In this document: positions 1 through 64,000 of the stretch, in pieces
How the letters are laid out: each line of letters begins with the position of its first letter
Numbering within the stretch: the first letter of the stretch is position 1
Source: Klebsiella pneumoniae
GTDB taxonomy: Bacteria > Pseudomonadota > Gammaproteobacteria > Steroidobacterales > Steroidobacteraceae
Length of the DNA stretch: 64,000 nucleotides
Reading direction: 5' to 3'
NCBI GenBank assembly: GCA_945873095.1
Contig: CAMCBU010000011.1
Span: 1 to 64,000 of the forward strand
Program-made: the position numbers and the translations under genes
The notes under the pieces: model-generated
Database searches by the model: none
Told to the model about the DNA's origin: nothing
Seen by the model: only the letters and a program-made list of their open reading frames with translations

Positions 1-450
1 GAACAGGTCGCTGAACTCGAATTCCCGCAGCCGACGGTCAGTGTGCTGTCGCCGGCACGTACCTTCTGGGAGAAGGCGACGCTGATGCACGTCGAGTGTC
101 AGCGCGACGAGTTCCGCACAGGCGCCGAACGTCTTTCACGCCACTGGTACGACCTGGCCATGCTGGCCGATCTTGCCCATGGGCAAGCTGCTGTGGCCGA
201 TCGCGCTCTGCTCGCGGATGTCGTCAAGCACAAGAAGGTCTTCTACAACGCGAGCTACGCCAACTACGACGCATGCCTGACCGGGCAGCTCAGGCTCATT
301 CCAGAAGATGCCGCACTGGCCGCGCTGCGCGATGACTTCCAGCGCATGATCGGTGCCGGAATGTTCATCGGCGAGCCACCCGCGTTCGATGCCATCGTCG
401 ATCGTCTGCGCGCGCTAGAAGCAGCGATCAATGGGTGCGGCAATGGTTGA
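1..450 (+). CDS. AbiEii-like nucleotidyltransferase toxin, C-terminal part (5' truncated by window)
   Basis: The reading frame is open from base 1, so the gene begins before the window. The visible 149 residues resemble the C-terminal half of the AbiEii/AbiGii (COG2253) nucleotidyltransferase family: an FWEKATLMH stretch, the RHWYDLAML motif and a C-terminal helical part. The catalytic N-terminal half would lie upstream. Members act as toxins of AbiE phage-defence/toxin-antitoxin pairs. The gene overlaps the next small ORF by about 20 bases. It is an accessory gene unrelated to the steroid genes that follow and may mark the left edge of the cluster. Whether the complete gene is intact cannot be seen. 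Confidence 0.7.
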   Translation, partial: EQVAELEFPQPTVSVLSPARTFWEKATLMHVECQRDEFRTGAERLSRHWYDLAMLADLAHGQAAVADRALLADVVKHKKVFYNASYANYDACLTGQLRLIPEDAALAALRDDFQRMIGAGMFIGEPPAFDAIVDRLRALEAAINGCGNG

Positions 451-838
451 AGCAGGCATCGCTGTTAAGACTCTGTTGCAAGGCGCCACACTTGAGCGCA
501 AACAAGAAATTGAGGACCTATGGGATCGCTATGCACCCGAGGTCTGCGTAGTCGAAATCGTCACCGCCGCCCAGGCGGTCGAAACGGCGCAGCAGCTCGT
601 CGCCCTATCTAGCCAGGATCGCGAGCGAATCGGCACGCTGGGCCGTGCGGCGCCCTCCGCGCTGCAGATCAACCGAGTCCTGATGGAACAACCGATCGCC
701 ACCTCGAACTGGTTGGTCGAGAAGACCGGCCTGACGCCGGCGACCGTCAACAGATCACTGGCCGACCTCGAGCAACTCGGCATCGTGCGCGAACTCACGG
801 CACAGAAGCGCAACCGGTTGTTCAGCTACCATGGCTAG
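431..838 (+). CDS. Small winged-helix protein resembling the C-terminal domain of Fic proteins (possible remnant)
   Basis: This 135-residue ORF overlaps the end of the AbiEii-like gene; ATG 431 and ATG 443 are both possible starts. Residues about 75-133 look like the winged-helix domain that ends many Fic-domain AMPylases: a leader ending in MEQPIATSNWLVEKTG, then LTPATVNRSLADLEQLGIVRE, then a basic QKRNRLFSY end. The Fic motif (HPFxxGNGR) is absent, and the N-terminal half matches only the linker region of Fic proteins. It may be a decayed Fic gene or a stand-alone DNA-binding partner of the upstream toxin-like gene. It is not a typical AbiEi antitoxin, which normally precedes AbiEii. Function unknown. 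Confidence 0.5.
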   Translation: MGAAMVEAGIAVKTLLQGATLERKQEIEDLWDRYAPEVCVVEIVTAAQAVETAQQLVALSSQDRERIGTLGRAAPSALQINRVLMEQPIATSNWLVEKTGLTPATVNRSLADLEQLGIVRELTAQKRNRLFSYHG

Positions 839-955
839 GTGGAAATCATGAATCGAGGGACGGAGTTGCCGGAGCAATGATGTACCGCTCGAGATAGGAC
901 GTATTTCAAGGTGCTGGCGAATGACCCATGAGCCCGCATTTCAGGGGATTTTCGA

Positions 956-1630
956 ATGAACGTTTCCGATATCGTGCGCCAGCGGCGCTCCATCCGCGAC
1001 TTCTGTCCCGACACCGTACCGCAGCCACTGCTCGCTGAGGTATTGGATGCCGCGCGTTGGGCTCCCTCGGGCAGCAATATTCAGGCGTGGCGCATCATCG
1101 CGGTAGCCGGTGCCGAACGCGATGCCATTGTCGAGATGACCCGAAGTGCAGTCTCGGCGCCTGGCTTTGGCAAAACAGAAGACCCCTTTCCCATTTATCC
1201 GCCCGAGCTATGGGAGCCGCTGCGCACGCGTCGCTACACGCTCGCCGAGGATATGTACCGGGCGCTCGGCATTCCGCGCGAGGATAAACCCGCCCGACTA
1301 CGTCACGTCGCTCGCAACTTCGAATTCTTTGGTGCACCGGTCGGGCTTTTCTTCGTGATCGATCAACGGGTCGTGCACGGTCAGTGGGCGCATCTTGGTA
1401 TGTTGATCCAGACGGTCGCGCTGCTGCTCGAGGAACGCGGTCTCGGCAGTTGCATGCAGGAAGCCTGGGCGTCTTTTCGACCACAGCTGGCCGAGCGATT
1501 CAACTTGGCACCGACCGAGATGGTCTATTGCGGCATGGCCGTCGGATTCCCTAATTTGGAAAATCCGGTCAATCAATTCGAGCGTTCGCGCATCACGCTC
1601 GATGAACTCGTTGAGTTTCGAGGGCTTTGA
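956..1630 (+). CDS. Nitroreductase-family FMN oxidoreductase
   Basis: This 224-residue protein has nitroreductase-family hallmarks: an N-terminal RRSIRDF phosphate-binding motif, then ARWAPSGSNIQAWR, and a C-terminal GLGSCMQEAW/CGMAVGFP region. Such enzymes are homodimeric cytoplasmic FMN proteins that reduce nitro groups, quinones or enones with NAD(P)H; the substrate here is unknown. The start is supported by an AGGGG sequence 8 bases upstream. The gene lies outside the operator-linked units and ends directly against the stop codon of the convergent SDR gene. It could contribute to enone or quinone reduction, but nothing in the sequence ties it to steroids. Confidence 0.85.
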   Translation: MNVSDIVRQRRSIRDFCPDTVPQPLLAEVLDAARWAPSGSNIQAWRIIAVAGAERDAIVEMTRSAVSAPGFGKTEDPFPIYPPELWEPLRTRRYTLAEDMYRALGIPREDKPARLRHVARNFEFFGAPVGLFFVIDQRVVHGQWAHLGMLIQTVALLLEERGLGSCMQEAWASFRPQLAERFNLAPTEMVYCGMAVGFPNLENPVNQFERSRITLDELVEFRGL

Positions 1631-2383
1631 TTAATCCGCGGTCGCGCCGCCATCGATCACGAGCGGATGACCCGTAACAAAACTGGAGGCGTCCGAGCAC
1701 AACCACAACACGCCGGCTGCGATTTCCTCCGGTCGCCCGAAGCGACCCATCGGGGTCATCCCCTCGACGATCTTTCGCAACTCCGGTCGCGCCGTGACGC
1801 CCTCGACCATCGGAGTATCGATCACGCCAGGACAGACGCAATTCACGCGCACCCCTTTACGCGCCCAGCGCAACGCCGCATGTCGAGTTAGGCCGACGAC
1901 ACCATGCTTGGTCGCCGTGTATGCCGCCTGTGACGCATTACCGACCAGACCGTTGATAGAAGCGGTGTTGACGATGGCGCCCTGCCCCTGCTCCAGCATG
2001 ACTTTTGACTCAGCCCGCATACAGAACATCACGCCACTCAAATTGACGCCGACACTGCGATCCCAGTTCGCGGACTCCCACTCATCGACACCTAGGCTAT
2101 TGACGCCCGCATTGTTGTGAGCGAAGTCGAGACGACCAAACTCGCTCACTGCGCGCGCGACCAGCTCATCCACCTGCGACTCGCTGGCGACGTTGCAAGG
2201 CTGAAACACGGCACGACCACCCGCAGCCTCGATAAATTGAACCGTCTCTTCGCCCCGCGCGACGTCGACGTCCGAGACCACGACCGCCGCACCCGAGTCC
2301 GCAAACGCAATAGCCGTTGCCCGTCCGATACCGGAAGCCGCGCCAGTAACCAATGCCACTTTGCCTTGGAATTGATACTTCAC
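1631..2383 (-). CDS. SDR-family NAD(P)-dependent oxidoreductase
   Basis: A 250-residue classical short-chain dehydrogenase. It has the glycine motif TGAASGIG at residues 13-20, NNAG at 90-93, and catalytic Ser142, Tyr155 and Lys159 (YTATK). Asp at the end of beta-2 (VVSDVD) suggests NAD preference. It starts with GTG, preceded by AAGGGGG, and is the last gene of the four-gene unit reading leftwards from the operator near 4.66 kb. The family oxidises or reduces secondary alcohols and ketones, including hydroxysteroids. Its neighbours HsaB and FadD3 make a steroid or ring-cleavage intermediate a likely substrate, but the exact reaction cannot be read from sequence. Confidence 0.88.
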   Translation of the reverse strand: MKYQFQGKVALVTGAASGIGRATAIAFADSGAAVVVSDVDVARGEETVQFIEAAGGRAVFQPCNVASESQVDELVARAVSEFGRLDFAHNNAGVNSLGVDEWESANWDRSVGVNLSGVMFCMRAESKVMLEQGQGAIVNTASINGLVGNASQAAYTATKHGVVGLTRHAALRWARKGVRVNCVCPGVIDTPMVEGVTARPELRKIVEGMTPMGRFGRPEEIAAGVLWLCSDASSFVTGHPLVIDGGATAD

Positions 2384-2419
2384 TTCTTGGCCCCCTTTAA
2401 TTTTTGACCAGTCACGCCA

Positions 2420-2944
2420 TCACATCCACGAATCGCGCGGATCCGTCCACACTTCCGCGCCGACTCCGGATCGATCAGCGGCAAACTTTCCGAACCGACT
2501 TGCGTGAAACGCGAGCGGTTGTGCCGCCACCGTGGAGATGTTCTCGATACGACCCAAGATAATTGTGTGATCACCGCCCGGCAACAAGGACTCGACACGA
2601 CACTCGATACGCGCAAGCGCACCGTCGATCACCGGAGGCGTCGGATGCGAACGCCACCACTCATCTATGTCGAACTTGGTTTGTCCCGAACGCGCGAAAT
2701 GCAACGCGATATCGGCCTGATGTGCAGCCAAAATATGGATCGCGAACGGACATCCCAAAGAAAACGCCGCGAGACTGCTGCTCTTATTTGCCAGACACCA
2801 CAACATCAACGGCGGATCCAAAGAAACAGACGTAACGGAGTTCGCCGTTACGCCTACTGGCTCGGGACCCGGGTTGACTGCGGTCACGACGGTAACGCCG
2901 GTCGTAAACAGACCGAAGACTCGTCGAAGTTCGCGGGGATCCAC
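2420..2944 (-). CDS. hsaB: Flavin reductase component of the secosteroid 4-hydroxylase (HsaB/TesA1-like)
   Basis: A 174-residue protein of the HpaC/HsaB flavin reductase fold: FGLFTTGVTVVTA, then GVTANSVTSVSLDPPL, then an SLAAFSLGCPFAIHILA stretch and a C-terminal GGDHTIILGRIE. HsaB supplies reduced flavin to HsaA, which hydroxylates the phenolic ring A of 3-HSA. The frame is open further upstream but that part overlaps the preceding gene. GTG at 2944, with GGAG nine bases before it and the domain starting at once (VDPRELRRVFG), is the better start. It lies 13 bases after the preceding SDR. The partner hsaA is about 14 kb away in another unit, which is unusual. Another two-component partner is possible. 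Confidence 0.78.
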   Translation of the reverse strand: MDPRELRRVFGLFTTGVTVVTAVNPGPEPVGVTANSVTSVSLDPPLMLWCLANKSSSLAAFSLGCPFAIHILAAHQADIALHFARSGQTKFDIDEWWRSHPTPPVIDGALARIECRVESLLPGGDHTIILGRIENISTVAAQPLAFHASRFGKFAADRSGVGAEVWTDPRDSWM

Positions 2945-2957
2945 TCGATAAACTCCG

Positions 2958-3821
2958 TCAGTAGACGCGCGCTGGATGCTGAATGCGTGGCTCGCCGAGC
3001 ATTTCGCGATAGGTCGGCGGCTGCTTACCGTTGCGATCCTGGATGCCGTATTGCAGCGCAATCTCGGCGCCAACCAAGGTCTGGCCCGACAATTTGGCAT
3101 TGTTTGGGTCAGCGGCAATCGCATAGAGGATGTCGCCCGAGAACTGAGGCGTCTCCACCACCTCGAGAAACGGCGCGTACTGATCAGGGCGCTCCTTGAA
3201 GGCCTTCTGCGAGCGCTCGGTCAACAGCGGACCCATCCACAAGGAAACGCAGCATACGCCGGTGTTCTCAAAGTCCACGGCCATATCAGCGGCGAACTTG
3301 TCCACGCCCACTTTCTGCGCGCCGTAAGCGGGCCCGTGCATGTAGCAAGCTGAGCCAAACGACGATGAAAATGAAATCAGACCGCGGCCTTGTTTTACCA
3401 TGATCGGGGCTGCGTAGTAACAAGCGTAGTACGCAGACTTCAAACCGACATCCAAGATGCGCACCAGATCAACCGATCGCTTCCAGAAAGGCTCGGGCAG
3501 AATCAGATCGTCATGAATGAAGGTGACGTTGTTATGCAGGATGTCGATACGGCCCTGCTCGCGCTCAACTTGTTGGATCAGCGCCTCGATATCAGCGGGC
3601 TTCTCGTGGTCGCAAACGACCGCGATACCCTTACCGCCGGCGGCCGTGATCTCATCCGCGGTTCGCTGTACGGTGCCACCGAGAAAGTGATCATCCTCGC
3701 GCGTGCTTCGCCCCGTGACATACACCGTCATCCCTTTGTCGCCCAAGGCGAGCGCAATGCCTTTACCCGCACCGCGACTCGCGCCCGTGACGATCGCTAC
3801 TTTTGGTTGATAGTCGCTCAT
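2958..3821 (-). CDS. SDR-family oxidoreductase with C-terminal extension
   Basis: A 287-residue short-chain dehydrogenase. It has TGASRGAGK at residues 12-20, a variant NNVT in place of NNAG (97-100), Ser153 and Tyr166-Gly-Ala-Gln-Lys170. The C-terminal tail (about 30 residues) is longer than in classical SDRs and recalls the DHRS1-like group. Two adjacent ATGs (3824 and 3821) could serve; the GGGGGA upstream spaces better for 3821. It is second in the four-gene unit with hsaB. The family assignment is secure. The substrate is unknown; a ketosteroid or bicyclic HIP-type intermediate is inferred from context. Confidence 0.85.
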   Translation of the reverse strand: MSDYQPKVAIVTGASRGAGKGIALALGDKGMTVYVTGRSTREDDHFLGGTVQRTADEITAAGGKGIAVVCDHEKPADIEALIQQVEREQGRIDILHNNVTFIHDDLILPEPFWKRSVDLVRILDVGLKSAYYACYYAAPIMVKQGRGLISFSSSFGSACYMHGPAYGAQKVGVDKFAADMAVDFENTGVCCVSLWMGPLLTERSQKAFKERPDQYAPFLEVVETPQFSGDILYAIAADPNNAKLSGQTLVGAEIALQYGIQDRNGKQPPTYREMLGEPRIQHPARVY

Positions 3822-3849
3822 CATGTCCCCCGAAGTAGTGTTGAACGAA

Positions 3850-4647
3850 TCAGGATCCCTTGGCGAGCTCAAGGAAAATAGGCTTCTCCCCGCCGCCATG
3901 CACAGCAATCTGCGCGCCGCTCACATAGCGTGACAACGGAGACGCCAGAAACAAACAGACGTCCGCGATGTCGGCAGGCTCACCCATCCGACCAAGCGGC
4001 AACATCGACCCGATCCGAGACAAGCCCGCCTCGCCGCCATAATGGTCGATCGAGTTCGGCGTCGCTACAAGGCCGACGATCAAAGAATTCACGCGGATGC
4101 CAACCGGCCCCCACTCCATCGCCAAGGACTCGGTGAGATTGACAAGACCCGCTTTCGACGCGCCGTATGCCGCGCTGAAAGGCGATGATCGCACGGCCGA
4201 AACACTGGCAATATTGATGATCGATCCGCCGCCAGCAGCGACCATCGGCCCGTAGACCGCTTGGCTGGTAAAAAACGCGGCCGTCAAGTTGAGCTGAATG
4301 ATTTTTTCGATGAGCGCAGGTTCGGCATCCGCCGAGGGCATCTCGCGCCCGCCACCCGCATTGTTGATTAGGACGTCAACGCGACCGTGACGCGCCAACG
4401 TCTGTTCGATCCACTGCCGACACTCTGTCGCTTTGCGAATATCGCACAGGTGATGTTCGACGCTCCGCCCAGCCACTTCCGGTAGCGTCTCCGGAATCCG
4501 ACGCGAGCAAGTGATGACGGTAGCCCCAGCCTCGAGAAAACGCAGACTGATTCCCGCCCCTATCCCGCTAACGCCGCCCGTGACCAACACCACTCGCCCC
4601 GAGAGGTCGAGGGCGTCGTCGAGATTTGGCGATGGTCCTTTCTGCAT
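3850..4647 (-). CDS. SDR-family oxidoreductase, first gene of unit A-minus
   Basis: A 265-residue classical SDR: TGGVSGIG (23-30), NNAG (95-98), Ser148, Tyr161 and Lys165 (YGASK). The frame runs open to 4692, but ATG 4647 is preferred: the extra residues are not SDR-like and would run through the operator. Only seven bases separate this start from the 28-bp inverted repeat at 4655-4682, so the mRNA probably has a very short or no leader; no convincing Shine-Dalgarno is present. It heads the unit carrying hsaB. Probably a hydroxysteroid or ring-fragment dehydrogenase; substrate unknown. Confidence 0.86.
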   Translation of the reverse strand: MQKGPSPNLDDALDLSGRVVLVTGGVSGIGAGISLRFLEAGATVITCSRRIPETLPEVAGRSVEHHLCDIRKATECRQWIEQTLARHGRVDVLINNAGGGREMPSADAEPALIEKIIQLNLTAAFFTSQAVYGPMVAAGGGSIINIASVSAVRSSPFSAAYGASKAGLVNLTESLAMEWGPVGIRVNSLIVGLVATPNSIDHYGGEAGLSRIGSMLPLGRMGEPADIADVCLFLASPLSRYVSGAQIAVHGGGEKPIFLELAKGS

Positions 4648-4654
4648 GGCGTTT

Positions 4655-4682
4655 GCGTAAAAATTTGCTATGTTATTTACGC
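4655..4682. promoter_or_regulatory. Operator A: 28-bp inverted repeat between divergent units
   Basis: GCGTAAA at 4655-4661 faces ATTTACGC at 4675-4682, with CGTA and TACG cores 22 bases apart. The site sits between the leftward SDR-SDR-hsaB-SDR unit (start 4647) and the rightward fadD3 unit (start 4750). The same 28-bp architecture recurs at 17042, 22509, 47467 and 56945, and in weaker form at 41468. The position next to both starts suggests a repressor, which is inference. Confidence 0.75.
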
Positions 4683-4749
4683 GAACGATCATTCTATTAC
4701 CAATTCATGTGTCGGTCGCGAATTTTCGGACGGGGGCCATCGACGAATC

Positions 4750-6318
4750 ATGCAGTCTGTCTCAGCTCAGACCCTGCCGGGAGTTCTCAGCGCAATCAGC
4801 ACCCGTCTGCCCGATCGGGTCGCCATCGAAGAGGGCCCGCGGCGAATCACGTATCGCCAGTTGTGGCTGCATGTTAACGAGGCTGCTGCCGCATTTGTCG
4901 CCTCGGGAGTAAAGCCTGGTGATCGCGTCGGAATCTGGGGTCCCAATGGCGCCGACTGGATTATCGCCGCGCTCGGTGCTCAATCGGCCGGCGCCGCCAT
5001 CGTCCCACTCAACACCCGCCTGAAGGGACGTGAGGCCGGAGACATTCTTCGGCGCAGTCAGACACGGGTGCTGTGTCATTCGGGGCACTTTCTGCAACTC
5101 GACTTCGACGCCCTGTTGGCCGATGAGTCGCTGCCCGCGTTGACCCATCGCGTTGAGATGGGCAGCCCCGCGTGGGGTGCGTGGATTGAGCAAGCGCAGG
5201 CTCACGACCGACAGGCAGTGCACGCTCGCCTTGCGCGGCTCGGACCGCAAGACCTCGCTGACGTGATGTTCACTTCGGGCACGACGGGTCAACCCAAGGG
5301 CGTCATGTCATCGCACGGACAGAACGTGCGGGTGTTTACCGAATGGAGTTCGATTGTCGGACTCGATCAGCAAGATCGATATTTGATCGTCAATCCGTTT
5401 TTCCATGCCTTCGGTTATAAGGCGGGTTGGCTCTCGTGCCTGCTGACGGGCGCGACCATCTTGCCCATGGCGGTCTTCGATGCGGCAGAGGTCATTCGTC
5501 GAATCCGTGACGATCAAGTTTCCGTCTTGCCAGGACCACCCACCCTGTTCCAGTCCATGCTCATGCATCCGACGCTGGACCGAACCCTCACCGCATCATT
5601 ACGTCTCGCTGTAACAGGCGCTGCGAACGTGCCGACTGCACTGATCGAGCGCATGCATAGCGAACTCGGTTTTCGCACGGTCATCACCGGTTATGGACTC
5701 ACCGAATCGACTGGCACCGTCAGCATGTGCCGGCCTGGCGACGATGCGGAGACTATCGCGCGCAGTTGTGGCGCGCCGCTGCCCGGTGTGCAGGTCAAGA
5801 TCGTCGACGATCAGGGGAATGAGGTCCCGAGCGGGAGTGAGGGGGAAATCTGGGTGCGAGGCTACAACGTCATGCAAGGCTATCTCGATGACCCCATCGC
5901 GACCGCCGCGACGGTCGATGACAACGGGTGGCTGCATACCGGCGACATCGGCACGCAGGACGCGCGCGGTTACCTTCGTATCACCGATCGCAAGAAAGAC
6001 ATGTTCATCGTCGGTGGCTTCAATTGCTATCCGGCGGAGATCGAATCTTTGATCAGTGCACATCCGGCTGTATCTCAAGTTGCTGTCGTGGGCGTGCCTG
6101 ACGAACGAATGGGTGAAGTCGCTGCGGCTTATTTAGTCCTGCGGAGCAGTCAAAGTTTGACGAAAGAGCAATTCATCGCTTGGTGCAAAGAAAACATTGC
6201 TAATTATAAGGTGCCAAGACAAGTGCATTTTGTTAATCAGTTGCCAACGACGGCATCGGGTAAAGTTCAACGCTTCGCGTTGCGCAGTAACATTTCCAAA
6301 GAAGACGTGACGATATGA
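4750..6318 (+). CDS. fadD3: HIP-CoA ligase, FadD3-like AMP-forming acyl-CoA synthetase
   Basis: A 522-residue ANL-superfamily ligase with all core motifs: the P-loop MFTSGTTGQPKGV (173-185), GYGLTES, TGDIG, ITDRKKDMFIVGGFN, and the A10 lysine K505 in TASGKVQR. The PLNTRLKGREAGDILRRS segment and the CRPGDDAETIA loop match my recollection of actinobacterial FadD3, which activates the C/D-ring acid HIP with ATP and CoA. It heads the rightward unit from operator A, opposite hsaB. Its presence with ipdA, ipdB, ipdC, ipdF and echA20 elsewhere in the window supports the call. A related steroid acid could also be the substrate. Confidence 0.8.
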   Translation: MQSVSAQTLPGVLSAISTRLPDRVAIEEGPRRITYRQLWLHVNEAAAAFVASGVKPGDRVGIWGPNGADWIIAALGAQSAGAAIVPLNTRLKGREAGDILRRSQTRVLCHSGHFLQLDFDALLADESLPALTHRVEMGSPAWGAWIEQAQAHDRQAVHARLARLGPQDLADVMFTSGTTGQPKGVMSSHGQNVRVFTEWSSIVGLDQQDRYLIVNPFFHAFGYKAGWLSCLLTGATILPMAVFDAAEVIRRIRDDQVSVLPGPPTLFQSMLMHPTLDRTLTASLRLAVTGAANVPTALIERMHSELGFRTVITGYGLTESTGTVSMCRPGDDAETIARSCGAPLPGVQVKIVDDQGNEVPSGSEGEIWVRGYNVMQGYLDDPIATAATVDDNGWLHTGDIGTQDARGYLRITDRKKDMFIVGGFNCYPAEIESLISAHPAVSQVAVVGVPDERMGEVAAAYLVLRSSQSLTKEQFIAWCKENIANYKVPRQVHFVNQLPTTASGKVQRFALRSNISKEDVTI

Positions 6319-8039
6319 GTTCAACCCCATGGTTCTCGCAAGTCGAGCCAGCCGTCTCGATCGATGATCCCGAAAGCTTTCCGTGGGATGAAGATACGGA
6401 TCTGGTCGTGGTGGGATCTGGCGCCGCAGGTTCCGCAGCGGCCATCGAGGCTGTGGAAAATGGGCTACGCGTGACGCTCCTTGATCGCTACCACGGCGGC
6501 GGCGCAACGGCGGCCAGTGGTGGCGTGCTGTATGCCGGTGGCGGGACCTCCATCCAAAAAGAAGCAGGAATCGAGGACTCGCCGCAAAATATGTTTGCGT
6601 ACCTGTCGATGGAAACGCGTGGCTGCGTTGCCGACGACACCTTGATGCGGTTTTGCGAACAGAGCGCCCACACCGTCGAGTGGCTCAAAGACAAAGGCGT
6701 TGAATTCCGCTCGGAGCTTTATCGAGACAAGACCTCCTATCCGCAAGTCGACTACTTTCTTTACCACTCGGACAATTCGCTGCTGCCCGAGTACGCAGCC
6801 AAGGCACGCCCCGCCGCTCGCGGCCATCGCGGTGCGGGCAGACTATCGCGCGAGCAGATGCTCAAAGCCGTTGGCCTCGGAGGCTCGATCGTCTGGCCGA
6901 TGCACGACTGGCTTGGCGCGCGGGGCGTCAACTTCAAACGATACACCGAAGCGCGCCAATTGCTTCGCGACCGCACGGGTCGAGTTGTCGGCGTGAAAGT
7001 GCTGGAATTGCCGGAAGGTCAATACAGAGACGAATTCATACGACAGCAGCAAATTGCACAACGCTGGTACGCGCTCGTGCCACCGATATTGCCGGGCGCT
7101 AAATTCCTACTGCGCTTTGCAGTCAAACGATTGCAGCGCGCTGCCGAATTGGAAAAGACGTATCGGCAACCGCGCTACATACGAGCGCATCGCGGCGTCT
7201 GCCTAGCCGCGGGTGGTTTTGTCTTCAATCGCAAAATGCTGGCGCATCACGCGCCGCGTTATCGTCGCGGTTATCCGCTAGGTACTCCTGGCGACGATGG
7301 CAGCGGCATCCATTTGGGTCTCTCAGCCGGTGGTCAAACTGCTCGAATGGATAACGTGTCAGCATGGCGCTTCATCAACCCGCCGAAAGCGTGGGCCCAA
7401 GGCATCGTGGTAAACGAGGCGGGCGAGCGCATTGCCAATGAAATCGCTTATGGCGCAACGCTAGGCCATGCACTCGCTGAAAATAGCAACGGTCGCGGCT
7501 GGCTCATCCTCGACGCTGCTCTGACCCAAAGCGCTTGGCGACAAATTTCCAAAGATAAGGTTCTCGCCTTCCAACGCGACCTCGCGCGACTGAATATGTG
7601 GCTCGGGCGACGCAAAGCAGCCACTATCGAAACGCTTGCGAAAAAGATCGGCGTGGATGTCGCCGGTTTGAAAAAAACCGTCGATGAGTACAACCGCTCG
7701 GCGAAGGGCGAAGTTGTCGATCGATTTGGCAAGGCAGCGACCGACTGTGCGCCGCTGACTCAAGGTCCATTTATGGCGATCGATGTCGGCTTGGCGGCCA
7801 AACTACTGCCGTGCCCCACCCTGACGCTCGGCGGATTGGTGCCCGATGAGGCGACAGGCAGAGTCATCGATGCCGCGGGTCGCCCGATCGAAGGCCTTTA
7901 CGCCGCCGGGCGTAACGCGGTCGGCGTCAGCTCGGGTCTGTACGTTTCGGGCCTCTCCATCGCCGATGGGATTTTTTCGGGTCGACGCGCCGGATTACAC
8001 GCGGCGCGAGGCATTACTTGGAGTGTCGAGACAGCATGA
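6315..8039 (+). CDS. FAD-dependent oxidoreductase of the KstD/fumarate reductase flavoprotein family
   Basis: A 574-residue flavoprotein with a dinucleotide-binding VVGSGAAGSAAA near residues 32-43, a GGGATAASGGVLYAGG stretch and a C-terminal GLYAAGRNAVGVSSGLYVSG. It belongs to the FAD-binding 2 family containing 3-ketosteroid dehydrogenases. However, the C-terminal Tyr-Pro-x-x-Gly signature of KstD, present in the protein at 13529-15247, is missing here, so it is probably not a standard delta-1-dehydrogenase. It overlaps the fadD3 stop by four bases (ATGA), indicating translational coupling. An enone or HIP-stage dehydrogenase or reductase is possible; the reaction is unassigned. Confidence 0.8.
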   Translation: MSSTPWFSQVEPAVSIDDPESFPWDEDTDLVVVGSGAAGSAAAIEAVENGLRVTLLDRYHGGGATAASGGVLYAGGGTSIQKEAGIEDSPQNMFAYLSMETRGCVADDTLMRFCEQSAHTVEWLKDKGVEFRSELYRDKTSYPQVDYFLYHSDNSLLPEYAAKARPAARGHRGAGRLSREQMLKAVGLGGSIVWPMHDWLGARGVNFKRYTEARQLLRDRTGRVVGVKVLELPEGQYRDEFIRQQQIAQRWYALVPPILPGAKFLLRFAVKRLQRAAELEKTYRQPRYIRAHRGVCLAAGGFVFNRKMLAHHAPRYRRGYPLGTPGDDGSGIHLGLSAGGQTARMDNVSAWRFINPPKAWAQGIVVNEAGERIANEIAYGATLGHALAENSNGRGWLILDAALTQSAWRQISKDKVLAFQRDLARLNMWLGRRKAATIETLAKKIGVDVAGLKKTVDEYNRSAKGEVVDRFGKAATDCAPLTQGPFMAIDVGLAAKLLPCPTLTLGGLVPDEATGRVIDAAGRPIEGLYAAGRNAVGVSSGLYVSGLSIADGIFSGRRAGLHAARGITWSVETA

Positions 8040-9178
8040 ACAAGACCGATCTCTGGATTCGCGGCGGCGCCGCTTTCTTGTTGGCAGCGAGTATCGCCTC
8101 ATCGATTGGCGGTTTGCCGTTCAATACCCTCCCCATTTTGCTCGGTGCATTTGCCGACGCAACCGCACTCAGCCCGGCGGAGCTCGGCCGTTTAGGCAGC
8201 GCCTGCACCGGTGGCTATCTGATTAGCACCCTACTCGGACCCCTTTGGGTCGATCGCCTGAATTGGCGCTACGCCACGATCTTCGCGGCCATTCTTACGG
8301 CGGTCGCTTTGTGGTGGAGCGGTAGCAGCGGACCTTCCCCCTTTTTGCCCTTGGCGGTGTTTGGCTTTGCGGCAGGCTTGATGCATTCGCTCGGTATGCG
8401 AATGGTCGGCGAAGTGGCCAACAAGGAGCGAGCCTTCGGCGTTCGGCTGCTGACCGAACTTGTGATCGTTGCCACCTTGCTCTTTTTTCTTCCCATGTTA
8501 ATCGCCAGCAGCGGCATCAGTGGCGGCGTCACGCTGCTGGCCGTTGCGGTTCTGGTGATGGCCCTTTCCGCGTTCGTCATACCGAGTGGCGCTGAATCGA
8601 GCTCCACCACCAGCACGAACGAGCGTGTTGCCGTCGACCGATTGGGTTGGGTGGCCCTTGGGATCTTCGTCTTGTTTGCATGTGGGCAGGTTGCGCTCTG
8701 GGTATTCATCGAACGGATCGGCCGCAGTATCAACGTCACCGCGGGTGAACTCGGTCTCGTATTCGCCGTTCTGAAAATCGTCGGCGGCTTGAGCGCAGCA
8801 CTCGTTGCCGTGCTTGGCGATCGGCTCGGCAATCGCTGGCCTCACATACTGGTTTTGATCGTCCTGAGCGCGGGCGTCTTGATGCTCGCGAACCCAGTCA
8901 ACTTTTGGGTGTACGCATTCGGTGCTTGGGTCTGGGAAGGCGCATTCACGGTTGGCTGTGTTTACCAAACTGCGGCGATCGCCAAACTCGATCGCAGCAA
9001 TCGATTGGTTGTTCTCGTGCCTGCGGCGTTCGCCGTCAGCGCCTTCATTGGCCCGGAGTTAGCGGGTCGACTGGCCGAGTCGGGCGGATATACGCCGCTT
9101 TTCGTCCTCGCCATCGTTTGCGCCGCGATTCCGAGTATTGCTTTCTGGAATTCGGAGCGTCGGCTCAATCATGGATGA
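8036..9178 (+). CDS. MFS-type membrane transporter
   Basis: A 380-residue integral membrane protein with about twelve hydrophobic segments separated by short loops. It has a DRLNWRYATI loop after the second helix and a GDRLGNRWPH loop in the second half, typical of major facilitator transporters. ATG 8036 overlaps the stop of the previous flavoprotein (ATGA). It lies within the fadD3 unit, so inner-membrane uptake of a steroid or export of an intermediate such as HIP is plausible. Direction and substrate cannot be told from sequence. Confidence 0.8.
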   Translation: MNKTDLWIRGGAAFLLAASIASSIGGLPFNTLPILLGAFADATALSPAELGRLGSACTGGYLISTLLGPLWVDRLNWRYATIFAAILTAVALWWSGSSGPSPFLPLAVFGFAAGLMHSLGMRMVGEVANKERAFGVRLLTELVIVATLLFFLPMLIASSGISGGVTLLAVAVLVMALSAFVIPSGAESSSTTSTNERVAVDRLGWVALGIFVLFACGQVALWVFIERIGRSINVTAGELGLVFAVLKIVGGLSAALVAVLGDRLGNRWPHILVLIVLSAGVLMLANPVNFWVYAFGAWVWEGAFTVGCVYQTAAIAKLDRSNRLVVLVPAAFAVSAFIGPELAGRLAESGGYTPLFVLAIVCAAIPSIAFWNSERRLNHG

Positions 9179-9944
9179 GGCGGGCCCAAAAGGGTTCGAG
9201 CAACGCAACCCGAGTTTTGGTGAAGGCGCGCTGCGACGCCGGATCCGCCTGATCGCAGAAGGCCACGAGGTTCGAGCGGGCGTCGAGGATGCCTACCACT
9301 CATTTCGAATGACACTCCGACATGATGGCGAGCGCATCCTGGAGCTACTACCTCGGTTCGAGCGCGTACCGCTCACCACCTGCCCTAGCGCAGCAGAGCC
9401 GCTACGACGGCTAGTTGGTACGCGCCTCGATAGCAGCTGGCGCGAACTCGCCACGCAGGAAAGTCCACGGACCCACTGTACACACCTCTTCGATCTGACT
9501 GTCCTGTCGATGGCGCAGGCACTGCGAGGCGGCATTCGAACCTACGAGGTTGTCGTTCCCGATGAGCATCCGGGTCCGGTTTGGACAAGCCTCTATCGTG
9601 ACGGCGAACTGCTCTTTCGTTGGCGGACTTTTGAGGCTCGCATCCTCGAGCCGCTCGACCTCGCGGACAAACCATTGCTGCGCGGATTTTCACGTTGGGC
9701 TACGACTCGATTCGAGGGCGATGAGCTCGAGGCGGCTCTCGTGCTGCACAAAGCGTACTTTGTCAGCCGCGCCCGCTCTTGGAATGTCGAGGCCGGCGCG
9801 GACAAACCGGTCGCGCACCACACCATGATGCGCGATGCTTGTCACAGCTACAGTGAGCCGCAGCTATCAATGGCCATCCGAACTCGCGGCACCACGATCG
9901 ATACCAGCGATCCAGCGGTCTCTTTGTTATCCGATCTCAACTGA
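9171..9944 (+). CDS. DUF2889 family protein
   Basis: A 257-residue protein matching the DUF2889 pattern: an N-terminal RRRIRLIAEG, then SFRMTLRHDGERI, the TTCPSA segment and the THLFDLTVLSMAQAL motif with conserved Cys and His. ATG 9171 overlaps the transporter stop by eight bases. No membrane segment or signal peptide is visible, so it is probably cytoplasmic. The family has no established biochemical role known to me. Its tight coupling to a ligase, flavoprotein, transporter and SDR suggests a catabolic role. Confidence 0.8.
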   Translation: MDEAGPKGFEQRNPSFGEGALRRRIRLIAEGHEVRAGVEDAYHSFRMTLRHDGERILELLPRFERVPLTTCPSAAEPLRRLVGTRLDSSWRELATQESPRTHCTHLFDLTVLSMAQALRGGIRTYEVVVPDEHPGPVWTSLYRDGELLFRWRTFEARILEPLDLADKPLLRGFSRWATTRFEGDELEAALVLHKAYFVSRARSWNVEAGADKPVAHHTMMRDACHSYSEPQLSMAIRTRGTTIDTSDPAVSLLSDLN

Positions 9945-9955
9945 GGAAAGTCGTC

Positions 9956-10708
9956 ATGACACGTTTGTTCGACTACAGCGGCAGGGTGGTCCTTGTGACG
10001 GGCGCGGGACAAGGTATGGGACTCGGTATCGCACGCGCGCTCGGCTCGCTCGGCGCACGAGTGCTTATCAATGATTTCTATGCTGATAGAGCTGAGTCTG
10101 CGGCCAAAGAATTGCGTAGTGAAGGCTGGGAAGCCAGCGCCGCGCCCGGTGATATCACACTGGATACGACCGCCAACGACCTCTGCGCATTGGCCCAGTC
10201 GAAATACGGCGCCATCGATACACTCGTCAACAACGCAGGCGTGCCGGTGGGTATGCCGACCTCACTTCGCACCTTCGACAAACTCGTTGATGACGACTTC
10301 GATCGGCAGCTCGATTTGAATTTCCGCGCGGTTGTCCGCCTCTGTCGAGCGGTGCTACCTGGCATGCAGGCGGCAGGCTTCGGACGCATCGTCACCATTT
10401 CGTCGGAGTCTTGGCGACTCGGCCAAAGCATGGGACTTAGCGACTATGCCGCTGCGAAGGCCGCCTCGATCGGTTTCATGCGTAATCTTTGCAAAGAAGT
10501 CGGCCCGCACGGCATCACGGTCAACGTCCTCTCGCTCGGCGCCATGAATAACTACGGCTACGACGAAATCGCCAAACGTGTCACGGCAGTCGGACGCGCT
10601 GGCTCACCCGAAGATGTCGGCGCTGCGGTTGCTTATCTCGCCGCTCGCGAGGCTTCGTGGATGACAGGCCAAACCATCCCGCTAAACGGCGGCTCCTCGA
10701 CCTGCTAG
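9956..10708 (+). CDS. SDR-family oxidoreductase, last gene of unit A-plus
   Basis: A 250-residue short-chain dehydrogenase: TGAGQGMG (15-22), VNNAG (91-95), Ser150, Tyr164 and Lys168 (YAAAK). The sequence FxxxVxLCRAVLPGM and the C-terminal TGQTIPLNGG are typical of 3-oxoacyl-ACP reductase-like SDRs. GAGGAAAG lies ten bases upstream of the start and the spacing to the DUF2889 gene is 11 bases. It converges with the DUF1254 gene; no clear terminator hairpin is seen in the 25-base gap. Substrate unknown; an alcohol/ketone step on a steroid or HIP intermediate is inferred. Confidence 0.86.
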   Translation: MTRLFDYSGRVVLVTGAGQGMGLGIARALGSLGARVLINDFYADRAESAAKELRSEGWEASAAPGDITLDTTANDLCALAQSKYGAIDTLVNNAGVPVGMPTSLRTFDKLVDDDFDRQLDLNFRAVVRLCRAVLPGMQAAGFGRIVTISSESWRLGQSMGLSDYAAAKAASIGFMRNLCKEVGPHGITVNVLSLGAMNNYGYDEIAKRVTAVGRAGSPEDVGAAVAYLAAREASWMTGQTIPLNGGSSTC

Positions 10709-10733
10709 TGCGCGCTGATACGCAATTGAATGA

Positions 10734-12164
10734 TCAAGGCGTAAGAACCGTGAGCGCAGGCGGCTGATAGCGGCCATCGAGTATGGAGGCAGCAGGCTCA
10801 TACATCCGCATGATCAGGTAGAACGGTGAGTTGTCGACAGGCAGCCAATTGACGTCCGGCTCGAGCGGCGGCCGCTGCGACACCACGATCGAGAATGAGC
10901 CATCCGGACGCACTTTAAAACCAGGAACGTGCAGCCCGATGCTGTAACGCGCAATCGGATTCTCCATCAATGAGTAGTCGCGGGCGCGATACGCACTGAC
11001 CGACCAAAATGCGCCAACCGGAGGTGCCTCGTCGGCCGCAAAGTCCAGTCTGTAGTCTCGCTGACCGTTCAGGTCGATCCCACTGCCTTGACTCGTCAAC
11101 GCGCCGTAGACGGTCTCCTGCGGTAAATTCGCGTAACCGCTGAACGCGACTGTCGCTCGCATCAGATAGTCATGGCCATAGCGTCCGAGCGCCAAGGGAA
11201 ATATCCATCCGCGGCGGATATCCGACAAGGGCCGACGCGAAGCGGCGACCAACATCGCGCGCGCAGCCTCTATACCGCGTAGCAAACCACGACGAGTCGC
11301 AGGCGTGACCGTCTTTGCCGAAAAAATCTGCTTCGGCCCAAAGCCGACTTGGTCAAACTGCGCCAACAACGCCGCCTGATCAGGCGCTTGCGGATTACGC
11401 CGCAACCAATCGTTAAAGGCTTCAAAGAACGCCAGCGAATCAACGATACGAGTGGGCTCAGCCGACATCGGCTTGGTGTCCTCTAGGATCCTCTTTCCAG
11501 CCAACCAATCACGCAACCCCATAGCGTGAAAGCCATCGAGAACTCTCCGCGCTTCCACAAGATCGTCGGCTCCTGTGACCATGACGCGCCCAAGAATCCA
11601 AGCCTGATGGGTGGGCACTCGAATGACATGTAAATCCGCTGGTAACGCGCCCTCGTAGCCGGGCCCGACGAGCACGAAATCGATCGCGGCAGTCCCGGTC
11701 GTTCGTCGTCCGACATGCTGCACTTCCGAGTTGAAGTCGGTAATCGCCAACGTGTAATAACGGCCACCGGTGTCCGGCGCGCGAATCACGATCGGTTCAT
11801 CGAGCAAATCGAACCAACCACTCAGATACAGCGTATCGGCATTGGGTGCTCGTAACGATCCCGAGGTGGCCGGAGTCACGCTATCGCGAAACCGATAAAA
11901 CCGGTTGACCGGCGCAATCACGCGTTGATCCGGCGATATCCATCGCGTCTCGTTACGCATGTTTTGAGTCATATCGACCGCCGGAAACCCATACAGGTAG
12001 CCAAGCGTCCCGACGTGATAGGCCTGCGCCTCCTCGAGCTCCTCGGCAGGCGATGCCGTCGCGACGCCGGTAACTACCAACGCCAGCACCAAGGTTAAGA
12101 TCAGGGCCACACTAACGAATCGATCGTAGCCAACCCATCTCGAACGATTGAGAAAGTGCAGCAT
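10734..12164 (-). CDS. Exported DUF1254/DUF1214 protein
   Basis: A 476-residue protein. Residues 14-38 form a hydrophobic signal peptide or anchor (VSVALILTLVLALVVTGVATA). The mature part shows DUF1254 (YLYGFPAVDMTQNMR, APNADTLYLSGWFDLLDEP) and a C-terminal DUF1214 region (RDYSLMENPIARYSIG). AGGGGA lies 8 bases before ATG 12164. It is the last gene of the hsaD-hsaE-kstD-P450 unit, 24 bases after the P450. The family is usually periplasmic and has no proven reaction known to me. Placement suggests a role in handling steroids outside the cytoplasm. Confidence 0.85.
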   Translation of the reverse strand: MLHFLNRSRWVGYDRFVSVALILTLVLALVVTGVATASPAEELEEAQAYHVGTLGYLYGFPAVDMTQNMRNETRWISPDQRVIAPVNRFYRFRDSVTPATSGSLRAPNADTLYLSGWFDLLDEPIVIRAPDTGGRYYTLAITDFNSEVQHVGRRTTGTAAIDFVLVGPGYEGALPADLHVIRVPTHQAWILGRVMVTGADDLVEARRVLDGFHAMGLRDWLAGKRILEDTKPMSAEPTRIVDSLAFFEAFNDWLRRNPQAPDQAALLAQFDQVGFGPKQIFSAKTVTPATRRGLLRGIEAARAMLVAASRRPLSDIRRGWIFPLALGRYGHDYLMRATVAFSGYANLPQETVYGALTSQGSGIDLNGQRDYRLDFAADEAPPVGAFWSVSAYRARDYSLMENPIARYSIGLHVPGFKVRPDGSFSIVVSQRPPLEPDVNWLPVDNSPFYLIMRMYEPAASILDGRYQPPALTVLTP

Positions 12165-12188
12165 CGGTGCGTCCCCTAGGTCAGCGCG

Positions 12189-13532
12189 TCATTTCCAAGT
12201 CAAACGCAGTGGCAGGTTTTTCAAGCCGCCGGTGAAGTTGCTCTCGATACCTTTGACCGGGCCGCAAACGGACGCATCGGCCAACAGGGGCAGCAAGCTC
12301 GCAAAGAATGCACGAATCTCAGTCAAGGCGAGCATGCGGCCAAGGCAATGGTGTACGCCGTGACCAAAACCGAGGTGAGGATTGGGACGTCTGTCGATGA
12401 TGAATCGATGCGCGGAGTCGAACACCTGAGCATCGCGGTTGGCTGAATTGAAGAACAGCGTGACGGACTCGCCCGCCGCGATGCGCACGCCCCCTACTTC
12501 GGTATCGGCGGTCGCCGTTCGACAAAAGTGCCGCACCGGCGTTACCCAACGCACGATCTCGTCGGCCAACAGTTTTGGACCATCGTCATCAGGTGAAAAT
12601 CGAGCGCGCTCGGCCGGATTCTCGACCAACGCCTGCATACCGCCCGCCAAAGCGGCGCTTGTGGTTTCATGCCCTGCGGTCGTGACGATCAGCAGATACG
12701 AAAGGGTCTCGATTGGGCCGAGCGGTCGGCCATCGATACGTGCATTGGCGATCACGCTCGTTAAGTCATCACCTGGATTTCGTCGTCTATGACGCACTAT
12801 TTCTTCGAAATAGGTGAACAGTTCACCTACTACATCGACGCCGTAAGCCTCTGACTTACGTAACTCCGGATCGCTAGCGCTGAGTAGCTGCTGCGTGGTG
12901 CGCAAAATAAACGGCGCATCCTTCTCCGGTAGACCGAGGATCGACATGATCACCGACAACGGAAACCAGACCGCGATATCTTTGGCGAAATCGACTTCGG
13001 GACCGGCTTCTCGCATACGCTGGATCGACTGTCCGACCATGACGTTGACCTGACCCTCAAGTCGTCGCACACCGGCACCCATAAACCACGCCTGCGTGAT
13101 TTCGCGAAACGCACGGTGCTCAGGTTCGTCCATGTCAATCAACGTTCGCACGCGCTCACGGCGCCCGCGTCGACGATTTTCCTCACGAGCTCGGAGCCAG
13201 TCGACCAGATCCCCCATCGGCCGTTGCGACAACCGAGCCAAAGACAGTAGAACTTTGCCGGTTTCGCGTAGCCCCCCTGCCATTGCGGAAGCCGATTGAA
13301 GCTCAATTTCTTTAGGGATCAGACATAACCGCGGTTCATTGATGAACAGCTCATGCTGACGCTCGATGGCCAAGATGTCGGCGTGACGCGTGATAGCCCA
13401 AAACGGCCGATAGGGTTCGCGATCGACCCACGCTACCGGCCGCGTCTCACGCAATGCAGCAAAAGTACTCTCGAGAGAACTCGGATCGCCATACAAGCGC
13501 GGCGAGGTGATATCGACCTCCAGCGCACTCAT
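12189..13532 (-). CDS. Cytochrome P450
   Basis: A 447-residue soluble bacterial P450: I-helix AGHETTSAA, K-helix E-I-V-R and heme-ligand motif FGHGVHHCLG with the thiolate at Cys396. The frame is open about 90 residues further upstream into the neighbouring gene; ATG 13532 is chosen because it overlaps the kstD stop (ATGA) and gives the usual P450 length. No redox partner (ferredoxin or reductase) gene is nearby. Within the hsaD-hsaE-kstD unit it probably hydroxylates a steroid nucleus or side chain. It lacks enough diagnostic features to call it CYP125 or CYP142. Confidence 0.9.
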   Translation of the reverse strand: MSALEVDITSPRLYGDPSSLESTFAALRETRPVAWVDREPYRPFWAITRHADILAIERQHELFINEPRLCLIPKEIELQSASAMAGGLRETGKVLLSLARLSQRPMGDLVDWLRAREENRRRGRRERVRTLIDMDEPEHRAFREITQAWFMGAGVRRLEGQVNVMVGQSIQRMREAGPEVDFAKDIAVWFPLSVIMSILGLPEKDAPFILRTTQQLLSASDPELRKSEAYGVDVVGELFTYFEEIVRHRRRNPGDDLTSVIANARIDGRPLGPIETLSYLLIVTTAGHETTSAALAGGMQALVENPAERARFSPDDDGPKLLADEIVRWVTPVRHFCRTATADTEVGGVRIAAGESVTLFFNSANRDAQVFDSAHRFIIDRRPNPHLGFGHGVHHCLGRMLALTEIRAFFASLLPLLADASVCGPVKGIESNFTGGLKNLPLRLTWK

Positions 13533-15247
13533 ATCGACGGATCGACGTTTCCTTTTGTCGCATGTAGCGCCGCGAGATAACCGAAAGTCATCCCCGGGCC
13601 CAAGGTCGCACCGGCTGCGGGATAACTCTTGCCCATGGCCGATGCGGCACAGTTCCCAACTGCATAGAGCCCGGGTATCGGTGCATTCGCCGAATCGAGC
13701 ACTTGTGCGTTGGCGTCGGTGACCATGCCGCCATTGGTACCGATATCGCACGGTTGGATCGGAATGGCATAAAACGGCGCTTTCGCCACCGGCGCGAGAC
13801 AACTATTCGGTTGAACCGCCGGATCACCGTAGTAACGATCGTACAAACTCTCACCGCGAGCAAAATCCGGATCGACTCCTGCTTCGGCGTGCCGATTGAA
13901 GTTCTCCACGGTCACCGTCAGGTTTTCTTTGGGAACACCGATCATCCCCGCCAACTCAGCGATGCTACCCGCCGAGCGCAGGATCGCCCGCATGCTCGGG
14001 CGAATGCTGCGATCAAAACTTGGCGGTCCTGGGAAAATCGGTCCGAGCGCGTACTTACCCCGATAGCGCGCATCAAAAATAAACCAACTCGGGACGGTAC
14101 CACCGTCGCTCGAACGATAACCCCGGGCCATCAAACCGCCCGTCACGTGATACGAAGCTGCTTCGTTGCAAAAGCGCTTGCCAGCGCCATCAACCATGAT
14201 CGAGCCGGGCAACGACCGCTCGACAAACATCGGGCGCGCACGATCCTCGTCGGCCAGTTTGTAACCGGGCGCCCACCAGGCCGAATCCATGTTGGCCATC
14301 TTGGCGCCGATCCGCAGCGCCGCCTCAGTGACGAGGCCCGTGTTGAAGGGGTTACCAGCCGTCCAAGCGGTCGTGGTAGGACCGGGTAGATTTTGTGACC
14401 GCAACTGCGCATTTCGCTCGAAGCCACCGGCCGCCAAGATCACCCCTTTATCGGCACGAATGCGCTGTGGAATTCCGTTGTGCAAGACGAAGGCGCCGGT
14501 CACGCGGCCGTTCTCGATCCAAAGGTCGACGAGCTCGGTCGACAACTGCAGGGGCACCTTGCGCTTGCGCAACGACCAGCGCAATCGCGCCACCAGCGCA
14601 CCGCCGCCGGTCAGGCGACGATCGCGCGTTGTCTTCCACCGCTGTTTGAAGTCAAGGTAGTACTTCGCCGCGATCTTCAAAAATATCTGCTTCGCGCCCT
14701 TGGACTGCGTGATCAGTGGATGGGCTTCACGAGCCGTCCAGTTGATACGCCCGAATGCCGTCGTGCCCACATGTGGAGGCTGTAGTGATTCGAACTCGCC
14801 ACCGAGAACATCGCACGCGATCGGCAAGGCTTGGCAGCTACGGAAGCCCGGTTTTCCGCCGGGCAACTCGGGATGATAGTCACAATATTTTTCGAGACTT
14901 TCGAACTTGACGTCCGTCTTCTCGTCAAGATATCGAAACATCTTCGCCGCATTGCTGACAAAAGCTTGGATACGCTCTGGCGACGAGTGCTCACCCGCGA
15001 GCGCCGTGATATAGCGCTCGGCCTCCCCCTCGCTGTCTTCACCACCGGCCGGACCGATCAAGTGGTTGTTTGGAATCCAAATGGTTCCGCCCGAAGTGGC
15101 CGACGTGCCACCGAACAAATGCCCTCGTTCGATGATCAAAACTTTGGCGCCCTGATCTGCTGCCGTCAATGCAGCCGTCAAGCCGCTAGCGCCACTACCA
15201 ACGACCAGAACTTCGGTGTGGAGATCGGGTGAAGCGGTGGGTTGCAT
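13529..15247 (-). CDS. kstD: 3-ketosteroid delta-1-dehydrogenase (KstD)
   Basis: A 572-residue flavoprotein. The FAD-binding VVGSGASGLTAAL is near residues 16-28 and GGTSATSGGTIWIP follows. The C-terminus has the KstD signature GKSYPAAGATLGPGMTFGY, in which Tyr542 and Gly546 correspond in spacing to the catalytic Tyr487/Gly491 of the Rhodococcus enzyme. KstD introduces the C1-C2 double bond of 3-ketosteroids; together with KshA this triggers ring B opening. AGGGAG precedes ATG 15247 by eight bases. The gene is third in the unit after hsaD and hsaE. A delta-4-(5-alpha) dehydrogenase cannot be fully excluded. Confidence 0.85.
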   Translation of the reverse strand: MQPTASPDLHTEVLVVGSGASGLTAALTAADQGAKVLIIERGHLFGGTSATSGGTIWIPNNHLIGPAGGEDSEGEAERYITALAGEHSSPERIQAFVSNAAKMFRYLDEKTDVKFESLEKYCDYHPELPGGKPGFRSCQALPIACDVLGGEFESLQPPHVGTTAFGRINWTAREAHPLITQSKGAKQIFLKIAAKYYLDFKQRWKTTRDRRLTGGGALVARLRWSLRKRKVPLQLSTELVDLWIENGRVTGAFVLHNGIPQRIRADKGVILAAGGFERNAQLRSQNLPGPTTTAWTAGNPFNTGLVTEAALRIGAKMANMDSAWWAPGYKLADEDRARPMFVERSLPGSIMVDGAGKRFCNEAASYHVTGGLMARGYRSSDGGTVPSWFIFDARYRGKYALGPIFPGPPSFDRSIRPSMRAILRSAGSIAELAGMIGVPKENLTVTVENFNRHAEAGVDPDFARGESLYDRYYGDPAVQPNSCLAPVAKAPFYAIPIQPCDIGTNGGMVTDANAQVLDSANAPIPGLYAVGNCAASAMGKSYPAAGATLGPGMTFGYLAALHATKGNVDPSI

Positions 15248-15258
15248 TCGTTATCTCC

Positions 15259-16077
15259 CTAGGAAAAGTGCACGATGGCCGAACCGACATGATCGAGGTC
15301 AAGCTCGAAAACGTCGCCGGGAACTGCCGTCTCGAGCGGTACCAACGAGCCCGAGAGAATCACATCACCCGCCTCGAGCGTCACTCCAAAAGCGCCAAGG
15401 GTATTGGCCAGCCAAGCGACCGCCGCTAGCGGTGATCCCTGCACCGCTGCACCAACCCCGCGGGATAAATGCCGGCCATTCTTCTTCACCCGCACCTCCA
15501 TCGAGGCCAGGTCGAGCCCTCGAGGCGAAATGCGCTGATCGCCGAGCACGAACAATCCGCAAGACGCATTGTCTGCGACCGTGTCGACGATGCGGATATC
15601 CCACTTATCAATACGCGAATCGACGATTTCGAAGCACGCGGCGATACTCTGCGTCGCTTCGAGCACATCCGCTTCCGTGACCCCGGGGCCCGATAGCGAC
15701 GAGGACAGCACCAGCGCAATCTCCGCCTCGGCTCTTGGCTGGATCATGGCGGCACCGATCTCGATCGTTCCCCCATTGCGCACCTGCATCCGATCGGTGA
15801 GAAATCCGAAATCTGGCTGATGTACGCCGAGCATGTCCTGCACGGCCTTACTCGTCACGCCAATCTTTTTGCCGATGATCCGCTCACCCGCTCGAGTTCG
15901 ACGCGCGATGAATCCCAAAGAAATGGCATACGCATCGTCTATGCTTAACCACGGATATCGCACGCGCAGCGGCTGCACGGTCCGTCGCTCCAACCACGCC
16001 GCATACAGCTCTTGTGACAGCGCCTCGATCACCTCAAGACGCGCGGCACCTTCAAGCGGAGAGGAAATCGATGACAT
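15259..16077 (-). CDS. hsaE: 2-hydroxyalka-2,4-dienoate hydratase (HsaE/TesE-like)
   Basis: A 272-residue protein of the MhpD/HsaE hydratase family: GKKIGVTSKAVQDMLGV, PRAEAEIALVL with the metal-binding acidic residues, DNASCGLFVLG, and a C-terminal GDVILSGSLVPLE. It hydrates the five- or six-carbon dienoate released by HsaD to 4-hydroxy-2-oxo acid for HsaF. AGAGGAG precedes ATG 16077, and the start overlaps the hsaD end by 26 bases. The order hsaD-hsaE next to hsaA and kshA matches the known pathway. Confidence is high for the family and good for the role. Confidence 0.87.
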   Translation of the reverse strand: MSSISSPLEGAARLEVIEALSQELYAAWLERRTVQPLRVRYPWLSIDDAYAISLGFIARRTRAGERIIGKKIGVTSKAVQDMLGVHQPDFGFLTDRMQVRNGGTIEIGAAMIQPRAEAEIALVLSSSLSGPGVTEADVLEATQSIAACFEIVDSRIDKWDIRIVDTVADNASCGLFVLGDQRISPRGLDLASMEVRVKKNGRHLSRGVGAAVQGSPLAAVAWLANTLGAFGVTLEAGDVILSGSLVPLETAVPGDVFELDLDHVGSAIVHFS

Positions 16078-16909
16078 GTCGATTGAACTCCTCTGCGCGC
16101 TCGATCATCACCCAATGCCCCACTTTCGAATAAAGAATCACGTGACTGTCGGCACAGTTCGCCGTGATCTTCAGTGCACCACTTGCGGGGCAAAACTGAT
16201 CTTCGATGCCCCAGAAGCCGAGTATCGGCATCGTCAATTCATTCAGTCGAGGCGTGAGGTCAGGGATACGCATGCGACCCAAGACGTCTTTAGGCATCAA
16301 CTGCAAGATCGCAAATCGCTCAGTGACCAATTCGTCGGTGACATGAACCGGATCGTACGAGAGCATTTGCAGAATGCCGCGTAACCACGTCGTATTAATC
16401 TCACCGCCGACGAAGCCGGAAACCATTTTCTGGATTCCAGGCATCTTGAAATACGTCTCGGTCGACTCGATGCCACCACAACCCATGACGACCAGTTTTT
16501 GCACGAGCCCCGGTCGTGCGAGGCAGATGCCGATCGATACAGCCCCGCCCAGCGAGTTCCCAACGAGAACACAGTGTTTAACCTCAAGTGCATCCAGTAG
16601 CTCGAGCGTGGTCTGCACGAATAGATCAAGCGTGTAATCGAGCCCCGTTGGTTTGGACGAATAACCGAAGCCGATGAGATCCGGGACGATGACTCGATGC
16701 CCGGCCGCCTTCAACGCCGCGATGTTGTGACGAAAATTGCTCCAACCGTTCGCGCCGGGGCCGCTCCCTTGAAGTAGCACCACGGTCTGACCGCTCTCGG
16801 CCGGACCCGTGTCGTGAAAATGCAGTTCGTAACCGCTCGGCAACATTGCCGAATGCGCTCGCGGCGGCCCGCCGGCGGCGCTCGCCGCGACATTGTTATT
16901 GCCGTTCAT
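16052..16909 (-). CDS. hsaD: 4,9-DSHA hydrolase, alpha/beta-fold C-C bond hydrolase (HsaD/TesD)
   Basis: A 285-residue alpha/beta hydrolase of the meta-cleavage product hydrolase group: the oxyanion motif QGSGPGANGWSNF, nucleophile Ser119 in GNSLGG, Asp237 in GIEDQFCP and His265 in VGHWVMIE. HsaD splits the ring-A meta-cleavage product into HIP and 2-hydroxyhexa-2,4-dienoate. It heads the leftward unit from operator C, divergent from hsaA. Length and triad fit family members well. It could in principle act on another aromatic product, but context makes the steroid role likely. Confidence 0.88.
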   Translation of the reverse strand: MNGNNNVAASAAGGPPRAHSAMLPSGYELHFHDTGPAESGQTVVLLQGSGPGANGWSNFRHNIAALKAAGHRVIVPDLIGFGYSSKPTGLDYTLDLFVQTTLELLDALEVKHCVLVGNSLGGAVSIGICLARPGLVQKLVVMGCGGIESTETYFKMPGIQKMVSGFVGGEINTTWLRGILQMLSYDPVHVTDELVTERFAILQLMPKDVLGRMRIPDLTPRLNELTMPILGFWGIEDQFCPASGALKITANCADSHVILYSKVGHWVMIERAEEFNRHVIDFLSA

Positions 16910-17041
16910 CGCTCCCCCCGTGTCAGCGTCTCATCGACGGAAAGATAGTGTCTTTCTCGCCGGGCGGCAAACCGATCTCGTAACCAACGAGCCTCTGAGA
17001 GACGGTTGTGATCGCTTGAAACCACCCTGAATGATCGAAAC

Positions 17042-17069
17042 GCGTAAAAAACGAGTCGGTATTTTACGC
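17042..17069. promoter_or_regulatory. Operator C: 28-bp inverted repeat between hsaD and hsaA
   Basis: GCGTAAAA at 17042-17049 faces TTTTACGC at 17062-17069, a perfect 8-bp inverted pair with 12 bases between. It is the most symmetric half-site pair of the set after the 47467 copy. It lies 132 bases before hsaD and 73 before hsaA. The right half continues CAGTTGCTTG, almost identical to the extension of the 41491 half-site. Confidence 0.78.
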
Positions 17070-17142
17070 AGTTGCTTGCGCAGGCGTCGTTCGCGAGCTA
17101 GCATCGGAGCTGGGTATTAACGCCTCACCGAGGGAACACTCC

Positions 17143-18348
17143 ATGGCTACCGCTGTCGCCCACGTCCTCGACGATCAGATCCCAACCCGCGACGAACTGG
17201 TTCGCCGCGCCCGCGCGATGTTGCCCGCGCTCAAGGCTCGTCAAAACGAGGCCTACGCCAATCGCAAGCTCCCTGCTGAAACCATGCGCGAAATGGTTGA
17301 TGCCGGCTTTTTCCGCATCCTCCAACCGAAGCGCTACGGCGGCTTCGAAATGGATCCGCAGGTGTTTTTCGACGTACAGATGACCATTGCCGAAGCCTGC
17401 ATGTCGACGGCATGGGTATTGGGCGTCGTGGGCTGCCACCCGTATCAACTCGCCCTTTTCGATGATCGAGCCCAGCAAGAAGTATGGGGAAAGAATCCGG
17501 ACACACTCGTCAGCTCCTCCTATCAACCCGTCGGCAAGGTCGAGGTGGTAGAAGGCGGCTTCCGACTCTCGGGACGCTGGGGTTTCTCGAGCGGCAGCGA
17601 ATACTGCGATTGGGTGCTGCTCGGTTCGTTGATCTTCAACAAGGAAGGCGGACCGCCGGAGATGCGCACCTTCCTCGTGCCGCGCAAGGACTACCAAATC
17701 CTCGACAACTGGCACACCTTCGGCCTGCAGGCGACGGGCAGCCAGGACATCGTCGTCGAAAATGCATTCGTCCCCGACTACCGAACCCACAAGGCGGTTG
17801 ACGGCTTCATGTGCCGCAACCCGGGTCAGGCAGTCAATTCAGGCCCTCTGTACCGCCTGCCCTGGGCGCAGGTGTTCGTCCGCTCCGTCTCGACGGCGGC
17901 GATCGGCTCGACGCAAGGCGCCTTGAATGCGTTCATGGACATTGCCAAGAAGCGAGTATCGACCAACACCGGCAAGGCGACTCGCCAAGACACCAACTCC
18001 ATTCTGGCGGTAGCGAAAACCCAATCGGCTATCGATGAGATGAAGGCGGTGCTCTATCGCAACTTCGATGACATGATGGAAACGATGCGTTCAGGTGCCG
18101 AGCTCAGCATGGAACAACGCATTCGTTACCGTTACCAGTCGTCGCAGATCGTGCGACGCTGCGCCGACTTGATCGACGATCTCATGCCGCTACTCGGCGG
18201 CCGTGCGATCTATACCGACAGCCCCGTCGTGCGCTACTGGCTCGACACGAATGCCGCGCGTGCCCACGTAGCAAACGATCCGGCGTTGGTCGGTATGTCG
18301 CTCGGCAACTTGTATCTCGGTGAGCAACCTCAAGAATTCTTTGTGTGA
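17143..18348 (+). CDS. hsaA: 3-HSA 4-monooxygenase, oxygenase component (HsaA/TesA2)
   Basis: A 401-residue flavin-dependent monooxygenase with the acyl-CoA dehydrogenase fold. It has MVDAGFFRILQPKRYGGFEMD, AEACMSTAWVLGVVGCH, SGRWGFSSGSEYCDWVLLG and LQATGSQDIVVENAFVP, all close to HsaA. The enzyme hydroxylates the aromatic ring A of 3-HSA at C4 to give the catechol 3,4-DHSA, using reduced flavin from HsaB. GAGGGA lies before ATG 17143. It leads the hsaA-kshA unit under operator C. Its reductase hsaB is in a different unit at 2.4-2.9 kb. Confidence 0.87.
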   Translation: MATAVAHVLDDQIPTRDELVRRARAMLPALKARQNEAYANRKLPAETMREMVDAGFFRILQPKRYGGFEMDPQVFFDVQMTIAEACMSTAWVLGVVGCHPYQLALFDDRAQQEVWGKNPDTLVSSSYQPVGKVEVVEGGFRLSGRWGFSSGSEYCDWVLLGSLIFNKEGGPPEMRTFLVPRKDYQILDNWHTFGLQATGSQDIVVENAFVPDYRTHKAVDGFMCRNPGQAVNSGPLYRLPWAQVFVRSVSTAAIGSTQGALNAFMDIAKKRVSTNTGKATRQDTNSILAVAKTQSAIDEMKAVLYRNFDDMMETMRSGAELSMEQRIRYRYQSSQIVRRCADLIDDLMPLLGGRAIYTDSPVVRYWLDTNAARAHVANDPALVGMSLGNLYLGEQPQEFFV

Positions 18349-18352
18349 CGCC

Positions 18353-19426
18353 ATGGCAACCACCGCGGACTACAAAATCGGACCACACACCTTTCCGCGC
18401 GGCTGGTTCATGGTCGCGATCTCGAGCGAAGTAACGGATCAGCCACAAGGCGTCCGCTACTTCGGTCGTGATTTTGCGCTCTATCGTGGCAAGAGCGGTC
18501 GCGTCGTTTTGTTGGATGCTTACTGCCCACACATGGGCACGCATCTGGCCAAAAATAAAACCTCGTATACCGCACGAGATGGGCATGTCGAGGGCGACGA
18601 TATCCGCTGCCCTTATCACGCCTGGCGTTTCGGTCCCGACGGCAAGTGCAATCACATTCCCTATTACGACGGGAACATTCCCAAAGCCGCCAGCGTCAAG
18701 AGTTGGCCGGTTAGGGAGCATGCCGGCGTCGTCTTCGTGTGGTTCGACCCGGAAGACGGGGAACCGGATTTCGATCTGCCGCCCTTGAGCGAATACGGGC
18801 AAGCCAACTGGATTCCGTGGAATATCGACAAGCTCGGCGTGATGGCCTGTCACCCTCAGGAAATCATCGACAATATTGCCGATCTTCCCCACTTGGGTCC
18901 CATCCACGGCTCAACAGTCGAATTCTTTGAGAACGAATTTCGTGGTCATAAGGCGATCCAACGGCAAGCGGGCGGTCATCGCACCCTCGTCGCGGGACCC
19001 GGTGACAAGCTTTACACCGATACCGTCTACCACGGCCCAGGAATTTTGGTCTCGCACCTGACGGGTCTGTTTGAAACCGTGTTGATGATCACTCACACGC
19101 CAGTAGACGATGGCGTGATCGAGGTCTGGCACGGCTTGCTGGTCAAAGGTGCCAACGCCGTGCCCACTCCTGCGGATCTTGAAGCCGCGCGTGGATTCAA
19201 CGAGTCGAGTCGCCTAGCCTTCCTGCAAGATTTCGAGGTCTGGGGAAACAAACGCCCTGCTTTGAACATCATGCAAATTCCGAGTGACGGCCCGTTCCAC
19301 AAGGCTCGCATCTGGTACAAGCAGTTCTACCATCCACGCAGCGAAACTCAGCGTCTGATTGCGCCGGTTGAGGGCGTGCATGTCGTCCCGGGAACGCCGG
19401 GCTGGCCGCTGCAACGAGTCTCGTAA
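18353..19426 (+). CDS. kshA: 3-ketosteroid 9-alpha-hydroxylase oxygenase (KshA)
   Basis: A 357-residue Rieske oxygenase. The [2Fe-2S] ligands are Cys58/His60 (CPHMGTH) and Cys86/His89 (CPYHAW), with a roughly nine-residue insertion between them. The mononuclear iron region is IIDNIADLPHLGPIHGS with His180 and His185. The FFENEF and LAFLQDFEVWGNKR segments recall actinobacterial KshA. It 9-alpha-hydroxylates 3-ketosteroids and, with KstD, leads to ring B opening. ATG 18353 lies four bases after the hsaA stop. The reductase KshB is not found in this window, so electrons must come from elsewhere. Its stop abuts the convergent ligase stop. Confidence 0.83.
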   Translation: MATTADYKIGPHTFPRGWFMVAISSEVTDQPQGVRYFGRDFALYRGKSGRVVLLDAYCPHMGTHLAKNKTSYTARDGHVEGDDIRCPYHAWRFGPDGKCNHIPYYDGNIPKAASVKSWPVREHAGVVFVWFDPEDGEPDFDLPPLSEYGQANWIPWNIDKLGVMACHPQEIIDNIADLPHLGPIHGSTVEFFENEFRGHKAIQRQAGGHRTLVAGPGDKLYTDTVYHGPGILVSHLTGLFETVLMITHTPVDDGVIEVWHGLLVKGANAVPTPADLEAARGFNESSRLAFLQDFEVWGNKRPALNIMQIPSDGPFHKARIWYKQFYHPRSETQRLIAPVEGVHVVPGTPGWPLQRVS

Positions 19427-21058
19427 CTAGGGCGACGCAGCTAGCGCCTCAGTCGCGACGCGCTTCGCCCAAGGATAGTCCGGCTTGCCCGTATTCGTGC
19501 GCGAGAGCTCAGCCTGGAACACGATGCTCCGAGGGACTTTGTAGCCCGCGATCAGGCGTCGGCAATGTTCGCGCAAGCTTTCCTGATCGACGCTCCCAGG
19601 CTCACGCAGCGAGACGACGGCGACGACACGCTCGCCCCAGCGCTCATCGGCCAATCCAACGACCAGCGCATCGAAGACAGCCTCGTGCTGCTTTAGACAC
19701 TGCTCGACTTCCTCCGGGAACACCTTTTCACCACCGCTGTTGATGCAGGTCGACCCGCGACCGAGCACCGTGATGGAACCGTCTTCCTCAAGGCGAGCGG
19801 CGTCGCCCGTCAACGACATTCGCCGCTCGGCGAACGCCACGAAAGTCCGCGCAGTCGCCTCCGGATCCCCAAAATAACCGACCGGCAGATGTCCGCTGCG
19901 CGCGAGCACACCGACCTCCCCCGCGTGCGCGAAACGGGGGCCCTCGCAGATCACGTGCATATCGGGGCGCGGTGCGAAACGCATCAACCCCTCACCGGTC
20001 ACCGTCGCTGCACCGGCGCCGAGAGTGCCGGACTCCGTGGACCCCAAAGAACTGCTCGTCACCAACCGCGGCAAGGCCTCCTTCAGAGATTGCTGCACCG
20101 ACGCGGAGAAAACGGCGCCGCCGGAACCGATATAGCCCAGAGCCGGCAATGACCAACGGGCCGGGTTTGCGTGCAGCACATCCGCGAGCGGCCTCGCCAT
20201 TCCGTCGCCCACGATGACCAGAAGATTGACGCGCTCGCGCTCACACAAATCAAACACCGCGGCCGGATCAAACGATCGCCCCGACTGCAGCACGAGGGTA
20301 TGCCCCGCAAATAAGGACGCCAACGCGGCCCAAAGAGCCGCTCCGTGCATCAACGGCGCAACCGGGAACATCACGAGATGCGGCGCCTCGTGCACCCGCT
20401 CGATGATCTCGGACGCCACCCGAATCGGTCCGTGTTTCGAAAAGAAGCCGCCACCGCCTAAGCAGGCCATCAGCATATCGCCCTGCGCCCAAACGACGCC
20501 TTTCGGCATCCCGGTGGTACCGCCGGTGTAGATGATCAACTGATCGTCATTGCTCGTCGCTCGCGAAACGATCGGCAAGCTCTCAGCGATTCTTAATGCA
20601 TCCGCGATACCGACCGCGGACGACGGTGTGATCGCGGCTTCCGCCGGCAAATCGCCCGCCACCACAATCACCGCCGGACATGCCTGCAAAGCGGTAACTC
20701 GGGATAACCACTCTGGCTCGACTAGAGCGGCAGCCGCCTTCGCGTTTGCGTAGAGAAACTCGAGCTCGCTCTCGAGGTATCGATAGTTGACGTTGAAAGG
20801 CAAACAGCCAAGACGGCAGGCTGCAAAGAATCCGATCAGGTACTCAGGCCGATTGCCAGAATGCAGTGCGATAGTCTGACCTGCCACGAGGCCAGCACGC
20901 TGCCAATAGGCTGCCAAAAGTTCGCTGCGCCGCGAGAGCTCGCCAAACGTCAGACGCTCGGACCCACCAACGACAGCGAGGCGATCCGGTACGGCCTCGG
21001 CGACCAAACGCAGTAGGTCAGCAAAGTTGAGAGTCGCTTGATCGTTGCTGTCCATCAT
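19427..21058 (-). CDS. fadD19: FadD19-like steroid side-chain acyl-CoA synthetase
   Basis: A 543-residue ANL ligase. Motifs: IYTGGTTGMPKGVVWAQ, FPVAPLMHGAALWAAL, SSSLGSTESG, LTGDAARLEEDGSITVLG, and CINSGGEKVFPEEVEQCL. The ending is TNTGKPDYPWAK, with the A10-type lysine. The GGTTG form of the P-loop, VNYRYLESEL and GKPDY match FadD19/FadD17-type ligases, which activate C26/C24 steroid side-chain acids. The start overlaps the transporter stop (ATGA). The pairing with a transporter and TonB receptor fits uptake and activation of a steroid with a carboxylated side chain such as a bile acid. The exact chain-length preference is uncertain. Confidence 0.75.
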   Translation of the reverse strand: MMDSNDQATLNFADLLRLVAEAVPDRLAVVGGSERLTFGELSRRSELLAAYWQRAGLVAGQTIALHSGNRPEYLIGFFAACRLGCLPFNVNYRYLESELEFLYANAKAAAALVEPEWLSRVTALQACPAVIVVAGDLPAEAAITPSSAVGIADALRIAESLPIVSRATSNDDQLIIYTGGTTGMPKGVVWAQGDMLMACLGGGGFFSKHGPIRVASEIIERVHEAPHLVMFPVAPLMHGAALWAALASLFAGHTLVLQSGRSFDPAAVFDLCERERVNLLVIVGDGMARPLADVLHANPARWSLPALGYIGSGGAVFSASVQQSLKEALPRLVTSSSLGSTESGTLGAGAATVTGEGLMRFAPRPDMHVICEGPRFAHAGEVGVLARSGHLPVGYFGDPEATARTFVAFAERRMSLTGDAARLEEDGSITVLGRGSTCINSGGEKVFPEEVEQCLKQHEAVFDALVVGLADERWGERVVAVVSLREPGSVDQESLREHCRRLIAGYKVPRSIVFQAELSRTNTGKPDYPWAKRVATEALAASP

Positions 21059-22389
21059 GACCCCGAGTGACGAATACCCATCTTGGCTGCTTCATCGTGC
21101 AGATTACGACCTGCCGATCGGATGATCGCCGCACCGACGAAACTGACCGAAATCGCAGTCAGCAGGGCAAAGCGCAGCGAGTCACTCCCAAATCTCGTCG
21201 CCAACAGATCCGACATAAAGCCCGTAAACCACGGACCGCAGGCGATACCGACCAGATTCACGACAAACCAGAAAACCGCAGTCCCGGTGGCACGCAACTC
21301 AGGCGGCAATGCATTCTGGGTACTCGACTGCATCGGCAGTACCCAACCACCACCCACCAAGCCCATCGGGATGGTCAAAATCACCAGCCACGTGAAGTTC
21401 GGGACCCAGCACGCGACGAACAGAATCGCTGTCGCCAAAGCGAGTGCGTAACTCGACGCTCGAACCGGTGCGTTGAGATTGCGTCTGACGAGGCGATCGG
21501 CAACGAAGCCCGCCACGATCGTGCCAATGAGCGCCGAGAGCAAATAAGGCGGAGCGAATATCGTTCCGATGGCGACGAGATCCACGCCATGCGAGCGCAT
21601 CAGAAACGGCGCAGACCAGCCGGCGAACGCCTGACCACCAAAGACGCCGAGCGCCGTTCCAAAACACAATTTGCGAAAACTCTGGTAGGCCCAGAGCTGC
21701 CGGATCGCGGCCCACACATCCTGGCTTCGCGCTTCGGTGGAGCGCTCGATTGAATCCTGTGCGCCGCGTACCGGCTCTCGCACCGTCAACCACGCAATCA
21801 AGGCCACCGCGATACCGGGAAGGCCCGCGTAAATGAACACATCACGCCAACCGAGAGACGCGCCGAGCATTGCGCCGGTCACCATGCCGGTCACCTGCCC
21901 GAAATAGACCGCGAGCCCGAGCAGCGAGAGCGCCCGCGTGCGGTAACGGACCGGGAAGTAATCAGCGAGGATGGAATAGGCCGGCGCCAGAAAGGCCGCT
22001 TCGCCGATGCCCACCCCGATACGAAACAACGCCAATTGCTCCCAAGTCTGGGCGTAGGCAGTCGCCACCGTGAAGCCGCTCCACACGAGACAGCCGACGA
22101 CGATGATACGGATTCGATTGGAGCGGTCGGCATAACGCGCAATCGGGATGCCCGCGAGCGCATAAAAGACGGCGAAAGCGGGGCCTACGAGAAAGCCCAT
22201 CACGGTATCGGATGCGCCAAGATCGGTCTTGACGAGTTGCGAGAGAACGTTGAGGACCGAACGATCGACGTAGTTGACGAGGTAAACGAGGAACAGCACC
22301 ACGGCGACATACCAAGCGTAGCCACCGGGTCGCCGATCAACGACCGCCTCGGCCACTTTGTCGCCTCGATCCACCGTATTCGATGTCAT
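21055..22389 (-). CDS. MFS transporter, spinster-like
   Basis: A 444-residue protein with about twelve transmembrane helices. Motifs: VNYVDRSVLNVL in helix 1, GIPIARYADRSNRIRII in loop 2-3, GIGEAAFLAPAYSILADYFP in helix 4-5. These are typical of the spinster-type MFS proteins found in many aromatic and steroid clusters. GAGGAGGGG precedes ATG 22389. It is transcribed leftwards from the operator E region ahead of the fadD19-like gene, and divergently from a TonB receptor. Inner-membrane uptake of a steroid acid is the likely role; the substrate is inferred. Confidence 0.85.
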   Translation of the reverse strand: MTSNTVDRGDKVAEAVVDRRPGGYAWYVAVVLFLVYLVNYVDRSVLNVLSQLVKTDLGASDTVMGFLVGPAFAVFYALAGIPIARYADRSNRIRIIVVGCLVWSGFTVATAYAQTWEQLALFRIGVGIGEAAFLAPAYSILADYFPVRYRTRALSLLGLAVYFGQVTGMVTGAMLGASLGWRDVFIYAGLPGIAVALIAWLTVREPVRGAQDSIERSTEARSQDVWAAIRQLWAYQSFRKLCFGTALGVFGGQAFAGWSAPFLMRSHGVDLVAIGTIFAPPYLLSALIGTIVAGFVADRLVRRNLNAPVRASSYALALATAILFVACWVPNFTWLVILTIPMGLVGGGWVLPMQSSTQNALPPELRATGTAVFWFVVNLVGIACGPWFTGFMSDLLATRFGSDSLRFALLTAISVSFVGAAIIRSAGRNLHDEAAKMGIRHSGS

Positions 22390-22508
22390 GACCCCTCCTC
22401 GCCGTCCGGGCGCGAACCCGCCGCATTCCGCTCGACCCGGCGGATTCGTGGCAAAAGAACCACTCCGCTGCGATATTAACAGCCTCTAGATCCCCGTAAC
22501 GTCACTTT

Positions 22509-22536
22509 GCGTAATTTTTATTGACATGGATTACGC
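22509..22536. promoter_or_regulatory. Operator E: 28-bp inverted repeat overlapping a -35-like element
   Basis: GCGTAAT at 22509-22515 faces ATTACGC at 22530-22536, again with cores 22 bases apart. A consensus TTGACA lies inside the repeat at 22521-22526 reading rightwards; a weak GCATAG follows at 22546. A bound protein would cover the likely -35 of the TonB receptor promoter, which suggests repression. Confidence 0.75.
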
Positions 22537-22635
22537 ATGTTGAAAGCATAGGGGGACGGGGGTCGGGCATGTCTGCCATCGACCCGGTGACCAGTGCCGC
22601 AAAAGAACCACACGTCTACTGGAGGACAGGGGAAC

Positions 22636-25293
22636 ATGAAGAGGAATCATTCATTGTCGTCGGTTGTAACAGGCTTGATTGCCGCCGTTGCCGCCGGAAC
22701 GACGACTGCCCAAGATGCCAATCAGGGCGGACTCGAAGAAATCGTCGTCACAGCGCAAAAGCGTGCCGAAAATTTGCAGTCGACTCCGATTGCGATCACC
22801 GCTTTGAGTGCGGCCACGATCGACCAACTCGGCATCACCAACAACAAGACGCTCTTTGGCGTCATTCCCAACCTGCAGGGTTTCGAGCCTCCGTCGTCAC
22901 GCGGCAACCTCTCGATGAACATCCGCGGCGTGCCTTCGGGTAACGCCAATAGCGTCTCCAACGACCCGGCTACGGCCTTGTACGTCGATGGCACCTACGT
23001 CGCCAAAGGCTTCGGTGTCGGTCTCGATGTGGTTGATCTCGAGCGCATCGAAGTGCTGCGCGGCCCGCAGGGAACGCTCTACGGTCGTAACACGACCGGC
23101 GGCGCGGTCAACTTCGTCTCGCGCGAACCGAGCGGCGATTTCCGTCTCGATGCGCGTGTGGGCGCCGGCAACTATGGTCTGCGTGACTACCGCGTATCGC
23201 TCGACCTGCCGAGCGCAGGCGCGTTATCGAGTTCATTCACCTACTTCAAACGCGAGCGTGACCCGCTTTACGGCAATACCAACGCGAACGTAAAGGGCTC
23301 GGAAGATCTCAACCGTGAAGGTTGGCGCGTCGCTCTGGTTCTGAAGCCCTCAGAATCCTTCACTGCGAGCTACAACTACACCCACTCGGAACTGACCGAG
23401 TTCTCACAAGCCCTCAAAGTATTTGGTTTGACGCCCTCGGCAGCGGCAGTGGCCGCTACCCCGGGTTATCCGACGAATGTAGCGCTCACCAGCACCAGTC
23501 GCTCGGCTACCCTCTCGGCCATCCAGAACAACCTCGCTTTCCTGGGCGCCGCGGCGCAAACCCCGCAGGTTCGTCAGTTGAGCCAATGGATCACCGACTA
23601 CAAGGCGTGGGAAGCCTCGATGTATAAGGCCGGTCTCAGCCGACCGGATAACGTCTCGGGTGACATCCCGCTGTTCTCGTCGAACGATGTGGACGCGCAC
23701 GGCATCACGCTGTCTTGGCGCCGAGACGGACTCGGCGCGCTCGGCGATGTCGAGTTCAAGTCGATCACCGGCTTCCGCGATGTTGCCAACCTCAACCAAG
23801 GCGACCTCGATGGCGTCGACGGTACGATGCGTCCGCTCGGCAACGGGCTGACGACCGGCGTCGTGCACGATCTCGTGCTCGCGACGGTTGGTGGTCTGTT
23901 CTTCAACTCGGTGTCGCCTGCCATTCCGGGTGCAGTGGAATTCGCAGTGGGCCAGGCCATCGTCGATGCGATCAACGCACTCGGTCGTGCGCCTTCGTTC
24001 ACCAACTACGCGAATACGGAATTCGAGTCGTTCCAGCAGGAACTCTCGATGGTCGGCAAGTCGGGCAACGTCGATTACGCAGCCGGCTTGTTCTACTACA
24101 CCGATGAAGGCAAGTTCCGAAATAACCGTTGGGCGCTGTTCCCGATCTCGGCTTCCGATACGACCTCGCATGACAACGAAACCAAGTCGACGGCCGTTTA
24201 CGGTCAGATGACATGGCGTGCCGCGGAAGACAGCCCCTTCGCGGTGACGGCCGGCCTGCGTCATACCAAAGAAACCAAAGACGTCACCTACCTCTGGCGC
24301 AGCAGCGCTAACGCGTCAGGCTTCTTCGGCTTCTATTTCGCCGGGCAACCGCTCTCGAAAGCGTATGTCACGGATGCGGCAGCGGAGACTCAGGCCCCGG
24401 TCAACGGCATCTTCGGCAAGTCGTTCTCCAAGGACTTCAGCAACACCAGCGGCAAGCTGACCTTCGGTTACGACGTGAGTGACGATGTCTACACCTTCCT
24501 CACCTACTCCACTGGCTACAAGAGCGGTAACTTCAACGGCGACTTCTACGACACCGTGAACAACACGGGCGATTTGTTGCTACCGGAGAAGATCAAGAAT
24601 ATCGAGGCCGGTATCAAGGCTGACGTCAACGACCGTCTGCGCATTAATGCCAGCTTGTTCCGCTACGACTATCAGGACATGCACGTGTCGTCGCTGTTTG
24701 TTCGCCCGAACGGCAGTGTCGTCAGCCGCATTCAAAACGCGGGTCGTGCCAAGCGATACGGTGGTGAAATCGAGTTGACCGCTCGACCGGTCGACAATCT
24801 CACCCTCGCCCTTTCCTGGGCCGGTGTTCGCGGCACGTTCGATGAGTTTCCGATCGTCAAAAACGCCACGACTTCGATCGCCAATACGGTTGATTTCGCC
24901 AAGCGTGGTCTGGCGCCGGATAACCAGTTCACTGCCAATGTCGATTGGCAGATTGCCAACACGGATCTTGGCAAGCTGGCCTTGAACCTGAACGCCAACT
25001 ATCAGAGCGACACCTTCGCACAAGCGATGTCCTCGGATAACTATGCTTCGGGTCCGGTGATCTTCCAGCAGGCGACCAACAACCAACGCACGTTAGTTAA
25101 CGCTCGCTTGAGCCTCAGCGACATCGACATGGGATCCTCGAAGCTGCGTGTCAGCCTCTGGGGTCGCAATCTGACGGACGAGGACTATCGCGAGTTCTCG
25201 TTCAACTACGGTGCCTCGCTCGGTCTGAACTTGGCTCAATATGGCGAGCCGCGCACCTACGGTGTCGACTTCGCCGTCTTGATGGGTGAGTGA
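22636..25293 (+). CDS. TonB-dependent outer-membrane receptor
   Basis: An 885-residue receptor. The N-terminus has a signal peptide (SLSSVVTGLIAAVAAGTTTAQ). Next come a TonB box-like EEIVVTAQKR and a plug domain with VDLERIEVLRGPQGTLYGRN. A long beta-barrel follows, ending in a short strand with a hydrophobic C-terminus. Such receptors drive energy-dependent uptake across the outer membrane. ATG 22636 is chosen over an upstream ATG because AGGGGA precedes it and the signal peptide starts there. It is alone in its unit and ends before a strong terminator. Its pairing with the MFS and FadD19-like genes suggests a steroid or steroid-acid ligand. Confidence 0.93.
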   Translation: MKRNHSLSSVVTGLIAAVAAGTTTAQDANQGGLEEIVVTAQKRAENLQSTPIAITALSAATIDQLGITNNKTLFGVIPNLQGFEPPSSRGNLSMNIRGVPSGNANSVSNDPATALYVDGTYVAKGFGVGLDVVDLERIEVLRGPQGTLYGRNTTGGAVNFVSREPSGDFRLDARVGAGNYGLRDYRVSLDLPSAGALSSSFTYFKRERDPLYGNTNANVKGSEDLNREGWRVALVLKPSESFTASYNYTHSELTEFSQALKVFGLTPSAAAVAATPGYPTNVALTSTSRSATLSAIQNNLAFLGAAAQTPQVRQLSQWITDYKAWEASMYKAGLSRPDNVSGDIPLFSSNDVDAHGITLSWRRDGLGALGDVEFKSITGFRDVANLNQGDLDGVDGTMRPLGNGLTTGVVHDLVLATVGGLFFNSVSPAIPGAVEFAVGQAIVDAINALGRAPSFTNYANTEFESFQQELSMVGKSGNVDYAAGLFYYTDEGKFRNNRWALFPISASDTTSHDNETKSTAVYGQMTWRAAEDSPFAVTAGLRHTKETKDVTYLWRSSANASGFFGFYFAGQPLSKAYVTDAAAETQAPVNGIFGKSFSKDFSNTSGKLTFGYDVSDDVYTFLTYSTGYKSGNFNGDFYDTVNNTGDLLLPEKIKNIEAGIKADVNDRLRINASLFRYDYQDMHVSSLFVRPNGSVVSRIQNAGRAKRYGGEIELTARPVDNLTLALSWAGVRGTFDEFPIVKNATTSIANTVDFAKRGLAPDNQFTANVDWQIANTDLGKLALNLNANYQSDTFAQAMSSDNYASGPVIFQQATNNQRTLVNARLSLSDIDMGSSKLRVSLWGRNLTDEDYREFSFNYGASLGLNLAQYGEPRTYGVDFAVLMGE

Positions 25294-25326
25294 CGACTAG
25301 CCGGATAGCCAAGTCGCTGTTCGAAC

Positions 25327-25359
25327 AAAGCCCGGTTGGAAACAACCGGGCTTTTTTTT
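25327..25359 (+). terminator. Rho-independent terminator after the TonB receptor
   Basis: A perfect 12-bp stem, AAAGCCCGGTTG / CAACCGGGCTTT, closes on a GAAA tetraloop and is followed by a run of eight T from 25352. It lies 34 bases after the receptor stop. On the opposite strand the same hairpin is followed only by a short T run, so it may also help stop leftward transcription from the GMC gene. Confidence 0.93.
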
Positions 25360-25380
25360 GGGCGCAGGATTTCGCCGATG

Positions 25381-25402
25381 CGCGAGTCGCTTAGCGACTT
25401 CG
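25381..25402 (-). other. Short hairpin with the GMC stop codon in its loop
   Basis: On the minus strand GCGAAGTCGC and GCGACTCGC flank the TAA stop of the GMC gene. The stem is imperfect by one base and no T run follows. It may protect the 3' end of the long mRNA or be chance; it resembles the arrangement at 62125-62150. Confidence 0.4.
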
Positions 25403-27016
25403 CAAGATAAAGTCGGCGGCACGCTCGCCGATCATCACGCAGGCCGCGTGCGTGTTGCCCGAAATTAGCGCTGGCATGACCGACGCGTCTGCGACACGCA
25501 GACCGCTCACTCCTCTCACGCGCAACTCAGGATCAACCGCCGCCGCCGACTCCGATCCCATGCGGCAGGTTCCAACCGGGTGATAACCGGTAGACCCAAA
25601 CCTTCTCGCAAACCCCAGTAATTCCTCATCGGTCACGGCCTGCCGCCCAGGTGCCACCTCGGCATCGACGATCGGACGCATCGCGGCAGTATCGGCGAGG
25701 CGTCGAGCGAGTTGCATCCCTCGCAAAGTCCCGAGACGGTCACTCTCGGACACGAGGTAGTTGTGCAATATATTTGGAGGTTCGTTTGGATCTTGCGAGG
25801 TAATCTCAACACGACCACGCGACGTCGGACGCGCCACACAAGGCGCCAGCGTCACTCCCGGATAGCCGCTCAGCTTCCCCTTGCCACCAGCGGCTGCGGC
25901 CTCGAGGTCGCCCGTGACCGGCAAGCAATGAAACTGGATGTCCGGGCGATCATCACCCGCGAGGCTCGCCACGAAGGCGCCGGTCTGCGCGGCCGGGATC
26001 GTCATCGGTCCGCGCCGAGTCTTGAGGTAGCGAAGGACGTTCTTGATCAATCGCCAACCGGACAGCTCGGCGTTGTAACTGAAGGCCTCGGGGCGAACCC
26101 GAAAGCCCATCGGCACGACATAATGATCTTGGAGGCTATCGCCCACCGAGTTTTGAGGTACTGCAACCGCAATACCGTGACCCTGCAGCAGCTCCGGTGG
26201 TCCGATCCCCGACAGTTGCAGCAGTTGCGGCGAGTGATACGCGCCGCTACTGAGAATCACCTCTGCGCGCGCCCGTAACACCTCGTGCCGATCACCCACA
26301 CTGAGCTCGACACCGACCGCACGACCGTCATGAAAAACGACGCGTCGCGCGAGCGCTTTGGTCACTATTTTGAGATTGGGTCGCGACATCACAGGCCGCA
26401 AGTAAGCCCGCGCGGCAGACCATCTCTCGCCCGCATGAATGATCGAATCGTAGTATCCCGCGCCACCTTGTTCGCCATCATTGAAGTCATCGCGTGTAGC
26501 GATACCCAACTGCTCAAATGCCGCGACGATGGCGTCGTTCGTTGAGTCCCGCTCCGAGGCGCGCTGTACCCGCAGCAAGCCGGAGGTCCCGTGTAAGGGA
26601 GCCGCGCGCGAGTTGTGAAGTTCACTACGAATGAACCACGGCAGCACATCCGACCACCCCCAGCCCGCTGCGCCCTGCTGCAACCAGTCGTCGTAATCAG
26701 CTGCTTGACCGCGGATATAGATCAAACCGTTGATGTTGGAGGAGCCGCCTAGGCCTTTACCCCGCGGCAACAAGATGCGACGACCCTCTAACCCCGGTTC
26801 AGGCGCGCTGTGATAGTGCCAACTAAGACCCGACTCGAACGCGATCTTGCCGTAGCCGATAGGCATGCGGACAAAGAAGTTATCGCCCTCGCCGCCTGCC
26901 TCAACCAGCGCCACACGACAGCGAGGATCAGCCGACAGTCGATTGGCCAACACACACCCAGCGGATCCTGCACCGATGATGACGTAGTCGAACTCGCCGA
27001 GATCAGAGTGGGTCAT
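25391..27016 (-). CDS. GMC-family FAD oxidoreductase (choline dehydrogenase-like)
   Basis: A 541-residue GMC flavoprotein: FAD-binding YVIIGAGSAGCVLANRL at the N-terminus, the PRGKGLGGSSNINGLIYIRG signature, LSSGAYHSPQLLQLSGIGP, and the C-terminal active-site region GYHPVGTCRMG with NTHAACVMIGE. The family oxidises alcohols. Known steroid-related members (cholesterol oxidases) are more divergent, so this is closer to alcohol or choline dehydrogenases. It is the last of the 17-gene unit starting at hsaC, with no signal peptide. Oxidation of a steroid hydroxyl or a side-chain alcohol is possible. The family call is firm and the substrate open. Confidence 0.88.
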   Translation of the reverse strand: MTHSDLGEFDYVIIGAGSAGCVLANRLSADPRCRVALVEAGGEGDNFFVRMPIGYGKIAFESGLSWHYHSAPEPGLEGRRILLPRGKGLGGSSNINGLIYIRGQAADYDDWLQQGAAGWGWSDVLPWFIRSELHNSRAAPLHGTSGLLRVQRASERDSTNDAIVAAFEQLGIATRDDFNDGEQGGAGYYDSIIHAGERWSAARAYLRPVMSRPNLKIVTKALARRVVFHDGRAVGVELSVGDRHEVLRARAEVILSSGAYHSPQLLQLSGIGPPELLQGHGIAVAVPQNSVGDSLQDHYVVPMGFRVRPEAFSYNAELSGWRLIKNVLRYLKTRRGPMTIPAAQTGAFVASLAGDDRPDIQFHCLPVTGDLEAAAAGGKGKLSGYPGVTLAPCVARPTSRGRVEITSQDPNEPPNILHNYLVSESDRLGTLRGMQLARRLADTAAMRPIVDAEVAPGRQAVTDEELLGFARRFGSTGYHPVGTCRMGSESAAAVDPELRVRGVSGLRVADASVMPALISGNTHAACVMIGERAADFILRSR

Positions 27017-27034
27017 GACGGTACCGGTGAGAGT

Positions 27035-27514
27035 TTAGGACTCTCGCTTGTGATCGATGATTTTAGCGACGCGGTGATCGTATTTGAGTGTGGAGACGGC
27101 AATCGAGGTTTCGACATGACGCACACCCGGCATCGCCAAAATCTTGTTGTTGGCGATCGTCACCACGTCCTCCAGCGAGGAGAACAAACCGATGCAGAGA
27201 ATGTCGTAACGCCCGGCCATCGCGATGACACACCCGATTTCGCGCAATGCTGATATTTTTGCACACAGCGTTTGCACTTCGCTCAGCTGAGCCTGAATAC
27301 CAATCAGAACGACTTTAGGCGCACCGATAGAAGCGACGTTCGTGACGGCAGTGAACCGAATGAGGTTGGCCGCTTCCAGTCGCTTGATACGTCCGCGGAC
27401 CGTTCCCTCGGTGACGCCGAGGGTCTGCGCCAAATGGCGATTGCTAGCACGCGCATCGCTGGTCAATTGATCGATAATCTTTCGATCTAAATCGTCGACT
27501 TGATACTGAATCAT
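27035..27514 (-). CDS. Lrp/AsnC-family transcriptional regulator
   Basis: A 159-residue regulator. Residues 8-65 form the AsnC-type helix-turn-helix (LDRKIIDQLTSDARASNRHLAQTLGV, then TVRGRIKRLEAANLI; split here for length). A C-terminal RAM ligand-binding domain follows with AMAGRYDILCIGLF. Its ATG overlaps the stop of a second Lrp/AsnC gene, so the two are co-translated and could form mixed oligomers. It lies at the end of the large hsaC-to-GMC unit, whose promoter carries the degenerate 28-bp operator. It is a candidate for the steroid regulator, sensing perhaps a CoA thioester or acid. The family is certain and the target inferred. Confidence 0.9.
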   Translation of the reverse strand: MIQYQVDDLDRKIIDQLTSDARASNRHLAQTLGVTEGTVRGRIKRLEAANLIRFTAVTNVASIGAPKVVLIGIQAQLSEVQTLCAKISALREIGCVIAMAGRYDILCIGLFSSLEDVVTIANNKILAMPGVRHVETSIAVSTLKYDHRVAKIIDHKRES

Positions 27515-27990
27515 GATATCGGCGCCACTTCGAAGTTGTATTTGACGACTTCAGCCGCGATGCCGCATTCAATGCTGCGGATGCCTTTGATCTTGGCGAT
27601 GTCAGTGAGCAGCAGCGAGTGCAACTCGTCGAAGTCGTGTAACGCCACGAGCGTTTCGATATCGCGTGCTCCCGTCACGACGTGCACACTGAACACTTCC
27701 GGTAATTTGGCCAGATCTTGGGCCACGTGCTCGGCCGGGCGCCCCTGTACTTGCACACCGACCGCCAGCAACACCTTGTAGCCGATCGCAGCGAAGTCCG
27801 TGACCGCCACGACCTTCATCGCTTTGGTCGATTCGAGTCTGCGAATGCGCGCACTGACCGTCGCCGCTGCCATCCCGAGTCGCCGTGCCAACTCCTGGTT
27901 GGTGGCACGCCCGTCTTTGCGCAAGATCGAAATGATCTTCTGATCGATCGCATCGAGCTTAGTCGATACGTCTTCTTTTGCCTTCGCCAT
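27511..27990 (-). CDS. Lrp/AsnC-family transcriptional regulator, second of a tandem pair
   Basis: A 159-residue Lrp/AsnC protein: LDAIDQKIISILRKDGRA, NQELARRLGMAAATVSARI and RRLESTKAMKVV make the winged helix-turn-helix. The C-terminal RAM domain has a VVTGARDIETLVALHD motif. Its N-terminus is slightly longer and basic (MAKAKEDVSTK). It is the same length as the downstream paralogue but clearly diverged, which argues for two distinct partners rather than a recent duplication. It lies 14 bases after the MaoC gene. Confidence 0.9.
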   Translation of the reverse strand: MAKAKEDVSTKLDAIDQKIISILRKDGRATNQELARRLGMAAATVSARIRRLESTKAMKVVAVTDFAAIGYKVLLAVGVQVQGRPAEHVAQDLAKLPEVFSVHVVTGARDIETLVALHDFDELHSLLLTDIAKIKGIRSIECGIAAEVVKYNFEVAPIS

Positions 27991-28004
27991 GAGCCGGTCG
28001 GATC

Positions 28005-28466
28005 CTATTGAGTCACCATGAACCGGCTGATGGTATCAGCGACACAGCCCGGGCGTTCACTTCCCTCTATTTCGATCGTGACCCTCACCACGACTTGGAC
28101 GCCACCTGAGACCGCCGAGACGCTCAGAATCTCGCCACGACCGCGTATTCGGCTGCCAACCCGCACGGGTGCCGGGAAACGCACACGATCAAGTCCGTAG
28201 TTGATCCCCATTCCCGAGACGTCGACGCGCATCAGCTGTGGCAGGAAGAGACTCGAGAGCGATAGCGTCAGGTAGCCATGGGCAATCGTGCCACCAAATG
28301 GACCTTGCTTGGCACGCTCGACATCCACGTGAATCCATTGATGGTCGCCCGTTGCCTCGGCAAACGCGTTGACCCGCTCTTGCTCCATCGCGATCCAATC
28401 GGTGACGCCGAGATCGCGTCCGACTGCGGCCGTCAGCTCCTCGACCGACTTGAATACCGTGGTCAT
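28005..28466 (-). CDS. MaoC-like (R)-specific enoyl-CoA hydratase
   Basis: A 153-residue single hot-dog protein with the hydratase-2 motif in FAEATGDHQWIHVDVERA, where Asp and His are the catalytic pair, followed by GPFGGTIAHGYLTLSL. It hydrates enoyl-CoA to (R)-3-hydroxyacyl-CoA, typically as a dimer. It overlaps ipdF by four bases (ATGA). Here it probably acts in beta-oxidation of the HIP-derived acyl-CoA or of a steroid side chain. Single-domain MaoC proteins in steroid clusters sometimes need a partner, and none is seen beside it. Confidence 0.86.
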   Translation of the reverse strand: MTTVFKSVEELTAAVGRDLGVTDWIAMEQERVNAFAEATGDHQWIHVDVERAKQGPFGGTIAHGYLTLSLSSLFLPQLMRVDVSGMGINYGLDRVRFPAPVRVGSRIRGRGEILSVSAVSGGVQVVVRVTIEIEGSERPGCVADTISRFMVTQ

Positions 28467-29263
28467 GGATGCTGACTCGAAACAGACAACACTTCACCGG
28501 TCAGATAACTAGCGAGATCCGAGGCAAGAAAAATCATTACATTGGCGACTTCCCACACCTCTGCTGGACGCCCAAACGCCTCGCGCTTGGCCAACTCGGC
28601 GAGCAATTCGGGCGTTGTCGTCTTGGCCAAGAATGCGTGCATGGCAATAGAGGGCGCTACCGCGTTGATACGCACTCCAAACGGGGCTGCCTCGATCGCC
28701 GCGCAACGCGTGAACGCCATGACACCGGCTTTGGCTGCGGCATAGTGAGACTGGCCCGCCTGAGCACGCCACCCAAGCACAGAGGCGTTGTTCACGATTG
28801 CACCGCCTCCGCGCGCCTGCATATGCGGCAAGATGGCTCGCGTCATACGCATCACACTTGTCAACGAAACATCGAGTACCCGCGACCACTCGTCGTCCTT
28901 CATGTCGACGACGCTCGCTGTGCCGCCAAGTCCCGCGTTATTGATGAGGACGTCGATGTGCCCCAACGCGACGATGGCCGACTGGACCAATGCATCGACT
29001 TCATCTTGCTTGGTCACATCGCAAACGCGGCTATGGATCTCAGTCGGACCAAACGCTTGCAGGCGCTCGACGGTCTCGTTCAAGCGTCGCTCATGGATAT
29101 CGCTGACGATGACTCGCGCACCCTCTTCAACCGCGCGCTTAGCCGCCGCAAAGCCGATTCCGGTTCCCGCAGCTGCGGTGATGAGCACCGCCTGACCCGC
29201 CAGCAACTGGCGACCCGGGGGATACGAAGGGGGCTTCGGAATCGGGTGCAGATCAACGGTCAC
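28463..29263 (-). CDS. ipdF: 5-OH-HIP-CoA dehydrogenase, IpdF-like SDR
   Basis: A 266-residue SDR with a variant glycine motif TAAAGTGIG (29-37), LINNAGLGG, ASVLGWRAQAGQSHYAAAK (Tyr174, Lys178) and C-terminus SYLTGEVLSVSSQHP. These segments closely match what I recall of mycobacterial IpdF (Rv3559c), which acts on the hydroxyl of the HIP-CoA C/D-ring intermediate. GTG 29263 is chosen because AAGGAGG lies six bases before it. The start overlaps the fadE30 end by 11 bases. The neighbouring fadE30 and ipdF order is the same as in actinobacteria. Confidence 0.82.
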   Translation of the reverse strand: MTVDLHPIPKPPSYPPGRQLLAGQAVLITAAAGTGIGFAAAKRAVEEGARVIVSDIHERRLNETVERLQAFGPTEIHSRVCDVTKQDEVDALVQSAIVALGHIDVLINNAGLGGTASVVDMKDDEWSRVLDVSLTSVMRMTRAILPHMQARGGGAIVNNASVLGWRAQAGQSHYAAAKAGVMAFTRCAAIEAAPFGVRINAVAPSIAMHAFLAKTTTPELLAELAKREAFGRPAEVWEVANVMIFLASDLASYLTGEVLSVSSQHP

Positions 29264-30443
29264 CGCGCGCCTCCTTCGGTAGACCCAGTGCGCGTTCGGC
29301 GACGATATTGCGCTGGATCTGGTTCGTGCCACCGTAGATCGTATCGGCACGCGAGAACAGATAGAGGTATGGCAGGTCGGCGAGTTCGTAATGCTCGCCG
29401 ATGCAAAGTTCACCCGGCGCACCGGCGACATCCATCGCAAGTTCGCCGAGCTTTTTACGCCAAGAGGCCCAATGCAACTTGTACGTCAGCGCCTCACTGC
29501 CAAGCGATCCGGTCGTTGCCCGCGAGAGCATCCGCAATGCGCTGTATCGCATGATCCGCAGACCGACCCACGCTTCAGCGAGGCGCTGTCGAATGAGCGG
29601 ATCTTGTGCCGAACCGTTCTCCTTGGCCGCCGCAACGATACGTTCGAGTTCGTTTCGAAAGGTCATTTGTTGCGCCAGGGTCGATACGCCTCGCTCGAAC
29701 GCAAGGGTGCCCATGGCCACCTTCCATCCCTCACCGGGCTTACCGACGCAGAACTCGGCTTTGGTCCGGGCGCCATCAAAGAAAACTTCGTTGAACTCGG
29801 CATCGCCCGTAATCTGGCGGATCGGTTTGACCGTGACCCCCTTCTGCTTCATCGGAACGAGCAGATACGAGATGCCGGCGGGACCTTTGGTCTCCTCTTC
29901 GGTGCGACACACGACAAAACACCAATCGGCGAACTGCGCCAACGACGTCCAAATCTTCTGACCGTCGATGACCCACTCGGCACCGTTAGGTCCGTGCTCG
30001 AGACGTGCACGGGTGCGCACATTCGACAAGTCTGAGCCGGCGTTGGGCTCGCTATAACCCTGACACCAGAACTCCTCGCCTTTGGCGATCGGCAGGAGAA
30101 ATCGTTCGCGTTGCAGATCGTTGCCGAAATGCAAAATCGTCGGGCCCGCCAACTCCGTGCCGAGATGTCCGACTCGACCCGGCGCACCGCTACGCGCATA
30201 TTCCTCTGCAAAAATGACCTGCTCGGCGAGCGTGGCGTCACGACCACCGTACTTCTCAGGCCAGCCGATCACGCTCCAACGCGATGCACCAAGCACCCGC
30301 TCCCACTCGAGTCGGCGCTCCGCGCGAAACGTCTGACTCATGATGCCGCGTATGTCCGCAAACGGGCCTTCCATCTGCTCGCGCAGCCACGCTGCGCAAC
30401 AGTCGCGAAACGCCTCCTCCTGAGCGGTGAAACGAATCTTCAT
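29253..30443 (-). CDS. fadE30: Acyl-CoA dehydrogenase, FadE30-like
   Basis: A 396-residue acyl-CoA dehydrogenase: WCQGYSEPNAGSDLSNV (substrate/FAD motif), QKIWTSLAQFADWCFV, TGDAEFNEVFFD and the C-terminal SRADTIYGGTNQIQRNIVAER. The position of the MCAD-type catalytic Glu before the GT pair is Gly here. The sequence resembles FadE30 of the KstR2 regulon, which desaturates 5-OH-HIP-CoA. It overlaps the upstream fadE by four bases and ipdF by 11, matching a coupled fadE30-ipdF module. It may act alone or with the adjacent non-identical subunit. Confidence 0.8.
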   Translation of the reverse strand: MKIRFTAQEEAFRDCCAAWLREQMEGPFADIRGIMSQTFRAERRLEWERVLGASRWSVIGWPEKYGGRDATLAEQVIFAEEYARSGAPGRVGHLGTELAGPTILHFGNDLQRERFLLPIAKGEEFWCQGYSEPNAGSDLSNVRTRARLEHGPNGAEWVIDGQKIWTSLAQFADWCFVVCRTEEETKGPAGISYLLVPMKQKGVTVKPIRQITGDAEFNEVFFDGARTKAEFCVGKPGEGWKVAMGTLAFERGVSTLAQQMTFRNELERIVAAAKENGSAQDPLIRQRLAEAWVGLRIMRYSALRMLSRATTGSLGSEALTYKLHWASWRKKLGELAMDVAGAPGELCIGEHYELADLPYLYLFSRADTIYGGTNQIQRNIVAERALGLPKEARGDR

Positions 30444-31606
30444 GCAGCCTCCGTCGAATCATCGAGACCGATCAAACGCGCGATCCGCTCGCGATGGACC
30501 GCAGGTACACCGAGCAGGTTGTAGGTTGCGCGCGCACGCTTGAAAAACAACTGGGCGTCGTACTCCCAGGTGAAACCGATACCGCCATGCAATTGGATGG
30601 CATTTCCCGCTACGTCGTGGAAGCCAGCCGAGCAGTACACTTTCACCAATGCGGCCGCCTCGGCCAGCTCATGCCGATGTGTCTCACGGTCGAGACGATA
30701 TTCATCGACGACACACGCCGCGTAATAGACCGCCGACCGTGCAGCCTCGCAGATCACCATCATGTCGGCGAGTCGATGTTTGATCGCTTGAAAACTACCG
30801 ATCACACGACCGAATTGAACACGCTGCGATGCATAGCTCGTAGTGAGATCTAACACCGCTTGCATCGAGCCCAACTGCTCGGCCGCCAAAGCGATCTGAG
30901 CGATCTGCAAGCCACGCTCGATGCACTCCCCAGCGTCAGCGGCGAGTAACGTGAACTCCCTGACGCCCTCGAGAACCAATCGCGCATACGGACGCGTGAG
31001 ATCCATCGCCGGTTTTTTCTCGATACCGAGGCCTGATTTCGCGCTCTCAACAACCACAACTGCATAACCGTCATGTCCGCTGCGGCGGTCTCGCACCGCG
31101 AGGACGAACTGATCGGCGATGTGTCCATTGAGCACGAATGAGGCAACGCCATCGATGCGCAGACCACTCGCGTCGTCACTCAATGTCGCCGAGATGGCCT
31201 GCAGGCCCGAAGCGCCACGATCGTCAGTGACTGCCAGAGCCGCAACGGACTCGCCGCTTGCCAATTTGGCAAGAACGTCATCCCGTGCAGCCGAGGCCGG
31301 GCACTCCAACAACAGGGCGGTTGCCAGACCGCAAGAGGCGAGTAACGGCCCACCGTAGAGCGCGCGCCCCTGCTCCTCGAGTACGATGGCAAGTTCAACC
31401 ATCCCAAGCCCGCTACCGCCGACCGATTCGGGCAAGGACAAGCCGGTCCAACCTAACTCACCGGCGATAGTTCGCCATAGATCAGGGTCGTGACCCTCCG
31501 CGCGCTGCATGTCATGACGCAGTTGTTGCGACCCACAGCGCTCGGTCATGAACTCGCGAGCCGAGTCGCGAATCATGTTTTGATCATCGGTAAATGAAAA
31601 TTGCAT
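30440..31606 (-). CDS. Acyl-CoA dehydrogenase subunit (FadE32/33-type partner)
   Basis: A 388-residue acyl-CoA dehydrogenase: SFTDDQNMIRDSAREFM at the N-terminus, GWTGLSLPESVGGSGLG, QRVQFGRVIGSFQAIKHRLADM and a C-terminal QLHGGIGFTWEYDAQLFFKRA. It lacks the C-terminal GGTxxIQR tail of its neighbour, a pattern seen in one subunit of heterotetrameric steroid acyl-CoA dehydrogenases. ATG 31606 is used; GGGGA lies upstream and a GTG at 31619-31621 is less likely. It is coupled to fadE30 (ATGA) and is probably part of an alpha2beta2 complex with that or another FadE in the unit. Confidence 0.8.
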   Translation of the reverse strand: MQFSFTDDQNMIRDSAREFMTERCGSQQLRHDMQRAEGHDPDLWRTIAGELGWTGLSLPESVGGSGLGMVELAIVLEEQGRALYGGPLLASCGLATALLLECPASAARDDVLAKLASGESVAALAVTDDRGASGLQAISATLSDDASGLRIDGVASFVLNGHIADQFVLAVRDRRSGHDGYAVVVVESAKSGLGIEKKPAMDLTRPYARLVLEGVREFTLLAADAGECIERGLQIAQIALAAEQLGSMQAVLDLTTSYASQRVQFGRVIGSFQAIKHRLADMMVICEAARSAVYYAACVVDEYRLDRETHRHELAEAAALVKVYCSAGFHDVAGNAIQLHGGIGFTWEYDAQLFFKRARATYNLLGVPAVHRERIARLIGLDDSTEAA

Positions 31607-31608
31607 GA

Positions 31609-32514
31609 TTAGGTTCCCCACACTTTCTTTTGCGGCGGACGTTGCGCGAGTAACGCGATGACCGCCTCACCCACCTCATCGGGGCGCCACCGGGCGCCCT
31701 TATCCACGGTCGGTCCGTCGTTCCAACCATTGGCGAGCGTAATTCGCCCACCTTCGAGGTCGAACACCACCCCGGTCACATCACTCGATTGCGCGCTGCC
31801 GAGCCACACGACAACGGGCGCGATGTTGGCAGGATCCTGCTTATCAAAACCGTCGGACGGCGCGCGCATCTTGTCGGCGAACGCCTGCTCGGTCATCCGT
31901 GTTCGCGCCGCCGGAGCGAGCGCGTTGGCCGTGATGCCATAGCGCTTCAGTTCAGCAGATTGCACGAGCGTGAGACTCGCGATACCGCCTTTTGCCGCCG
32001 AATAAACGCTCTGACTGAGACTGCCTTGTAATCCAGCGCCCGAGCTGGTGTTGATGATGCGTGCGTCGACGGGACGCCCGGCTTTCTGTTCAGCACGCCA
32101 ATACGAAACCGCATGACTCGTTACACAGAAGTGACCGCGCAGATGGACGCGAATGACGGCATCCCACTCATCGAGCGTCTGACTGACAAACATCCGGTCG
32201 CGAACGAAGCCGGCGTTGTTGACGACGACATCCAACCGACCGAACTCGCGCAAAGCGGTTTGTATGAGATTGGCGGCACCTTCCCAGTCAGCCACATCGT
32301 CGCCGTTGGCCACCGCCTCGCCGCCGGCAGCGCGAATCTCGTCCACTACCGCCTGCGCCGTGGTGAGGTCACGCCCCTCTCCGCCAAGGCTGGTGCCCAA
32401 ATCATTGACGACGACCCGAGCGCCCTCAGCGGCGAAGGCCAGTGCATATTCACGACCGAGCCCGCGTCCAGCGCCGGTGATGATCACCACTCTTCCCTGA
32501 CAAATGCGTTGCAT
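31609..32514 (-). CDS. SDR-family enzyme resembling Rv3548c (multifunctional-type 3-hydroxyacyl-CoA dehydrogenase)
   Basis: A 301-residue SDR: GAGRGLGREYALAFAAEGA at 14-32, a VVVNDLGTSLGGEG insertion typical of HSD17B4-like members, NNAG, and Tyr171/Lys175 (YSAAK). The extended C-terminus (about 50 residues) is a feature of this subgroup. It resembles Rv3548c, which belongs to the mycobacterial KstR2 regulon. A 3-hydroxyacyl-CoA oxidation in HIP side-chain or ring-opened chain beta-oxidation is likely. AGGGGA lies eight bases before the start. It sits between fadA6 and the fadE pair. Confidence 0.8.
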   Translation of the reverse strand: MQRICQGRVVIITGAGRGLGREYALAFAAEGARVVVNDLGTSLGGEGRDLTTAQAVVDEIRAAGGEAVANGDDVADWEGAANLIQTALREFGRLDVVVNNAGFVRDRMFVSQTLDEWDAVIRVHLRGHFCVTSHAVSYWRAEQKAGRPVDARIINTSSGAGLQGSLSQSVYSAAKGGIASLTLVQSAELKRYGITANALAPAARTRMTEQAFADKMRAPSDGFDKQDPANIAPVVVWLGSAQSSDVTGVVFDLEGGRITLANGWNDGPTVDKGARWRPDEVGEAVIALLAQRPPQKKVWGT

Positions 32515-32530
32515 TGAAATCCCCTGCGCC

Positions 32531-33697
32531 TCAGCGCGACGTCGCTCGTAAGTTTTCGATGATCGTCACGTTGGCTTGGCCACCGCCCTCACACATGGTG
32601 AGGAGTCCGTAGCGACCGCCCCGCCGTTCAAGCTCCGCCATCATCGAGGTCATCAAGCGCGCGCCGGTTGCACCAAGCGGATGACCGAGCGCGATCGCGC
32701 CACCATTCACGTTCACCTTGGACGGATCAACATCGAGCTCTTTCTGCCAAGCCAGCACCACCGAGGCAAACGCTTCGTTGATTTCGAAAAGGTCGATATC
32801 CTGCAAACGCAAACCACTGCGCTGCAATACATGCTTCGTCGCGGGAATCGGCGCGGTCAGCATCCAGACCGGATCTGCCGCCAACACGCCAAGATGCACG
32901 ACGCGGGCGCGCGGCGTCAGCCCGTGTTGTTGTACCGCACGTTCCGATGCAACGAGTAACGAGGCCGAGCAATCCGCGATCTGACTGGCTACGGCCGCTG
33001 TAACACGGCCTCCCGGCATCAACGGCTCGAGCGTCGCCATTTTTTCCAGCGATGTCCCACGCCGCGGGGTTTCATCGCGGAGCAGCTCACCGACCGGAGC
33101 GATCTCCGCATCGAACCGCCCGGAATCGATCGCAGTAATCGCCTTCTCGTTGCTACCGAGAGCAAAGATTTCCATGTCTTCACGCGAGATCGCCCACTTC
33201 TCGGCAATCATCTCGGCGCTGCGGAACTGCGAAACCTCCTGCTCACCGTAGCGTGCAAGCCAACCGGGAGACCCACGAAACGGATCGCTGAAACCGAGGG
33301 CCTGCCCCGCGATCATCGCCTGCGAGATCGGAATCGCGTTCATCTGCTGCACGCCGCCCGCGACCACCAGGTCTTGTGTGCCACTCATCACGGCTTGCGC
33401 AGCAAAGTGCAGAGCTTGCTGCGATGAACCGCACTGCCTATCTACGGTGGTACCGGGGACATGCTCGGGTAAACCGGCAACCAACCAACAAGTTCGGGCA
33501 ATGTCGCCCGCTTGCGGTCCGATGGTGTCGACACAACCGAAAATCACATCCTCGACGGCACCCGGATCGATACCGGTACGCCCGACAAGAGCGCTCAAAG
33601 AATGACCCCCGAGATCCGCTGGGTGCATCGAGGCGAGGCTGCCTTTCTTGCGGCCGATCGGAGTTCGAACGGCGTCGACGATATACGCTGCGGTCAT
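32531..33697 (-). CDS. fadA6: Acetyl-CoA acetyltransferase (thiolase), FadA6-like
   Basis: A 388-residue thiolase: nucleophile Cys89 in DRQCGSSQQA, FEINEAFASV, GGAIALGHPLGATGARL with the catalytic His, and the second Cys in MCEGGGQANVTI. In the HIP pathway FadA6 cleaves the beta-ketoacyl-CoA formed after ring opening, releasing acetyl-CoA. It lies three bases after the upstream fadE and 16 before the Rv3548c-like SDR. All catalytic residues are present and length is normal. The FadA6 assignment is from context plus overall resemblance. Confidence 0.85.
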   Translation of the reverse strand: MTAAYIVDAVRTPIGRKKGSLASMHPADLGGHSLSALVGRTGIDPGAVEDVIFGCVDTIGPQAGDIARTCWLVAGLPEHVPGTTVDRQCGSSQQALHFAAQAVMSGTQDLVVAGGVQQMNAIPISQAMIAGQALGFSDPFRGSPGWLARYGEQEVSQFRSAEMIAEKWAISREDMEIFALGSNEKAITAIDSGRFDAEIAPVGELLRDETPRRGTSLEKMATLEPLMPGGRVTAAVASQIADCSASLLVASERAVQQHGLTPRARVVHLGVLAADPVWMLTAPIPATKHVLQRSGLRLQDIDLFEINEAFASVVLAWQKELDVDPSKVNVNGGAIALGHPLGATGARLMTSMMAELERRGGRYGLLTMCEGGGQANVTIIENLRATSR

Positions 33698-33700
33698 TAT

Positions 33701-34813
33701 TCAAGCACCTTCTGGCATCGGATTATCAAAAACTCGATCTGGACCAACTTCGATCCCCACTGTCATCAACATCTCGTGCAGCAGTCGGAAGCAACCCGAT
33801 CGACCACCGTGTAATCCCGCGAGCGCCCACGCGCGCTTGGCGTAGAACTGCAGATCAAGTTCCCACGAATAGCCCATCGCACCATGCACTTGTATCGCGG
33901 TGCGAGCCGCCAAGTCGGCGGCGTCGCAGGCGGCAACGAACGCATGAGCTACGCGAACATCCCGCTGAACCCGCATCGCCTCGTCGATGACCAACGTCGA
34001 CTCCGCGGCAGCGGCGGCCGCATAAATGACGGGGCGTGCAAATTCGATTTTGATCTGAACGTTGGCCAATTGGTGCTTCACAGCCTGATTGACGCCGATC
34101 GCTTTACCGAACTGCTTGCGATCGAGCGCATAAGCCACGGCAAGCGAGGTCATGCGTTGAGATAAACCCAGCAACTGCGCCGCAGCGAGCACCCGCGCGC
34201 GTGCACGAGCCAGTTGCCATGCACGCTTTGCCTCCACACCATTGATGACGGCGATGAGCGATCCATCGCGGCTACGCCATCGCGTCAATCGACGCAGCGG
34301 ATCTACGCTCTTGATCGCCATGGATTCGCCTGCATGGATATCGTGCAACTCGAGTGAGTGAGTGCCCTCGCCCATGACGACGAAGCGCGCGTGATCGGTG
34401 TCGAGGATACCAATGGAGTCCGACCACAGAACGCGCACGCTCTCATCGACCATGGCCGCCGCAAATGCCGCGCGAGCGCGCTCATCACTGGCTGCCAACT
34501 CAGCGAGCAGTGGCAACGCGACGCCCATCGTCTCGATCAAAGGCTCGGGCAAGGCGGCCCGTCCAGCCTCTTCAGCGATCAATACGACATCGGTGAGCTT
34601 TAGACCAAGCCCGCCTTGCGCCTCGGATACCAAAGCTGTCGCCAAGCCGAGTTCAGACAAACGTTGACGCCGAGTATCACAGGCAAGGCGATACCCATCG
34701 CCATCGACGGCTTCGGCAGCCCGGCGCAGATCCGCTCCCGTGCAGTGATCGTCAAGCAAATCACGCAACGATTGGGCGGCCAGCAACTGATCTTCGTCAA
34801 AGGTGAATCGCAT
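33701..34813 (-). CDS. Acyl-CoA dehydrogenase subunit (FadE32-like partner)
   Basis: A 370-residue acyl-CoA dehydrogenase starting RFTFDEDQLLAAQSLRDLL and containing ALDRKQFGKAIGVNQAVKHQL and QVHGAMGYSWELDLQFYAKRA. Like the protein at 30440-31606 it lacks the GGTxxIQR tail. The frame is open further upstream but that part lies in the preceding gene; ATG 34813, four bases after the fadE31 stop, is the natural start. It probably forms a heteromeric complex with the FadE31-like protein for oxidation of a ring-opened CoA thioester. Confidence 0.8.
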   Translation of the reverse strand: MRFTFDEDQLLAAQSLRDLLDDHCTGADLRRAAEAVDGDGYRLACDTRRQRLSELGLATALVSEAQGGLGLKLTDVVLIAEEAGRAALPEPLIETMGVALPLLAELAASDERARAAFAAAMVDESVRVLWSDSIGILDTDHARFVVMGEGTHSLELHDIHAGESMAIKSVDPLRRLTRWRSRDGSLIAVINGVEAKRAWQLARARARVLAAAQLLGLSQRMTSLAVAYALDRKQFGKAIGVNQAVKHQLANVQIKIEFARPVIYAAAAAAESTLVIDEAMRVQRDVRVAHAFVAACDAADLAARTAIQVHGAMGYSWELDLQFYAKRAWALAGLHGGRSGCFRLLHEMLMTVGIEVGPDRVFDNPMPEGA

Positions 34814-34817
34814 CGGA

Positions 34818-35999
34818 TCAACCCTTCGGCATACCGAGCACGCGCTCGGCAATGATGTTGCGCTGGATCTCGTTTGCGCCCGCATATATGGGCCCTGCTA
34901 ACGAGAACATAAATCCATCTAGCCAGCGAGTGACTTCCTCTAGCTCACTCGCATCGTCCCCCGTGACGGATCCACGCAGTTCAGCGCGCGCGGTAAGCAA
35001 CTGGATCGCCGCGCGATGCATACTGAGATCCAACTCCGACCAAAATACTTTATTGAGACTCGCCTCGGCACCGATAGAGCCACCTGCGATCAAGCGCGAG
35101 GCCGTCATGTAGGTGGACAAAGCATAAGCCTGGGCATCCATCCAGCACTGCGTCACCGTCGCTTCGATGCTCGGATCTCCGCGCAGTTCTGCGCGACGCG
35201 CCAAAGTCACCAGCCGCTGCGCGGTGCGCTGAAAACGAGCCGGACTACGCAGCATCAAGCCGCGCTCGAACCCTGCAGTCGCCATGGCGATCGACCAGCC
35301 CTGACCCTCCGCTCCGACGAGATTCTCAACAGGAATTCGCGCGTTGTCGAAAAAGATTTCCGCAAAACCCGACTCACCATCGAGCTGCGGTATACCACGC
35401 ACCTGAACACCGGGCAGGTCGAGCGGAAAGACGATGTACGACAACCCTCGATGGCGCTCGGACGTCGGGTCGGTGCGAAATAGACCAAAACCCCAGTCGG
35501 CGAATACCGCCCGCGTAGACCAAATCTTGTGACCGTTGACGACGTAGTGATCGCCGTCTCGTACGGCTGTCGTTCGCAACGCGGCCAAATCCGAACCGGC
35601 CTGTGGCTCGGACCATACTTGCGCCCAGATATCCTCGCCCGAAGCAAGCCGCGGCAGAAAACGTGCGCGCTGCTCGGGCGTGCCGTATTCCATCAGCGTT
35701 GGCCCAAACAGAAACACACCGTTCTGATTTACGCGGCCTGGCGCATCGGCGCGGTAATATTCCTCTTCGAAGATCAACCACTCGATCAAATCGAGTGCTC
35801 GACCACCAAACTCCACCGGCCAAGTCACCATACTCCACCGGCCGGAATGCAGCGTTCGCTCCCATTCGCGATGGGCTTCGAAACCCTCGGCCGTGTCGTA
35901 AGACGGCAACGGCTTCTTCGGCACATGCACCTGCAGCCATTCACGAATCTCGCGCCGTAGAGCGCGTTGCGATTCAGAATAATTCAAGTCGATCGGCAC
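34818..35999 (-). CDS. fadE31: Acyl-CoA dehydrogenase, FadE31-like
   Basis: A 393-residue acyl-CoA dehydrogenase: SYDTAEGFEAHREWER, IFEEEYYRADAPGR, IWAQVWSEPQAGSDLAALRT and a C-terminal GPIYAGANEIQRNIIAER. The Ala in YAGAN replaces the MCAD-type catalytic Glu position. The N-terminal and substrate motifs match FadE31 of actinobacterial HIP clusters. It starts with GTG 35999, preceded by GAGG at 11-14 bases. It lies next to echA20 and its likely partner fadE. Role: desaturation of the MOODA-CoA-stage intermediate after ring opening, by analogy. Confidence 0.8.
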   Translation of the reverse strand: MPIDLNYSESQRALRREIREWLQVHVPKKPLPSYDTAEGFEAHREWERTLHSGRWSMVTWPVEFGGRALDLIEWLIFEEEYYRADAPGRVNQNGVFLFGPTLMEYGTPEQRARFLPRLASGEDIWAQVWSEPQAGSDLAALRTTAVRDGDHYVVNGHKIWSTRAVFADWGFGLFRTDPTSERHRGLSYIVFPLDLPGVQVRGIPQLDGESGFAEIFFDNARIPVENLVGAEGQGWSIAMATAGFERGLMLRSPARFQRTAQRLVTLARRAELRGDPSIEATVTQCWMDAQAYALSTYMTASRLIAGGSIGAEASLNKVFWSELDLSMHRAAIQLLTARAELRGSVTGDDASELEEVTRWLDGFMFSLAGPIYAGANEIQRNIIAERVLGMPKG

Positions 36000-36018
36000 G
36001 ATTCTCGATCCTCACTAC

Positions 36019-36768
36019 TCAAAACTTGGCAGCGACCTTGCCTTCGACGAAAGCATCCCGAGATTTTTGAGAATCCGGGCTCATATACATCTCGAGTGTG
36101 AAACCTTGCTCGAAGCGGTATGCGCGATCGACATCGATTGGCTCGATGCCGTTCAAAGACTCTTTGGCCAGCACGAGTGCGCGCCGACTCTTCGATGCAA
36201 TCACGTCGCAAAACTCTCGCGACTGCGCGAGCAACTCGCCGCCGGGAACCAACTTTTCGATCGCGCCGAGTCGGTATGCTTCCTCCGCCGGACAACGACC
36301 GCCCGTGAAGAACAGCGCGCGAACTTTGTGTAGCGGCAGCATGCGCGACAGATGTGACGCTCCGCCCATCGCACCACGATCGATCTCGGGCAGAGAGAAA
36401 TAGGCATCTTCGGCGGCGATGACAACATCGCTTGCACCGCAGATGCCGATACCGCCACCGATGATGAACCCATGCACCGCTGAGACGACAGGAACCTCAC
36501 ACGCACGGATTGCACGGAACGTCGCGTAATTACCGCGATTAACGTCGACGATGCGATCGGGATGCGCCTGCAATTCCTTGATGTCCACACCGGCGCAGAA
36601 GCCCTTCGCCTCGGAGCGGATCAACAAACACCGAATCTCCGCATTGCGGCCGGTTTGTTCGATGGTGGCGGCAAGTTCCAGCCAGCCTGTCGAATCGAGT
36701 GCGTTGACCGGCGGATGCGCCAACACGATCTCAGCGACGCGACCTCTGATATCGACTCTCGTCGGCAT
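36019..36768 (-). CDS. echA20: EchA20-like crotonase, ring D hydrolase
   Basis: A 249-residue crotonase: HPPVNALDSTGWLELA, GFCAGVDIKELQ, oxyanion-hole SAVHGFIIGGGIGICGASD and C-terminal YRFEQGFTLEM. These match EchA20 (Rv3550), which hydrolyses ring D of the bicyclic HIEC-CoA in HIP catabolism rather than hydrating a double bond. ATG 36768 is chosen because GGAGG lies before it and the fold starts there; the longer frame overlaps ipdC. The gene lies between ipdC and fadE31. Confidence 0.83.
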   Translation of the reverse strand: MPTRVDIRGRVAEIVLAHPPVNALDSTGWLELAATIEQTGRNAEIRCLLIRSEAKGFCAGVDIKELQAHPDRIVDVNRGNYATFRAIRACEVPVVSAVHGFIIGGGIGICGASDVVIAAEDAYFSLPEIDRGAMGGASHLSRMLPLHKVRALFFTGGRCPAEEAYRLGAIEKLVPGGELLAQSREFCDVIASKSRRALVLAKESLNGIEPIDVDRAYRFEQGFTLEMYMSPDSQKSRDAFVEGKVAAKF

Positions 36769-36772
36769 ACGA

Positions 36773-37837
36773 TCAACCTCCGGATAATTCGTGTAAGCGC
36801 CGCTGCGCGTCATCCACCATGCGTGAAACCAGCTCATCGCAGCTCGGCAAGTCAGACAGGATCCCGGCCACTAGACCGGTCGACATGACGCCTTCAGCCG
36901 GTCGCCCTTGGATCATCGACCGTTCGATCAGAATGGGAGAGTTCGCCGCCATCAACGCCTGGCCGAATGACAAGCCACTCTCTCGTTGCATGCCGCGCGC
37001 CGACGCAACCAACTCCGCGACGCTAGCGCCCGTCCTTTGCTTAAGCAGCCACGCATTTTTGAGCGCCGAGATGAGCAAGCGCATGGAATTAGCGTGTTCC
37101 ACCTCGGCGAGCACCTCGTTGCGCAGCAGTCGATGCTGCAGACCATCGAGTCGGGTGGTAAGAACTACGTCATCGAGGCCTGCGCCGACATAGCGCGTCT
37201 TGGTGACCTCGGGAACCGGACAGTCGCGGGTCATCAGGAAACGAGTACCCATCGCGACGCCGGCTGCACCGTACGCGAGCGCAGCAGCCAATCCGCGGCC
37301 ATCAAAGAAACCGCCTGCAGCGACAACCGGCACCTTGACCGCATCGAGAACTTGCGGCAACAACAAAGTCGTCGGTACGGAGCCGGTGTGGCCACCGCCC
37401 TCACCGCCTTGAATGGTGATCGCATCGACACCGATCTCAACCATTTTCTGCGCGTGCCGCAAAGCCCCCACAGTCGGCATGCAGACGATGCCCGCATCAC
37501 GAAAGCGACGAATGATGTTCTTGTCTGGGCCGCGACCAAAACTGACCGCCCGCACTTTCGCCGCGATGATGGTATCGACGATGCGCGCAGCACCGGGCTG
37601 AAACATATGGAAGTTGACGCCGAAGGGGCGATCGGTCAACTCGCGCACCCGATCGATCGACGGACCTACCTCGTCGGCATTCAAAGACGCGGCCGCCAAA
37701 AATCCAAAGGCACCGGCGTTACACGAGGCAGCAACCAATTCAGGGCGCGCCACCCAACCCATTGCCGTTTGGACAATGGGATATCGACAGCCGAGCATCT
37801 CGACTAACGGTGTCTTCAAGGCGTCACGCGTTGTCAT
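36773..37837 (-). CDS. ipdC: Nitronate monooxygenase-family flavoprotein, IpdC-like
   Basis: A 354-residue FMN-binding TIM-barrel protein: PIVQTAMGWVARPELVAA, SFGRGPDKNIIRRFRDAG, VDAITIQGGEGGGHTGSVPT and VPVVAAGGFFDGRGLAAALAYGAAG. IpdC is needed for an oxidation/reduction step on the HIP-CoA bicycle before ring opening. The family is annotated as 2-nitropropane dioxygenase, but the operon context between echA20 and ipdAB makes the HIP role likely. Its ATG overlaps the stop of the upstream crotonase (ATGA). Confidence 0.82.
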   Translation of the reverse strand: MTTRDALKTPLVEMLGCRYPIVQTAMGWVARPELVAASCNAGAFGFLAAASLNADEVGPSIDRVRELTDRPFGVNFHMFQPGAARIVDTIIAAKVRAVSFGRGPDKNIIRRFRDAGIVCMPTVGALRHAQKMVEIGVDAITIQGGEGGGHTGSVPTTLLLPQVLDAVKVPVVAAGGFFDGRGLAAALAYGAAGVAMGTRFLMTRDCPVPEVTKTRYVGAGLDDVVLTTRLDGLQHRLLRNEVLAEVEHANSMRLLISALKNAWLLKQRTGASVAELVASARGMQRESGLSFGQALMAANSPILIERSMIQGRPAEGVMSTGLVAGILSDLPSCDELVSRMVDDAQRRLHELSGG

Positions 37838-38727
37838 GAAGACTGCCCTTCGCTCTCGCTTTTGCCGCCTGCTTTGTTAGCGGCCGCCATCGATTTAGCA
37901 TCCATACCACCGAGGTTGTTACCCACGGTCAGATCGCCCTGAGCGTGCGCGAAGTGATGCATGTGGAACACCGCATCCATGGCAGCTCGCTTACCTTGCA
38001 AGTCTTCGACATGATTGATCGCCTGCTTGGTCAAGGCGAGACCGAGGCGCGGCATCTTGGCAATCTTTTCAGCGAGTGCCGTCGTCGTCGACTCGAGATC
38101 GGCGCGCGGAACGACCCGATTGACCATCCCCATCTGATAGGCGCGTTCGGCACTCATGCGATCCCCAGTGAATAGGAACTCTTTGGCGATACGCGGATTC
38201 AATTCGTAGGGATGAGCAAAATACTCCACACCCGGTATACCCATACGCACGACCGGATCTGCGAAATACGCATCATCGGAGGCGATGATGAGATCGCAAA
38301 CCCACGCAAGCATCAGACCGCCTGCGATACACGCGCCATGCACCATCGCGATCGTCGGCTTTGGCAACTCGCGCCAACGACGACACATGCCGAGATAGAC
38401 CTCTTGCTCGCGCGCATAAAAGAATTCGGCGCCGGGCTTGTTGACGTGGTCATACCAAAGTGAGCGGCGCTCGGGCCACGATTTCATGACGTCTCGCCCC
38501 GGCGTTCCGATATCGTGTCCGCCCGAGAAATGCTTACCAGCGCCCTTCAGCACGATCACTTTGACGGCGTCATCATTCGCAGCTTTGCGCAGCGCGTCGT
38601 CGATGGCGTAAGTCATCTGTGAATTTTGCGAGTTGACGAACTCGGGGCGATTCATCGTGAGCCAAGCGATAGGCCCGCTCACCTCGTACAGAATAGGCGT
38701 ATCGGTCTCGTAGTGGATTTCACTCAT
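37834..38727 (-). CDS. Enoyl-CoA hydratase/isomerase (crotonase) of the HIP operon
   Basis: A 297-residue crotonase: MNRPEFVNSQNSQMTYAIDD, GKHFSGGHDIGTPGRDV, oxyanion-hole MVHGACIAGGLMLAWVCDLI, DPVVRMGIPGVEYFAHPYE. The roughly 25-residue insertion containing WYDHVNKPGAEFFYAREQEVY and the C-terminal GGMDAKSMAAANKAG tail make it longer than EchA20. This subgroup recurs in steroid clusters but its precise reaction is not known to me. GGGAGAG lies upstream. Hydration of an unsaturated ring-opened CoA thioester is a reasonable inference. Confidence 0.82.
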   Translation of the reverse strand: MSEIHYETDTPILYEVSGPIAWLTMNRPEFVNSQNSQMTYAIDDALRKAANDDAVKVIVLKGAGKHFSGGHDIGTPGRDVMKSWPERRSLWYDHVNKPGAEFFYAREQEVYLGMCRRWRELPKPTIAMVHGACIAGGLMLAWVCDLIIASDDAYFADPVVRMGIPGVEYFAHPYELNPRIAKEFLFTGDRMSAERAYQMGMVNRVVPRADLESTTTALAEKIAKMPRLGLALTKQAINHVEDLQGKRAAMDAVFHMHHFAHAQGDLTVGNNLGGMDAKSMAAANKAGGKSESEGQSS

Positions 38728-38766
38728 GCGAACTGCTCTCCCGTGCCGTCGATGTCAACGTCGACC

Positions 38767-39561
38767 TCAACGTCGATCTCCGGGCGGATCACCCTTAAAG
38801 ACGGTTTTTCGCAATCCATTCGGATCAAGACGCTCGCGGATCAGTTGTAACTGCTCCTCACTCGGCGCCGCCGTCTCCGGCGTACGCGCCGCCAACTCCA
38901 AAGGAAACCCGGTGGCGGCGCAGACCTGCTCGACCGTCACACCCGGATGCACCGCGAGCAATCGCGGGGCATGCGCGCTACCACCGAAATCGAGCACGGC
39001 CAGATCGGTAATCACACGACCCACGCGAAGATCGTCAGGAATTTGCCCCTGCGGCCATCGTGCAGGGTTGTAGCCGGCGCTACAGACCATATCGACTTCG
39101 CCCTCGACGAACACCCGCGGCGAGTGATTGGGGACGAACATGCTGTTCGCATGCGAAATGGAGTTTCCGGCAAGACCGCGCACACCCAAAATCGCTGCCT
39201 TCGGTTTGAGGTAATCGCCAATCAGACTGATATTCATCTGACCGTATCGATCAACCTGCACGGGTCCGACCAAAGCATGCCGTCGGCCCGCCCACAGCAG
39301 GTCGAAGGTTCTGGAATACGGCATCCAACCTTCGATCTCAGCATCGCGTGCTGCGCGTGGTCCGAGTGCAACGGGCTCGCTGAGCAGATAGGCCTCGCCA
39401 TCGGTCATCAGCAAGTCGCTATTGAAAGTCAGCTTGGCAAGGCCTGCTCCGATCCGCGGAATCGCACCAAAGCCGGTGGCGAGAACCTCGCCCTCACCGC
39501 GCCACACCTCTGCGCACTGCGCGATGCACAGCTCAGCCAAAGAATAAGACGTTGCATTCAT
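38767..39561 (-). CDS. ipdB: IpdB, beta subunit of ring C hydrolase (CoA-transferase fold)
   Basis: A 264-residue CoA-transferase-fold protein: YSLAELCIAQCAEVWRGEGE, LLMTDGEAYLLSEP, SRTFDLLWAGRRHALVGPVQ and NISLIGDYLKPKAAILGVRG. IpdAB hydrolyses the ring C carbon-carbon bond of COCHEA-CoA. ATG 39561 is preferred over an upstream codon, which would overlap ipdA. The gap to ipdA is 16 bases. The subunit order ipdA-ipdB is conserved with actinobacteria and Comamonas. Confidence 0.87.
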   Translation of the reverse strand: MNATSYSLAELCIAQCAEVWRGEGEVLATGFGAIPRIGAGLAKLTFNSDLLMTDGEAYLLSEPVALGPRAARDAEIEGWMPYSRTFDLLWAGRRHALVGPVQVDRYGQMNISLIGDYLKPKAAILGVRGLAGNSISHANSMFVPNHSPRVFVEGEVDMVCSAGYNPARWPQGQIPDDLRVGRVITDLAVLDFGGSAHAPRLLAVHPGVTVEQVCAATGFPLELAARTPETAAPSEEQLQLIRERLDPNGLRKTVFKGDPPGDRR

Positions 39562-39577
39562 GTGCTGGCAACCTCTG

Positions 39578-40456
39578 TCAATAAACCGGTGGCGGGATAC
39601 TGGCGAGCTTGCCTCGACCACCAGCAGCCTCAACGTATTCGTCGTGCGAGGCGATATCCACGAATCGACTGCGGTAGTCAGCCCACGCCTCGGGAGTCGT
39701 CGCTGCGTTGTACGCCTTCAGATGCTCAACATCGATGCCATACCCCGGTACACCCGCGGTCGGATGAGCGCCAAATGGCGCCTCGATCACAGCCGTGACG
39801 ATCGAGCGCTCAAACGGTTGATAGCGGGCTCTCTCGTGCGAACAAATCTTGTTAGTTGCGACGATTCTCTCGCAACTGAGGTACACAGACTCCGCCGCAC
39901 GTGCCATCAAATCATCGAAGAACGGATCCGGACTCATAATCACGCAATTGCCGCGAACGTCGGATTCCGTGACGTGCAGTAGAGCCGCGTCCAGCTTGAG
40001 CGCCGGCATAGCGACGAGCTCGCGCGAATCGGCATAAGGCGAGCGCACCATTTTCAAATCAGGATTGCGCTTGAGAATATCGGTGCCGAGACCCACGGGC
40101 GTTGGCAAAAACGGCACACGCATGGCGGCGGCTCGCAAACCGAGTTGCACCATACCCTCGTCGAGCTCCATCACCTCGAACGCACCGGCTTGCCGGGCAT
40201 TGCGAAAATGCATATCGAGCGGCAACACGTCGAGCGACACGAAACCAAAGATCAACTTGCGCAGTTTTCCCGCGGCGGCCAATAACCCGACATCGGGCCC
40301 GCCGTAGGAAACCACCGTGAGATCACGCAAAGGCGATCGCAAGATGGCGCGGATCAACGCCATCGGCTTGCGTCGAGTTGCCCAACCACCGATACCGATC
40401 GTCATCCCATCTCGCAATTGCGAGACAAACTCATCCAACGGCAATTGCTTGTTCAT
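39578..40456 (-). CDS. ipdA: IpdA, alpha subunit of ring C hydrolase (CoA-transferase fold)
   Basis: A 292-residue subunit of the class I CoA-transferase fold: DGMTIGIGGWATRRKPMALIR, split as DGMTIGIGGW and RRKPMALIRAILR, then SYGGPDVGLLAAAGK, FEVMELDEGMVQLGLRAAA and VTAVIEAPFGAHPT. IpdA pairs with IpdB as a retro-Claisen-type hydrolase opening ring C. ATG 40456, two bases after the hsaC stop, is used; AGGG lies 12-15 bases upstream. It is second in the large unit behind hsaC. Confidence 0.86.
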   Translation of the reverse strand: MNKQLPLDEFVSQLRDGMTIGIGGWATRRKPMALIRAILRSPLRDLTVVSYGGPDVGLLAAAGKLRKLIFGFVSLDVLPLDMHFRNARQAGAFEVMELDEGMVQLGLRAAAMRVPFLPTPVGLGTDILKRNPDLKMVRSPYADSRELVAMPALKLDAALLHVTESDVRGNCVIMSPDPFFDDLMARAAESVYLSCERIVATNKICSHERARYQPFERSIVTAVIEAPFGAHPTAGVPGYGIDVEHLKAYNAATTPEAWADYRSRFVDIASHDEYVEAAGGRGKLASIPPPVY

Positions 40457-40458
40457 GA

Positions 40459-41361
40459 TCAGTTGCCCTGTTGCGGAGGCGGCGACCATTTATGGCCCCA
40501 AATAGAGGGGATGAGACTACGGGTCGGAATCCATGTAGACCAATCGGGCGTGATTCCCATACACCCCACCTCGAGGTCAAAACCGCCCGGCGTGGCGACA
40601 TAAAACCCCAACATCCCGTCGTTGGAGTGACGCCCTAGCGATGAGGAGATGTGATAACCCGCCGCGACGCAGCGATCATGCGCGCGCCCCACATCATCGA
40701 CACTCTGCATCTCGACCATCGTGTGGATCAACCCCGATGGCGCTGGCATCGGAATGAGCGCGACGCTGTGATGCCGCCGACAAGTCGCATGCAAAAATCT
40801 CAACCGCAGTTCTGGACCGGCCGGATCAGGCGTCAATTGCAGACGCATCTCGTCCGTGTCGCCAAAGCCGAGTAACGATTTGTAAAAATCAGCCGTTGCA
40901 TCGAGCTCGGCTGCGGGCAACACCACATGACCAAGTCCAAGGTCACCGACGAGAAATCCGGACACACCCGCCGGCGAGACAAAGCTGTCGTAGGCGCGAA
41001 CGCGACCCACGTACAGCTCGAACGCATTACCGGCCGGGTCGCTTGCCATCGCCAAAGAATTCACGCAGCGCGCGCGAGCCTCCTCGGCGCTGCCATCACG
41101 CACCGACACACCCGCTCGACGCAAATTCGCGACACACTGATCGAGCGCCTCTTGCGATGGCATCTCCCATCCGGCGGCGAGGAAGCCATCTTGCTCAGCA
41201 CGCTCAACGACAAATCGGAACGGCCGATCGTCCGTCCGCAACCAAAGGCTCCCATCGGGCGCCGTTGCCGGCATCATGCCAATCGTATCGACCGCAAACC
41301 GCCGCCACGCATCGAGATCTCGGGCGGCGACCCTGACATAACCAAGACCGTGTACCGACAT
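40459..41361 (-). CDS. hsaC: Extradiol dioxygenase HsaC (3,4-DHSA dioxygenase)
   Basis: A 300-residue two-domain VOC extradiol dioxygenase. The C-terminal domain has the iron ligands His145 (GLGHVVLP), His213 (GLIHTMVEM) and Glu264 (FDLEVG), with conserved acid-base His near 197-198 and His245 in GRHSNDGMLGFYV. This is the BphC/HsaC arrangement. HsaC cleaves the catecholic ring A of 3,4-DHSA at the meta position. It is first in the 17-gene unit, directly ahead of ipdA, so ring A cleavage and C/D ring opening share one transcript. Confidence 0.88.
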   Translation of the reverse strand: MSVHGLGYVRVAARDLDAWRRFAVDTIGMMPATAPDGSLWLRTDDRPFRFVVERAEQDGFLAAGWEMPSQEALDQCVANLRRAGVSVRDGSAEEARARCVNSLAMASDPAGNAFELYVGRVRAYDSFVSPAGVSGFLVGDLGLGHVVLPAAELDATADFYKSLLGFGDTDEMRLQLTPDPAGPELRLRFLHATCRRHHSVALIPMPAPSGLIHTMVEMQSVDDVGRAHDRCVAAGYHISSSLGRHSNDGMLGFYVATPGGFDLEVGCMGITPDWSTWIPTRSLIPSIWGHKWSPPPQQGN

Positions 41362-41467
41362 GCAAATACCCCGTTTTTTCGCACGGCACCGTTTTCGTTG
41401 AAACGGCGCTTTTGAAGGATCTATTTTGCGCGATTATGGCATTGGATGTGGTCCGAATCATCACTTT

Positions 41468-41495
41468 CGTCAATTTCGGGTACCGTTTTTTACGC
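41468..41495. promoter_or_regulatory. Operator D: degenerate 28-bp site between hsaC and an OYE gene
   Basis: The right half TTTTTTACGC at 41486-41495 is perfect, and its extension CAATTGCTTG resembles that of the site at 17042. The left half is decayed (TTTCGTCAA at 41465-41473, core shifted by one base). It lies 106 bases before hsaC and 73 before the OYE gene. It is assigned by position and the intact right half; it could be a weaker or different site. Confidence 0.5.
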
Positions 41496-41568
41496 AATTG
41501 CTTGTCCGCCCCGTCACGAGAGGCACATAATCTGGCAAGTTCAGCTCTGCCCCCGCAGGAGTCGCGAG

Positions 41569-42819
41569 ATGTCGTCCACCGGAACACCTGAATCTGTCGG
41601 TCTTGCCGCCGCTTACTCCCCGCTGCAATTAGGCCCGATCGAATTGGCAAATCGGTTCGTCAAAGCCGGCACCTACGAGGGGATGAACGTCGCCAACGCG
41701 CCAAGCCAAGCGCTGCTCAAACATCATGTCGATATCGTCCGCGGAGGTGTCGCCATGACCACCTTGGGATACACCGCCGTCCACCCAGATGGACGCACCT
41801 TCGCCGAGGAAAGTTGGATCGACGCCGATAATGCCCGCGCATTTCGCGCGTTGACGCAAGCGGTACACGCCGCTGGTGGCAAGGTATCGCTGCAACTCGG
41901 CCATTGCGGGACGATGACCCGCACGCCGAACCGAACCATTCGAAAACCCGGCGGACCGTCGAAGACGCTGAACTTGTACGGCGCCATGGTCGGCGCACTC
42001 CTCACGCGCGAGATGACGACCCAAGACATCCGCGATGTCATCGAGCAGTTCGTCGATGCTGCCAAGCATGCCGCCGACGCCGGCTTCGATGCGGTCGAGT
42101 TGCATATGGGGCACGGCTACCTGCTCAGCCAGTTCCTAAGCCCGCTCGCCAATCGTCGAACGGATGCCTACGGTGGCAGTGCCGAGAATCGCGCCCGACT
42201 GCCCCGAGAGATCACCGAGGCCGTGCTCGATGCCGTGGGCGATCGCATTGCCGTCGTCGCGAAGTTGAACTTGCGCGACGGCGCTCGCGGAGGCGTCGAG
42301 ATGACTGACTCGATCGTGACCGCTCGCGCGCTGGAATCAGCGGGACTGCATGGGCTCGTCATGACGGGCGGGTTTTCACCCTACTCACCCATGTACCTCT
42401 TCCGAGGTAACTCACCCGTTCCAGCGATGCTTCAAACCGAGACCAGCCGCTGGAATCGCTTTTTGTTGAAACTCGGCGCGAAGACTGCGTTCCGAGATAC
42501 GCCGTTCGAAGAGATGTATTTTTTGAAGCATGCTCGTCAAATGCGCGAAGCCGTCCGCTTGCCGCTCGGATTACTCGGCGGGGTTCGAAGCGGTGACAAC
42601 GTGACGCAAGCCATGAAAGATGGTTTCGACTTCGTGGTGCTCGGCCGACCCCTGCTGGCCGAACCCGACTTCGTGCAACGCCTCCAGCGCGACGCATCGG
42701 CGCATTCAAGCTGCATCAATTGCAATCGCTGTGTCGCCGAGTTTTCGACGCCTGGCGGTGTACGGTGCGTGTTGAATGGGCCGAACGATCCTGCGCTCAA
42801 CGCGCGGCGGGCTGCCTGA
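41569..42819 (+). CDS. OYE-family NADH:flavin oxidoreductase with Cys cluster, lacking the FAD/NAD domain
   Basis: A 416-residue TIM-barrel flavoprotein: VSLQLGHCGTMTRT, the His-x-x-His site in ELHMGHGYLLSQFLSP, NRRTDAYGGSAENRAR and FVVLGRPLLAEPDFV. The C-terminus carries Cys382, Cys385, Cys388 and Cys400, the spacing of the [4Fe-4S] site of 2,4-dienoyl-CoA reductases. The FAD/NADH domain of that family is absent, so a separate electron donor may be needed. AGGAG precedes ATG 41569; an upstream start is rejected as it would extend through the promoter. It probably reduces an enone or dienoyl group of a steroid intermediate. It overlaps the convergent SDR by 23 bases. Confidence 0.85.
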   Translation: MSSTGTPESVGLAAAYSPLQLGPIELANRFVKAGTYEGMNVANAPSQALLKHHVDIVRGGVAMTTLGYTAVHPDGRTFAEESWIDADNARAFRALTQAVHAAGGKVSLQLGHCGTMTRTPNRTIRKPGGPSKTLNLYGAMVGALLTREMTTQDIRDVIEQFVDAAKHAADAGFDAVELHMGHGYLLSQFLSPLANRRTDAYGGSAENRARLPREITEAVLDAVGDRIAVVAKLNLRDGARGGVEMTDSIVTARALESAGLHGLVMTGGFSPYSPMYLFRGNSPVPAMLQTETSRWNRFLLKLGAKTAFRDTPFEEMYFLKHARQMREAVRLPLGLLGGVRSGDNVTQAMKDGFDFVVLGRPLLAEPDFVQRLQRDASAHSSCINCNRCVAEFSTPGGVRCVLNGPNDPALNARRAA

Positions 42820-43639
42820 AAGAGCGCTGGAAATCGAAAGTCGGCGCATCACCCGCCACTATTTTTGCGATCCGCTCCGGCACTGCAGGCAGCATATCCG
42901 GGTGTGGGAATACCCAGAACTTTCCAGCCTCAATGGCCTGAAAGCTGATCAGAGCAACGTCGCTCGGCGCCATTCCCACCCGCTCCGAACCGGCGCGCAT
43001 GGCCGCCATCAAATGTTTTGAAGTGACATCACTTGGCTCGGTATCGAAGATGCCGGTTTTAACGGCGCCTGGTGCCAGCAACGACACGCGGATCGGCGCG
43101 CCAATCGCGGCGAGATCAAGGTGCAAGGTCTCGGCGATCGCAATCACCGCCGCCTTGCTCGCCGAGTAGGCAGAGAGCATCGGTGATGGAATCAGCCCGC
43201 CCATCGAGCCGGTGATCAAAACGTTCGAAGCTGCCCCACGTGCGAGCATGTCAGGCAAGAACGCACGGATCGCATTCACGACGCCTTTGACGTTGATATC
43301 GAGTAACGCGTCGAAATCGGCGGCAGCCATTTCCCAGACTCGCCCGGGAGTCAGAACCCCCGCGTTGCAGCAAAGCAGATCCACGCCACCGAACATCGTC
43401 TTCAGTTCAGCCGACACCCGATCGAATGCGGCCACGTCGCGCACATCGAACACACGGCTATGGACGCTAGCCGCGCTGCCGGCTGCTCTGGCCATTTCGA
43501 CCGTTCGTGCAACCGTGTCGGCCCGATAATCACACGCGACGAGATGCATCCCACGCCTTGCCGCTTCGAGGGCGAGCGCTGCCCCGATACCGCTACCGGC
43601 ACCGGTAATAAGCGCGACCTTATCGCTGAGGTCGGACAT
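42797..43639 (-). CDS. SDR-family oxidoreductase at the end of unit F-minus
   Basis: A 280-residue SDR: TGAGSGIG (12-19), CNAG, Tyr158 and Lys162 (YSASK), and a hydrophilic C-terminal tail of about 35 residues. ASP in VACDYRA suggests NAD. It follows the Rieske gene by eight bases and converges on the OYE gene with a 23-base overlap. It is last of the ligase-amidohydrolase-Rieske-SDR unit. Substrate unknown; likely a hydroxyl or ketone formed by the adjacent Rieske enzyme. Confidence 0.85.
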   Translation of the reverse strand: MSDLSDKVALITGAGSGIGAALALEAARRGMHLVACDYRADTVARTVEMARAAGSAASVHSRVFDVRDVAAFDRVSAELKTMFGGVDLLCCNAGVLTPGRVWEMAAADFDALLDINVKGVVNAIRAFLPDMLARGAASNVLITGSMGGLIPSPMLSAYSASKAAVIAIAETLHLDLAAIGAPIRVSLLAPGAVKTGIFDTEPSDVTSKHLMAAMRAGSERVGMAPSDVALISFQAIEAGKFWVFPHPDMLPAVPERIAKIVAGDAPTFDFQRSFRQPAAR

Positions 43640-43647
43640 CCGACGGT

Positions 43648-44763
43648 TCAGCGCGCCTGCCGCACGTACGAGCGATTGACCTCGCTACCGCCCTCGTCGT
43701 TTGGCCACTCTGCGTAGAACTGTCGATAGTATTTACGAAATGCCGCGATCGGACCGTCGCCGTCACACAACAGCGCGTCGGGGGTGTATCGCTGACGATC
43801 CCAAACGACCTTGTCTTGATCAAGCTGCCGGCAAATATCTTTGACCATGGCGCGTGCGACCCCTGCAGACGGACCATCGATGGCCGACTTCAGTTGCGTG
43901 AAGGCAAAGCGAACGTGCGTGCAGTCTGGAGCGATGGGCGTGATTCCCGCCACCATCAAGGTTTCGCAGATTCCCGTGAACCGCGTCCACGCCTGCCCTG
44001 CACCCACCGTACCGTACGAAATCGTCCCGTCGACATCGCCACGCGGTGTCGCCATCTTGGCGGCCACCGACGCGACGCGCCGGATCCCTTCGAACTTCAC
44101 ATCGTAGTTCGGCATGCTTGCAGTGCCATGGATGTAGCGAAAATGCGCAGCGTCCACGCCGTTCTCAGCCATGTTTTGCAGGGGCCCCCACACCAGCCAC
44201 TCATGCTTCTCGTATTCACTCCAGTCGGGTGAACTGGCCTCCGGTAAGTCTTCAACCTCAAAATTGGGCTCTGCATTCTCCGGGTGGTACCACGCCCAAA
44301 TAAAGCGATTGCGTTCGACGAGACGCCACGGCCGGACACAGCTACGTTTCGCCTGTGGCGGAATCACCTTCGCGTAAGGGATCTTGGTGACCTCGCCGCT
44401 ACCGTTGTATTGCCAGGCGTGAAAGGGGCACTCGAGATCATTACCCTGCACACGGCCCGCGTGACCCATGTGGGCGCCCAAGTGACGACAGTAGGCATCG
44501 ACCATGCGAGGGACGCCATCCTCACCGCGCCACAGCGCGAGCTCTCGGTTGAAGTATCGAAGCGGCTTTACCTCGCCAATCTTCAACTCGTCCGAATAGC
44601 TCACGACGAACCAACCAAACGGCATTGGCAAATCGATACCGCGCTCGGCAGCGGGTCTCGGATTATCTAGCGGCGCCATGCGCCATTGGAGTAACTCGTC
44701 TTTGGAAAATCGAGTCAGGTATTGACGGGCAGCGGTGTTCGAAGCGATTTCCTCTTGGCTCAT
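43648..44763 (-). CDS. Second KshA-type Rieske oxygenase
   Basis: A 371-residue Rieske non-heme oxygenase. The [2Fe-2S] ligands are Cys92/His94 (YCRHLGAHMG) and Cys112/His115 (ECPFHAW). The mononuclear site is MAENGVDAAHFRYIHGT with Asp204, His207 and His212. It is KshA-like in length and layout but distinct from the protein at 18353-19426, with a longer N-terminus and no insertion between the iron-sulfur ligands. ATG 44763 overlaps the amidohydrolase stop. It may hydroxylate a different steroid position or a differently substituted nucleus. No reductase gene is adjacent. Confidence 0.85.
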   Translation of the reverse strand: MSQEEIASNTAARQYLTRFSKDELLQWRMAPLDNPRPAAERGIDLPMPFGWFVVSYSDELKIGEVKPLRYFNRELALWRGEDGVPRMVDAYCRHLGAHMGHAGRVQGNDLECPFHAWQYNGSGEVTKIPYAKVIPPQAKRSCVRPWRLVERNRFIWAWYHPENAEPNFEVEDLPEASSPDWSEYEKHEWLVWGPLQNMAENGVDAAHFRYIHGTASMPNYDVKFEGIRRVASVAAKMATPRGDVDGTISYGTVGAGQAWTRFTGICETLMVAGITPIAPDCTHVRFAFTQLKSAIDGPSAGVARAMVKDICRQLDQDKVVWDRQRYTPDALLCDGDGPIAAFRKYYRQFYAEWPNDEGGSEVNRSYVRQAR

Positions 44764-45638
44764 GATGACAGTCCTCCAAACAGCCGTGCGGCATTGTCGT
44801 GCAAGAAAAGCGGCCAGACGTTGTCTTTGAAAGGCACGTCCGGAAGCTCTCGGAAAATTCGCTCCAAAGAAAGACCCATCGGCCAATATCCCGCGTACAT
44901 GATGCGATCGGCACCGCGGGTGTTGGCGTAATTGATGATGGCTTTCGGGTAGTGCTTGGGCGCAAACGCGCTCGTCGAGTAATAAAGATTCGGCCACTTC
45001 AACATCAGCTTGACGGCCAGCTCTTCCCAAGGCTCTGCACCGTGACGCATCACGAACTTCAACTCCGGAAAAAACCAACACACCTCATCGACGAGCTCCG
45101 CATGCTGCGGCGCCATCGGCAAGCGAGGACCCGGCACACCGACATTGACGAAGATTGGCAAGTCCAGATCGACGCAAGTTGCGTAAATCGGGTACACCTT
45201 CTTGTCGTTGATTGGCACTTGCGGGTTGTTACCGCAAGGAAAGAAGCTCACGGCTTGGATGCAACCCGCTGCATGAAGACGGCGGATCTCCCGTACATCT
45301 TCCATTCCGCGATTGGGATTGACGTGATAGTCGAACAAGAAGCGATGCGGATACGCGGCACGCGCTCGCTTCACCCCTTCCGAACCTTCCCAATAGCCAA
45401 CTAGGCCCCGCGCGATCCCAAATCGATCCATTTCTTTGACCGTGAAGTCGACATAGTCGGAATCGGTCGGCAGCACCGGAATGTCCTTAAACATATATTG
45501 CGCAGGCATCTTGAACGCCTCGCGACTCTGCTGATCAAGCAACAGCGGCAGGTACGGTGTGTACCATTCCGTGTTGGTAGCGCTGACGGGAATCCCCATC
45601 ATCAAATCAATAACTTTGGCGCCTTGCGGGAAACCCAT
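44760..45638 (-). CDS. Amidohydrolase_2-family protein lacking the usual HxH motif
   Basis: A 292-residue TIM-barrel protein of the ACMSD/amidohydrolase_2 type: FDYHVNPNRGMEDVREIRRL, LKFVMRHGAEPWEELAVKLM, ADRIMYAGYWPM and FLHDNAARLFG near the end. The N-terminal metal-binding His-x-His expected after the first strand is replaced by VIDLMMGIPVS. The metal site is therefore altered or absent, which occurs in a subgroup of this family. AGGAGA precedes ATG 45638. It lies between the CoA ligase and Rieske genes. A decarboxylase, hydratase or hydrolase on a ring-cleaved acid is possible; I do not assign a reaction. Confidence 0.75.
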   Translation of the reverse strand: MGFPQGAKVIDLMMGIPVSATNTEWYTPYLPLLLDQQSREAFKMPAQYMFKDIPVLPTDSDYVDFTVKEMDRFGIARGLVGYWEGSEGVKRARAAYPHRFLFDYHVNPNRGMEDVREIRRLHAAGCIQAVSFFPCGNNPQVPINDKKVYPIYATCVDLDLPIFVNVGVPGPRLPMAPQHAELVDEVCWFFPELKFVMRHGAEPWEELAVKLMLKWPNLYYSTSAFAPKHYPKAIINYANTRGADRIMYAGYWPMGLSLERIFRELPDVPFKDNVWPLFLHDNAARLFGGLSS

Positions 45639-45644
45639 GATCGG

Positions 45645-47372
45645 TCACTCTCCTAAATGCATTCGTCGCAGAAAGACTTTATCGACCTTATCGAGATGAT
45701 TACGAACCAACGGAGTCATCTGCACTCGCACCTCGGTCGGTACCTTGTAGGCAGCCAAATGCGCGCCCACGAACTGCTGAACTTGTTCCGCAGCGACGGG
45801 GCCAGCAGACGCGTGCGGCACCACCACTGCAACGAGCCGCTCACCGAGTCGCGGATCCGGCACGCCATAGGTGGCAGCTTCGGCGAGATCCGGATGCGCC
45901 AACAACACTCGCTCGACTTCGGCGCAGTAAATGTTTTCGCCAGCGGAAATCACCATGTCTTTCTTACGATCGACGATGTACAAGAAGCCCTCGGCGTCGA
46001 CATAACCAATGTCGCCTGATCGCATATAGCCTTCGCTATCAAAGGCGCGAGCCGTTTCTTCTGGATCACCCCAATAGCCAAGCATGTTCGAGGCCGATCG
46101 AAGGCAAATTTCGCCCGGCTCGCCACTCTCGGCGAGACTACCGTCTTCCCGAACGATCTTGACCTCGGTGGTCGCTAGCACGCGACCTGCGGTAGCTGGC
46201 CGCTTGAGGTACTCCTCGCCCACGGACATGGCGACGGCACCGGTCGTTTCCGTCATACCGAAACCGGTCCCAGGCACCGCACGCGGAAACGCCTTGGTGA
46301 TCTCGGCAAGCAGCCCTTTCTGCAGCGCCTGTCCACCCGTCGACACGCTGACCAGAGAGTCCAACTTGTATTGAGCAAGATCCGGCGACTTCAAAAGATC
46401 CCACATCATGGTCGGAACGCAGGGGAACTGCGTGACCTTTTCACTCTCGATCAAGCTCAAGGCCGTTGTGGCATCCCAGCGTCGCATCAGAACGACCTTG
46501 CCACCCCGCGCCAGCGTCGAGAGCAACCCGGTATGCAAACCACTCGTGTGAAAGAATGGAAACATCAACAGCATACTGGTCTGGGGCGACATCGCCGAAA
46601 GCTGTTGCAAAGAAATCCCGTACCGAGCAGCCATATCCATCGCGATACGGTAACCGGCATACAAATTGGTCCAAACCGAGTTGCAGGTGCCGAGTTGACT
46701 GAGCACAGCCCCCTTGGCTCGGCCAGTGGTGCCCGAAGTAAACAGGATGGTTGCTGGATCGGCCGGCTGCAACACGGGCGCAGCAACGGCGGGCGAATCT
46801 GGCAGTGGCGACTCGGCTGGTGATGCCAACACGTCATCGAGGCGCAGCGCTCCCGCGCCTAGCGCGACCTCCACTGCCGCGCGCTCCCGTGCCGACTCCG
46901 ACTCGGGCAAAGCAACATCAACAGCGACGATGACCGGAACCTTCGTAACATGAGCGGCCAACTCGCGACCACAGCGACTATCGACCATCATCAAACAAAC
47001 GCCGATCGAATCGCGCGCCGCAGCCAACTCCTCACCGGCCGCGCGGCTGTTGAGCACCACCGGCACCGCTCCAAGTCGGGCGAGCGCCAGGAAGCAATGA
47101 ATCCAGTCTGGAATATTGCGCATCGCAAGGCCGACGCGACTGCCCGCACCGATGGCGTATCGCTGTCGCAGGGCATGGGCGATCCGATCGACCTTGCTCG
47201 AGACCTCACGATACGAGAGGCGCTGGCCTGAGTAGACGATGCAGGTGGCATCCGAATCCCAAGGCGCCGCCTGCAGCAACGCCGGTAGCGTCCGCGGTGC
47301 GTTTCGGAAAATGCGACACCGAACCCCGCGGAAAACCTCGTCGGTCAGTTCAAACTGAGCTTCCGTTGACAC
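45645..47372 (-). CDS. AMP-dependent acyl-CoA synthetase
   Basis: A roughly 575-residue ANL ligase: ILFTSGTTGRAKGAVLSQ, MFPFFHTSGLHTGLLST, GTGFGMTETTGA, GDIGYVDAEGFLYIVDRKKD and ISAGENIYCAEVE. The last motif is degenerate (NHLDKVDKVFLR instead of NxxGKxxR) but keeps a lysine. GTG 47372 is preferred, with AAGGTGG five bases before; GTG 47381 is also possible. It heads the ligase-amidohydrolase-Rieske-SDR unit from operator F. It is distinct from the FadD3- and FadD19-like enzymes, so a third carboxylated steroid or fragment is implied. Confidence 0.83.
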   Translation of the reverse strand: MSTEAQFELTDEVFRGVRCRIFRNAPRTLPALLQAAPWDSDATCIVYSGQRLSYREVSSKVDRIAHALRQRYAIGAGSRVGLAMRNIPDWIHCFLALARLGAVPVVLNSRAAGEELAAARDSIGVCLMMVDSRCGRELAAHVTKVPVIVAVDVALPESESARERAAVEVALGAGALRLDDVLASPAESPLPDSPAVAAPVLQPADPATILFTSGTTGRAKGAVLSQLGTCNSVWTNLYAGYRIAMDMAARYGISLQQLSAMSPQTSMLLMFPFFHTSGLHTGLLSTLARGGKVVLMRRWDATTALSLIESEKVTQFPCVPTMMWDLLKSPDLAQYKLDSLVSVSTGGQALQKGLLAEITKAFPRAVPGTGFGMTETTGAVAMSVGEEYLKRPATAGRVLATTEVKIVREDGSLAESGEPGEICLRSASNMLGYWGDPEETARAFDSEGYMRSGDIGYVDAEGFLYIVDRKKDMVISAGENIYCAEVERVLLAHPDLAEAATYGVPDPRLGERLVAVVVPHASAGPVAAEQVQQFVGAHLAAYKVPTEVRVQMTPLVRNHLDKVDKVFLRRMHLGE

Positions 47373-47466
47373 CCCGACCACCTTGTTGTGGAATGTGTCG
47401 ATAGTAGCAGTTGCAAGCCTAGAAACAACGTTTTCGACGGCTAATCGAGCTTGCGACCGTATAAAT

Positions 47467-47494
47467 GCGTAAAGTTGATGGTCAACTTATACGC
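47467..47494. promoter_or_regulatory. Operator F: 28-bp inverted repeat, most symmetric copy
   Basis: GCGTAAAGTTGA at 47467-47478 faces TCAACTTATACGC at 47482-47494, so symmetry runs almost through the centre. A leftward promoter is embedded: TTGACC at 47485-47480 and TATACG at 47463-47458, 16 bases apart. A bound protein would cover the -35 of the ligase unit. It lies 35 bases before the rightward SDR start. Confidence 0.78.
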
Positions 47495-47529
47495 AAATGC
47501 AATGCGGCGATAGCCGCCGGGGGATGACG

Positions 47530-48309
47530 ATGGAGCGACGACTTGCTGGCCGAGTGGCCCTCATCACAGGCGCAAGCCAAGGCATTGGCGCGGCGATCGC
47601 AAAACGCCTCGCCCATGAGGGGGCACACGTTGCCATCTGTGCGCGCGGGTCCGAGAAACTCGTCGAGACCGCTGCAGCGATCGAGGCCGCCGGAGGCCGC
47701 GTCAGCTACCGCGCGTTCGATGTCGCCGACCACACCGCGTTGGCCGATTTCGTCGCCTCGACGGCCGCCGACCAAGGACGGCTCGACATCGTGGTGAACA
47801 ACGCACCGTCAGTCACCTACTCGGCGATCGTCGACATGACGCCCGAGACTTTCCGCAAAGATTTCGATGTCAACGTGAACTCCGCATTCGTCACAACCCG
47901 TGAGGCATTTAAAGTGATGCTGCCGGCGCAGCGCGGATCCATCATCAACATTTCCTCGATCAATGGTGTATTAGCGCTTGGCAACATGTCTGCCTACGGA
48001 GCAGCTAAAGCAGCGCTGATCCACTTCACCCGCTGCGCTGCGATGGAAGGCGCTCGCGCTAACGTGCGTGTCAACGCCATTGCTCCTGGCGTGATCAACA
48101 CGCCCGCGACCGCGGCAGGCTTCGCAGGACCGTACGCTGAATGGGGCAAAAAAATCGCAGCCCAAGTGCCGATGGGGCGGTTTGGCGAGGCCGATGAGAT
48201 CGCTGGCGTCGCCGCCTTTTTGGCGAGTGATGACGCGAGTTACGTGACTGCCACTTGCTTGTCGGTCGATGGCGGCAAGGCCGCAGAACTCGTCGTCCCC
48301 GCGCCCTGA
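47530..48309 (+). CDS. SDR-family oxidoreductase, first gene of unit F-plus
   Basis: A 259-residue SDR: TGASQGIG (13-20), a variant NNAPS instead of NNAG (90-94), Tyr156 and Lys160 (YGAAK). Three in-frame starts exist (47497, 47524, 47530). ATG 47530 best fits a GGGGGA spaced six bases upstream and the SDR N-terminus; 47497 lies only two bases from the operator edge. It starts the six-gene rightward unit. Hydroxysteroid dehydrogenase activity is inferred from setting. Confidence 0.83.
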   Translation: MERRLAGRVALITGASQGIGAAIAKRLAHEGAHVAICARGSEKLVETAAAIEAAGGRVSYRAFDVADHTALADFVASTAADQGRLDIVVNNAPSVTYSAIVDMTPETFRKDFDVNVNSAFVTTREAFKVMLPAQRGSIINISSINGVLALGNMSAYGAAKAALIHFTRCAAMEGARANVRVNAIAPGVINTPATAAGFAGPYAEWGKKIAAQVPMGRFGEADEIAGVAAFLASDDASYVTATCLSVDGGKAAELVVPAP

Positions 48310-48342
48310 TCACATCACCCATTTTCTAATACGAGGTTCAGC

Positions 48343-49170
48343 ATGACACTCCAAGGAAAAGCCGCTCTGGTCACCGGGGCAGGACAAGGTATCGGTCGCG
48401 CTTGCGCACTCGCACTTGCCGAGGTCGGCGCGCGCGTGGCCGTGGTCGACCTGAAGCAAGAAGCCGCCGACGCCACCCTCGCCTTGCTGCCAGATCCCTC
48501 GCGCCATTTGGCGCTGACAGCCAACGTCGCTGACAGCGCGGCGGTCAAAGAGGCCTTTGCGAAAACGGCCGCCGCATTCGGGCGACTCGACATCCTCGTC
48601 AACAACGCAGGCACCGGCACCGGCCCCAACGATGGGAGTGCCAAAATGTACGAGCTGATGGCTCAAAAAAATGCGGAGATCGCGCGCGGCGAAACTCCGA
48701 AGACGCATGTCGAACAAGCGATCTACATGGAAGATGAAGGTTGGCGCGCCGTCATGGCGGTCAATCTCGATGGCGCTTTCTATTGCACGCGCGAGGCACT
48801 GCGCCTCATGGCGGCGCACGACATCCGTGGTTCGATCGTGAATATCGCCTCCACCGCCGTGCAATCTGGTGAAGGACCTCTTCACTACGTAACGAGTAAA
48901 GCAGCGCTCGTCGGCATGACCCGCGCGCTGGCACGCGAGGTTGCCTCCCGCGGTATACGCATCAATGCGGTAGCGCCCGGCCCAACCGATACGCCACTGA
49001 TGAGATCAATCCCGGACGAGTGGATCAGCAGCCTAGAAAAAGCAATCCCGCTCGGCCGTCTTGCCAAACCGTCAGAAGTGGCGGCCGCTGTTCGCTTCCT
49101 TGCTAGCGACGAAGCGTCGTACGTCACCGGCAGCGTGCTCGTTGCCAACGGCGGCTCGTACTTTTTCTGA
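48343..49170 (+). CDS. SDR-family oxidoreductase with internal insertion
   Basis: A 275-residue SDR: TGAGQGIG (11-18), NNAG (87-90), Tyr182 and Lys186 (YVTSK). Between the NNAG and the active-site strand it carries an insertion of about 30 residues (98-128: PNDGSAKMYELMAQKN, then EIARGETPKTHVEQ), not usual in classical SDRs. GAGG lies upstream of ATG 48343. It lies 33 bases after the previous SDR and before the TonB receptor. The substrate is unknown; the insertion may shape the binding pocket. Confidence 0.85.
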   Translation: MTLQGKAALVTGAGQGIGRACALALAEVGARVAVVDLKQEAADATLALLPDPSRHLALTANVADSAAVKEAFAKTAAAFGRLDILVNNAGTGTGPNDGSAKMYELMAQKNAEIARGETPKTHVEQAIYMEDEGWRAVMAVNLDGAFYCTREALRLMAAHDIRGSIVNIASTAVQSGEGPLHYVTSKAALVGMTRALAREVASRGIRINAVAPGPTDTPLMRSIPDEWISSLEKAIPLGRLAKPSEVAAAVRFLASDEASYVTGSVLVANGGSYFF

Positions 49171-49225
49171 TCGAGACAACATAGCGCCCAACTTCAAACC
49201 ACATTCTCCTACGACGAGGTTGATC

Positions 49226-51490
49226 ATGAAGTCGAATTCAAACGCTCGGATCTCCTGTTTCATTGCGGCAGTGATTGCGGCCGGTGCGATGGATGTCGCC
49301 CTCGCGCAAAACGAGACGGCACTCGAGGAAATTGTCGTCACCGCACAACGCCGCGAACAACGTCTCGTCGACGTCCCCATCGCGATCACAGCCTTGGGCG
49401 GCAGCGCTTTAGAGCGGCGGGGCATCACCGACGTGCAAGGTCTGGAGGGATTCGCACCGAATCTGCAAATCAGCCCAACGCCTGGCAATAGCACCGCTGC
49501 GCAACTCGCCATTCGCGGCGGCGTGACGGCTAACCCGGCGCTCACCTGGGATCCTGCTGTCGGCATCTACGTTGACGGCGTGTACGTCGGCAAAACTCAA
49601 GGCGCGCTCTTCGATTTGGTCGAGATCGATCAAATCGAAGTGTTACGCGGTCCGCAAGGCACGTTGTGGGGCCGAAACACACTCGCTGGCGCCTTCAACA
49701 TCGTGACGCGCAAACCGAGTGGCGAAGCATCGGGCAGCGCCTCAGTCCAAATCGGCAACTATGGCACGGTGAATGGCCGGCTCTCCATCGACTTACCCTT
49801 GTTGGGTAAAGCCAGAGTCAATCTCGCCCTCGGCACACAGCAACGCGACGGCTGGATCGATAATTCCACGAGCAACTTTCCGACGCCGCCGGGCCGCAAA
49901 GCGTCGACTAGCGAGCTCAATAATATCGACAACAACAGTGCTCGTCTTGCCATCGATGTGCCGCTCGGAGACTCAGTCGATTTGTCGTACCGCGGCGACT
50001 ATAACGACATCGATCAAAACGCTTCGCACTCACAGTTGTATCGCTCAGCGCTGCCGTTTCTGAGCGCGTATGTCTCCACCTCACGTCAGGACAAGGCAAC
50101 GGTCGATGGTCCCTCCTTCGAGAGGTCTCGAACACAGGGTCACTCGCTCACCCTGGACTGGCGGATCAATGAAAATAACACCCTCAAGTCGATCACCGCG
50201 CAGCGAAAGCTGACGTGGGAAGATGGCCTCGACCTCGACGGCTCACCACTCGATATCGCGCACACGCAGCGCCTATCCGATTACGACTCCACTTCGCAAG
50301 AGTTACAGTGGATCGGCGGTAGCGGTGCGCTGAACTACGTCGCAGGACTCTATTATTTTGAGGATGATGGCTTTACGGACAACCCGCAGGCGTTCTTCAT
50401 GGAGTTCGGTCCTGGTGCGAGCGTGCAGTTCAAATCGCAGTATGGCTTTACGACGAAAGCCAAAGCGGTGTTCGGTCAGCTCGACTATGCAATCAACGAT
50501 CAATGGTCGGTCACAGCCGGTTTACGCTACACCGACGAAGAAAAAACCATCGATCGTTGCGCCGGTCTTGTTGGAGTTTTCGACTATGTTCCCTGTGGCA
50601 CCCGCGCTAAAACGAGCTTCAGCGACACCACTCCGCTCGCCATCCTGACGTGGAAACCGAGCGAATCCATGTCGACATACGTGAAGTACGCGGAAGGCTT
50701 CAAGAGCGGCGGCTTCAACGGTGAAGCTGGCGATCCGTCGAACCCAATCCCCGTCAACATCGCCCAAGCTCAGACGCCCTACCTTCCCGAGTCCTTGAAG
50801 TCGACCGAGATCGGTGCGAAGTGGCTGTTTGCAGATAATCGCGGTTACGCCAACCTCGCGCTGTTCAATAACGACTCCGAAGAAATGCAGCTGTCGATTT
50901 TTGAGGCCAAGGGTGCGGCAAACTCGTCGATCAAGAATGCGGGCGAAGCGAACGTCAAAGGACTCGAACTCGAATTCGGGTGGCAGTTCGAACAAGGAAC
51001 TCGCTTGCAGTTCTCGCTCGGCAAGATGGATGGCGAATTCGATCGCTATATCGATCGTGGGGTCGACGTTGCCTTCAATCGATCACTACCCCACCTGCCC
51101 GAAACCACGCTGGGTATCTCTCTCGATGCGGCGCTCGGAACCGTGCTGGGCGCCGAGACACGGCTGCTGATCGATGCGACCCGCATGGACGACTACACAC
51201 TCTACCCATACGCCATCGTCGTTGATGCGGCGCGTGATCCCGCATCGGTTGGTTCCGCTCTGACCAACGACACGCGCGTACCGTCTTACAGCGTCGTCAA
51301 TGCACGACTCTCGTTCGACGGCGTGAGTATCGGTAGCAGCAAGATTGATGTCGCCCTCTGGTCGAAGAACTTGTTCGACAAAGAATACATCCAGAACATG
51401 ATCGACTTTGGACCGGGCTTCGGCAATCTCACTCAGGCGTATTTCGGGATGCCACGCACCTATGGCCTCGAAATCGCGACCCGCTGGTAA
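49226..51490 (+). CDS. TonB-dependent outer-membrane receptor
   Basis: A 754-residue receptor: signal peptide (ARISCFIAAVIAAGAMDVALAQ; cut before NETAL), TonB box-like EEIVVTAQRREQRL, plug domain with VEIDQIEVLRGPQGTLWGRN, then a beta-barrel ending in FGMPRTYGLEIATRW with the terminal aromatic residue. The frame is open upstream into the SDR gene; ATG 49226, with GAGG nine bases earlier and the signal peptide at the start, is used. It lies within a catabolic unit rather than an iron cluster, so a steroid or conjugate is the likely ligand. It is clearly different from the 885-residue receptor at 22636. Confidence 0.92.
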   Translation: MKSNSNARISCFIAAVIAAGAMDVALAQNETALEEIVVTAQRREQRLVDVPIAITALGGSALERRGITDVQGLEGFAPNLQISPTPGNSTAAQLAIRGGVTANPALTWDPAVGIYVDGVYVGKTQGALFDLVEIDQIEVLRGPQGTLWGRNTLAGAFNIVTRKPSGEASGSASVQIGNYGTVNGRLSIDLPLLGKARVNLALGTQQRDGWIDNSTSNFPTPPGRKASTSELNNIDNNSARLAIDVPLGDSVDLSYRGDYNDIDQNASHSQLYRSALPFLSAYVSTSRQDKATVDGPSFERSRTQGHSLTLDWRINENNTLKSITAQRKLTWEDGLDLDGSPLDIAHTQRLSDYDSTSQELQWIGGSGALNYVAGLYYFEDDGFTDNPQAFFMEFGPGASVQFKSQYGFTTKAKAVFGQLDYAINDQWSVTAGLRYTDEEKTIDRCAGLVGVFDYVPCGTRAKTSFSDTTPLAILTWKPSESMSTYVKYAEGFKSGGFNGEAGDPSNPIPVNIAQAQTPYLPESLKSTEIGAKWLFADNRGYANLALFNNDSEEMQLSIFEAKGAANSSIKNAGEANVKGLELEFGWQFEQGTRLQFSLGKMDGEFDRYIDRGVDVAFNRSLPHLPETTLGISLDAALGTVLGAETRLLIDATRMDDYTLYPYAIVVDAARDPASVGSALTNDTRVPSYSVVNARLSFDGVSIGSSKIDVALWSKNLFDKEYIQNMIDFGPGFGNLTQAYFGMPRTYGLEIATRW

Positions 51491-51496
51491 CACGAC

Positions 51497-52270
51497 ATGG
51501 ACGTGACTCCCCACTTTCGACTCGATGGCAAAGCCGCGCTCGTCACCGGTGCCGGCCGCGGCATCGGCCGGGGTATCGCGCTAGCTTTCGCGTCCGCAGG
51601 TGCGGACGTTGCGTTACTGTCGCGCACGCGCAGCGACCTGGAGGGGGTCGCCAACACGATCACTGCACTTGGGCGTAAAGCGATCGTATTGCCCTGCGAC
51701 GTCAGCGACGAAAGCGCTCTCGCCGCAGCGGTCGAATCTACGGTGAACGAGTTCGGCAGACTCGACGCGTTGGTTAACAATGCGGGCGGTACGGGGCCTA
51801 ACGATCCCCTGCGCACGACACCCGGGCAATTTTTGAAAGCGCTCGAATGGAATGTTCTCCCCGCTTTCGCACTGACGAGGCTCGCCGTGCCACACCTTCG
51901 CCAGTCGGGCTCGGCAAGCGTGATCAATATCACCTCTGCTGCGGCGCGTTATGCTCAACGTAGTTTTTCCAACTACGGCACAGCCAAAGCGGCGTTGACG
52001 CAGTTGACACGCCTACTCGCACAAGACTTTGCGCCTCAGATCCGAGTCAATGGAATCGCACCCGGGCCGGTGGTCACCGATTCGCTCGCCAAGTTTCTGA
52101 CAGATGATGTGCGCACAGCCATGGAGAAACGGACGCCACTCGCCCGGCTTGGCGTTGTCGACGATATCGCTGCGGCAGCGCTGTACCTAGCGAGCCCCGC
52201 CTCGGCGTGGATGACAGGCAAGATCCTCGAACTCGACGGCGGTGCCGAAGCCACGGTATGGCCGTTGTGA
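51497..52270 (+). CDS. SDR-family oxidoreductase
   Basis: A 257-residue SDR: TGAGRGIG (17-24), NNAG (94-97), Tyr160 and Lys164 (YGTAK), TGKILELDGG at the C-terminus. It lies six bases after the TonB receptor stop with no clear Shine-Dalgarno, so translation is probably coupled. The following OYE gene overlaps its stop by one base. It resembles 7-alpha-hydroxysteroid-type and 3-oxoacyl-reductase SDRs, which cannot be told apart here. Steroid alcohol oxidation is a reasonable inference. Confidence 0.85.
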   Translation: MDVTPHFRLDGKAALVTGAGRGIGRGIALAFASAGADVALLSRTRSDLEGVANTITALGRKAIVLPCDVSDESALAAAVESTVNEFGRLDALVNNAGGTGPNDPLRTTPGQFLKALEWNVLPAFALTRLAVPHLRQSGSASVINITSAAARYAQRSFSNYGTAKAALTQLTRLLAQDFAPQIRVNGIAPGPVVTDSLAKFLTDDVRTAMEKRTPLARLGVVDDIAAAALYLASPASAWMTGKILELDGGAEATVWPL

Positions 52271-53349
52271 TGCAGCCCTCGAATCGCCTCTTCGAACCGC
52301 TTCAGCTCGGCGACATCACATGCCGCAACCGTATCTTCATGGCGCCAATGACGCGCAGTCGAGCGGATTTGCAGGATTGTCCGACTGACCTGCATGTCAC
52401 GTACTACTCGCAACGGGCAAGCGCCGGCTTGATCTTCTCGGAGGGAATTCAACCTTCGATTCACGGCAAAGGATATGCGCGAACGCCCGGTCTGCATTGC
52501 GCAGAGCAAGTCGAGGCGTGGCGTCGCGTGAACGAGGCGGTAAGCGCGCACGGCGGCACGATGGTCGCGCAGCTGATGCACACCGGTCGGATCGGTACGC
52601 ATCACAACAAGGCGGCGGACGCTCGAACGGTAGCGCCGTGCGCCATCCGTGCGAACATTGAACTGTTCACCGACACAGCAGGTATGCAGCCCTGTGACGC
52701 GCCCGAGGCCCTATCGGCGGCCGGGATCGCCAACGTCGTACAGGAATATGTCGATTCGGCCCACATGGCCAGAGCGGCCGGCTTTGCCGGTGTCGAACTG
52801 CATTGCACGAGCGGCTATCTGCCCATGCAATTTCTCGCGCAAAACACCAATCTGCGCACGGATCGGTATGGTGGTAATGCGAGCGGTCGCGCCCGTTTCA
52901 TAATCGAAGTGCTCGAGGCCCTGACGAATGCCATCGGAGCCGGACGTGTCGGCCTTCGTATTTGTCCCGGCAATCCTTTCAACGATGTGCTGGACGTCGA
53001 CCCGAACGAGACTTACCGCACTTTGCTGGAAGCCATTCGCCCGCTCAATTGCGCCTGGGTGCACGTCATCGCTTCACCGGATAAATCGCTCGATGCTTTC
53101 GCGTTGGTTCGTCGACACCACGATGGTGTGCTGGTCATCAACGACGGGTTCGATCCACACACGGCAGCCGCCGCGTTACAGGCGCAGGTTGGCGATGCCG
53201 TGTCTTTTGGTCGCCACTACATTGCCAATCCGGACTTGGTCGAACGTATCGCCGGCGAGATTCCCTTGAGTCGGTTCGATCGCAAGACGCTCTACTCGCC
53301 CGGCCCCGCAGGCTACGTCGACTACCCGCCACATCAGGCGCAATCGTGA
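52270..53349 (+). CDS. Old yellow enzyme-family flavin oxidoreductase with variant active site
   Basis: A 359-residue single-domain OYE: NRIFMAPMTRSRADLQ, GTMVAQLMHTGRIG, LRTDRYGGNASGRARFI and VSFGRHYIANPDLV. The substrate-anchoring His-Asn/His pair is altered: GVELHCTSGYLPMQF has His followed by Ser where Asn or His is usual. Such a change could alter enone binding. Class OYEs reduce alpha,beta-unsaturated ketones, and a delta-4-3-ketosteroid or dienone is a plausible substrate. ATG 52270 overlaps the SDR stop. Confidence 0.85.
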   Translation: MQPSNRLFEPLQLGDITCRNRIFMAPMTRSRADLQDCPTDLHVTYYSQRASAGLIFSEGIQPSIHGKGYARTPGLHCAEQVEAWRRVNEAVSAHGGTMVAQLMHTGRIGTHHNKAADARTVAPCAIRANIELFTDTAGMQPCDAPEALSAAGIANVVQEYVDSAHMARAAGFAGVELHCTSGYLPMQFLAQNTNLRTDRYGGNASGRARFIIEVLEALTNAIGAGRVGLRICPGNPFNDVLDVDPNETYRTLLEAIRPLNCAWVHVIASPDKSLDAFALVRRHHDGVLVINDGFDPHTAAAALQAQVGDAVSFGRHYIANPDLVERIAGEIPLSRFDRKTLYSPGPAGYVDYPPHQAQS

Positions 53350-54773
53350 AGCGATCATCTGCGTTGCTTGCAAGTGCGACTCTCGCGCTGCTGCTTCCCT
53401 GCGCGTACGCCGCAACCGAGACTCCGTCGATTGAGGATGAAAGAGCCGCCGCCCGGCTTGCGGTCTATCGCGAGAATCCGTTTCTGCGACAAGCCGTCAG
53501 CCGCGTAGATGGCTTTGGCAACGTGACCTCGTTCGCCATCGCCAACCGGATGTACAGCCGCACTGATCCGGCGGCACTCGCCGATGCAGCCCAGAAATTG
53601 TCGATAGAGAAACAGGCTGACGGCGTTTGGCTACTGCGCTTTCCCTGGGTCAACGTCGCGGTATTCGAAACTCGTGATGGCCTCGTGCTGATCGACTCAG
53701 CCTATGCACCGGCGGGTCCAGCTCTGCTGGCTGCTTTGCGCTCACTGAGTACGAAGCCCGTGCACACCATCGTCTACACCCATCATCACATCGATCACAT
53801 GCTAGGTGCCTGGGCCTTGCTCGAGGCTGGCGAGCAGCCGCAGATCATCGCGACCGCTGCGCTTGCGGAGGAAGTCGGTCGTGATATTCGTTCGCGCGAA
53901 TTCACCTCACGACTCAACAATCAACGCCTGAGCGACTTTCCGCGCAGCCTCGACGATCTGCCGATGCCCACCCGCACGTTCCACGATCGATTGGAACTGC
54001 AAATCGGCGACGACCGTTTCATTCTGCAGCATGCCCCCGGGGAAACGGTCGACCAGTTATGGGTATCGGTACCCACGCGAAAAACCGTCGTGATCGCCGA
54101 CTACTTCCAACCGTTCCTGCCGAATGCAGGCAATGGCAAGCGACGACAGCGTTATGTCGAAAGTTGGGCATGCGCCTTGCGCAAAATGGTGGCCGAGAAG
54201 CCGGAAATCGCCCTACCGATGCATGGCCCAGCACTGACTGGACAATCCGAAATTGCCAAGCGACTCGGCGCTCAAGCGCGGATGCTCGAGAGTATCGCCG
54301 AGCAGACCCTAAGCGCACTCAACGACGGTGCGAGAAAATACGTGGTCGCAGACACCGTGGCTCTACCTGCCGAGCTAAAAGACAATCCGGATGCGGCGGA
54401 GCTTTACAGCACGCCCGCCGACATGTCGCGAACCATCACGCAGGAATACTCCGGTTGGTGGAATGAACTACCGTCCGAATGGTCTCCGGTCAGTCGCGCG
54501 CGGCAAGCACGCGAAATCATTGAGCAGGGTGGCGGTCTCGATAAGTTCCTTACTCGGATTGCGACCTTGCGCGATAGCGATATTGCCCTCGCCTGTCATT
54601 TAGCCGATTGGGCCTGGTTAGCCAATCCTACGAACGAGCAGGTCCTACGCGTCAGCACAGAGGTCTGGCTGCATCGACTGAGAACCACCCTCATACCGAC
54701 CCAAGAGGCGGTGGAATATGTCGAGCATGTCGTTACGCTTCGGCAGCAAATTGACCGTCTCACGCAGCACTGA
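53346..54773 (+). CDS. Exported metallo-beta-lactamase-fold hydrolase, alkylsulfatase-like
   Basis: A 475-residue protein with signal peptide (SSALLASATLALLLPCAYA). The MBL motif is THHHIDHMLGAWAL (His146, His148, Asp150, His151). The C-terminal helical part with DIALACHLADWAWLANPTNE resembles the dimerisation region of SdsA1/BDS1-type alkylsulfatases. Those enzymes hydrolyse sulfate esters in the periplasm. GTG 53346 overlaps the OYE stop (GTGA). With the sulfatase at 59797 it suggests use of sulfated steroids. The MBL fold is certain, the sulfatase role moderately supported. Confidence 0.78.
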   Translation: MKRSSALLASATLALLLPCAYAATETPSIEDERAAARLAVYRENPFLRQAVSRVDGFGNVTSFAIANRMYSRTDPAALADAAQKLSIEKQADGVWLLRFPWVNVAVFETRDGLVLIDSAYAPAGPALLAALRSLSTKPVHTIVYTHHHIDHMLGAWALLEAGEQPQIIATAALAEEVGRDIRSREFTSRLNNQRLSDFPRSLDDLPMPTRTFHDRLELQIGDDRFILQHAPGETVDQLWVSVPTRKTVVIADYFQPFLPNAGNGKRRQRYVESWACALRKMVAEKPEIALPMHGPALTGQSEIAKRLGAQARMLESIAEQTLSALNDGARKYVVADTVALPAELKDNPDAAELYSTPADMSRTITQEYSGWWNELPSEWSPVSRARQAREIIEQGGGLDKFLTRIATLRDSDIALACHLADWAWLANPTNEQVLRVSTEVWLHRLRTTLIPTQEAVEYVEHVVTLRQQIDRLTQH

Positions 54774-56283
54774 AAGTTGGGCGACGCGCAGCCCATGGCA
54801 TCGCTTGTTCGAGCTGACGTGCTAGCGATAACAGCGTTGCTTCGTCGGCAAACCCACCGGTGAACATCACGCCGAGTGGCAAGCCTTCCGAGGAAAGTCC
54901 CGTCGGCAAAGAAATCGATGGTTGACCCGTCACATTGGCAAGAGACGTAAAGGGTGAAAACGCAGTCACGTCCGCCGCGTACTGCGCGAAGTTTCGCGGC
55001 GACAAACCGAGCTTACCCAACGCGACAGGTGCTTGCGCCAAAGTCGGCGACAACAGCAAATCCCATGTCTTGAAAAACTCGGCAGACTGTCTGGCCGCAA
55101 CATCCAGTGTGGTTTCGGCAGACGCGAACGCAAGTCCGTCGATTTTTTTGCCCGACTGCGCGATTAGCCAGGTCACCGGCTCGACATCCTCGGGCGTACA
55201 GAGTCGCCCCAGTTGCGCTTCACGATCTCGTAGTGCGGCTAGCGTCTGTACGGCAATGATCGTCCCGAAAGCGGCTGTATACGCCTTGTAGTCGATGCTT
55301 GGGGTCGCGATCTCGACATGGTGTCCGAGTTGTCGGCAAACCTCGACTACGCGATCGACGGCACGCTCACACTCAAAGTCCACGGCCGCACCGGAGAGCG
55401 GCGCCGCGAGTCGCGCGATTCTCAGTGGTCGGGGATTCGAGGCGATCGCCCTAGCGAACGTCTCGGGCGCCGGCGCCTGCAAAACCGAAGCACCCGCCTC
55501 AGGCCCTGCTACGGCATCTAGCAACCGTGCTGCATCTCGAACGCTACGCGTGACCGCGAAATGGGTACTCAAACCGCCCCATCCCTGATAACGCCGAATG
55601 GGAAATGGCACGCGACCCCGTGAGGTCTTCAAGCCAACCAGACCACAACATGAGGCCGGTATGCGAATGGAGCCACCGCCGTCACTGGCGTGCGCGATCG
55701 ACACCATCCCTGAACTCACTGCAGCAGCCGATCCACCGGACGAGCCGCCAGCCGTGCGATCGAGACGCCACGGATTGTGGACATCGCCGTGCAGCGCCGA
55801 CTCGGTGGTAGTGGTGAGACCAAACTCCGGACTTGCCGCTTTTCCCACAATGACCAATCCCGCACGCCTAAACCGCGCGATCAACTCACCATCATGGTCG
55901 TAGCGAAAGCCTCGAAAGAATCGACTGCCGTTGGTGACCTCGGTATCGGCCATAGCGACCCAAAGATCCTTCAACAAGAACGGCACACCCGCGAACGGCG
56001 CGGCCGCATCGATCGACGCAATCGATTGTTCGGCTAGCTCGTAGTGCTGCAAGGTCACCGCGTTGACGATGGGATTCAACTCGGTGATTCGTCGTATGGT
56101 TCGATCGAGCAATTCCCGCGCACTGATCTCTCGCGCTCTTACCAAATTCGCTAATCCGGTCGCGTCCAACGCGTCCAGATCATCCCAGTGACCTGCGGGG
56201 GTTGCGGTGGCTGCAAGTCCCGACGCGGCCGCAGCAGCAGCCAAGGAACCCACGAATGTGCGTCTCGACAAGTCGGTCGACAT
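54760..56283 (-). CDS. Tat-exported amidase signature-family hydrolase
   Basis: A 507-residue amidase. The N-terminus has a twin-arginine signal (SRRTFVGSLAAAAAASGLAA). The catalytic triad is Lys105 (FLLKDL), cis-Ser181 (GGSSGGS) and Ser205 (GGGSIRIPA). The enzyme should hydrolyse amide or related bonds in the periplasm. ATG 56283 is chosen as the Tat signal begins there. The gene is second in the leftward unit from operator B and overlaps the convergent MBL gene by 14 bases. In a steroid regulon, cleavage of an amide-conjugated steroid such as a conjugated bile acid is a reasonable but unproven idea. Confidence 0.88.
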   Translation of the reverse strand: MSTDLSRRTFVGSLAAAAAASGLAATATPAGHWDDLDALDATGLANLVRAREISARELLDRTIRRITELNPIVNAVTLQHYELAEQSIASIDAAAPFAGVPFLLKDLWVAMADTEVTNGSRFFRGFRYDHDGELIARFRRAGLVIVGKAASPEFGLTTTTESALHGDVHNPWRLDRTAGGSSGGSAAAVSSGMVSIAHASDGGGSIRIPASCCGLVGLKTSRGRVPFPIRRYQGWGGLSTHFAVTRSVRDAARLLDAVAGPEAGASVLQAPAPETFARAIASNPRPLRIARLAAPLSGAAVDFECERAVDRVVEVCRQLGHHVEIATPSIDYKAYTAAFGTIIAVQTLAALRDREAQLGRLCTPEDVEPVTWLIAQSGKKIDGLAFASAETTLDVAARQSAEFFKTWDLLLSPTLAQAPVALGKLGLSPRNFAQYAADVTAFSPFTSLANVTGQPSISLPTGLSSEGLPLGVMFTGGFADEATLLSLARQLEQAMPWAARRPTFSAA

Positions 56284-56290
56284 GTTAGAG

Positions 56291-56917
56291 CTATCTGACC
56301 TTGATTTTTGGAGCCGCAGCTCCGCGGCGCATCTGCTCGATGAATTCATTGAGTGGCGCCGGCTCGACGACATCCGCATCCGGAGGGCCGCCGCGATCCC
56401 AAAACTCTTGCCAGGTCGGAAACAAGGAGTGGTAGCCCCCCTCGTAAGACTCCACGCCAGGCCAGCGCATTTTCAGCTCACCAAGTGGCGGCTTGTTCAG
56501 ATCGGTGGCATACCAATACAGGGGCAGTCGACGCTTGAAGTACCAGCGTCCCATTCGGCGTTCGTAGTCATCGACATACATCATTTGCATGATGACCCAC
56601 TCTGTCGGGGTCTCATGCTCGTTCTTTGAGTAAACGACTCCGCGCGCGTGATCAACGTCGGCAAACTCGATGATGTGATTGCCAATATGGTGGGAGGTGC
56701 CGGTGAACTGCACGCGGAGAGTTTCGTCCAACCAATCACGCAGTGCGCGGCGGCCACGGCTCTCGCGGCCCACCCGAACATCATCGACGAACAAGCCCGC
56801 TAGAGCATCGAGATCGCGCATATCGAGTGCCAGGCCGTAACGAGCGGGCAGTTGCCGAATTTCCTCGATCGACTCGAGCCGATCCAGTCGAGACTCGATC
56901 GAAACGGACTTGTCCAT
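56291..56917 (-). CDS. SnoaL/NTF2-like protein
   Basis: A 208-residue protein whose first 140 residues have the SnoaL-like/NTF2 fold: RLESIEEIRQLPARYGLALD, LAGLFVDDVRVG, SHHIGNHIIEF and VDDYERRMGRWYFKRR. Ketosteroid isomerase shares this fold, but the catalytic Tyr/Asp pattern of KSI is not obvious here, so that name is not given. The C-terminal 60 residues (FWDRGGPPDADVVEP, then NEFIEQMRRG) are an added tail. GGGGG precedes ATG 56917. It heads the leftward unit from operator B and precedes the Tat amidase. Confidence 0.78.
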   Translation of the reverse strand: MDKSVSIESRLDRLESIEEIRQLPARYGLALDMRDLDALAGLFVDDVRVGRESRGRRALRDWLDETLRVQFTGTSHHIGNHIIEFADVDHARGVVYSKNEHETPTEWVIMQMMYVDDYERRMGRWYFKRRLPLYWYATDLNKPPLGELKMRWPGVESYEGGYHSLFPTWQEFWDRGGPPDADVVEPAPLNEFIEQMRRGAAAPKIKVR

Positions 56918-56944
56918 GTCGTTACCCCCGTAAGACCGTTGTTT

Positions 56945-56972
56945 TCGTAAATATAGTCGTTTATTTCTACGA
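56945..56972. promoter_or_regulatory. Operator B: 28-bp inverted repeat with variant outer base
   Basis: TCGTAAA at 56945-56951 faces TTCTACGA at 56965-56972; the CGTA and TACG cores are 22 bases apart as in the other copies, while the outer G/C pair is T/A. A TAAAAT-like element follows at 56981. It lies 27 bases before the SnoaL-like start and 59 before hsaG. Confidence 0.68.
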
Positions 56973-57031
56973 ATTGGTAATAAAATACAGCGAAAAACCG
57001 GTGCGTTTCGCATCTGAGACGGGGCTAGAAC

Positions 57032-57943
57032 ATGCAATCCAAAATCAACGCCGCCTTGATTGGCTCGGGAAACATCGGCACAGACTTGATGGTCAAGGCC
57101 CTGCGCAGTGCCGAGATCAACCCGGTATGGATGGTCGGGATCGATCCCGCCTCAGACGGTCTTGCCAAAGCGCGTGAACGCGGTCTCAAGACGACCGACC
57201 AAGGCGTCGACGGTCTGATGCCACACATCGCTCGGGACAACATCCGCATCGCCTTCGATGCGACCTCGGCCTACGTCCACCATGAGAATGCGCGCAAGTT
57301 ACAGGCGGCGGGCGTCGTGGTGATCGACCTGACTCCAGCAGCCATCGGCCCCTTTTGCGTTCCACCGGTCAATCTCGCTGAGCACGCCGGCCGTCGCGAG
57401 ATGAACGTCAACATGGTGACTTGCGGTGGTCAGGCAACCATTCCGATGGTCGCCGCCGTCAGTCGCGTGCAACCAGTTGACTACGCGGAAATCATTGCCA
57501 CGGTCTCCTCGCGCTCGGCAGGACCCGGGACGCGCAAAAATATCGACGAGTTCACGCGCACTACGGCGCTCGGTATCGAGTTGGTTGGCGGCGCCAAACG
57601 CGGCAAGGCCATCATCATCCTCAACCCCGCCGAACCTCCTTTGATCATGCGCGATACCGTTCACTGTCTCACGGCAGGCGAACCCGATCGAGAAAAAATC
57701 ATTGAGTCGGTACACCGCATGATCGGCGACGTGCAAGGTTATGTTCCCGGCTATACCCTGAAGAACGGTCCCGTTTTCGATGGTAACCGCGTGTCGATTT
57801 ATCTCGAGGTTGAAGGCCTCGGCGACTACTTGCCGAAGTACGCTGGTAATCTCGACATCATGACCGCCGCAGCACTCAGAACGGCAGAAATGCTGGCCCC
57901 TGAAATCGCGGCCGGTCACTACGCCAAGGGAGAACAGCGATGA
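57032..57943 (+). CDS. hsaG: Acetaldehyde/propanal dehydrogenase (acylating), HsaG/TesF
   Basis: A 303-residue NAD-dependent acylating aldehyde dehydrogenase of the BphJ/HsaG type: [13 protein letters not shown] at 8-20, catalytic Cys131 in [23 protein letters not shown] and [15 protein letters not shown]. With HsaF it forms a channelling complex that converts the aldolase aldehyde to propionyl- or acetyl-CoA. The ATG of hsaF overlaps its stop (ATGA). It heads the rightward unit from operator B and continues with hsaF, an SDR and the sulfatase. Confidence 0.88.
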
Positions 57944-58956
57944 GCCAGCGCCAAATCATTCTGCATGACATGTGTTTGCGGGATGGGATGCATCCCAAAC
58001 GCCATCAGATCACCGTCGAGCAAATGTGTACGATCGCCAAAGGTCTTGATGACGCTGGCGTCCCCCTCATCGAAGTAACTCACGGCGACGGCTTAGGCGG
58101 AGAATCGGTCAACTACGGATTCCCGCTGCATAGCGACGAGGAATACCTGCGCGCCGTCATCGGCACCGTCAAGACGGCGAAGGTGTCTGCGTTATTGCTG
58201 CCCGGCATCGGTACCGTCGAACATCTGCGTATGGCGAAAGACCTCGGTGTCTCGACGATTCGCGTTGCCACGCACTGCACCGAGGCCGATGTATCGGAAC
58301 AGCACATCTCACTCGCCCGAAAACTAGAGATGGACACGGTCGGCTTCCTGATGATGGCGCATATGCTCGAACCGGAAAAACTGGTCGAACAGGCCTTGCT
58401 GATGGAGAGCTTCGGTGCGAATTGCATCTACTGCACAGACTCGGCTGGCTACATGCTACCCGCAGATGTCACCGCTCGAATCACGCTGCTTCGCGAGCGC
58501 CTCAAACCTGAAACCGAACTTGGGTTTCACGGACATCACAATCTGGCCATGGGTATCGCCAATTCGATCGCAGCTGTCGAGGCGGGTGCCGTCCGAATCG
58601 ATGGTTCCGCGGCAGGACTCGGTGCCGGCGCCGGCAACACACCACTTGAAGTATTCAATGCCGTCTGTGATCGGATGGGAATCAAGACGGGCGTCGATGT
58701 CATGAAACTCGCTGACGTCGCCGAAGATCTCGTTACTCCGATCATGGATATGCCAATCCGTATCGATCGAGACTCACTGGTTCTTGGATATGCCGGTGTG
58801 TATTCCTCGTTCCTGCTCTTCGCCAAGCGAGCGGCCGCCAAGTACGGTGTGTCATCGGCTAATATCTTGATCGAAATGGGTCGCATGAAGACCGTCGGCG
58901 GACAAGAAGACATGATCGAAGACGTCGCGCTGAACATGGCGCGTGCAAAACGCTGA
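57940..58956 (+). CDS. hsaF: 4-hydroxy-2-oxovalerate/hexanoate aldolase, HsaF/TesG
   Basis: A 338-residue pyruvate-class aldolase of the DmpG/BphI/HsaF family: [15 protein letters not shown] with Arg14/Asp15, [15 protein letters not shown] with the metal-binding His pair, [16 protein letters not shown], and a C-terminal domain for complex formation. It splits the 4-hydroxy-2-oxo acid made by HsaE into pyruvate and an aldehyde that passes to HsaG. It overlaps hsaG by four bases. The family is very clear; the steroid role follows from hsaD/hsaE in the same cluster. Confidence 0.88.
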
Positions 58957-58975
58957 CCCACGCGGAGTTATTGGT

Positions 58976-59800
58976 ATGCAACGCCTCCACAACAAGATCA
59001 CATTGGTTACGGGGGCGGCCCGCGGCATGGGAGCGGCGATCGCCGAACGCTTCGTCGCAGAGGGCGCCACCGTCATCCTGACCGATATTCTCGATGAGGT
59101 TCATGCGACGGCAGCCGCTCTAGGCAGCGCGGCGGAGTCGCACATTCTCGATGTTTCGGATGAAGCGGCGTGGCAGCAGCTCGTCGATGTCCTGATTGCG
59201 AAGCACCAACGCATCGACGTGTTGGTCAACAACGCCGGCATTTTGATGTTTCGAGATCTATTGAACACGTCGGCGGAAGACTTGCGGCGAATTCTTGAAG
59301 TCAACGTGGTTGGGACCTTCAACGGCATGAGAACAGTGGCCCCTCACATGATCCGACAGCGAGGTGGCTCGATCATCAACAACTCGTCTGCCGATGGACT
59401 GCAGGGGGCGAATGCCTTGTGCGCCTATGTCGGATCGAAATTCGCAGTACGGGGTATGACCAAGGTGGCAGCGCTGGAGTTGGCACCACACGGCATTCGC
59501 GTGAACTCCGTACATCCCGGCGGCATCAATACGCCGATGGCAAATCCGCAGAATCTGCCGACCGCGCAGCTCGATATGGCTTTCAAACAGTTCCCCGCCC
59601 AGCGCGTCGGTCACGCCGTCGAAGCTGCCGAGTGTTTTGTCTTCCTCGCCTCGGATGCTTCCTCGTACTGCATGGGTAGCGAGTTGGCGGTGGACGGCGG
59701 CCTAACAGCAGGCCACTACTACTTCGGTTTGCCAGGCTCGCCACCGGGCGTGACACCACCGCGTTACACAGCACCGACGTCAACAGGAGACGCCAAATGA
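58976..59800 (+). CDS. SDR-family hydroxysteroid dehydrogenase-like protein
   Basis: A 274-residue SDR: TGAARGMG (12-19), NNAG (85-88), Tyr151 and Lys155 (YVGSK), SELAVDGGLTAGH and a C-terminal extension of about 25 residues rich in Pro/Thr. The pattern is close to 3-alpha,20-beta-HSD-type enzymes. ATG 58976, 19 bases after the hsaF stop with GGAG upstream, is chosen over an earlier ATG inside hsaF. It overlaps the sulfatase by four bases. It may oxidise the hydroxyl freed by the neighbouring sulfatase, which is inference. Confidence 0.85.
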   Translation: MQRLHNKITLVTGAARGMGAAIAERFVAEGATVILTDILDEVHATAAALGSAAESHILDVSDEAAWQQLVDVLIAKHQRIDVLVNNAGILMFRDLLNTSAEDLRRILEVNVVGTFNGMRTVAPHMIRQRGGSIINNSSADGLQGANALCAYVGSKFAVRGMTKVAALELAPHGIRVNSVHPGGINTPMANPQNLPTAQLDMAFKQFPAQRVGHAVEAAECFVFLASDASSYCMGSELAVDGGLTAGHYYFGLPGSPPGVTPPRYTAPTSTGDAK

Positions 59801-62115
59801 ATTTAGTCCGCTTCGGGCTAGCGATCGCTGCTTCAGCGACGCTCAACTGCGCCGCGATGATCGATTACACCCACGCGAGCGAAAACCGGGCGCCAGAGAA
59901 TATTCAAGGCAGTGTCGATCCCAAGCAGTATCCCAAGCTCAAGATGGGACTGGTCGGGGCCCCCAAAGATGCGCCCAACGTGGTCGTGGTATTGCTCGAC
60001 GATGTGGGGTTCGGCGCGGCTAGCACCTTTGGCGGACCAATCGCGACGCCCGCGCTGCAAAAGCTGGCAGACAGCGGTTTGCGTTACAACCAGTTTCATA
60101 CGGCCGCCATCTGCTCACCGACGCGTGCTGCGCTGTTGACCGGACGTAATCCCCACGCCGTCGGCGTAGGTGCGGTGCTCAATACCCCCGCGGCCTATCC
60201 TGGCTATAACGGTGTCATGCCAAAGAGCGCTGCGACGATTGCGGAAGTGCTGCGGCAAAACGGCTATGGCACCGCCGTTTTCGGTAAGTGGCATCTCGCG
60301 CCGGAATGGGAAAGTTCGCCAGCTGGACCCTACGATCGGTGGCCGATCCGTCAGGGCTTTGATCATTTCTACGGGTTTCTTCCAGCCGAGACAGACCAGT
60401 TCGCTCCGACATTGGTGCAAGACCAGAGCCTCATCGAAACACCGCGTCGGCCGGATTACCATGTCACCGAAGATATCGCCGATCAGGCGCTCCGTTGGAT
60501 TCACAGGCACCGCTCTTCCAGCCCGTCGCGCCCTTTCTTTGCTTATATCGCACCGGGCGCTGCGCACGCTCCCTTGCAGGTACCCAAATCTTGGATCACG
60601 AAGTATCGCGGTCAATTCGCAGCGGGCTGGGATCGATTGCGTTCAGAGTCGTTTGAGCGACAGAAGCGCCTCGGCGTCATACCCGCCAACAGTCGTCTGA
60701 GTCCGCGGCCTAGCGACCTACCCGCTTGGGATTCGCTGTCCCCTAGTCAGAAGAAGATCGCGCAGCGCTACATGGAAACCTACGCGGGCTTTCTCGAGCA
60801 TACCGACGCACAGATTGGTCGAGTCGTGCAAGGCCTCGAGGAAATGGGCGAGTTCGACAACACGCTGTTCATCTATATCGTGGGTGACAACGGCTCGAGC
60901 GGCGAAGGCGGTGTGACCGGCTCGCTTCGCTACATGGCAAGCCTACAAGGCGTCGACGAAACGCTGGAGGAAGGCCTTGCTCGAATCGATGAAATCGGTG
61001 GGCCAAAGGTGCAGGCGCATTACAACGCGGGCTGGGCGTGGGCACTGAACTCCCCCTTCCCCTGGATGAAGCAAATTGCATCGCATCTCGGCGCAAGCCG
61101 TAACCCGATGGTTATTTCTTGGCCAAAGCGTATTCGCGAACGAGGCGGATTGCGCGATCAGTTTGCATTTGTCTCGGATATTGCACCGACCATCCTCGCC
61201 GCTGCCGGGATCGACGCGCCCGCTGTGGTTAACGGAGTCACGCAGCAACCCATAGACGGCCTGAGTTTGTTAGGCACATTCAACGATGCCGCCCTGCCTT
61301 CACCGCGCAAGACGCAATACTTCAACGTCTACGGCAACCGAGCTATCTATCACGACGGATGGTGGGCATCCGCGTTTCGCGGGCGGGCTCCCTGGGACGT
61401 GCGCAAGCCGATGACACGCTCGATATTCGATGATCAATGGGAGCTTTATGATCTACGCAAGGACTTCGCGCAGTCGATCGACGTTGCGGCTGAGAATCCC
61501 GCGAAACTGGACGAGTTGAAGTCGCTCTTCTGGCACGAAGCAGGCCGACATCAGGTCCTGCCGCTCATTGATAACCAACAAACCGGTGGTCTTCCACACT
61601 TGCTGATGGGCCAAAAGCGCTACGTGCTTTTTGACGGCGCCGTCGGCATCCCCGAGACGCAATCCCCTCCGGTCATGTTCGCATCTCACACAATTCGTGC
61701 CACGGTCGACATCGGCGCTTCAGGAAATGTGGGTAACATCGTCTCCTATGGTGGCGTAGGTGGCGGATGGCAGATCAGCGTTGGCTCTGATCGTAAACCG
61801 GTATACCTCTACCGTTTCGCCGACACCGCTCCCATCGAGTTGCGCAGTAGTGGTCCTCTGTCTCGCGGAAAGAATGTGATCGAAGTGACCTTCGATTACG
61901 ACAAGCCGATGAGTGGCGGTGGCGCTTCGGTGGCGATGCGCGTTAACGAGCGGGATGCCGGTCGGTTACGTCTGACAAAAACCATTCCGTACATTTTCTC
62001 CATCCACGAAACCTTGGATGTAGGTACAGATCTAGGCGGTCTTGTTGCGACCGGTAAAAATGCAGCCACCGACTTCGACGGCCGCATTCATCAAGTCATC
62101 GTTGATATTCGCTGA
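59797..62115 (+). CDS. Exported arylsulfatase-type sulfatase
   Basis: A 772-residue type I sulfatase. The N-terminus carries a signal peptide (about residues 1-20). The formylglycine motif is Cys106 in ICSPTRAALLTGRN, with metal ligands Asp68/Asp69 in LLDDVGFG. FGKWHLAPEW and GDNGSSGEGG follow, and the C-terminal 200 residues form a beta-rich domain. The Cys needs formylglycine-generating enzyme, not encoded here. It ends the hsaG-hsaF-SDR unit, under operator B. This linkage suggests hydrolysis of steroid sulfates outside the cytoplasm. The ATG overlaps the SDR stop (ATGA). Confidence 0.88.
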   Translation: MNLVRFGLAIAASATLNCAAMIDYTHASENRAPENIQGSVDPKQYPKLKMGLVGAPKDAPNVVVVLLDDVGFGAASTFGGPIATPALQKLADSGLRYNQFHTAAICSPTRAALLTGRNPHAVGVGAVLNTPAAYPGYNGVMPKSAATIAEVLRQNGYGTAVFGKWHLAPEWESSPAGPYDRWPIRQGFDHFYGFLPAETDQFAPTLVQDQSLIETPRRPDYHVTEDIADQALRWIHRHRSSSPSRPFFAYIAPGAAHAPLQVPKSWITKYRGQFAAGWDRLRSESFERQKRLGVIPANSRLSPRPSDLPAWDSLSPSQKKIAQRYMETYAGFLEHTDAQIGRVVQGLEEMGEFDNTLFIYIVGDNGSSGEGGVTGSLRYMASLQGVDETLEEGLARIDEIGGPKVQAHYNAGWAWALNSPFPWMKQIASHLGASRNPMVISWPKRIRERGGLRDQFAFVSDIAPTILAAAGIDAPAVVNGVTQQPIDGLSLLGTFNDAALPSPRKTQYFNVYGNRAIYHDGWWASAFRGRAPWDVRKPMTRSIFDDQWELYDLRKDFAQSIDVAAENPAKLDELKSLFWHEAGRHQVLPLIDNQQTGGLPHLLMGQKRYVLFDGAVGIPETQSPPVMFASHTIRATVDIGASGNVGNIVSYGGVGGGWQISVGSDRKPVYLYRFADTAPIELRSSGPLSRGKNVIEVTFDYDKPMSGGGASVAMRVNERDAGRLRLTKTIPYIFSIHETLDVGTDLGGLVATGKNAATDFDGRIHQVIVDIR

Positions 62116-62124
62116 TCCCGTCGA

Positions 62125-62150
62125 GACGGTGCAGCTTACGCTGCACCGTC
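62125..62150. terminator. Shared hairpin terminator between convergent genes
   Basis: GACGGTGCAGC and GCTGCACCGTC form a perfect 11-bp stem with loop TTAC. TTT follows on the plus strand. The TAA stop of the leftward fadB gene reads through the loop, so the hairpin stem includes its last codons. It lies nine bases after the sulfatase stop. It probably works on the plus strand; the T run is short. Confidence 0.7.
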
Positions 62151-64000
62151 TTTGGCGATCGGGTGGAACAGGATTTTTCCTGCCGCCATTTTCTTGAGCA
62201 AGCTAGGCGCCTTGAAGCGCGCACCATAACGCTTGGCCAGCGCGTTGCACTCCTTCAAAACATGCTCGGCGCCGAGATGGTCGATGTAGGAGAAGGGTCC
62301 GCCGGTATAAGCCGGAAAACCGACACCGAACACCGCACCAACGTCACCATCGGCTGGGTCCTCGATGACACCCTCCTGCATGCATTGGATCGCTTCGATC
62401 AACTGCACATAAAGAAGTCGACGGCGAACCTCAGCGGCATCCGGTTGCGTGGCGAGCGGCGTCCAAGTGTCCGCAAGACCACTCCACAACCGTTTTTTAC
62501 CTTCGCTGGGGTAATCGTAAAAACCGCCGCCACTCTTGCGACCCTGTCGACCGAGATCGACCGAAAGTCGCTCGACGATCGGATAGGAAGCGCCGGGCTT
62601 CCAACTCTCACCCAGATCCGCTTGCGTCTGCTTGGTCACACTGACAGCGAGATCGAGTCCAACCTCATCTTGCACGGCAAGCGGTCCGACCGGCATACCG
62701 AGCATCCGCGCAACGTTCTCGATAAGCGCAGGACTCACCCCCTCGCCGACCATCGCGATACCTTCGTTGACATAGCTGCCAAAGAATCGACTCGTGAAAA
62801 ATCCACGCGAGTCGTTGACGACAATGGGGGTCTTGCGAAGTAACTTGACGAAATCCAAGGCTCGCGCGAGTGTCGCATCCGATGTGCGCTTGCCTCGAAT
62901 GACTTCGACTAAGGGCATACGATCGACCGGTGAAAAGAAGTGCAAGCCGATCAGATTCTTCGGACGCCTCGAATACTCAGCGAGTCCCGTGATGGGCAAG
63001 GTTGAGGTATTCGAGGCCAGCACGGCATCGCTACCGAGTACCGCATCGACAGCAGCGATCACCTTCGCTTTCACCTCGCGGTTCTCGAATACCGCCTCAA
63101 CCACAAGCTCGGTACCACGCAACGCGCTCGCATCACCCGACGGAATGATCCGCGCGAGCGCAGCATCCGCCTTCTCCGCACTGAGACGACCCTTGGCTAC
63201 CGCGTCCGAGAGTCGCTTGGCGATACCGGCCTTGCCACGCTCCGCCGCAGCGGCATCGACATCGAGCAAAATCACCTCGACTCCGGCACGCGCAGCCACC
63301 TGTGCAACACCCGCGCCCATCAAACCGGAGCCCACCACACCGATTTTGCGAAAGGCAGTCGGCGGTGGCGTCGCCGGTCGTCGGTGTAGTTTTTCGCAGC
63401 GCGACTTATTGATGAACAGTGTGCGAATCATGTTTCGAGTCGTTCCCTCGATCATGAGTCGCGTCATGTATTTGCACTCGACCCTCAAGGCGAGATCCAT
63501 GGGTAACAGCGGCCCCTCGAAGAGACACGACAAAATCGCCTGAGGTGCCGGTAAATTGTCGGCAGTCTTCTCGTGCACCATGGCGTTGGTTACCACGAGC
63601 AAGCCGGCGACTTTCGGCTCCATCGGACCCGCACCACCTGGAACCTTGAAGCCGCGTTTATCCCACGGTTTGACTGGGTCACCACCCGCACGAACCCACG
63701 TCTTGGCAGCGCTCAACAATTGATCGGCGGGGACGACCGCATCGATCACTTTCGCAGCGAGTGCCGCCTGCGGATCGAGTGCCTTACCCTCAAGCAAAAA
63801 CGGCATCGCCGCCTGGATTCCGAGCATGCGCGATAAGCGTTGCGTACCACCACCCGCGGGTAGCATGCCGATTTGCACCTCCGGGAGCCCGACCACCAAA
63901 CCGGGGAGATCCGCAACAAAACGCTGATGGCACGCTAGCGCGATCTCGAGACCGCCGCCCATCGCCGTGCCATTGATCGTACAGGCAATCGGCTTACCGC
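62136..64000 (-). CDS. fadB: FadB-type multifunctional enoyl-CoA hydratase/3-hydroxyacyl-CoA dehydrogenase (5' part beyond window)
   Basis: The 621 visible residues open with the crotonase oxyanion motif (KPIACTINGTAMGGGLEIAL), so the first roughly 100 residues lie outside the window. Then come a linker (residues 160-210), the NAD-binding GVVGSGLMGAGVAQVAARAG, SNTSTLPITGLAEYSRRP, HFFSPVDRMPLVEVIRG and two C-terminal HAD domains with VNDSRGFFTSRFF. It performs hydration and 3-hydroxyacyl-CoA oxidation in beta-oxidation. It is not linked to an operator in this window; its promoter lies to the right. General fatty acid or steroid side-chain beta-oxidation are both possible. Confidence 0.9.
   Translation of the reverse strand, partial: GKPIACTINGTAMGGGLEIALACHQRFVADLPGLVVGLPEVQIGMLPAGGGTQRLSRMLGIQAAMPFLLEGKALDPQAALAAKVIDAVVPADQLLSAAKTWVRAGGDPVKPWDKRGFKVPGGAGPMEPKVAGLLVVTNAMVHEKTADNLPAPQAILSCLFEGPLLPMDLALRVECKYMTRLMIEGTTRNMIRTLFINKSRCEKLHRRPATPPPTAFRKIGVVGSGLMGAGVAQVAARAGVEVILLDVDAAAAERGKAGIAKRLSDAVAKGRLSAEKADAALARIIPSGDASALRGTELVVEAVFENREVKAKVIAAVDAVLGSDAVLASNTSTLPITGLAEYSRRPKNLIGLHFFSPVDRMPLVEVIRGKRTSDATLARALDFVKLLRKTPIVVNDSRGFFTSRFFGSYVNEGIAMVGEGVSPALIENVARMLGMPVGPLAVQDEVGLDLAVSVTKQTQADLGESWKPGASYPIVERLSVDLGRQGRKSGGGFYDYPSEGKKRLWSGLADTWTPLATQPDAAEVRRRLLYVQLIEAIQCMQEGVIEDPADGDVGAVFGVGFPAYTGGPFSYIDHLGAEHVLKECNALAKRYGARFKAPSLLKKMAAGKILFHPIAKDGAA

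Follow-up and report, generated by a model that had tools for sequence, protein, structure and literature searches.

Four genes are read on the minus strand from 47381 to 42797 of the 64,000-nucleotide stretch of DNA analysed here (the window): an AMP ligase (45645-47381; 578 aa, GTG start), an Amidohydro_2 protein (44760-45638; 292 aa), a second KshA-type Rieske protein (43648-44763; 371 aa from its ATG) and an SDR (42797-43639; 280 aa). The intergenic gaps are 6, -4 and 8 bases, and we therefore read the four genes as one operon. The ATG of the Rieske gene overlaps the amidohydrolase stop by 4 bases; the list of open reading frames gives a longer frame for it, reaching to 45081. Open reading frames and Pfam domains bear out this unit as it had been described in an earlier, sequence-only reading of the window, which had also proposed that its products may break down an altered steroid nucleus or an alternative ring fragment.

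The ligase (Pfam AMP-binding, 254 bits) is distinct from the FadD3- and FadD19-like ligases, as that reading had held, with 32% identity to the FadD3-like protein and 27% to the ligase at 19427-21058. Among the best 25 of 106 NCBIfam models, the top-scoring was NF052580, CasG (steroid-24-oyl-CoA synthetase), at 366 bits, which is far below the cut-off of 750. In small, hand-picked protein sets, the ligase and two side-chain ligases of sphingomonads are each other's best matches (41-44% identity). We infer that it is an SclA-like, AMP-forming steroid acyl-CoA ligase that would activate the C24 carboxyl.

The Rieske protein carries both a Rieske domain (70 bits) and a KshA_C domain (94 bits), and when aligned with KshA it has the CRH..CPFH cluster and the D..H....H iron ligand motifs. 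The description of it as a second KshA-like oxygenase thus stands, at 29% identity to the other KshA of the window; it is 57-58% identical to two sphingomonad side-chain Rieske proteins. The other KshA, at 18350-19426, is closer to true KshA, scoring 193 bits versus 123 bits against PDB KshA and 199 versus 94 bits for KshA_C.

The Amidohydro_2 match of the third protein (75 bits) covers only residues 94-288. To place this protein we used an alignment and tree of the window protein and its counterparts from 56 of 79 related loci. The N-terminal His-x-His, reported earlier as missing, is indeed missing: none of the 57 aligned members has one within its first 40 residues. At the metal-Asp position in the last strand (FGTDxP), 56 of the 57 have Tyr (Tyr251 in the window protein) and one has Gly, while a His199-x-x-Glu202-Pro motif is invariant throughout. 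Among paralogues in the same genome, two also lack His-x-His and two retain the Asp at the metal position. The predicted structure (pLDDT 92.8) has 3irs_A as its top PDB match (Z 26.8). It shares the TIM-barrel of Amidohydro_2/ACMSD-type decarboxylases and of the LigJ hydratase (2dvt, 4ofc, 2gwg, with BB4693, 3irs, nearest), with Z of 18.6-26.8 across 239-262 residues. Unlike these enzymes, the window family has no His-x-His, has Tyr in place of the metal Asp and has the invariant His199-x-x-Glu202-Pro.

Neighbours of the amidohydrolase gene were counted in those 55 of the 79 loci whose flanks extend for 1.5 kb or more to either side. For 44 of the 79 the count took positions 8001-8850 as the match; the true matches all start at 8001 and end at 8744 to 8867. 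In 18 of the 55, a homologue of the Rieske protein as well as a ligase of SclA type is encoded within 5 kb; 27 lack any Rieske, SclA-like or Hsa/Ipd neighbour at that distance, which indicates that the amidohydrolase family reaches far beyond the side-chain pathway. One clade adjoins HsaA and HsaC instead, and the window's amidohydrolase does not share a clade with that of a metagenome-assembled genome which bears the label Novosphingobium sp. Chol11 (L035). Many actinobacterial relatives of the amidohydrolase alone stand without Rieske, ligase or steroid neighbours; the genes flanking the family member in two actinobacterial loci (L049 and L059) and in L033 pointed to no consistent function.

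Between the ligase and a divergent SDR at 47497 lies a 30-bp palindrome, TGCGTA-N18-TACGCA (47466-47495), which we regard as a putative operator. The core GCGTA-N18-TACGC occurs four times in the window (4655, 17042, 22509 and 47467), each time between or at divergently read genes, consistent with the earlier claim of an operator in common with ring-degradation promoters. The site at 4655 falls inside the first bases of a listed SDR frame (3850-4692), whose listed start may be too early. With gaps of 10-24 allowed there are five matches in the window versus 0.66 expected, a number reached in none of 100 shuffles; the fifth match, at 3412, has a gap other than 18. In 22 hand-chosen proteobacterial loci, TGCGTA-Nx-TACGCA was sought at every spacing x of 0 to 40, and all 11 occurrences have x = 18. 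When two mismatches are allowed, a spacing of 18 is not special in the window, with six matches at 18, six at 40 and five at 29. The same site lies between SDR and ligase in seven related loci (L012, L013, L014, L016, L019, L020 and L022). In sphingomonads, it precedes the acyl-CoA dehydrogenase (ACAD) pair in L028; in L091 it lies upstream of the Lrp pair, with an ACAD gene on its other side, and in L113 homologues of HsaA and HsaC flank it. An inner palindrome, AAGTTGA-N3-TCAACTT, was considered as the common operator and set aside in favour of the outer one, since it has a single site in the window. A search of open-licence literature yielded no published description of TGCGTA-N18-TACGCA. 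The four genes stand outside the 9,10-seco ring scheme yet under its putative operator, as had been noted, and they probably act on steroids.

The closest counterpart of the operon is a side-chain cluster of sphingomonads. In Sphingobium lactosutens (L028) the gene order is ligase, amidohydrolase, Rieske, amidase, SDR, MFS, Lrp, Lrp, ACAD, ACAD, and these ten genes equal in number the Chol11 tags from Nov2c230 to Nov2c221. The 2021 work of Feller reportedly describes a CoA ligase, an ACAD, a Rieske monooxygenase and an amidase encoded in one side-chain cluster, with Nov2c228 said to hydroxylate at an unknown site. Within the Chol11 series, Table 1 of a review places SclA at Nov2c230, Bsa at Nov2c227 and Scd4B/Scd4A at Nov2c222/221 (PMC8399759), the Rieske enzyme is given as Nov2c228 (PMC12175502), and two contiguous Lrp genes are described (PMC12882949). 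By gene order the window Rieske protein would be Nov2c228-like, and we propose that it is a steroid C17 hydroxylase. When 54 window proteins were compared with 23 hand-picked from Sphingobium sp. TomMM15 and Novosphingobium sp. ES2-1, mutual best matches were obtained for the ligase (41-44%), amidohydrolase (59-60%), Rieske protein (57-58%), amidase (48-49%) and Lrp pair (49% and 42%). According to the published accounts, an sclA mutant of Chol11 is slow in degrading C5-side-chain steroids and unaffected on side-chain-less ones (PMC8540908), and C. tardaugens on cholate induces a cluster that includes an amidohydrolase (about 21-fold), a monooxygenase, Scd4AB and SclA (PMC12882949).

Conservation of the four-gene block was borne out in part: ligase, amidohydrolase and Rieske genes stay together, and the SDR is not kept as the fourth. 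Nothing seen in other genomes assigns the three core genes to an unrelated pathway; in Proteobacteria they occur together, often beside steroid genes. The SDR (adh_short, 159 bits) is 47-64% identical in close relatives whose Rieske protein is 77-93% identical. Among 16 longer loci (L012-L015, L017-L021, L024, L026-L028, L032, L039 and L042), the best-matching SDR directly follows the Rieske gene in four (L012, L013, L014 and L017) and was not found there in the other 12, of which L020 carries a different SDR in that place. Among shorter loci this SDR follows the Rieske gene in L004, L005 and L006 and not in L007 or L008. On these comparisons we regard the SDR as a variable, accessory member of the unit.

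Further homologues of the side-chain cluster lie elsewhere in the window, all on the minus strand. The homologue of the amidase at the Bsa position (54760-56379; PF01425) and two Lrp/AsnC regulators (27035-27990, with an HTH_AsnC domain in the gene at 27511-27990) are mutual best matches of their sphingomonad counterparts, for the Lrp genes the TomMM15 side-chain pair. An ACAD pair (29253-31621) resembles the proteins at the Scd4A and Scd4B positions and sits in a ring-cluster (ScdC-type) place; its members are 63% and 42% identical to side-chain ACADs and 57-61% and 41-44% to ring ACADs. Our first reading of this pair as Scd4AB was weakened by these near-equal identities and by the ring-cluster order of Novosphingobium ES2-1. 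The protein at the Scd4A position has one strong match in the genome (64%, in this pair), the next being 38%, which together with the ring-cluster order suggests that a dedicated Scd4AB is absent here; the pair possibly serves both ring and side chain. A MaoC hydratase (28005-28466) matches the ring-cluster MaoC at 56%.

The canonical side-chain pathway of Proteobacteria and Actinobacteria runs through StdA1/CasG, Scd1AB, Shy1, Sal1, Sad, StdA2, Scd2AB, Shy2 and Sal2/Ltp2. No ChsH2/Shy2-type OB domain exceeded the Pfam cut-off in the genome, the one match (21.7 bits, cut-off 27.1) lying in an HMG-CoA-synthase-like frame. A comparison of 13 of 296 genomes, with the HsaA-positive G002, G012, G060, G075, G153 and G178 left out, showed the domain absent over the cut-off from the block genomes G000, G201 and G077 and present in G259, G010 and G102, and present in all five block-less ring degraders (G106, G118, G126, G152 and G265) as well as in G133 and G160, which have the amidohydrolase and no close Rieske match. 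Mutual exclusion of block and ChsH2 was therefore dropped, at three of six block genomes lacking the domain versus none of five block-less ones and with few genomes compared. Of the block genomes, G077 has no HsaA at E<=1e-60 and G010 has an HsaA match of just 40%. An SCP2-type thiolase on contig C18 of this genome was considered as a substitute for Sal/Ltp2, which it may yet be; it scores 179 bits with acetoacetyl-CoA thiolases versus 60 bits with the Ltp2-type lipid-transfer protein 6ok1, and the genes around it carry no steroid family name.

The gene-for-gene match to the sphingomonad cluster and the dispersed homologues argue for a C5 side-chain module and against a modified-ring branch, and we consider it probable that the operon is a member, in what is probably a gammaproteobacterium, of the Chol11-type alternative C5 bile-acid side-chain module. 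Like the Chol11-type cluster, compared here through S. lactosutens, TomMM15 and ES2-1 and, for Chol11, through its printed order, the window has adjacent ligase, amidohydrolase and Rieske genes and homologues of the amidase, two Lrp proteins and ACAD pair, though these lie outside the operon; the 30-bp palindrome also recurs in L028 and L091. Unlike that cluster, the parts in the window are scattered over a single large ring cluster, the operon has an additional SDR gene and there appears to be no dedicated Scd4AB. With the canonical pathway, the likely common first step is CoA activation by a CasG-like ligase; the differences are the lack of a ChsH2-type OB domain over the cut-off in this genome and, as we propose, an oxygenase and an amidohydrolase-fold protein in place of hydratases and aldolases.

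One scheme that would accommodate these genes begins with the ligase, whose activity has been reported in print for SclA of Chol11 and which here would make the steroid 24-oyl-CoA. An ACAD, probably the pair at 29253-31621, would then form the delta-22 enoyl-CoA, and the Rieske enzyme would hydroxylate C17; the published account calls a hydroxylation probable and gives no position. Finally, the amidohydrolase-fold protein, having lost its metal ligands, would break the C17-C20 bond through His199/Glu202 in a vinylogous retro-aldol reaction, yielding a 17-ketone and a C5 enoyl-CoA (pentenoyl-CoA) in one cut, with the SDR as an accessory. We offer only tentatively the idea that this protein is a metal-free C-C lyase that removes the whole C5 side chain of a 17-hydroxylated delta-22 24-oyl-CoA and so replaces two rounds of beta-oxidation. 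Such a one-cut scheme would explain how Chol11 manages without canonical hydratases and aldolases; according to a review, that strain has neither Shy1, Sal1 and Sad nor the C3 side-chain enzymes (PMC8399759).

One may postulate a stepwise route instead, in which a MaoC protein hydrates the delta-22 bond, aldol cleavage gives a C22 aldehyde and acetyl-CoA, and retro-aldol cleavage of the 17-hydroxy-C22-aldehyde gives the 17-ketone and propanal, the amidohydrolase-fold protein performing one or both cleavages. The window does hold a MaoC hydratase, the C. tardaugens cluster has a putative MaoC, Shy1 (PMC12882949), and the known proteobacterial route runs through a C22 aldehyde (PMC8399759). The window MaoC, however, matches that of the ring cluster, and Shy1 and Sad are among the proteins listed as absent from Chol11. 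No annotated MaoC occurs in the examined side-chain stretches of TomMM15 and ES2-1, though an annotated enoyl-CoA hydratase and hypothetical proteins do; the two small proteins that follow the ACADs in TomMM15 have their matches among 4HBT thioesterases. On balance, we regard this route as rather unlikely.

A role in breaking down an altered nucleus or an alternative ring fragment, in which the Rieske protein would hydroxylate the rings of unusual steroids, would fit the putative operator in common with ring operons, the amidohydrolase clade that adjoins HsaA and HsaC, and the KshA relationship of the Rieske protein; yet that protein is distant from the window's KshA in both identity and KshA_C score, the nearest named ligase family is CasG, and sequence and order of the core three are common to the sphingomonad side-chain cluster, so that this part of the sequence-only reading now seems improbable. 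Still less probable, in our judgement, is that the amidohydrolase deconjugates glyco- or taurocholate, as proposed for C. tardaugens EGO55_16305 (likened here by description), with the Rieske hydroxylation unrelated. The authors of that proposal report the cholate induction described above (PMC12882949), but they also state that their protein has no secretion signal, and a separate amidase homologue occupies the Bsa position in sphingomonad clusters and has its counterpart here. The missing His-x-His and replaced Asp in every aligned member, by Tyr in all but one, further make metal-dependent deconjugation unlikely.

Removal of the bile-acid side chain by sphingomonads without canonical hydratases, aldolases and aldehyde dehydrogenase is described in print as "unknown", "mostly" or "largely unknown" (PMC8399759, PMC8540908, PMC12175502). 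Clusters of the kind described here were already known; here the amidohydrolase is named as the likely cutting enzyme, the sources cited above having suggested only deconjugation for an amidohydrolase. Gammaproteobacteria, Rhodospirillales and sphingomonads have this three-gene core in common and, in part, the operator too, which marks these three proteins as a conserved core and makes the chemistry of cleavage accessible to assays with purified proteins and a single substrate. If the proposed lyase activity is true, the protein would found, inside the amidohydrolase superfamily, a family of lyases that work without metal.

Its predicted proteins mark the window as a large 9,10-seco steroid cluster. 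HsaA-, HsaB-, HsaC-, HsaD- and KstD-like proteins are present, all under the curated NCBIfam cut-offs, together with a FadD3-family ligase that exceeds its cut-off, HsaE/F/G-type enzymes (NCBIfam) and KshA (18350-19426; Pfam and PDB matches). IpdA, IpdB, IpdC, IpdF, EchA20 and FadA6 are our own names, assigned from general families and a gene order parallel to that of Sphingobium sp. TomMM15, to whose genes the IpdA, IpdB and IpdC candidates are 55-61% identical. The four-gene operon observed in the sequence-only reading is confirmed within this cluster: an AMP ligase, an amidohydrolase, a second KshA-type Rieske oxygenase and an SDR are closely packed on the minus strand (47381 to 42797), with a 4-base overlap of the amidohydrolase and Rieske genes. 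An old-yellow-enzyme-type reductase (41446-42819, plus strand) is convergent to the operon, shares 23 bases with the end of the SDR gene, and is retained next to the block in related loci L012-L015. The steroid cluster also contains a sulfatase (59797-62115, plus strand) and a protein that combines a metallo-beta-lactamase fold with an alkyl-sulfatase dimerisation domain (53346-54773, plus strand), perhaps for sulfated bile acids.

The earlier suggestion that the four genes degrade a modified nucleus or ring fragment gives way, on gene order and mutual best matches, to their probable identity as a bile-acid side-chain module. In Sphingobium lactosutens (L028) the order is ligase, amidohydrolase, Rieske, amidase, SDR, MFS, Lrp, Lrp and two acyl-CoA dehydrogenases (ACADs); Sphingobium sp. 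TomMM15 keeps this order but without an MFS gene, and Novosphingobium sp. ES2-1 has a reduced form of it with a single ACAD. For Sphingobium sp. Chol11, the tags of the ligase SclA (Nov2c230), the amidase Bsa (Nov2c227) and the ACADs Scd4B (Nov2c222) and Scd4A (Nov2c221) are printed in Table 1 of PMC8399759, Nov2c228 is the Rieske monooxygenase with a presumed side-chain role (PMC12175502), and two contiguous Lrp genes lie within the cluster (PMC12882949). Because the ten L028 genes match ten Chol11 tags, and the order agrees wherever it is printed, Nov2c229 is probably the amidohydrolase. When the 54 window proteins were compared with 23 picked TomMM15 and ES2-1 proteins, the ligase, amidohydrolase, Rieske, amidase and Lrp pair were mutual best matches, although the picked set included no sphingomonad KshA and such matches fall short of a full orthology test.

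The claim that the operon shares its operator with the ring genes proved right. The palindrome TGCGTA-N18-TACGCA has two exact copies, at 22508 and 47466, and two with a single mismatch, at 4654 (just inside the 5' end of an SDR ORF as listed) and 17041; each lies at or between genes that are read divergently. The core GCGTA/TACGC at gaps of 10-24 gave five matches in the window, one of which (3412) differs in gap, versus 0.66 in shuffles, none of 100 reaching five; at gaps of 14-22 only, four were observed (shuffle mean 0.53, maximum 3). Across 22 proteobacterial loci, picked because they carry either the ring cluster or the block, the 12-base form was found 11 times at gaps of 0-40, in every case with a gap of exactly 18. 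Sites lie between SDR and ligase in L012, L013, L014, L016, L019, L020 and L022 (in L019 and L020 they fall inside a ligase ORF that is listed too long). Three sphingomonad loci also have the site: L028 ahead of its two ACAD genes, L091 upstream of its paired Lrp genes, and L113 between the homologues of HsaA and HsaC; the predicted operator is thus common to Gammaproteobacteria through sphingomonads. A weaker copy with two mismatches lies at 56944, at the gene of a SnoaL_4 protein (56291-57037, minus strand; 77 bits) divergent from HsaG; the SnoaL_4 protein may be a 7-hydroxysteroid dehydratase (Hsh2-like).

A related-locus search with the amidohydrolase returned 79 loci, the closest named records being a Steroidobacteraceae MAG (L011, 95% over the amidohydrolase) and Gammaproteobacteria MAGs, so that the window probably comes from a gammaproteobacterium. 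Among the 55 loci with at least 1.5 kb on each side, a Rieske homologue lay within 5 kb in 23, a ligase best matching that of the operon in 20, and an Hsa or Ipd homologue in nine; 27 had none of these, 21 of them with actinobacterial titles. Conservation of the four-gene block held for its first three genes, as ligase and Rieske were both near the amidohydrolase in 18 of the 55 loci (all with proteobacterial titles), but not for the SDR, which in 12 of the 16 longer loci is not the gene after the Rieske and in close relatives was 47-64% identical where the Rieske was 77-93%. In 296 genomes of the order, the amidohydrolase (E<=1e-40) was found in eight, HsaA (E<=1e-60) in 16, including five of those eight, and a Rieske match (E<=1e-60) in eight. 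The six with a Rieske of at least 64% identity all carry the amidohydrolase, and five carry HsaA (just 40% in G010), G077 being without it. A separate amidohydrolase clade (L031, L036, L037, L038 and L041; support 99/98) lies beside HsaA and HsaC homologues with no SclA-like ligase within 5 kb; in the tree, two of its records bear the label Myxococcota and three just that of proteobacteria. Actinobacterial L043, L046, L048, L049 and L052 have several neighbouring or tandem amidohydrolase-family copies, with an adjoining CoA-transferase III in L049.

No ChsH2-type OB domain, which marks the canonical C3 side-chain module, was found above cut-off in the window's own genome, as expected if that module is absent, nor in block genomes G201 and G077. 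Such domains are present in three other block genomes, G259 having a full ChsH2-like protein, and in all five block-less ring degraders tested, a contrast in the right direction but too small for proof. The own genome also holds a second acyl-CoA cluster on contig C18 (2874-11664; ACAD, HMG-CoA-synthase-like protein, SCP2-type thiolase, SDR).

The amidohydrolase is predicted to form an Amidohydro_2 TIM barrel (pLDDT 92.8, pTM 0.92), nearest among solved structures to BB4693, an uncharacterised protein (3irs; Z 26.8, with 262 residues at rmsd 2.8), followed by other amidohydrolases, decarboxylases and LigJ at Z of about 18-22. None of 57 aligned family members has His-x-His in its first 40 residues; position 251, which we take from general features of the superfamily and alignment to two paralogues to be that of the metal or catalytic Asp, is occupied by Tyr in 56 members and by Gly in the other; and seven residues (Asp11, His199, Glu202, Pro203, Lys210, Lys214 and Tyr220) do not vary. 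By itself, loss of His-x-His is not special, since the two paralogues, distant proteins of the same genome (34% and 32% identity), also lack it while keeping the Asp. Joint loss is rarer, though in the printed alignment BB4693 is likewise without the Asp, and the enzyme may work without metal.

The sphingomonad side-chain route has been termed largely unknown (PMC12175502), and the account of Chol11 in PMC8399759 reports that Sal1, Sad, Sal2 and Ltp2 homologues were not found. Hydroxylated compounds are present in sclA and scd4A mutants, with the side-chain-related hydroxylation probably due to Nov2c228 (PMC12175502). In C. tardaugens an amidohydrolase is induced ~21-fold on cholate, for which the authors suggest deconjugation, describing the monooxygenase's role as unknown (PMC12882949). 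We propose that a delta-22 24-oyl-CoA side chain would put C20 at the gamma position of the enoyl thioester, such that, with a C17 hydroxyl, the C17-C20 bond could break by vinylogous retro-aldol to give a five-carbon enoyl-CoA and a 17-ketone, as in the C19 steroids of the pathway. For this a ligase, dehydrogenase, hydroxylase and lyase would suffice, and these four make up the conserved gene set; C17 as the hydroxylated position and the amidohydrolase as the lyase are both our inference.

Although this kind of side-chain module was already known from sphingomonads, its occurrence with the shared operator outside that group is, as far as the pathway literature consulted goes, new, as is the apparent loss of metal ligands throughout the amidohydrolase family; together with these, the proposed cleavage would give an unsolved step of the pathway a specific chemistry that can be put to the test.
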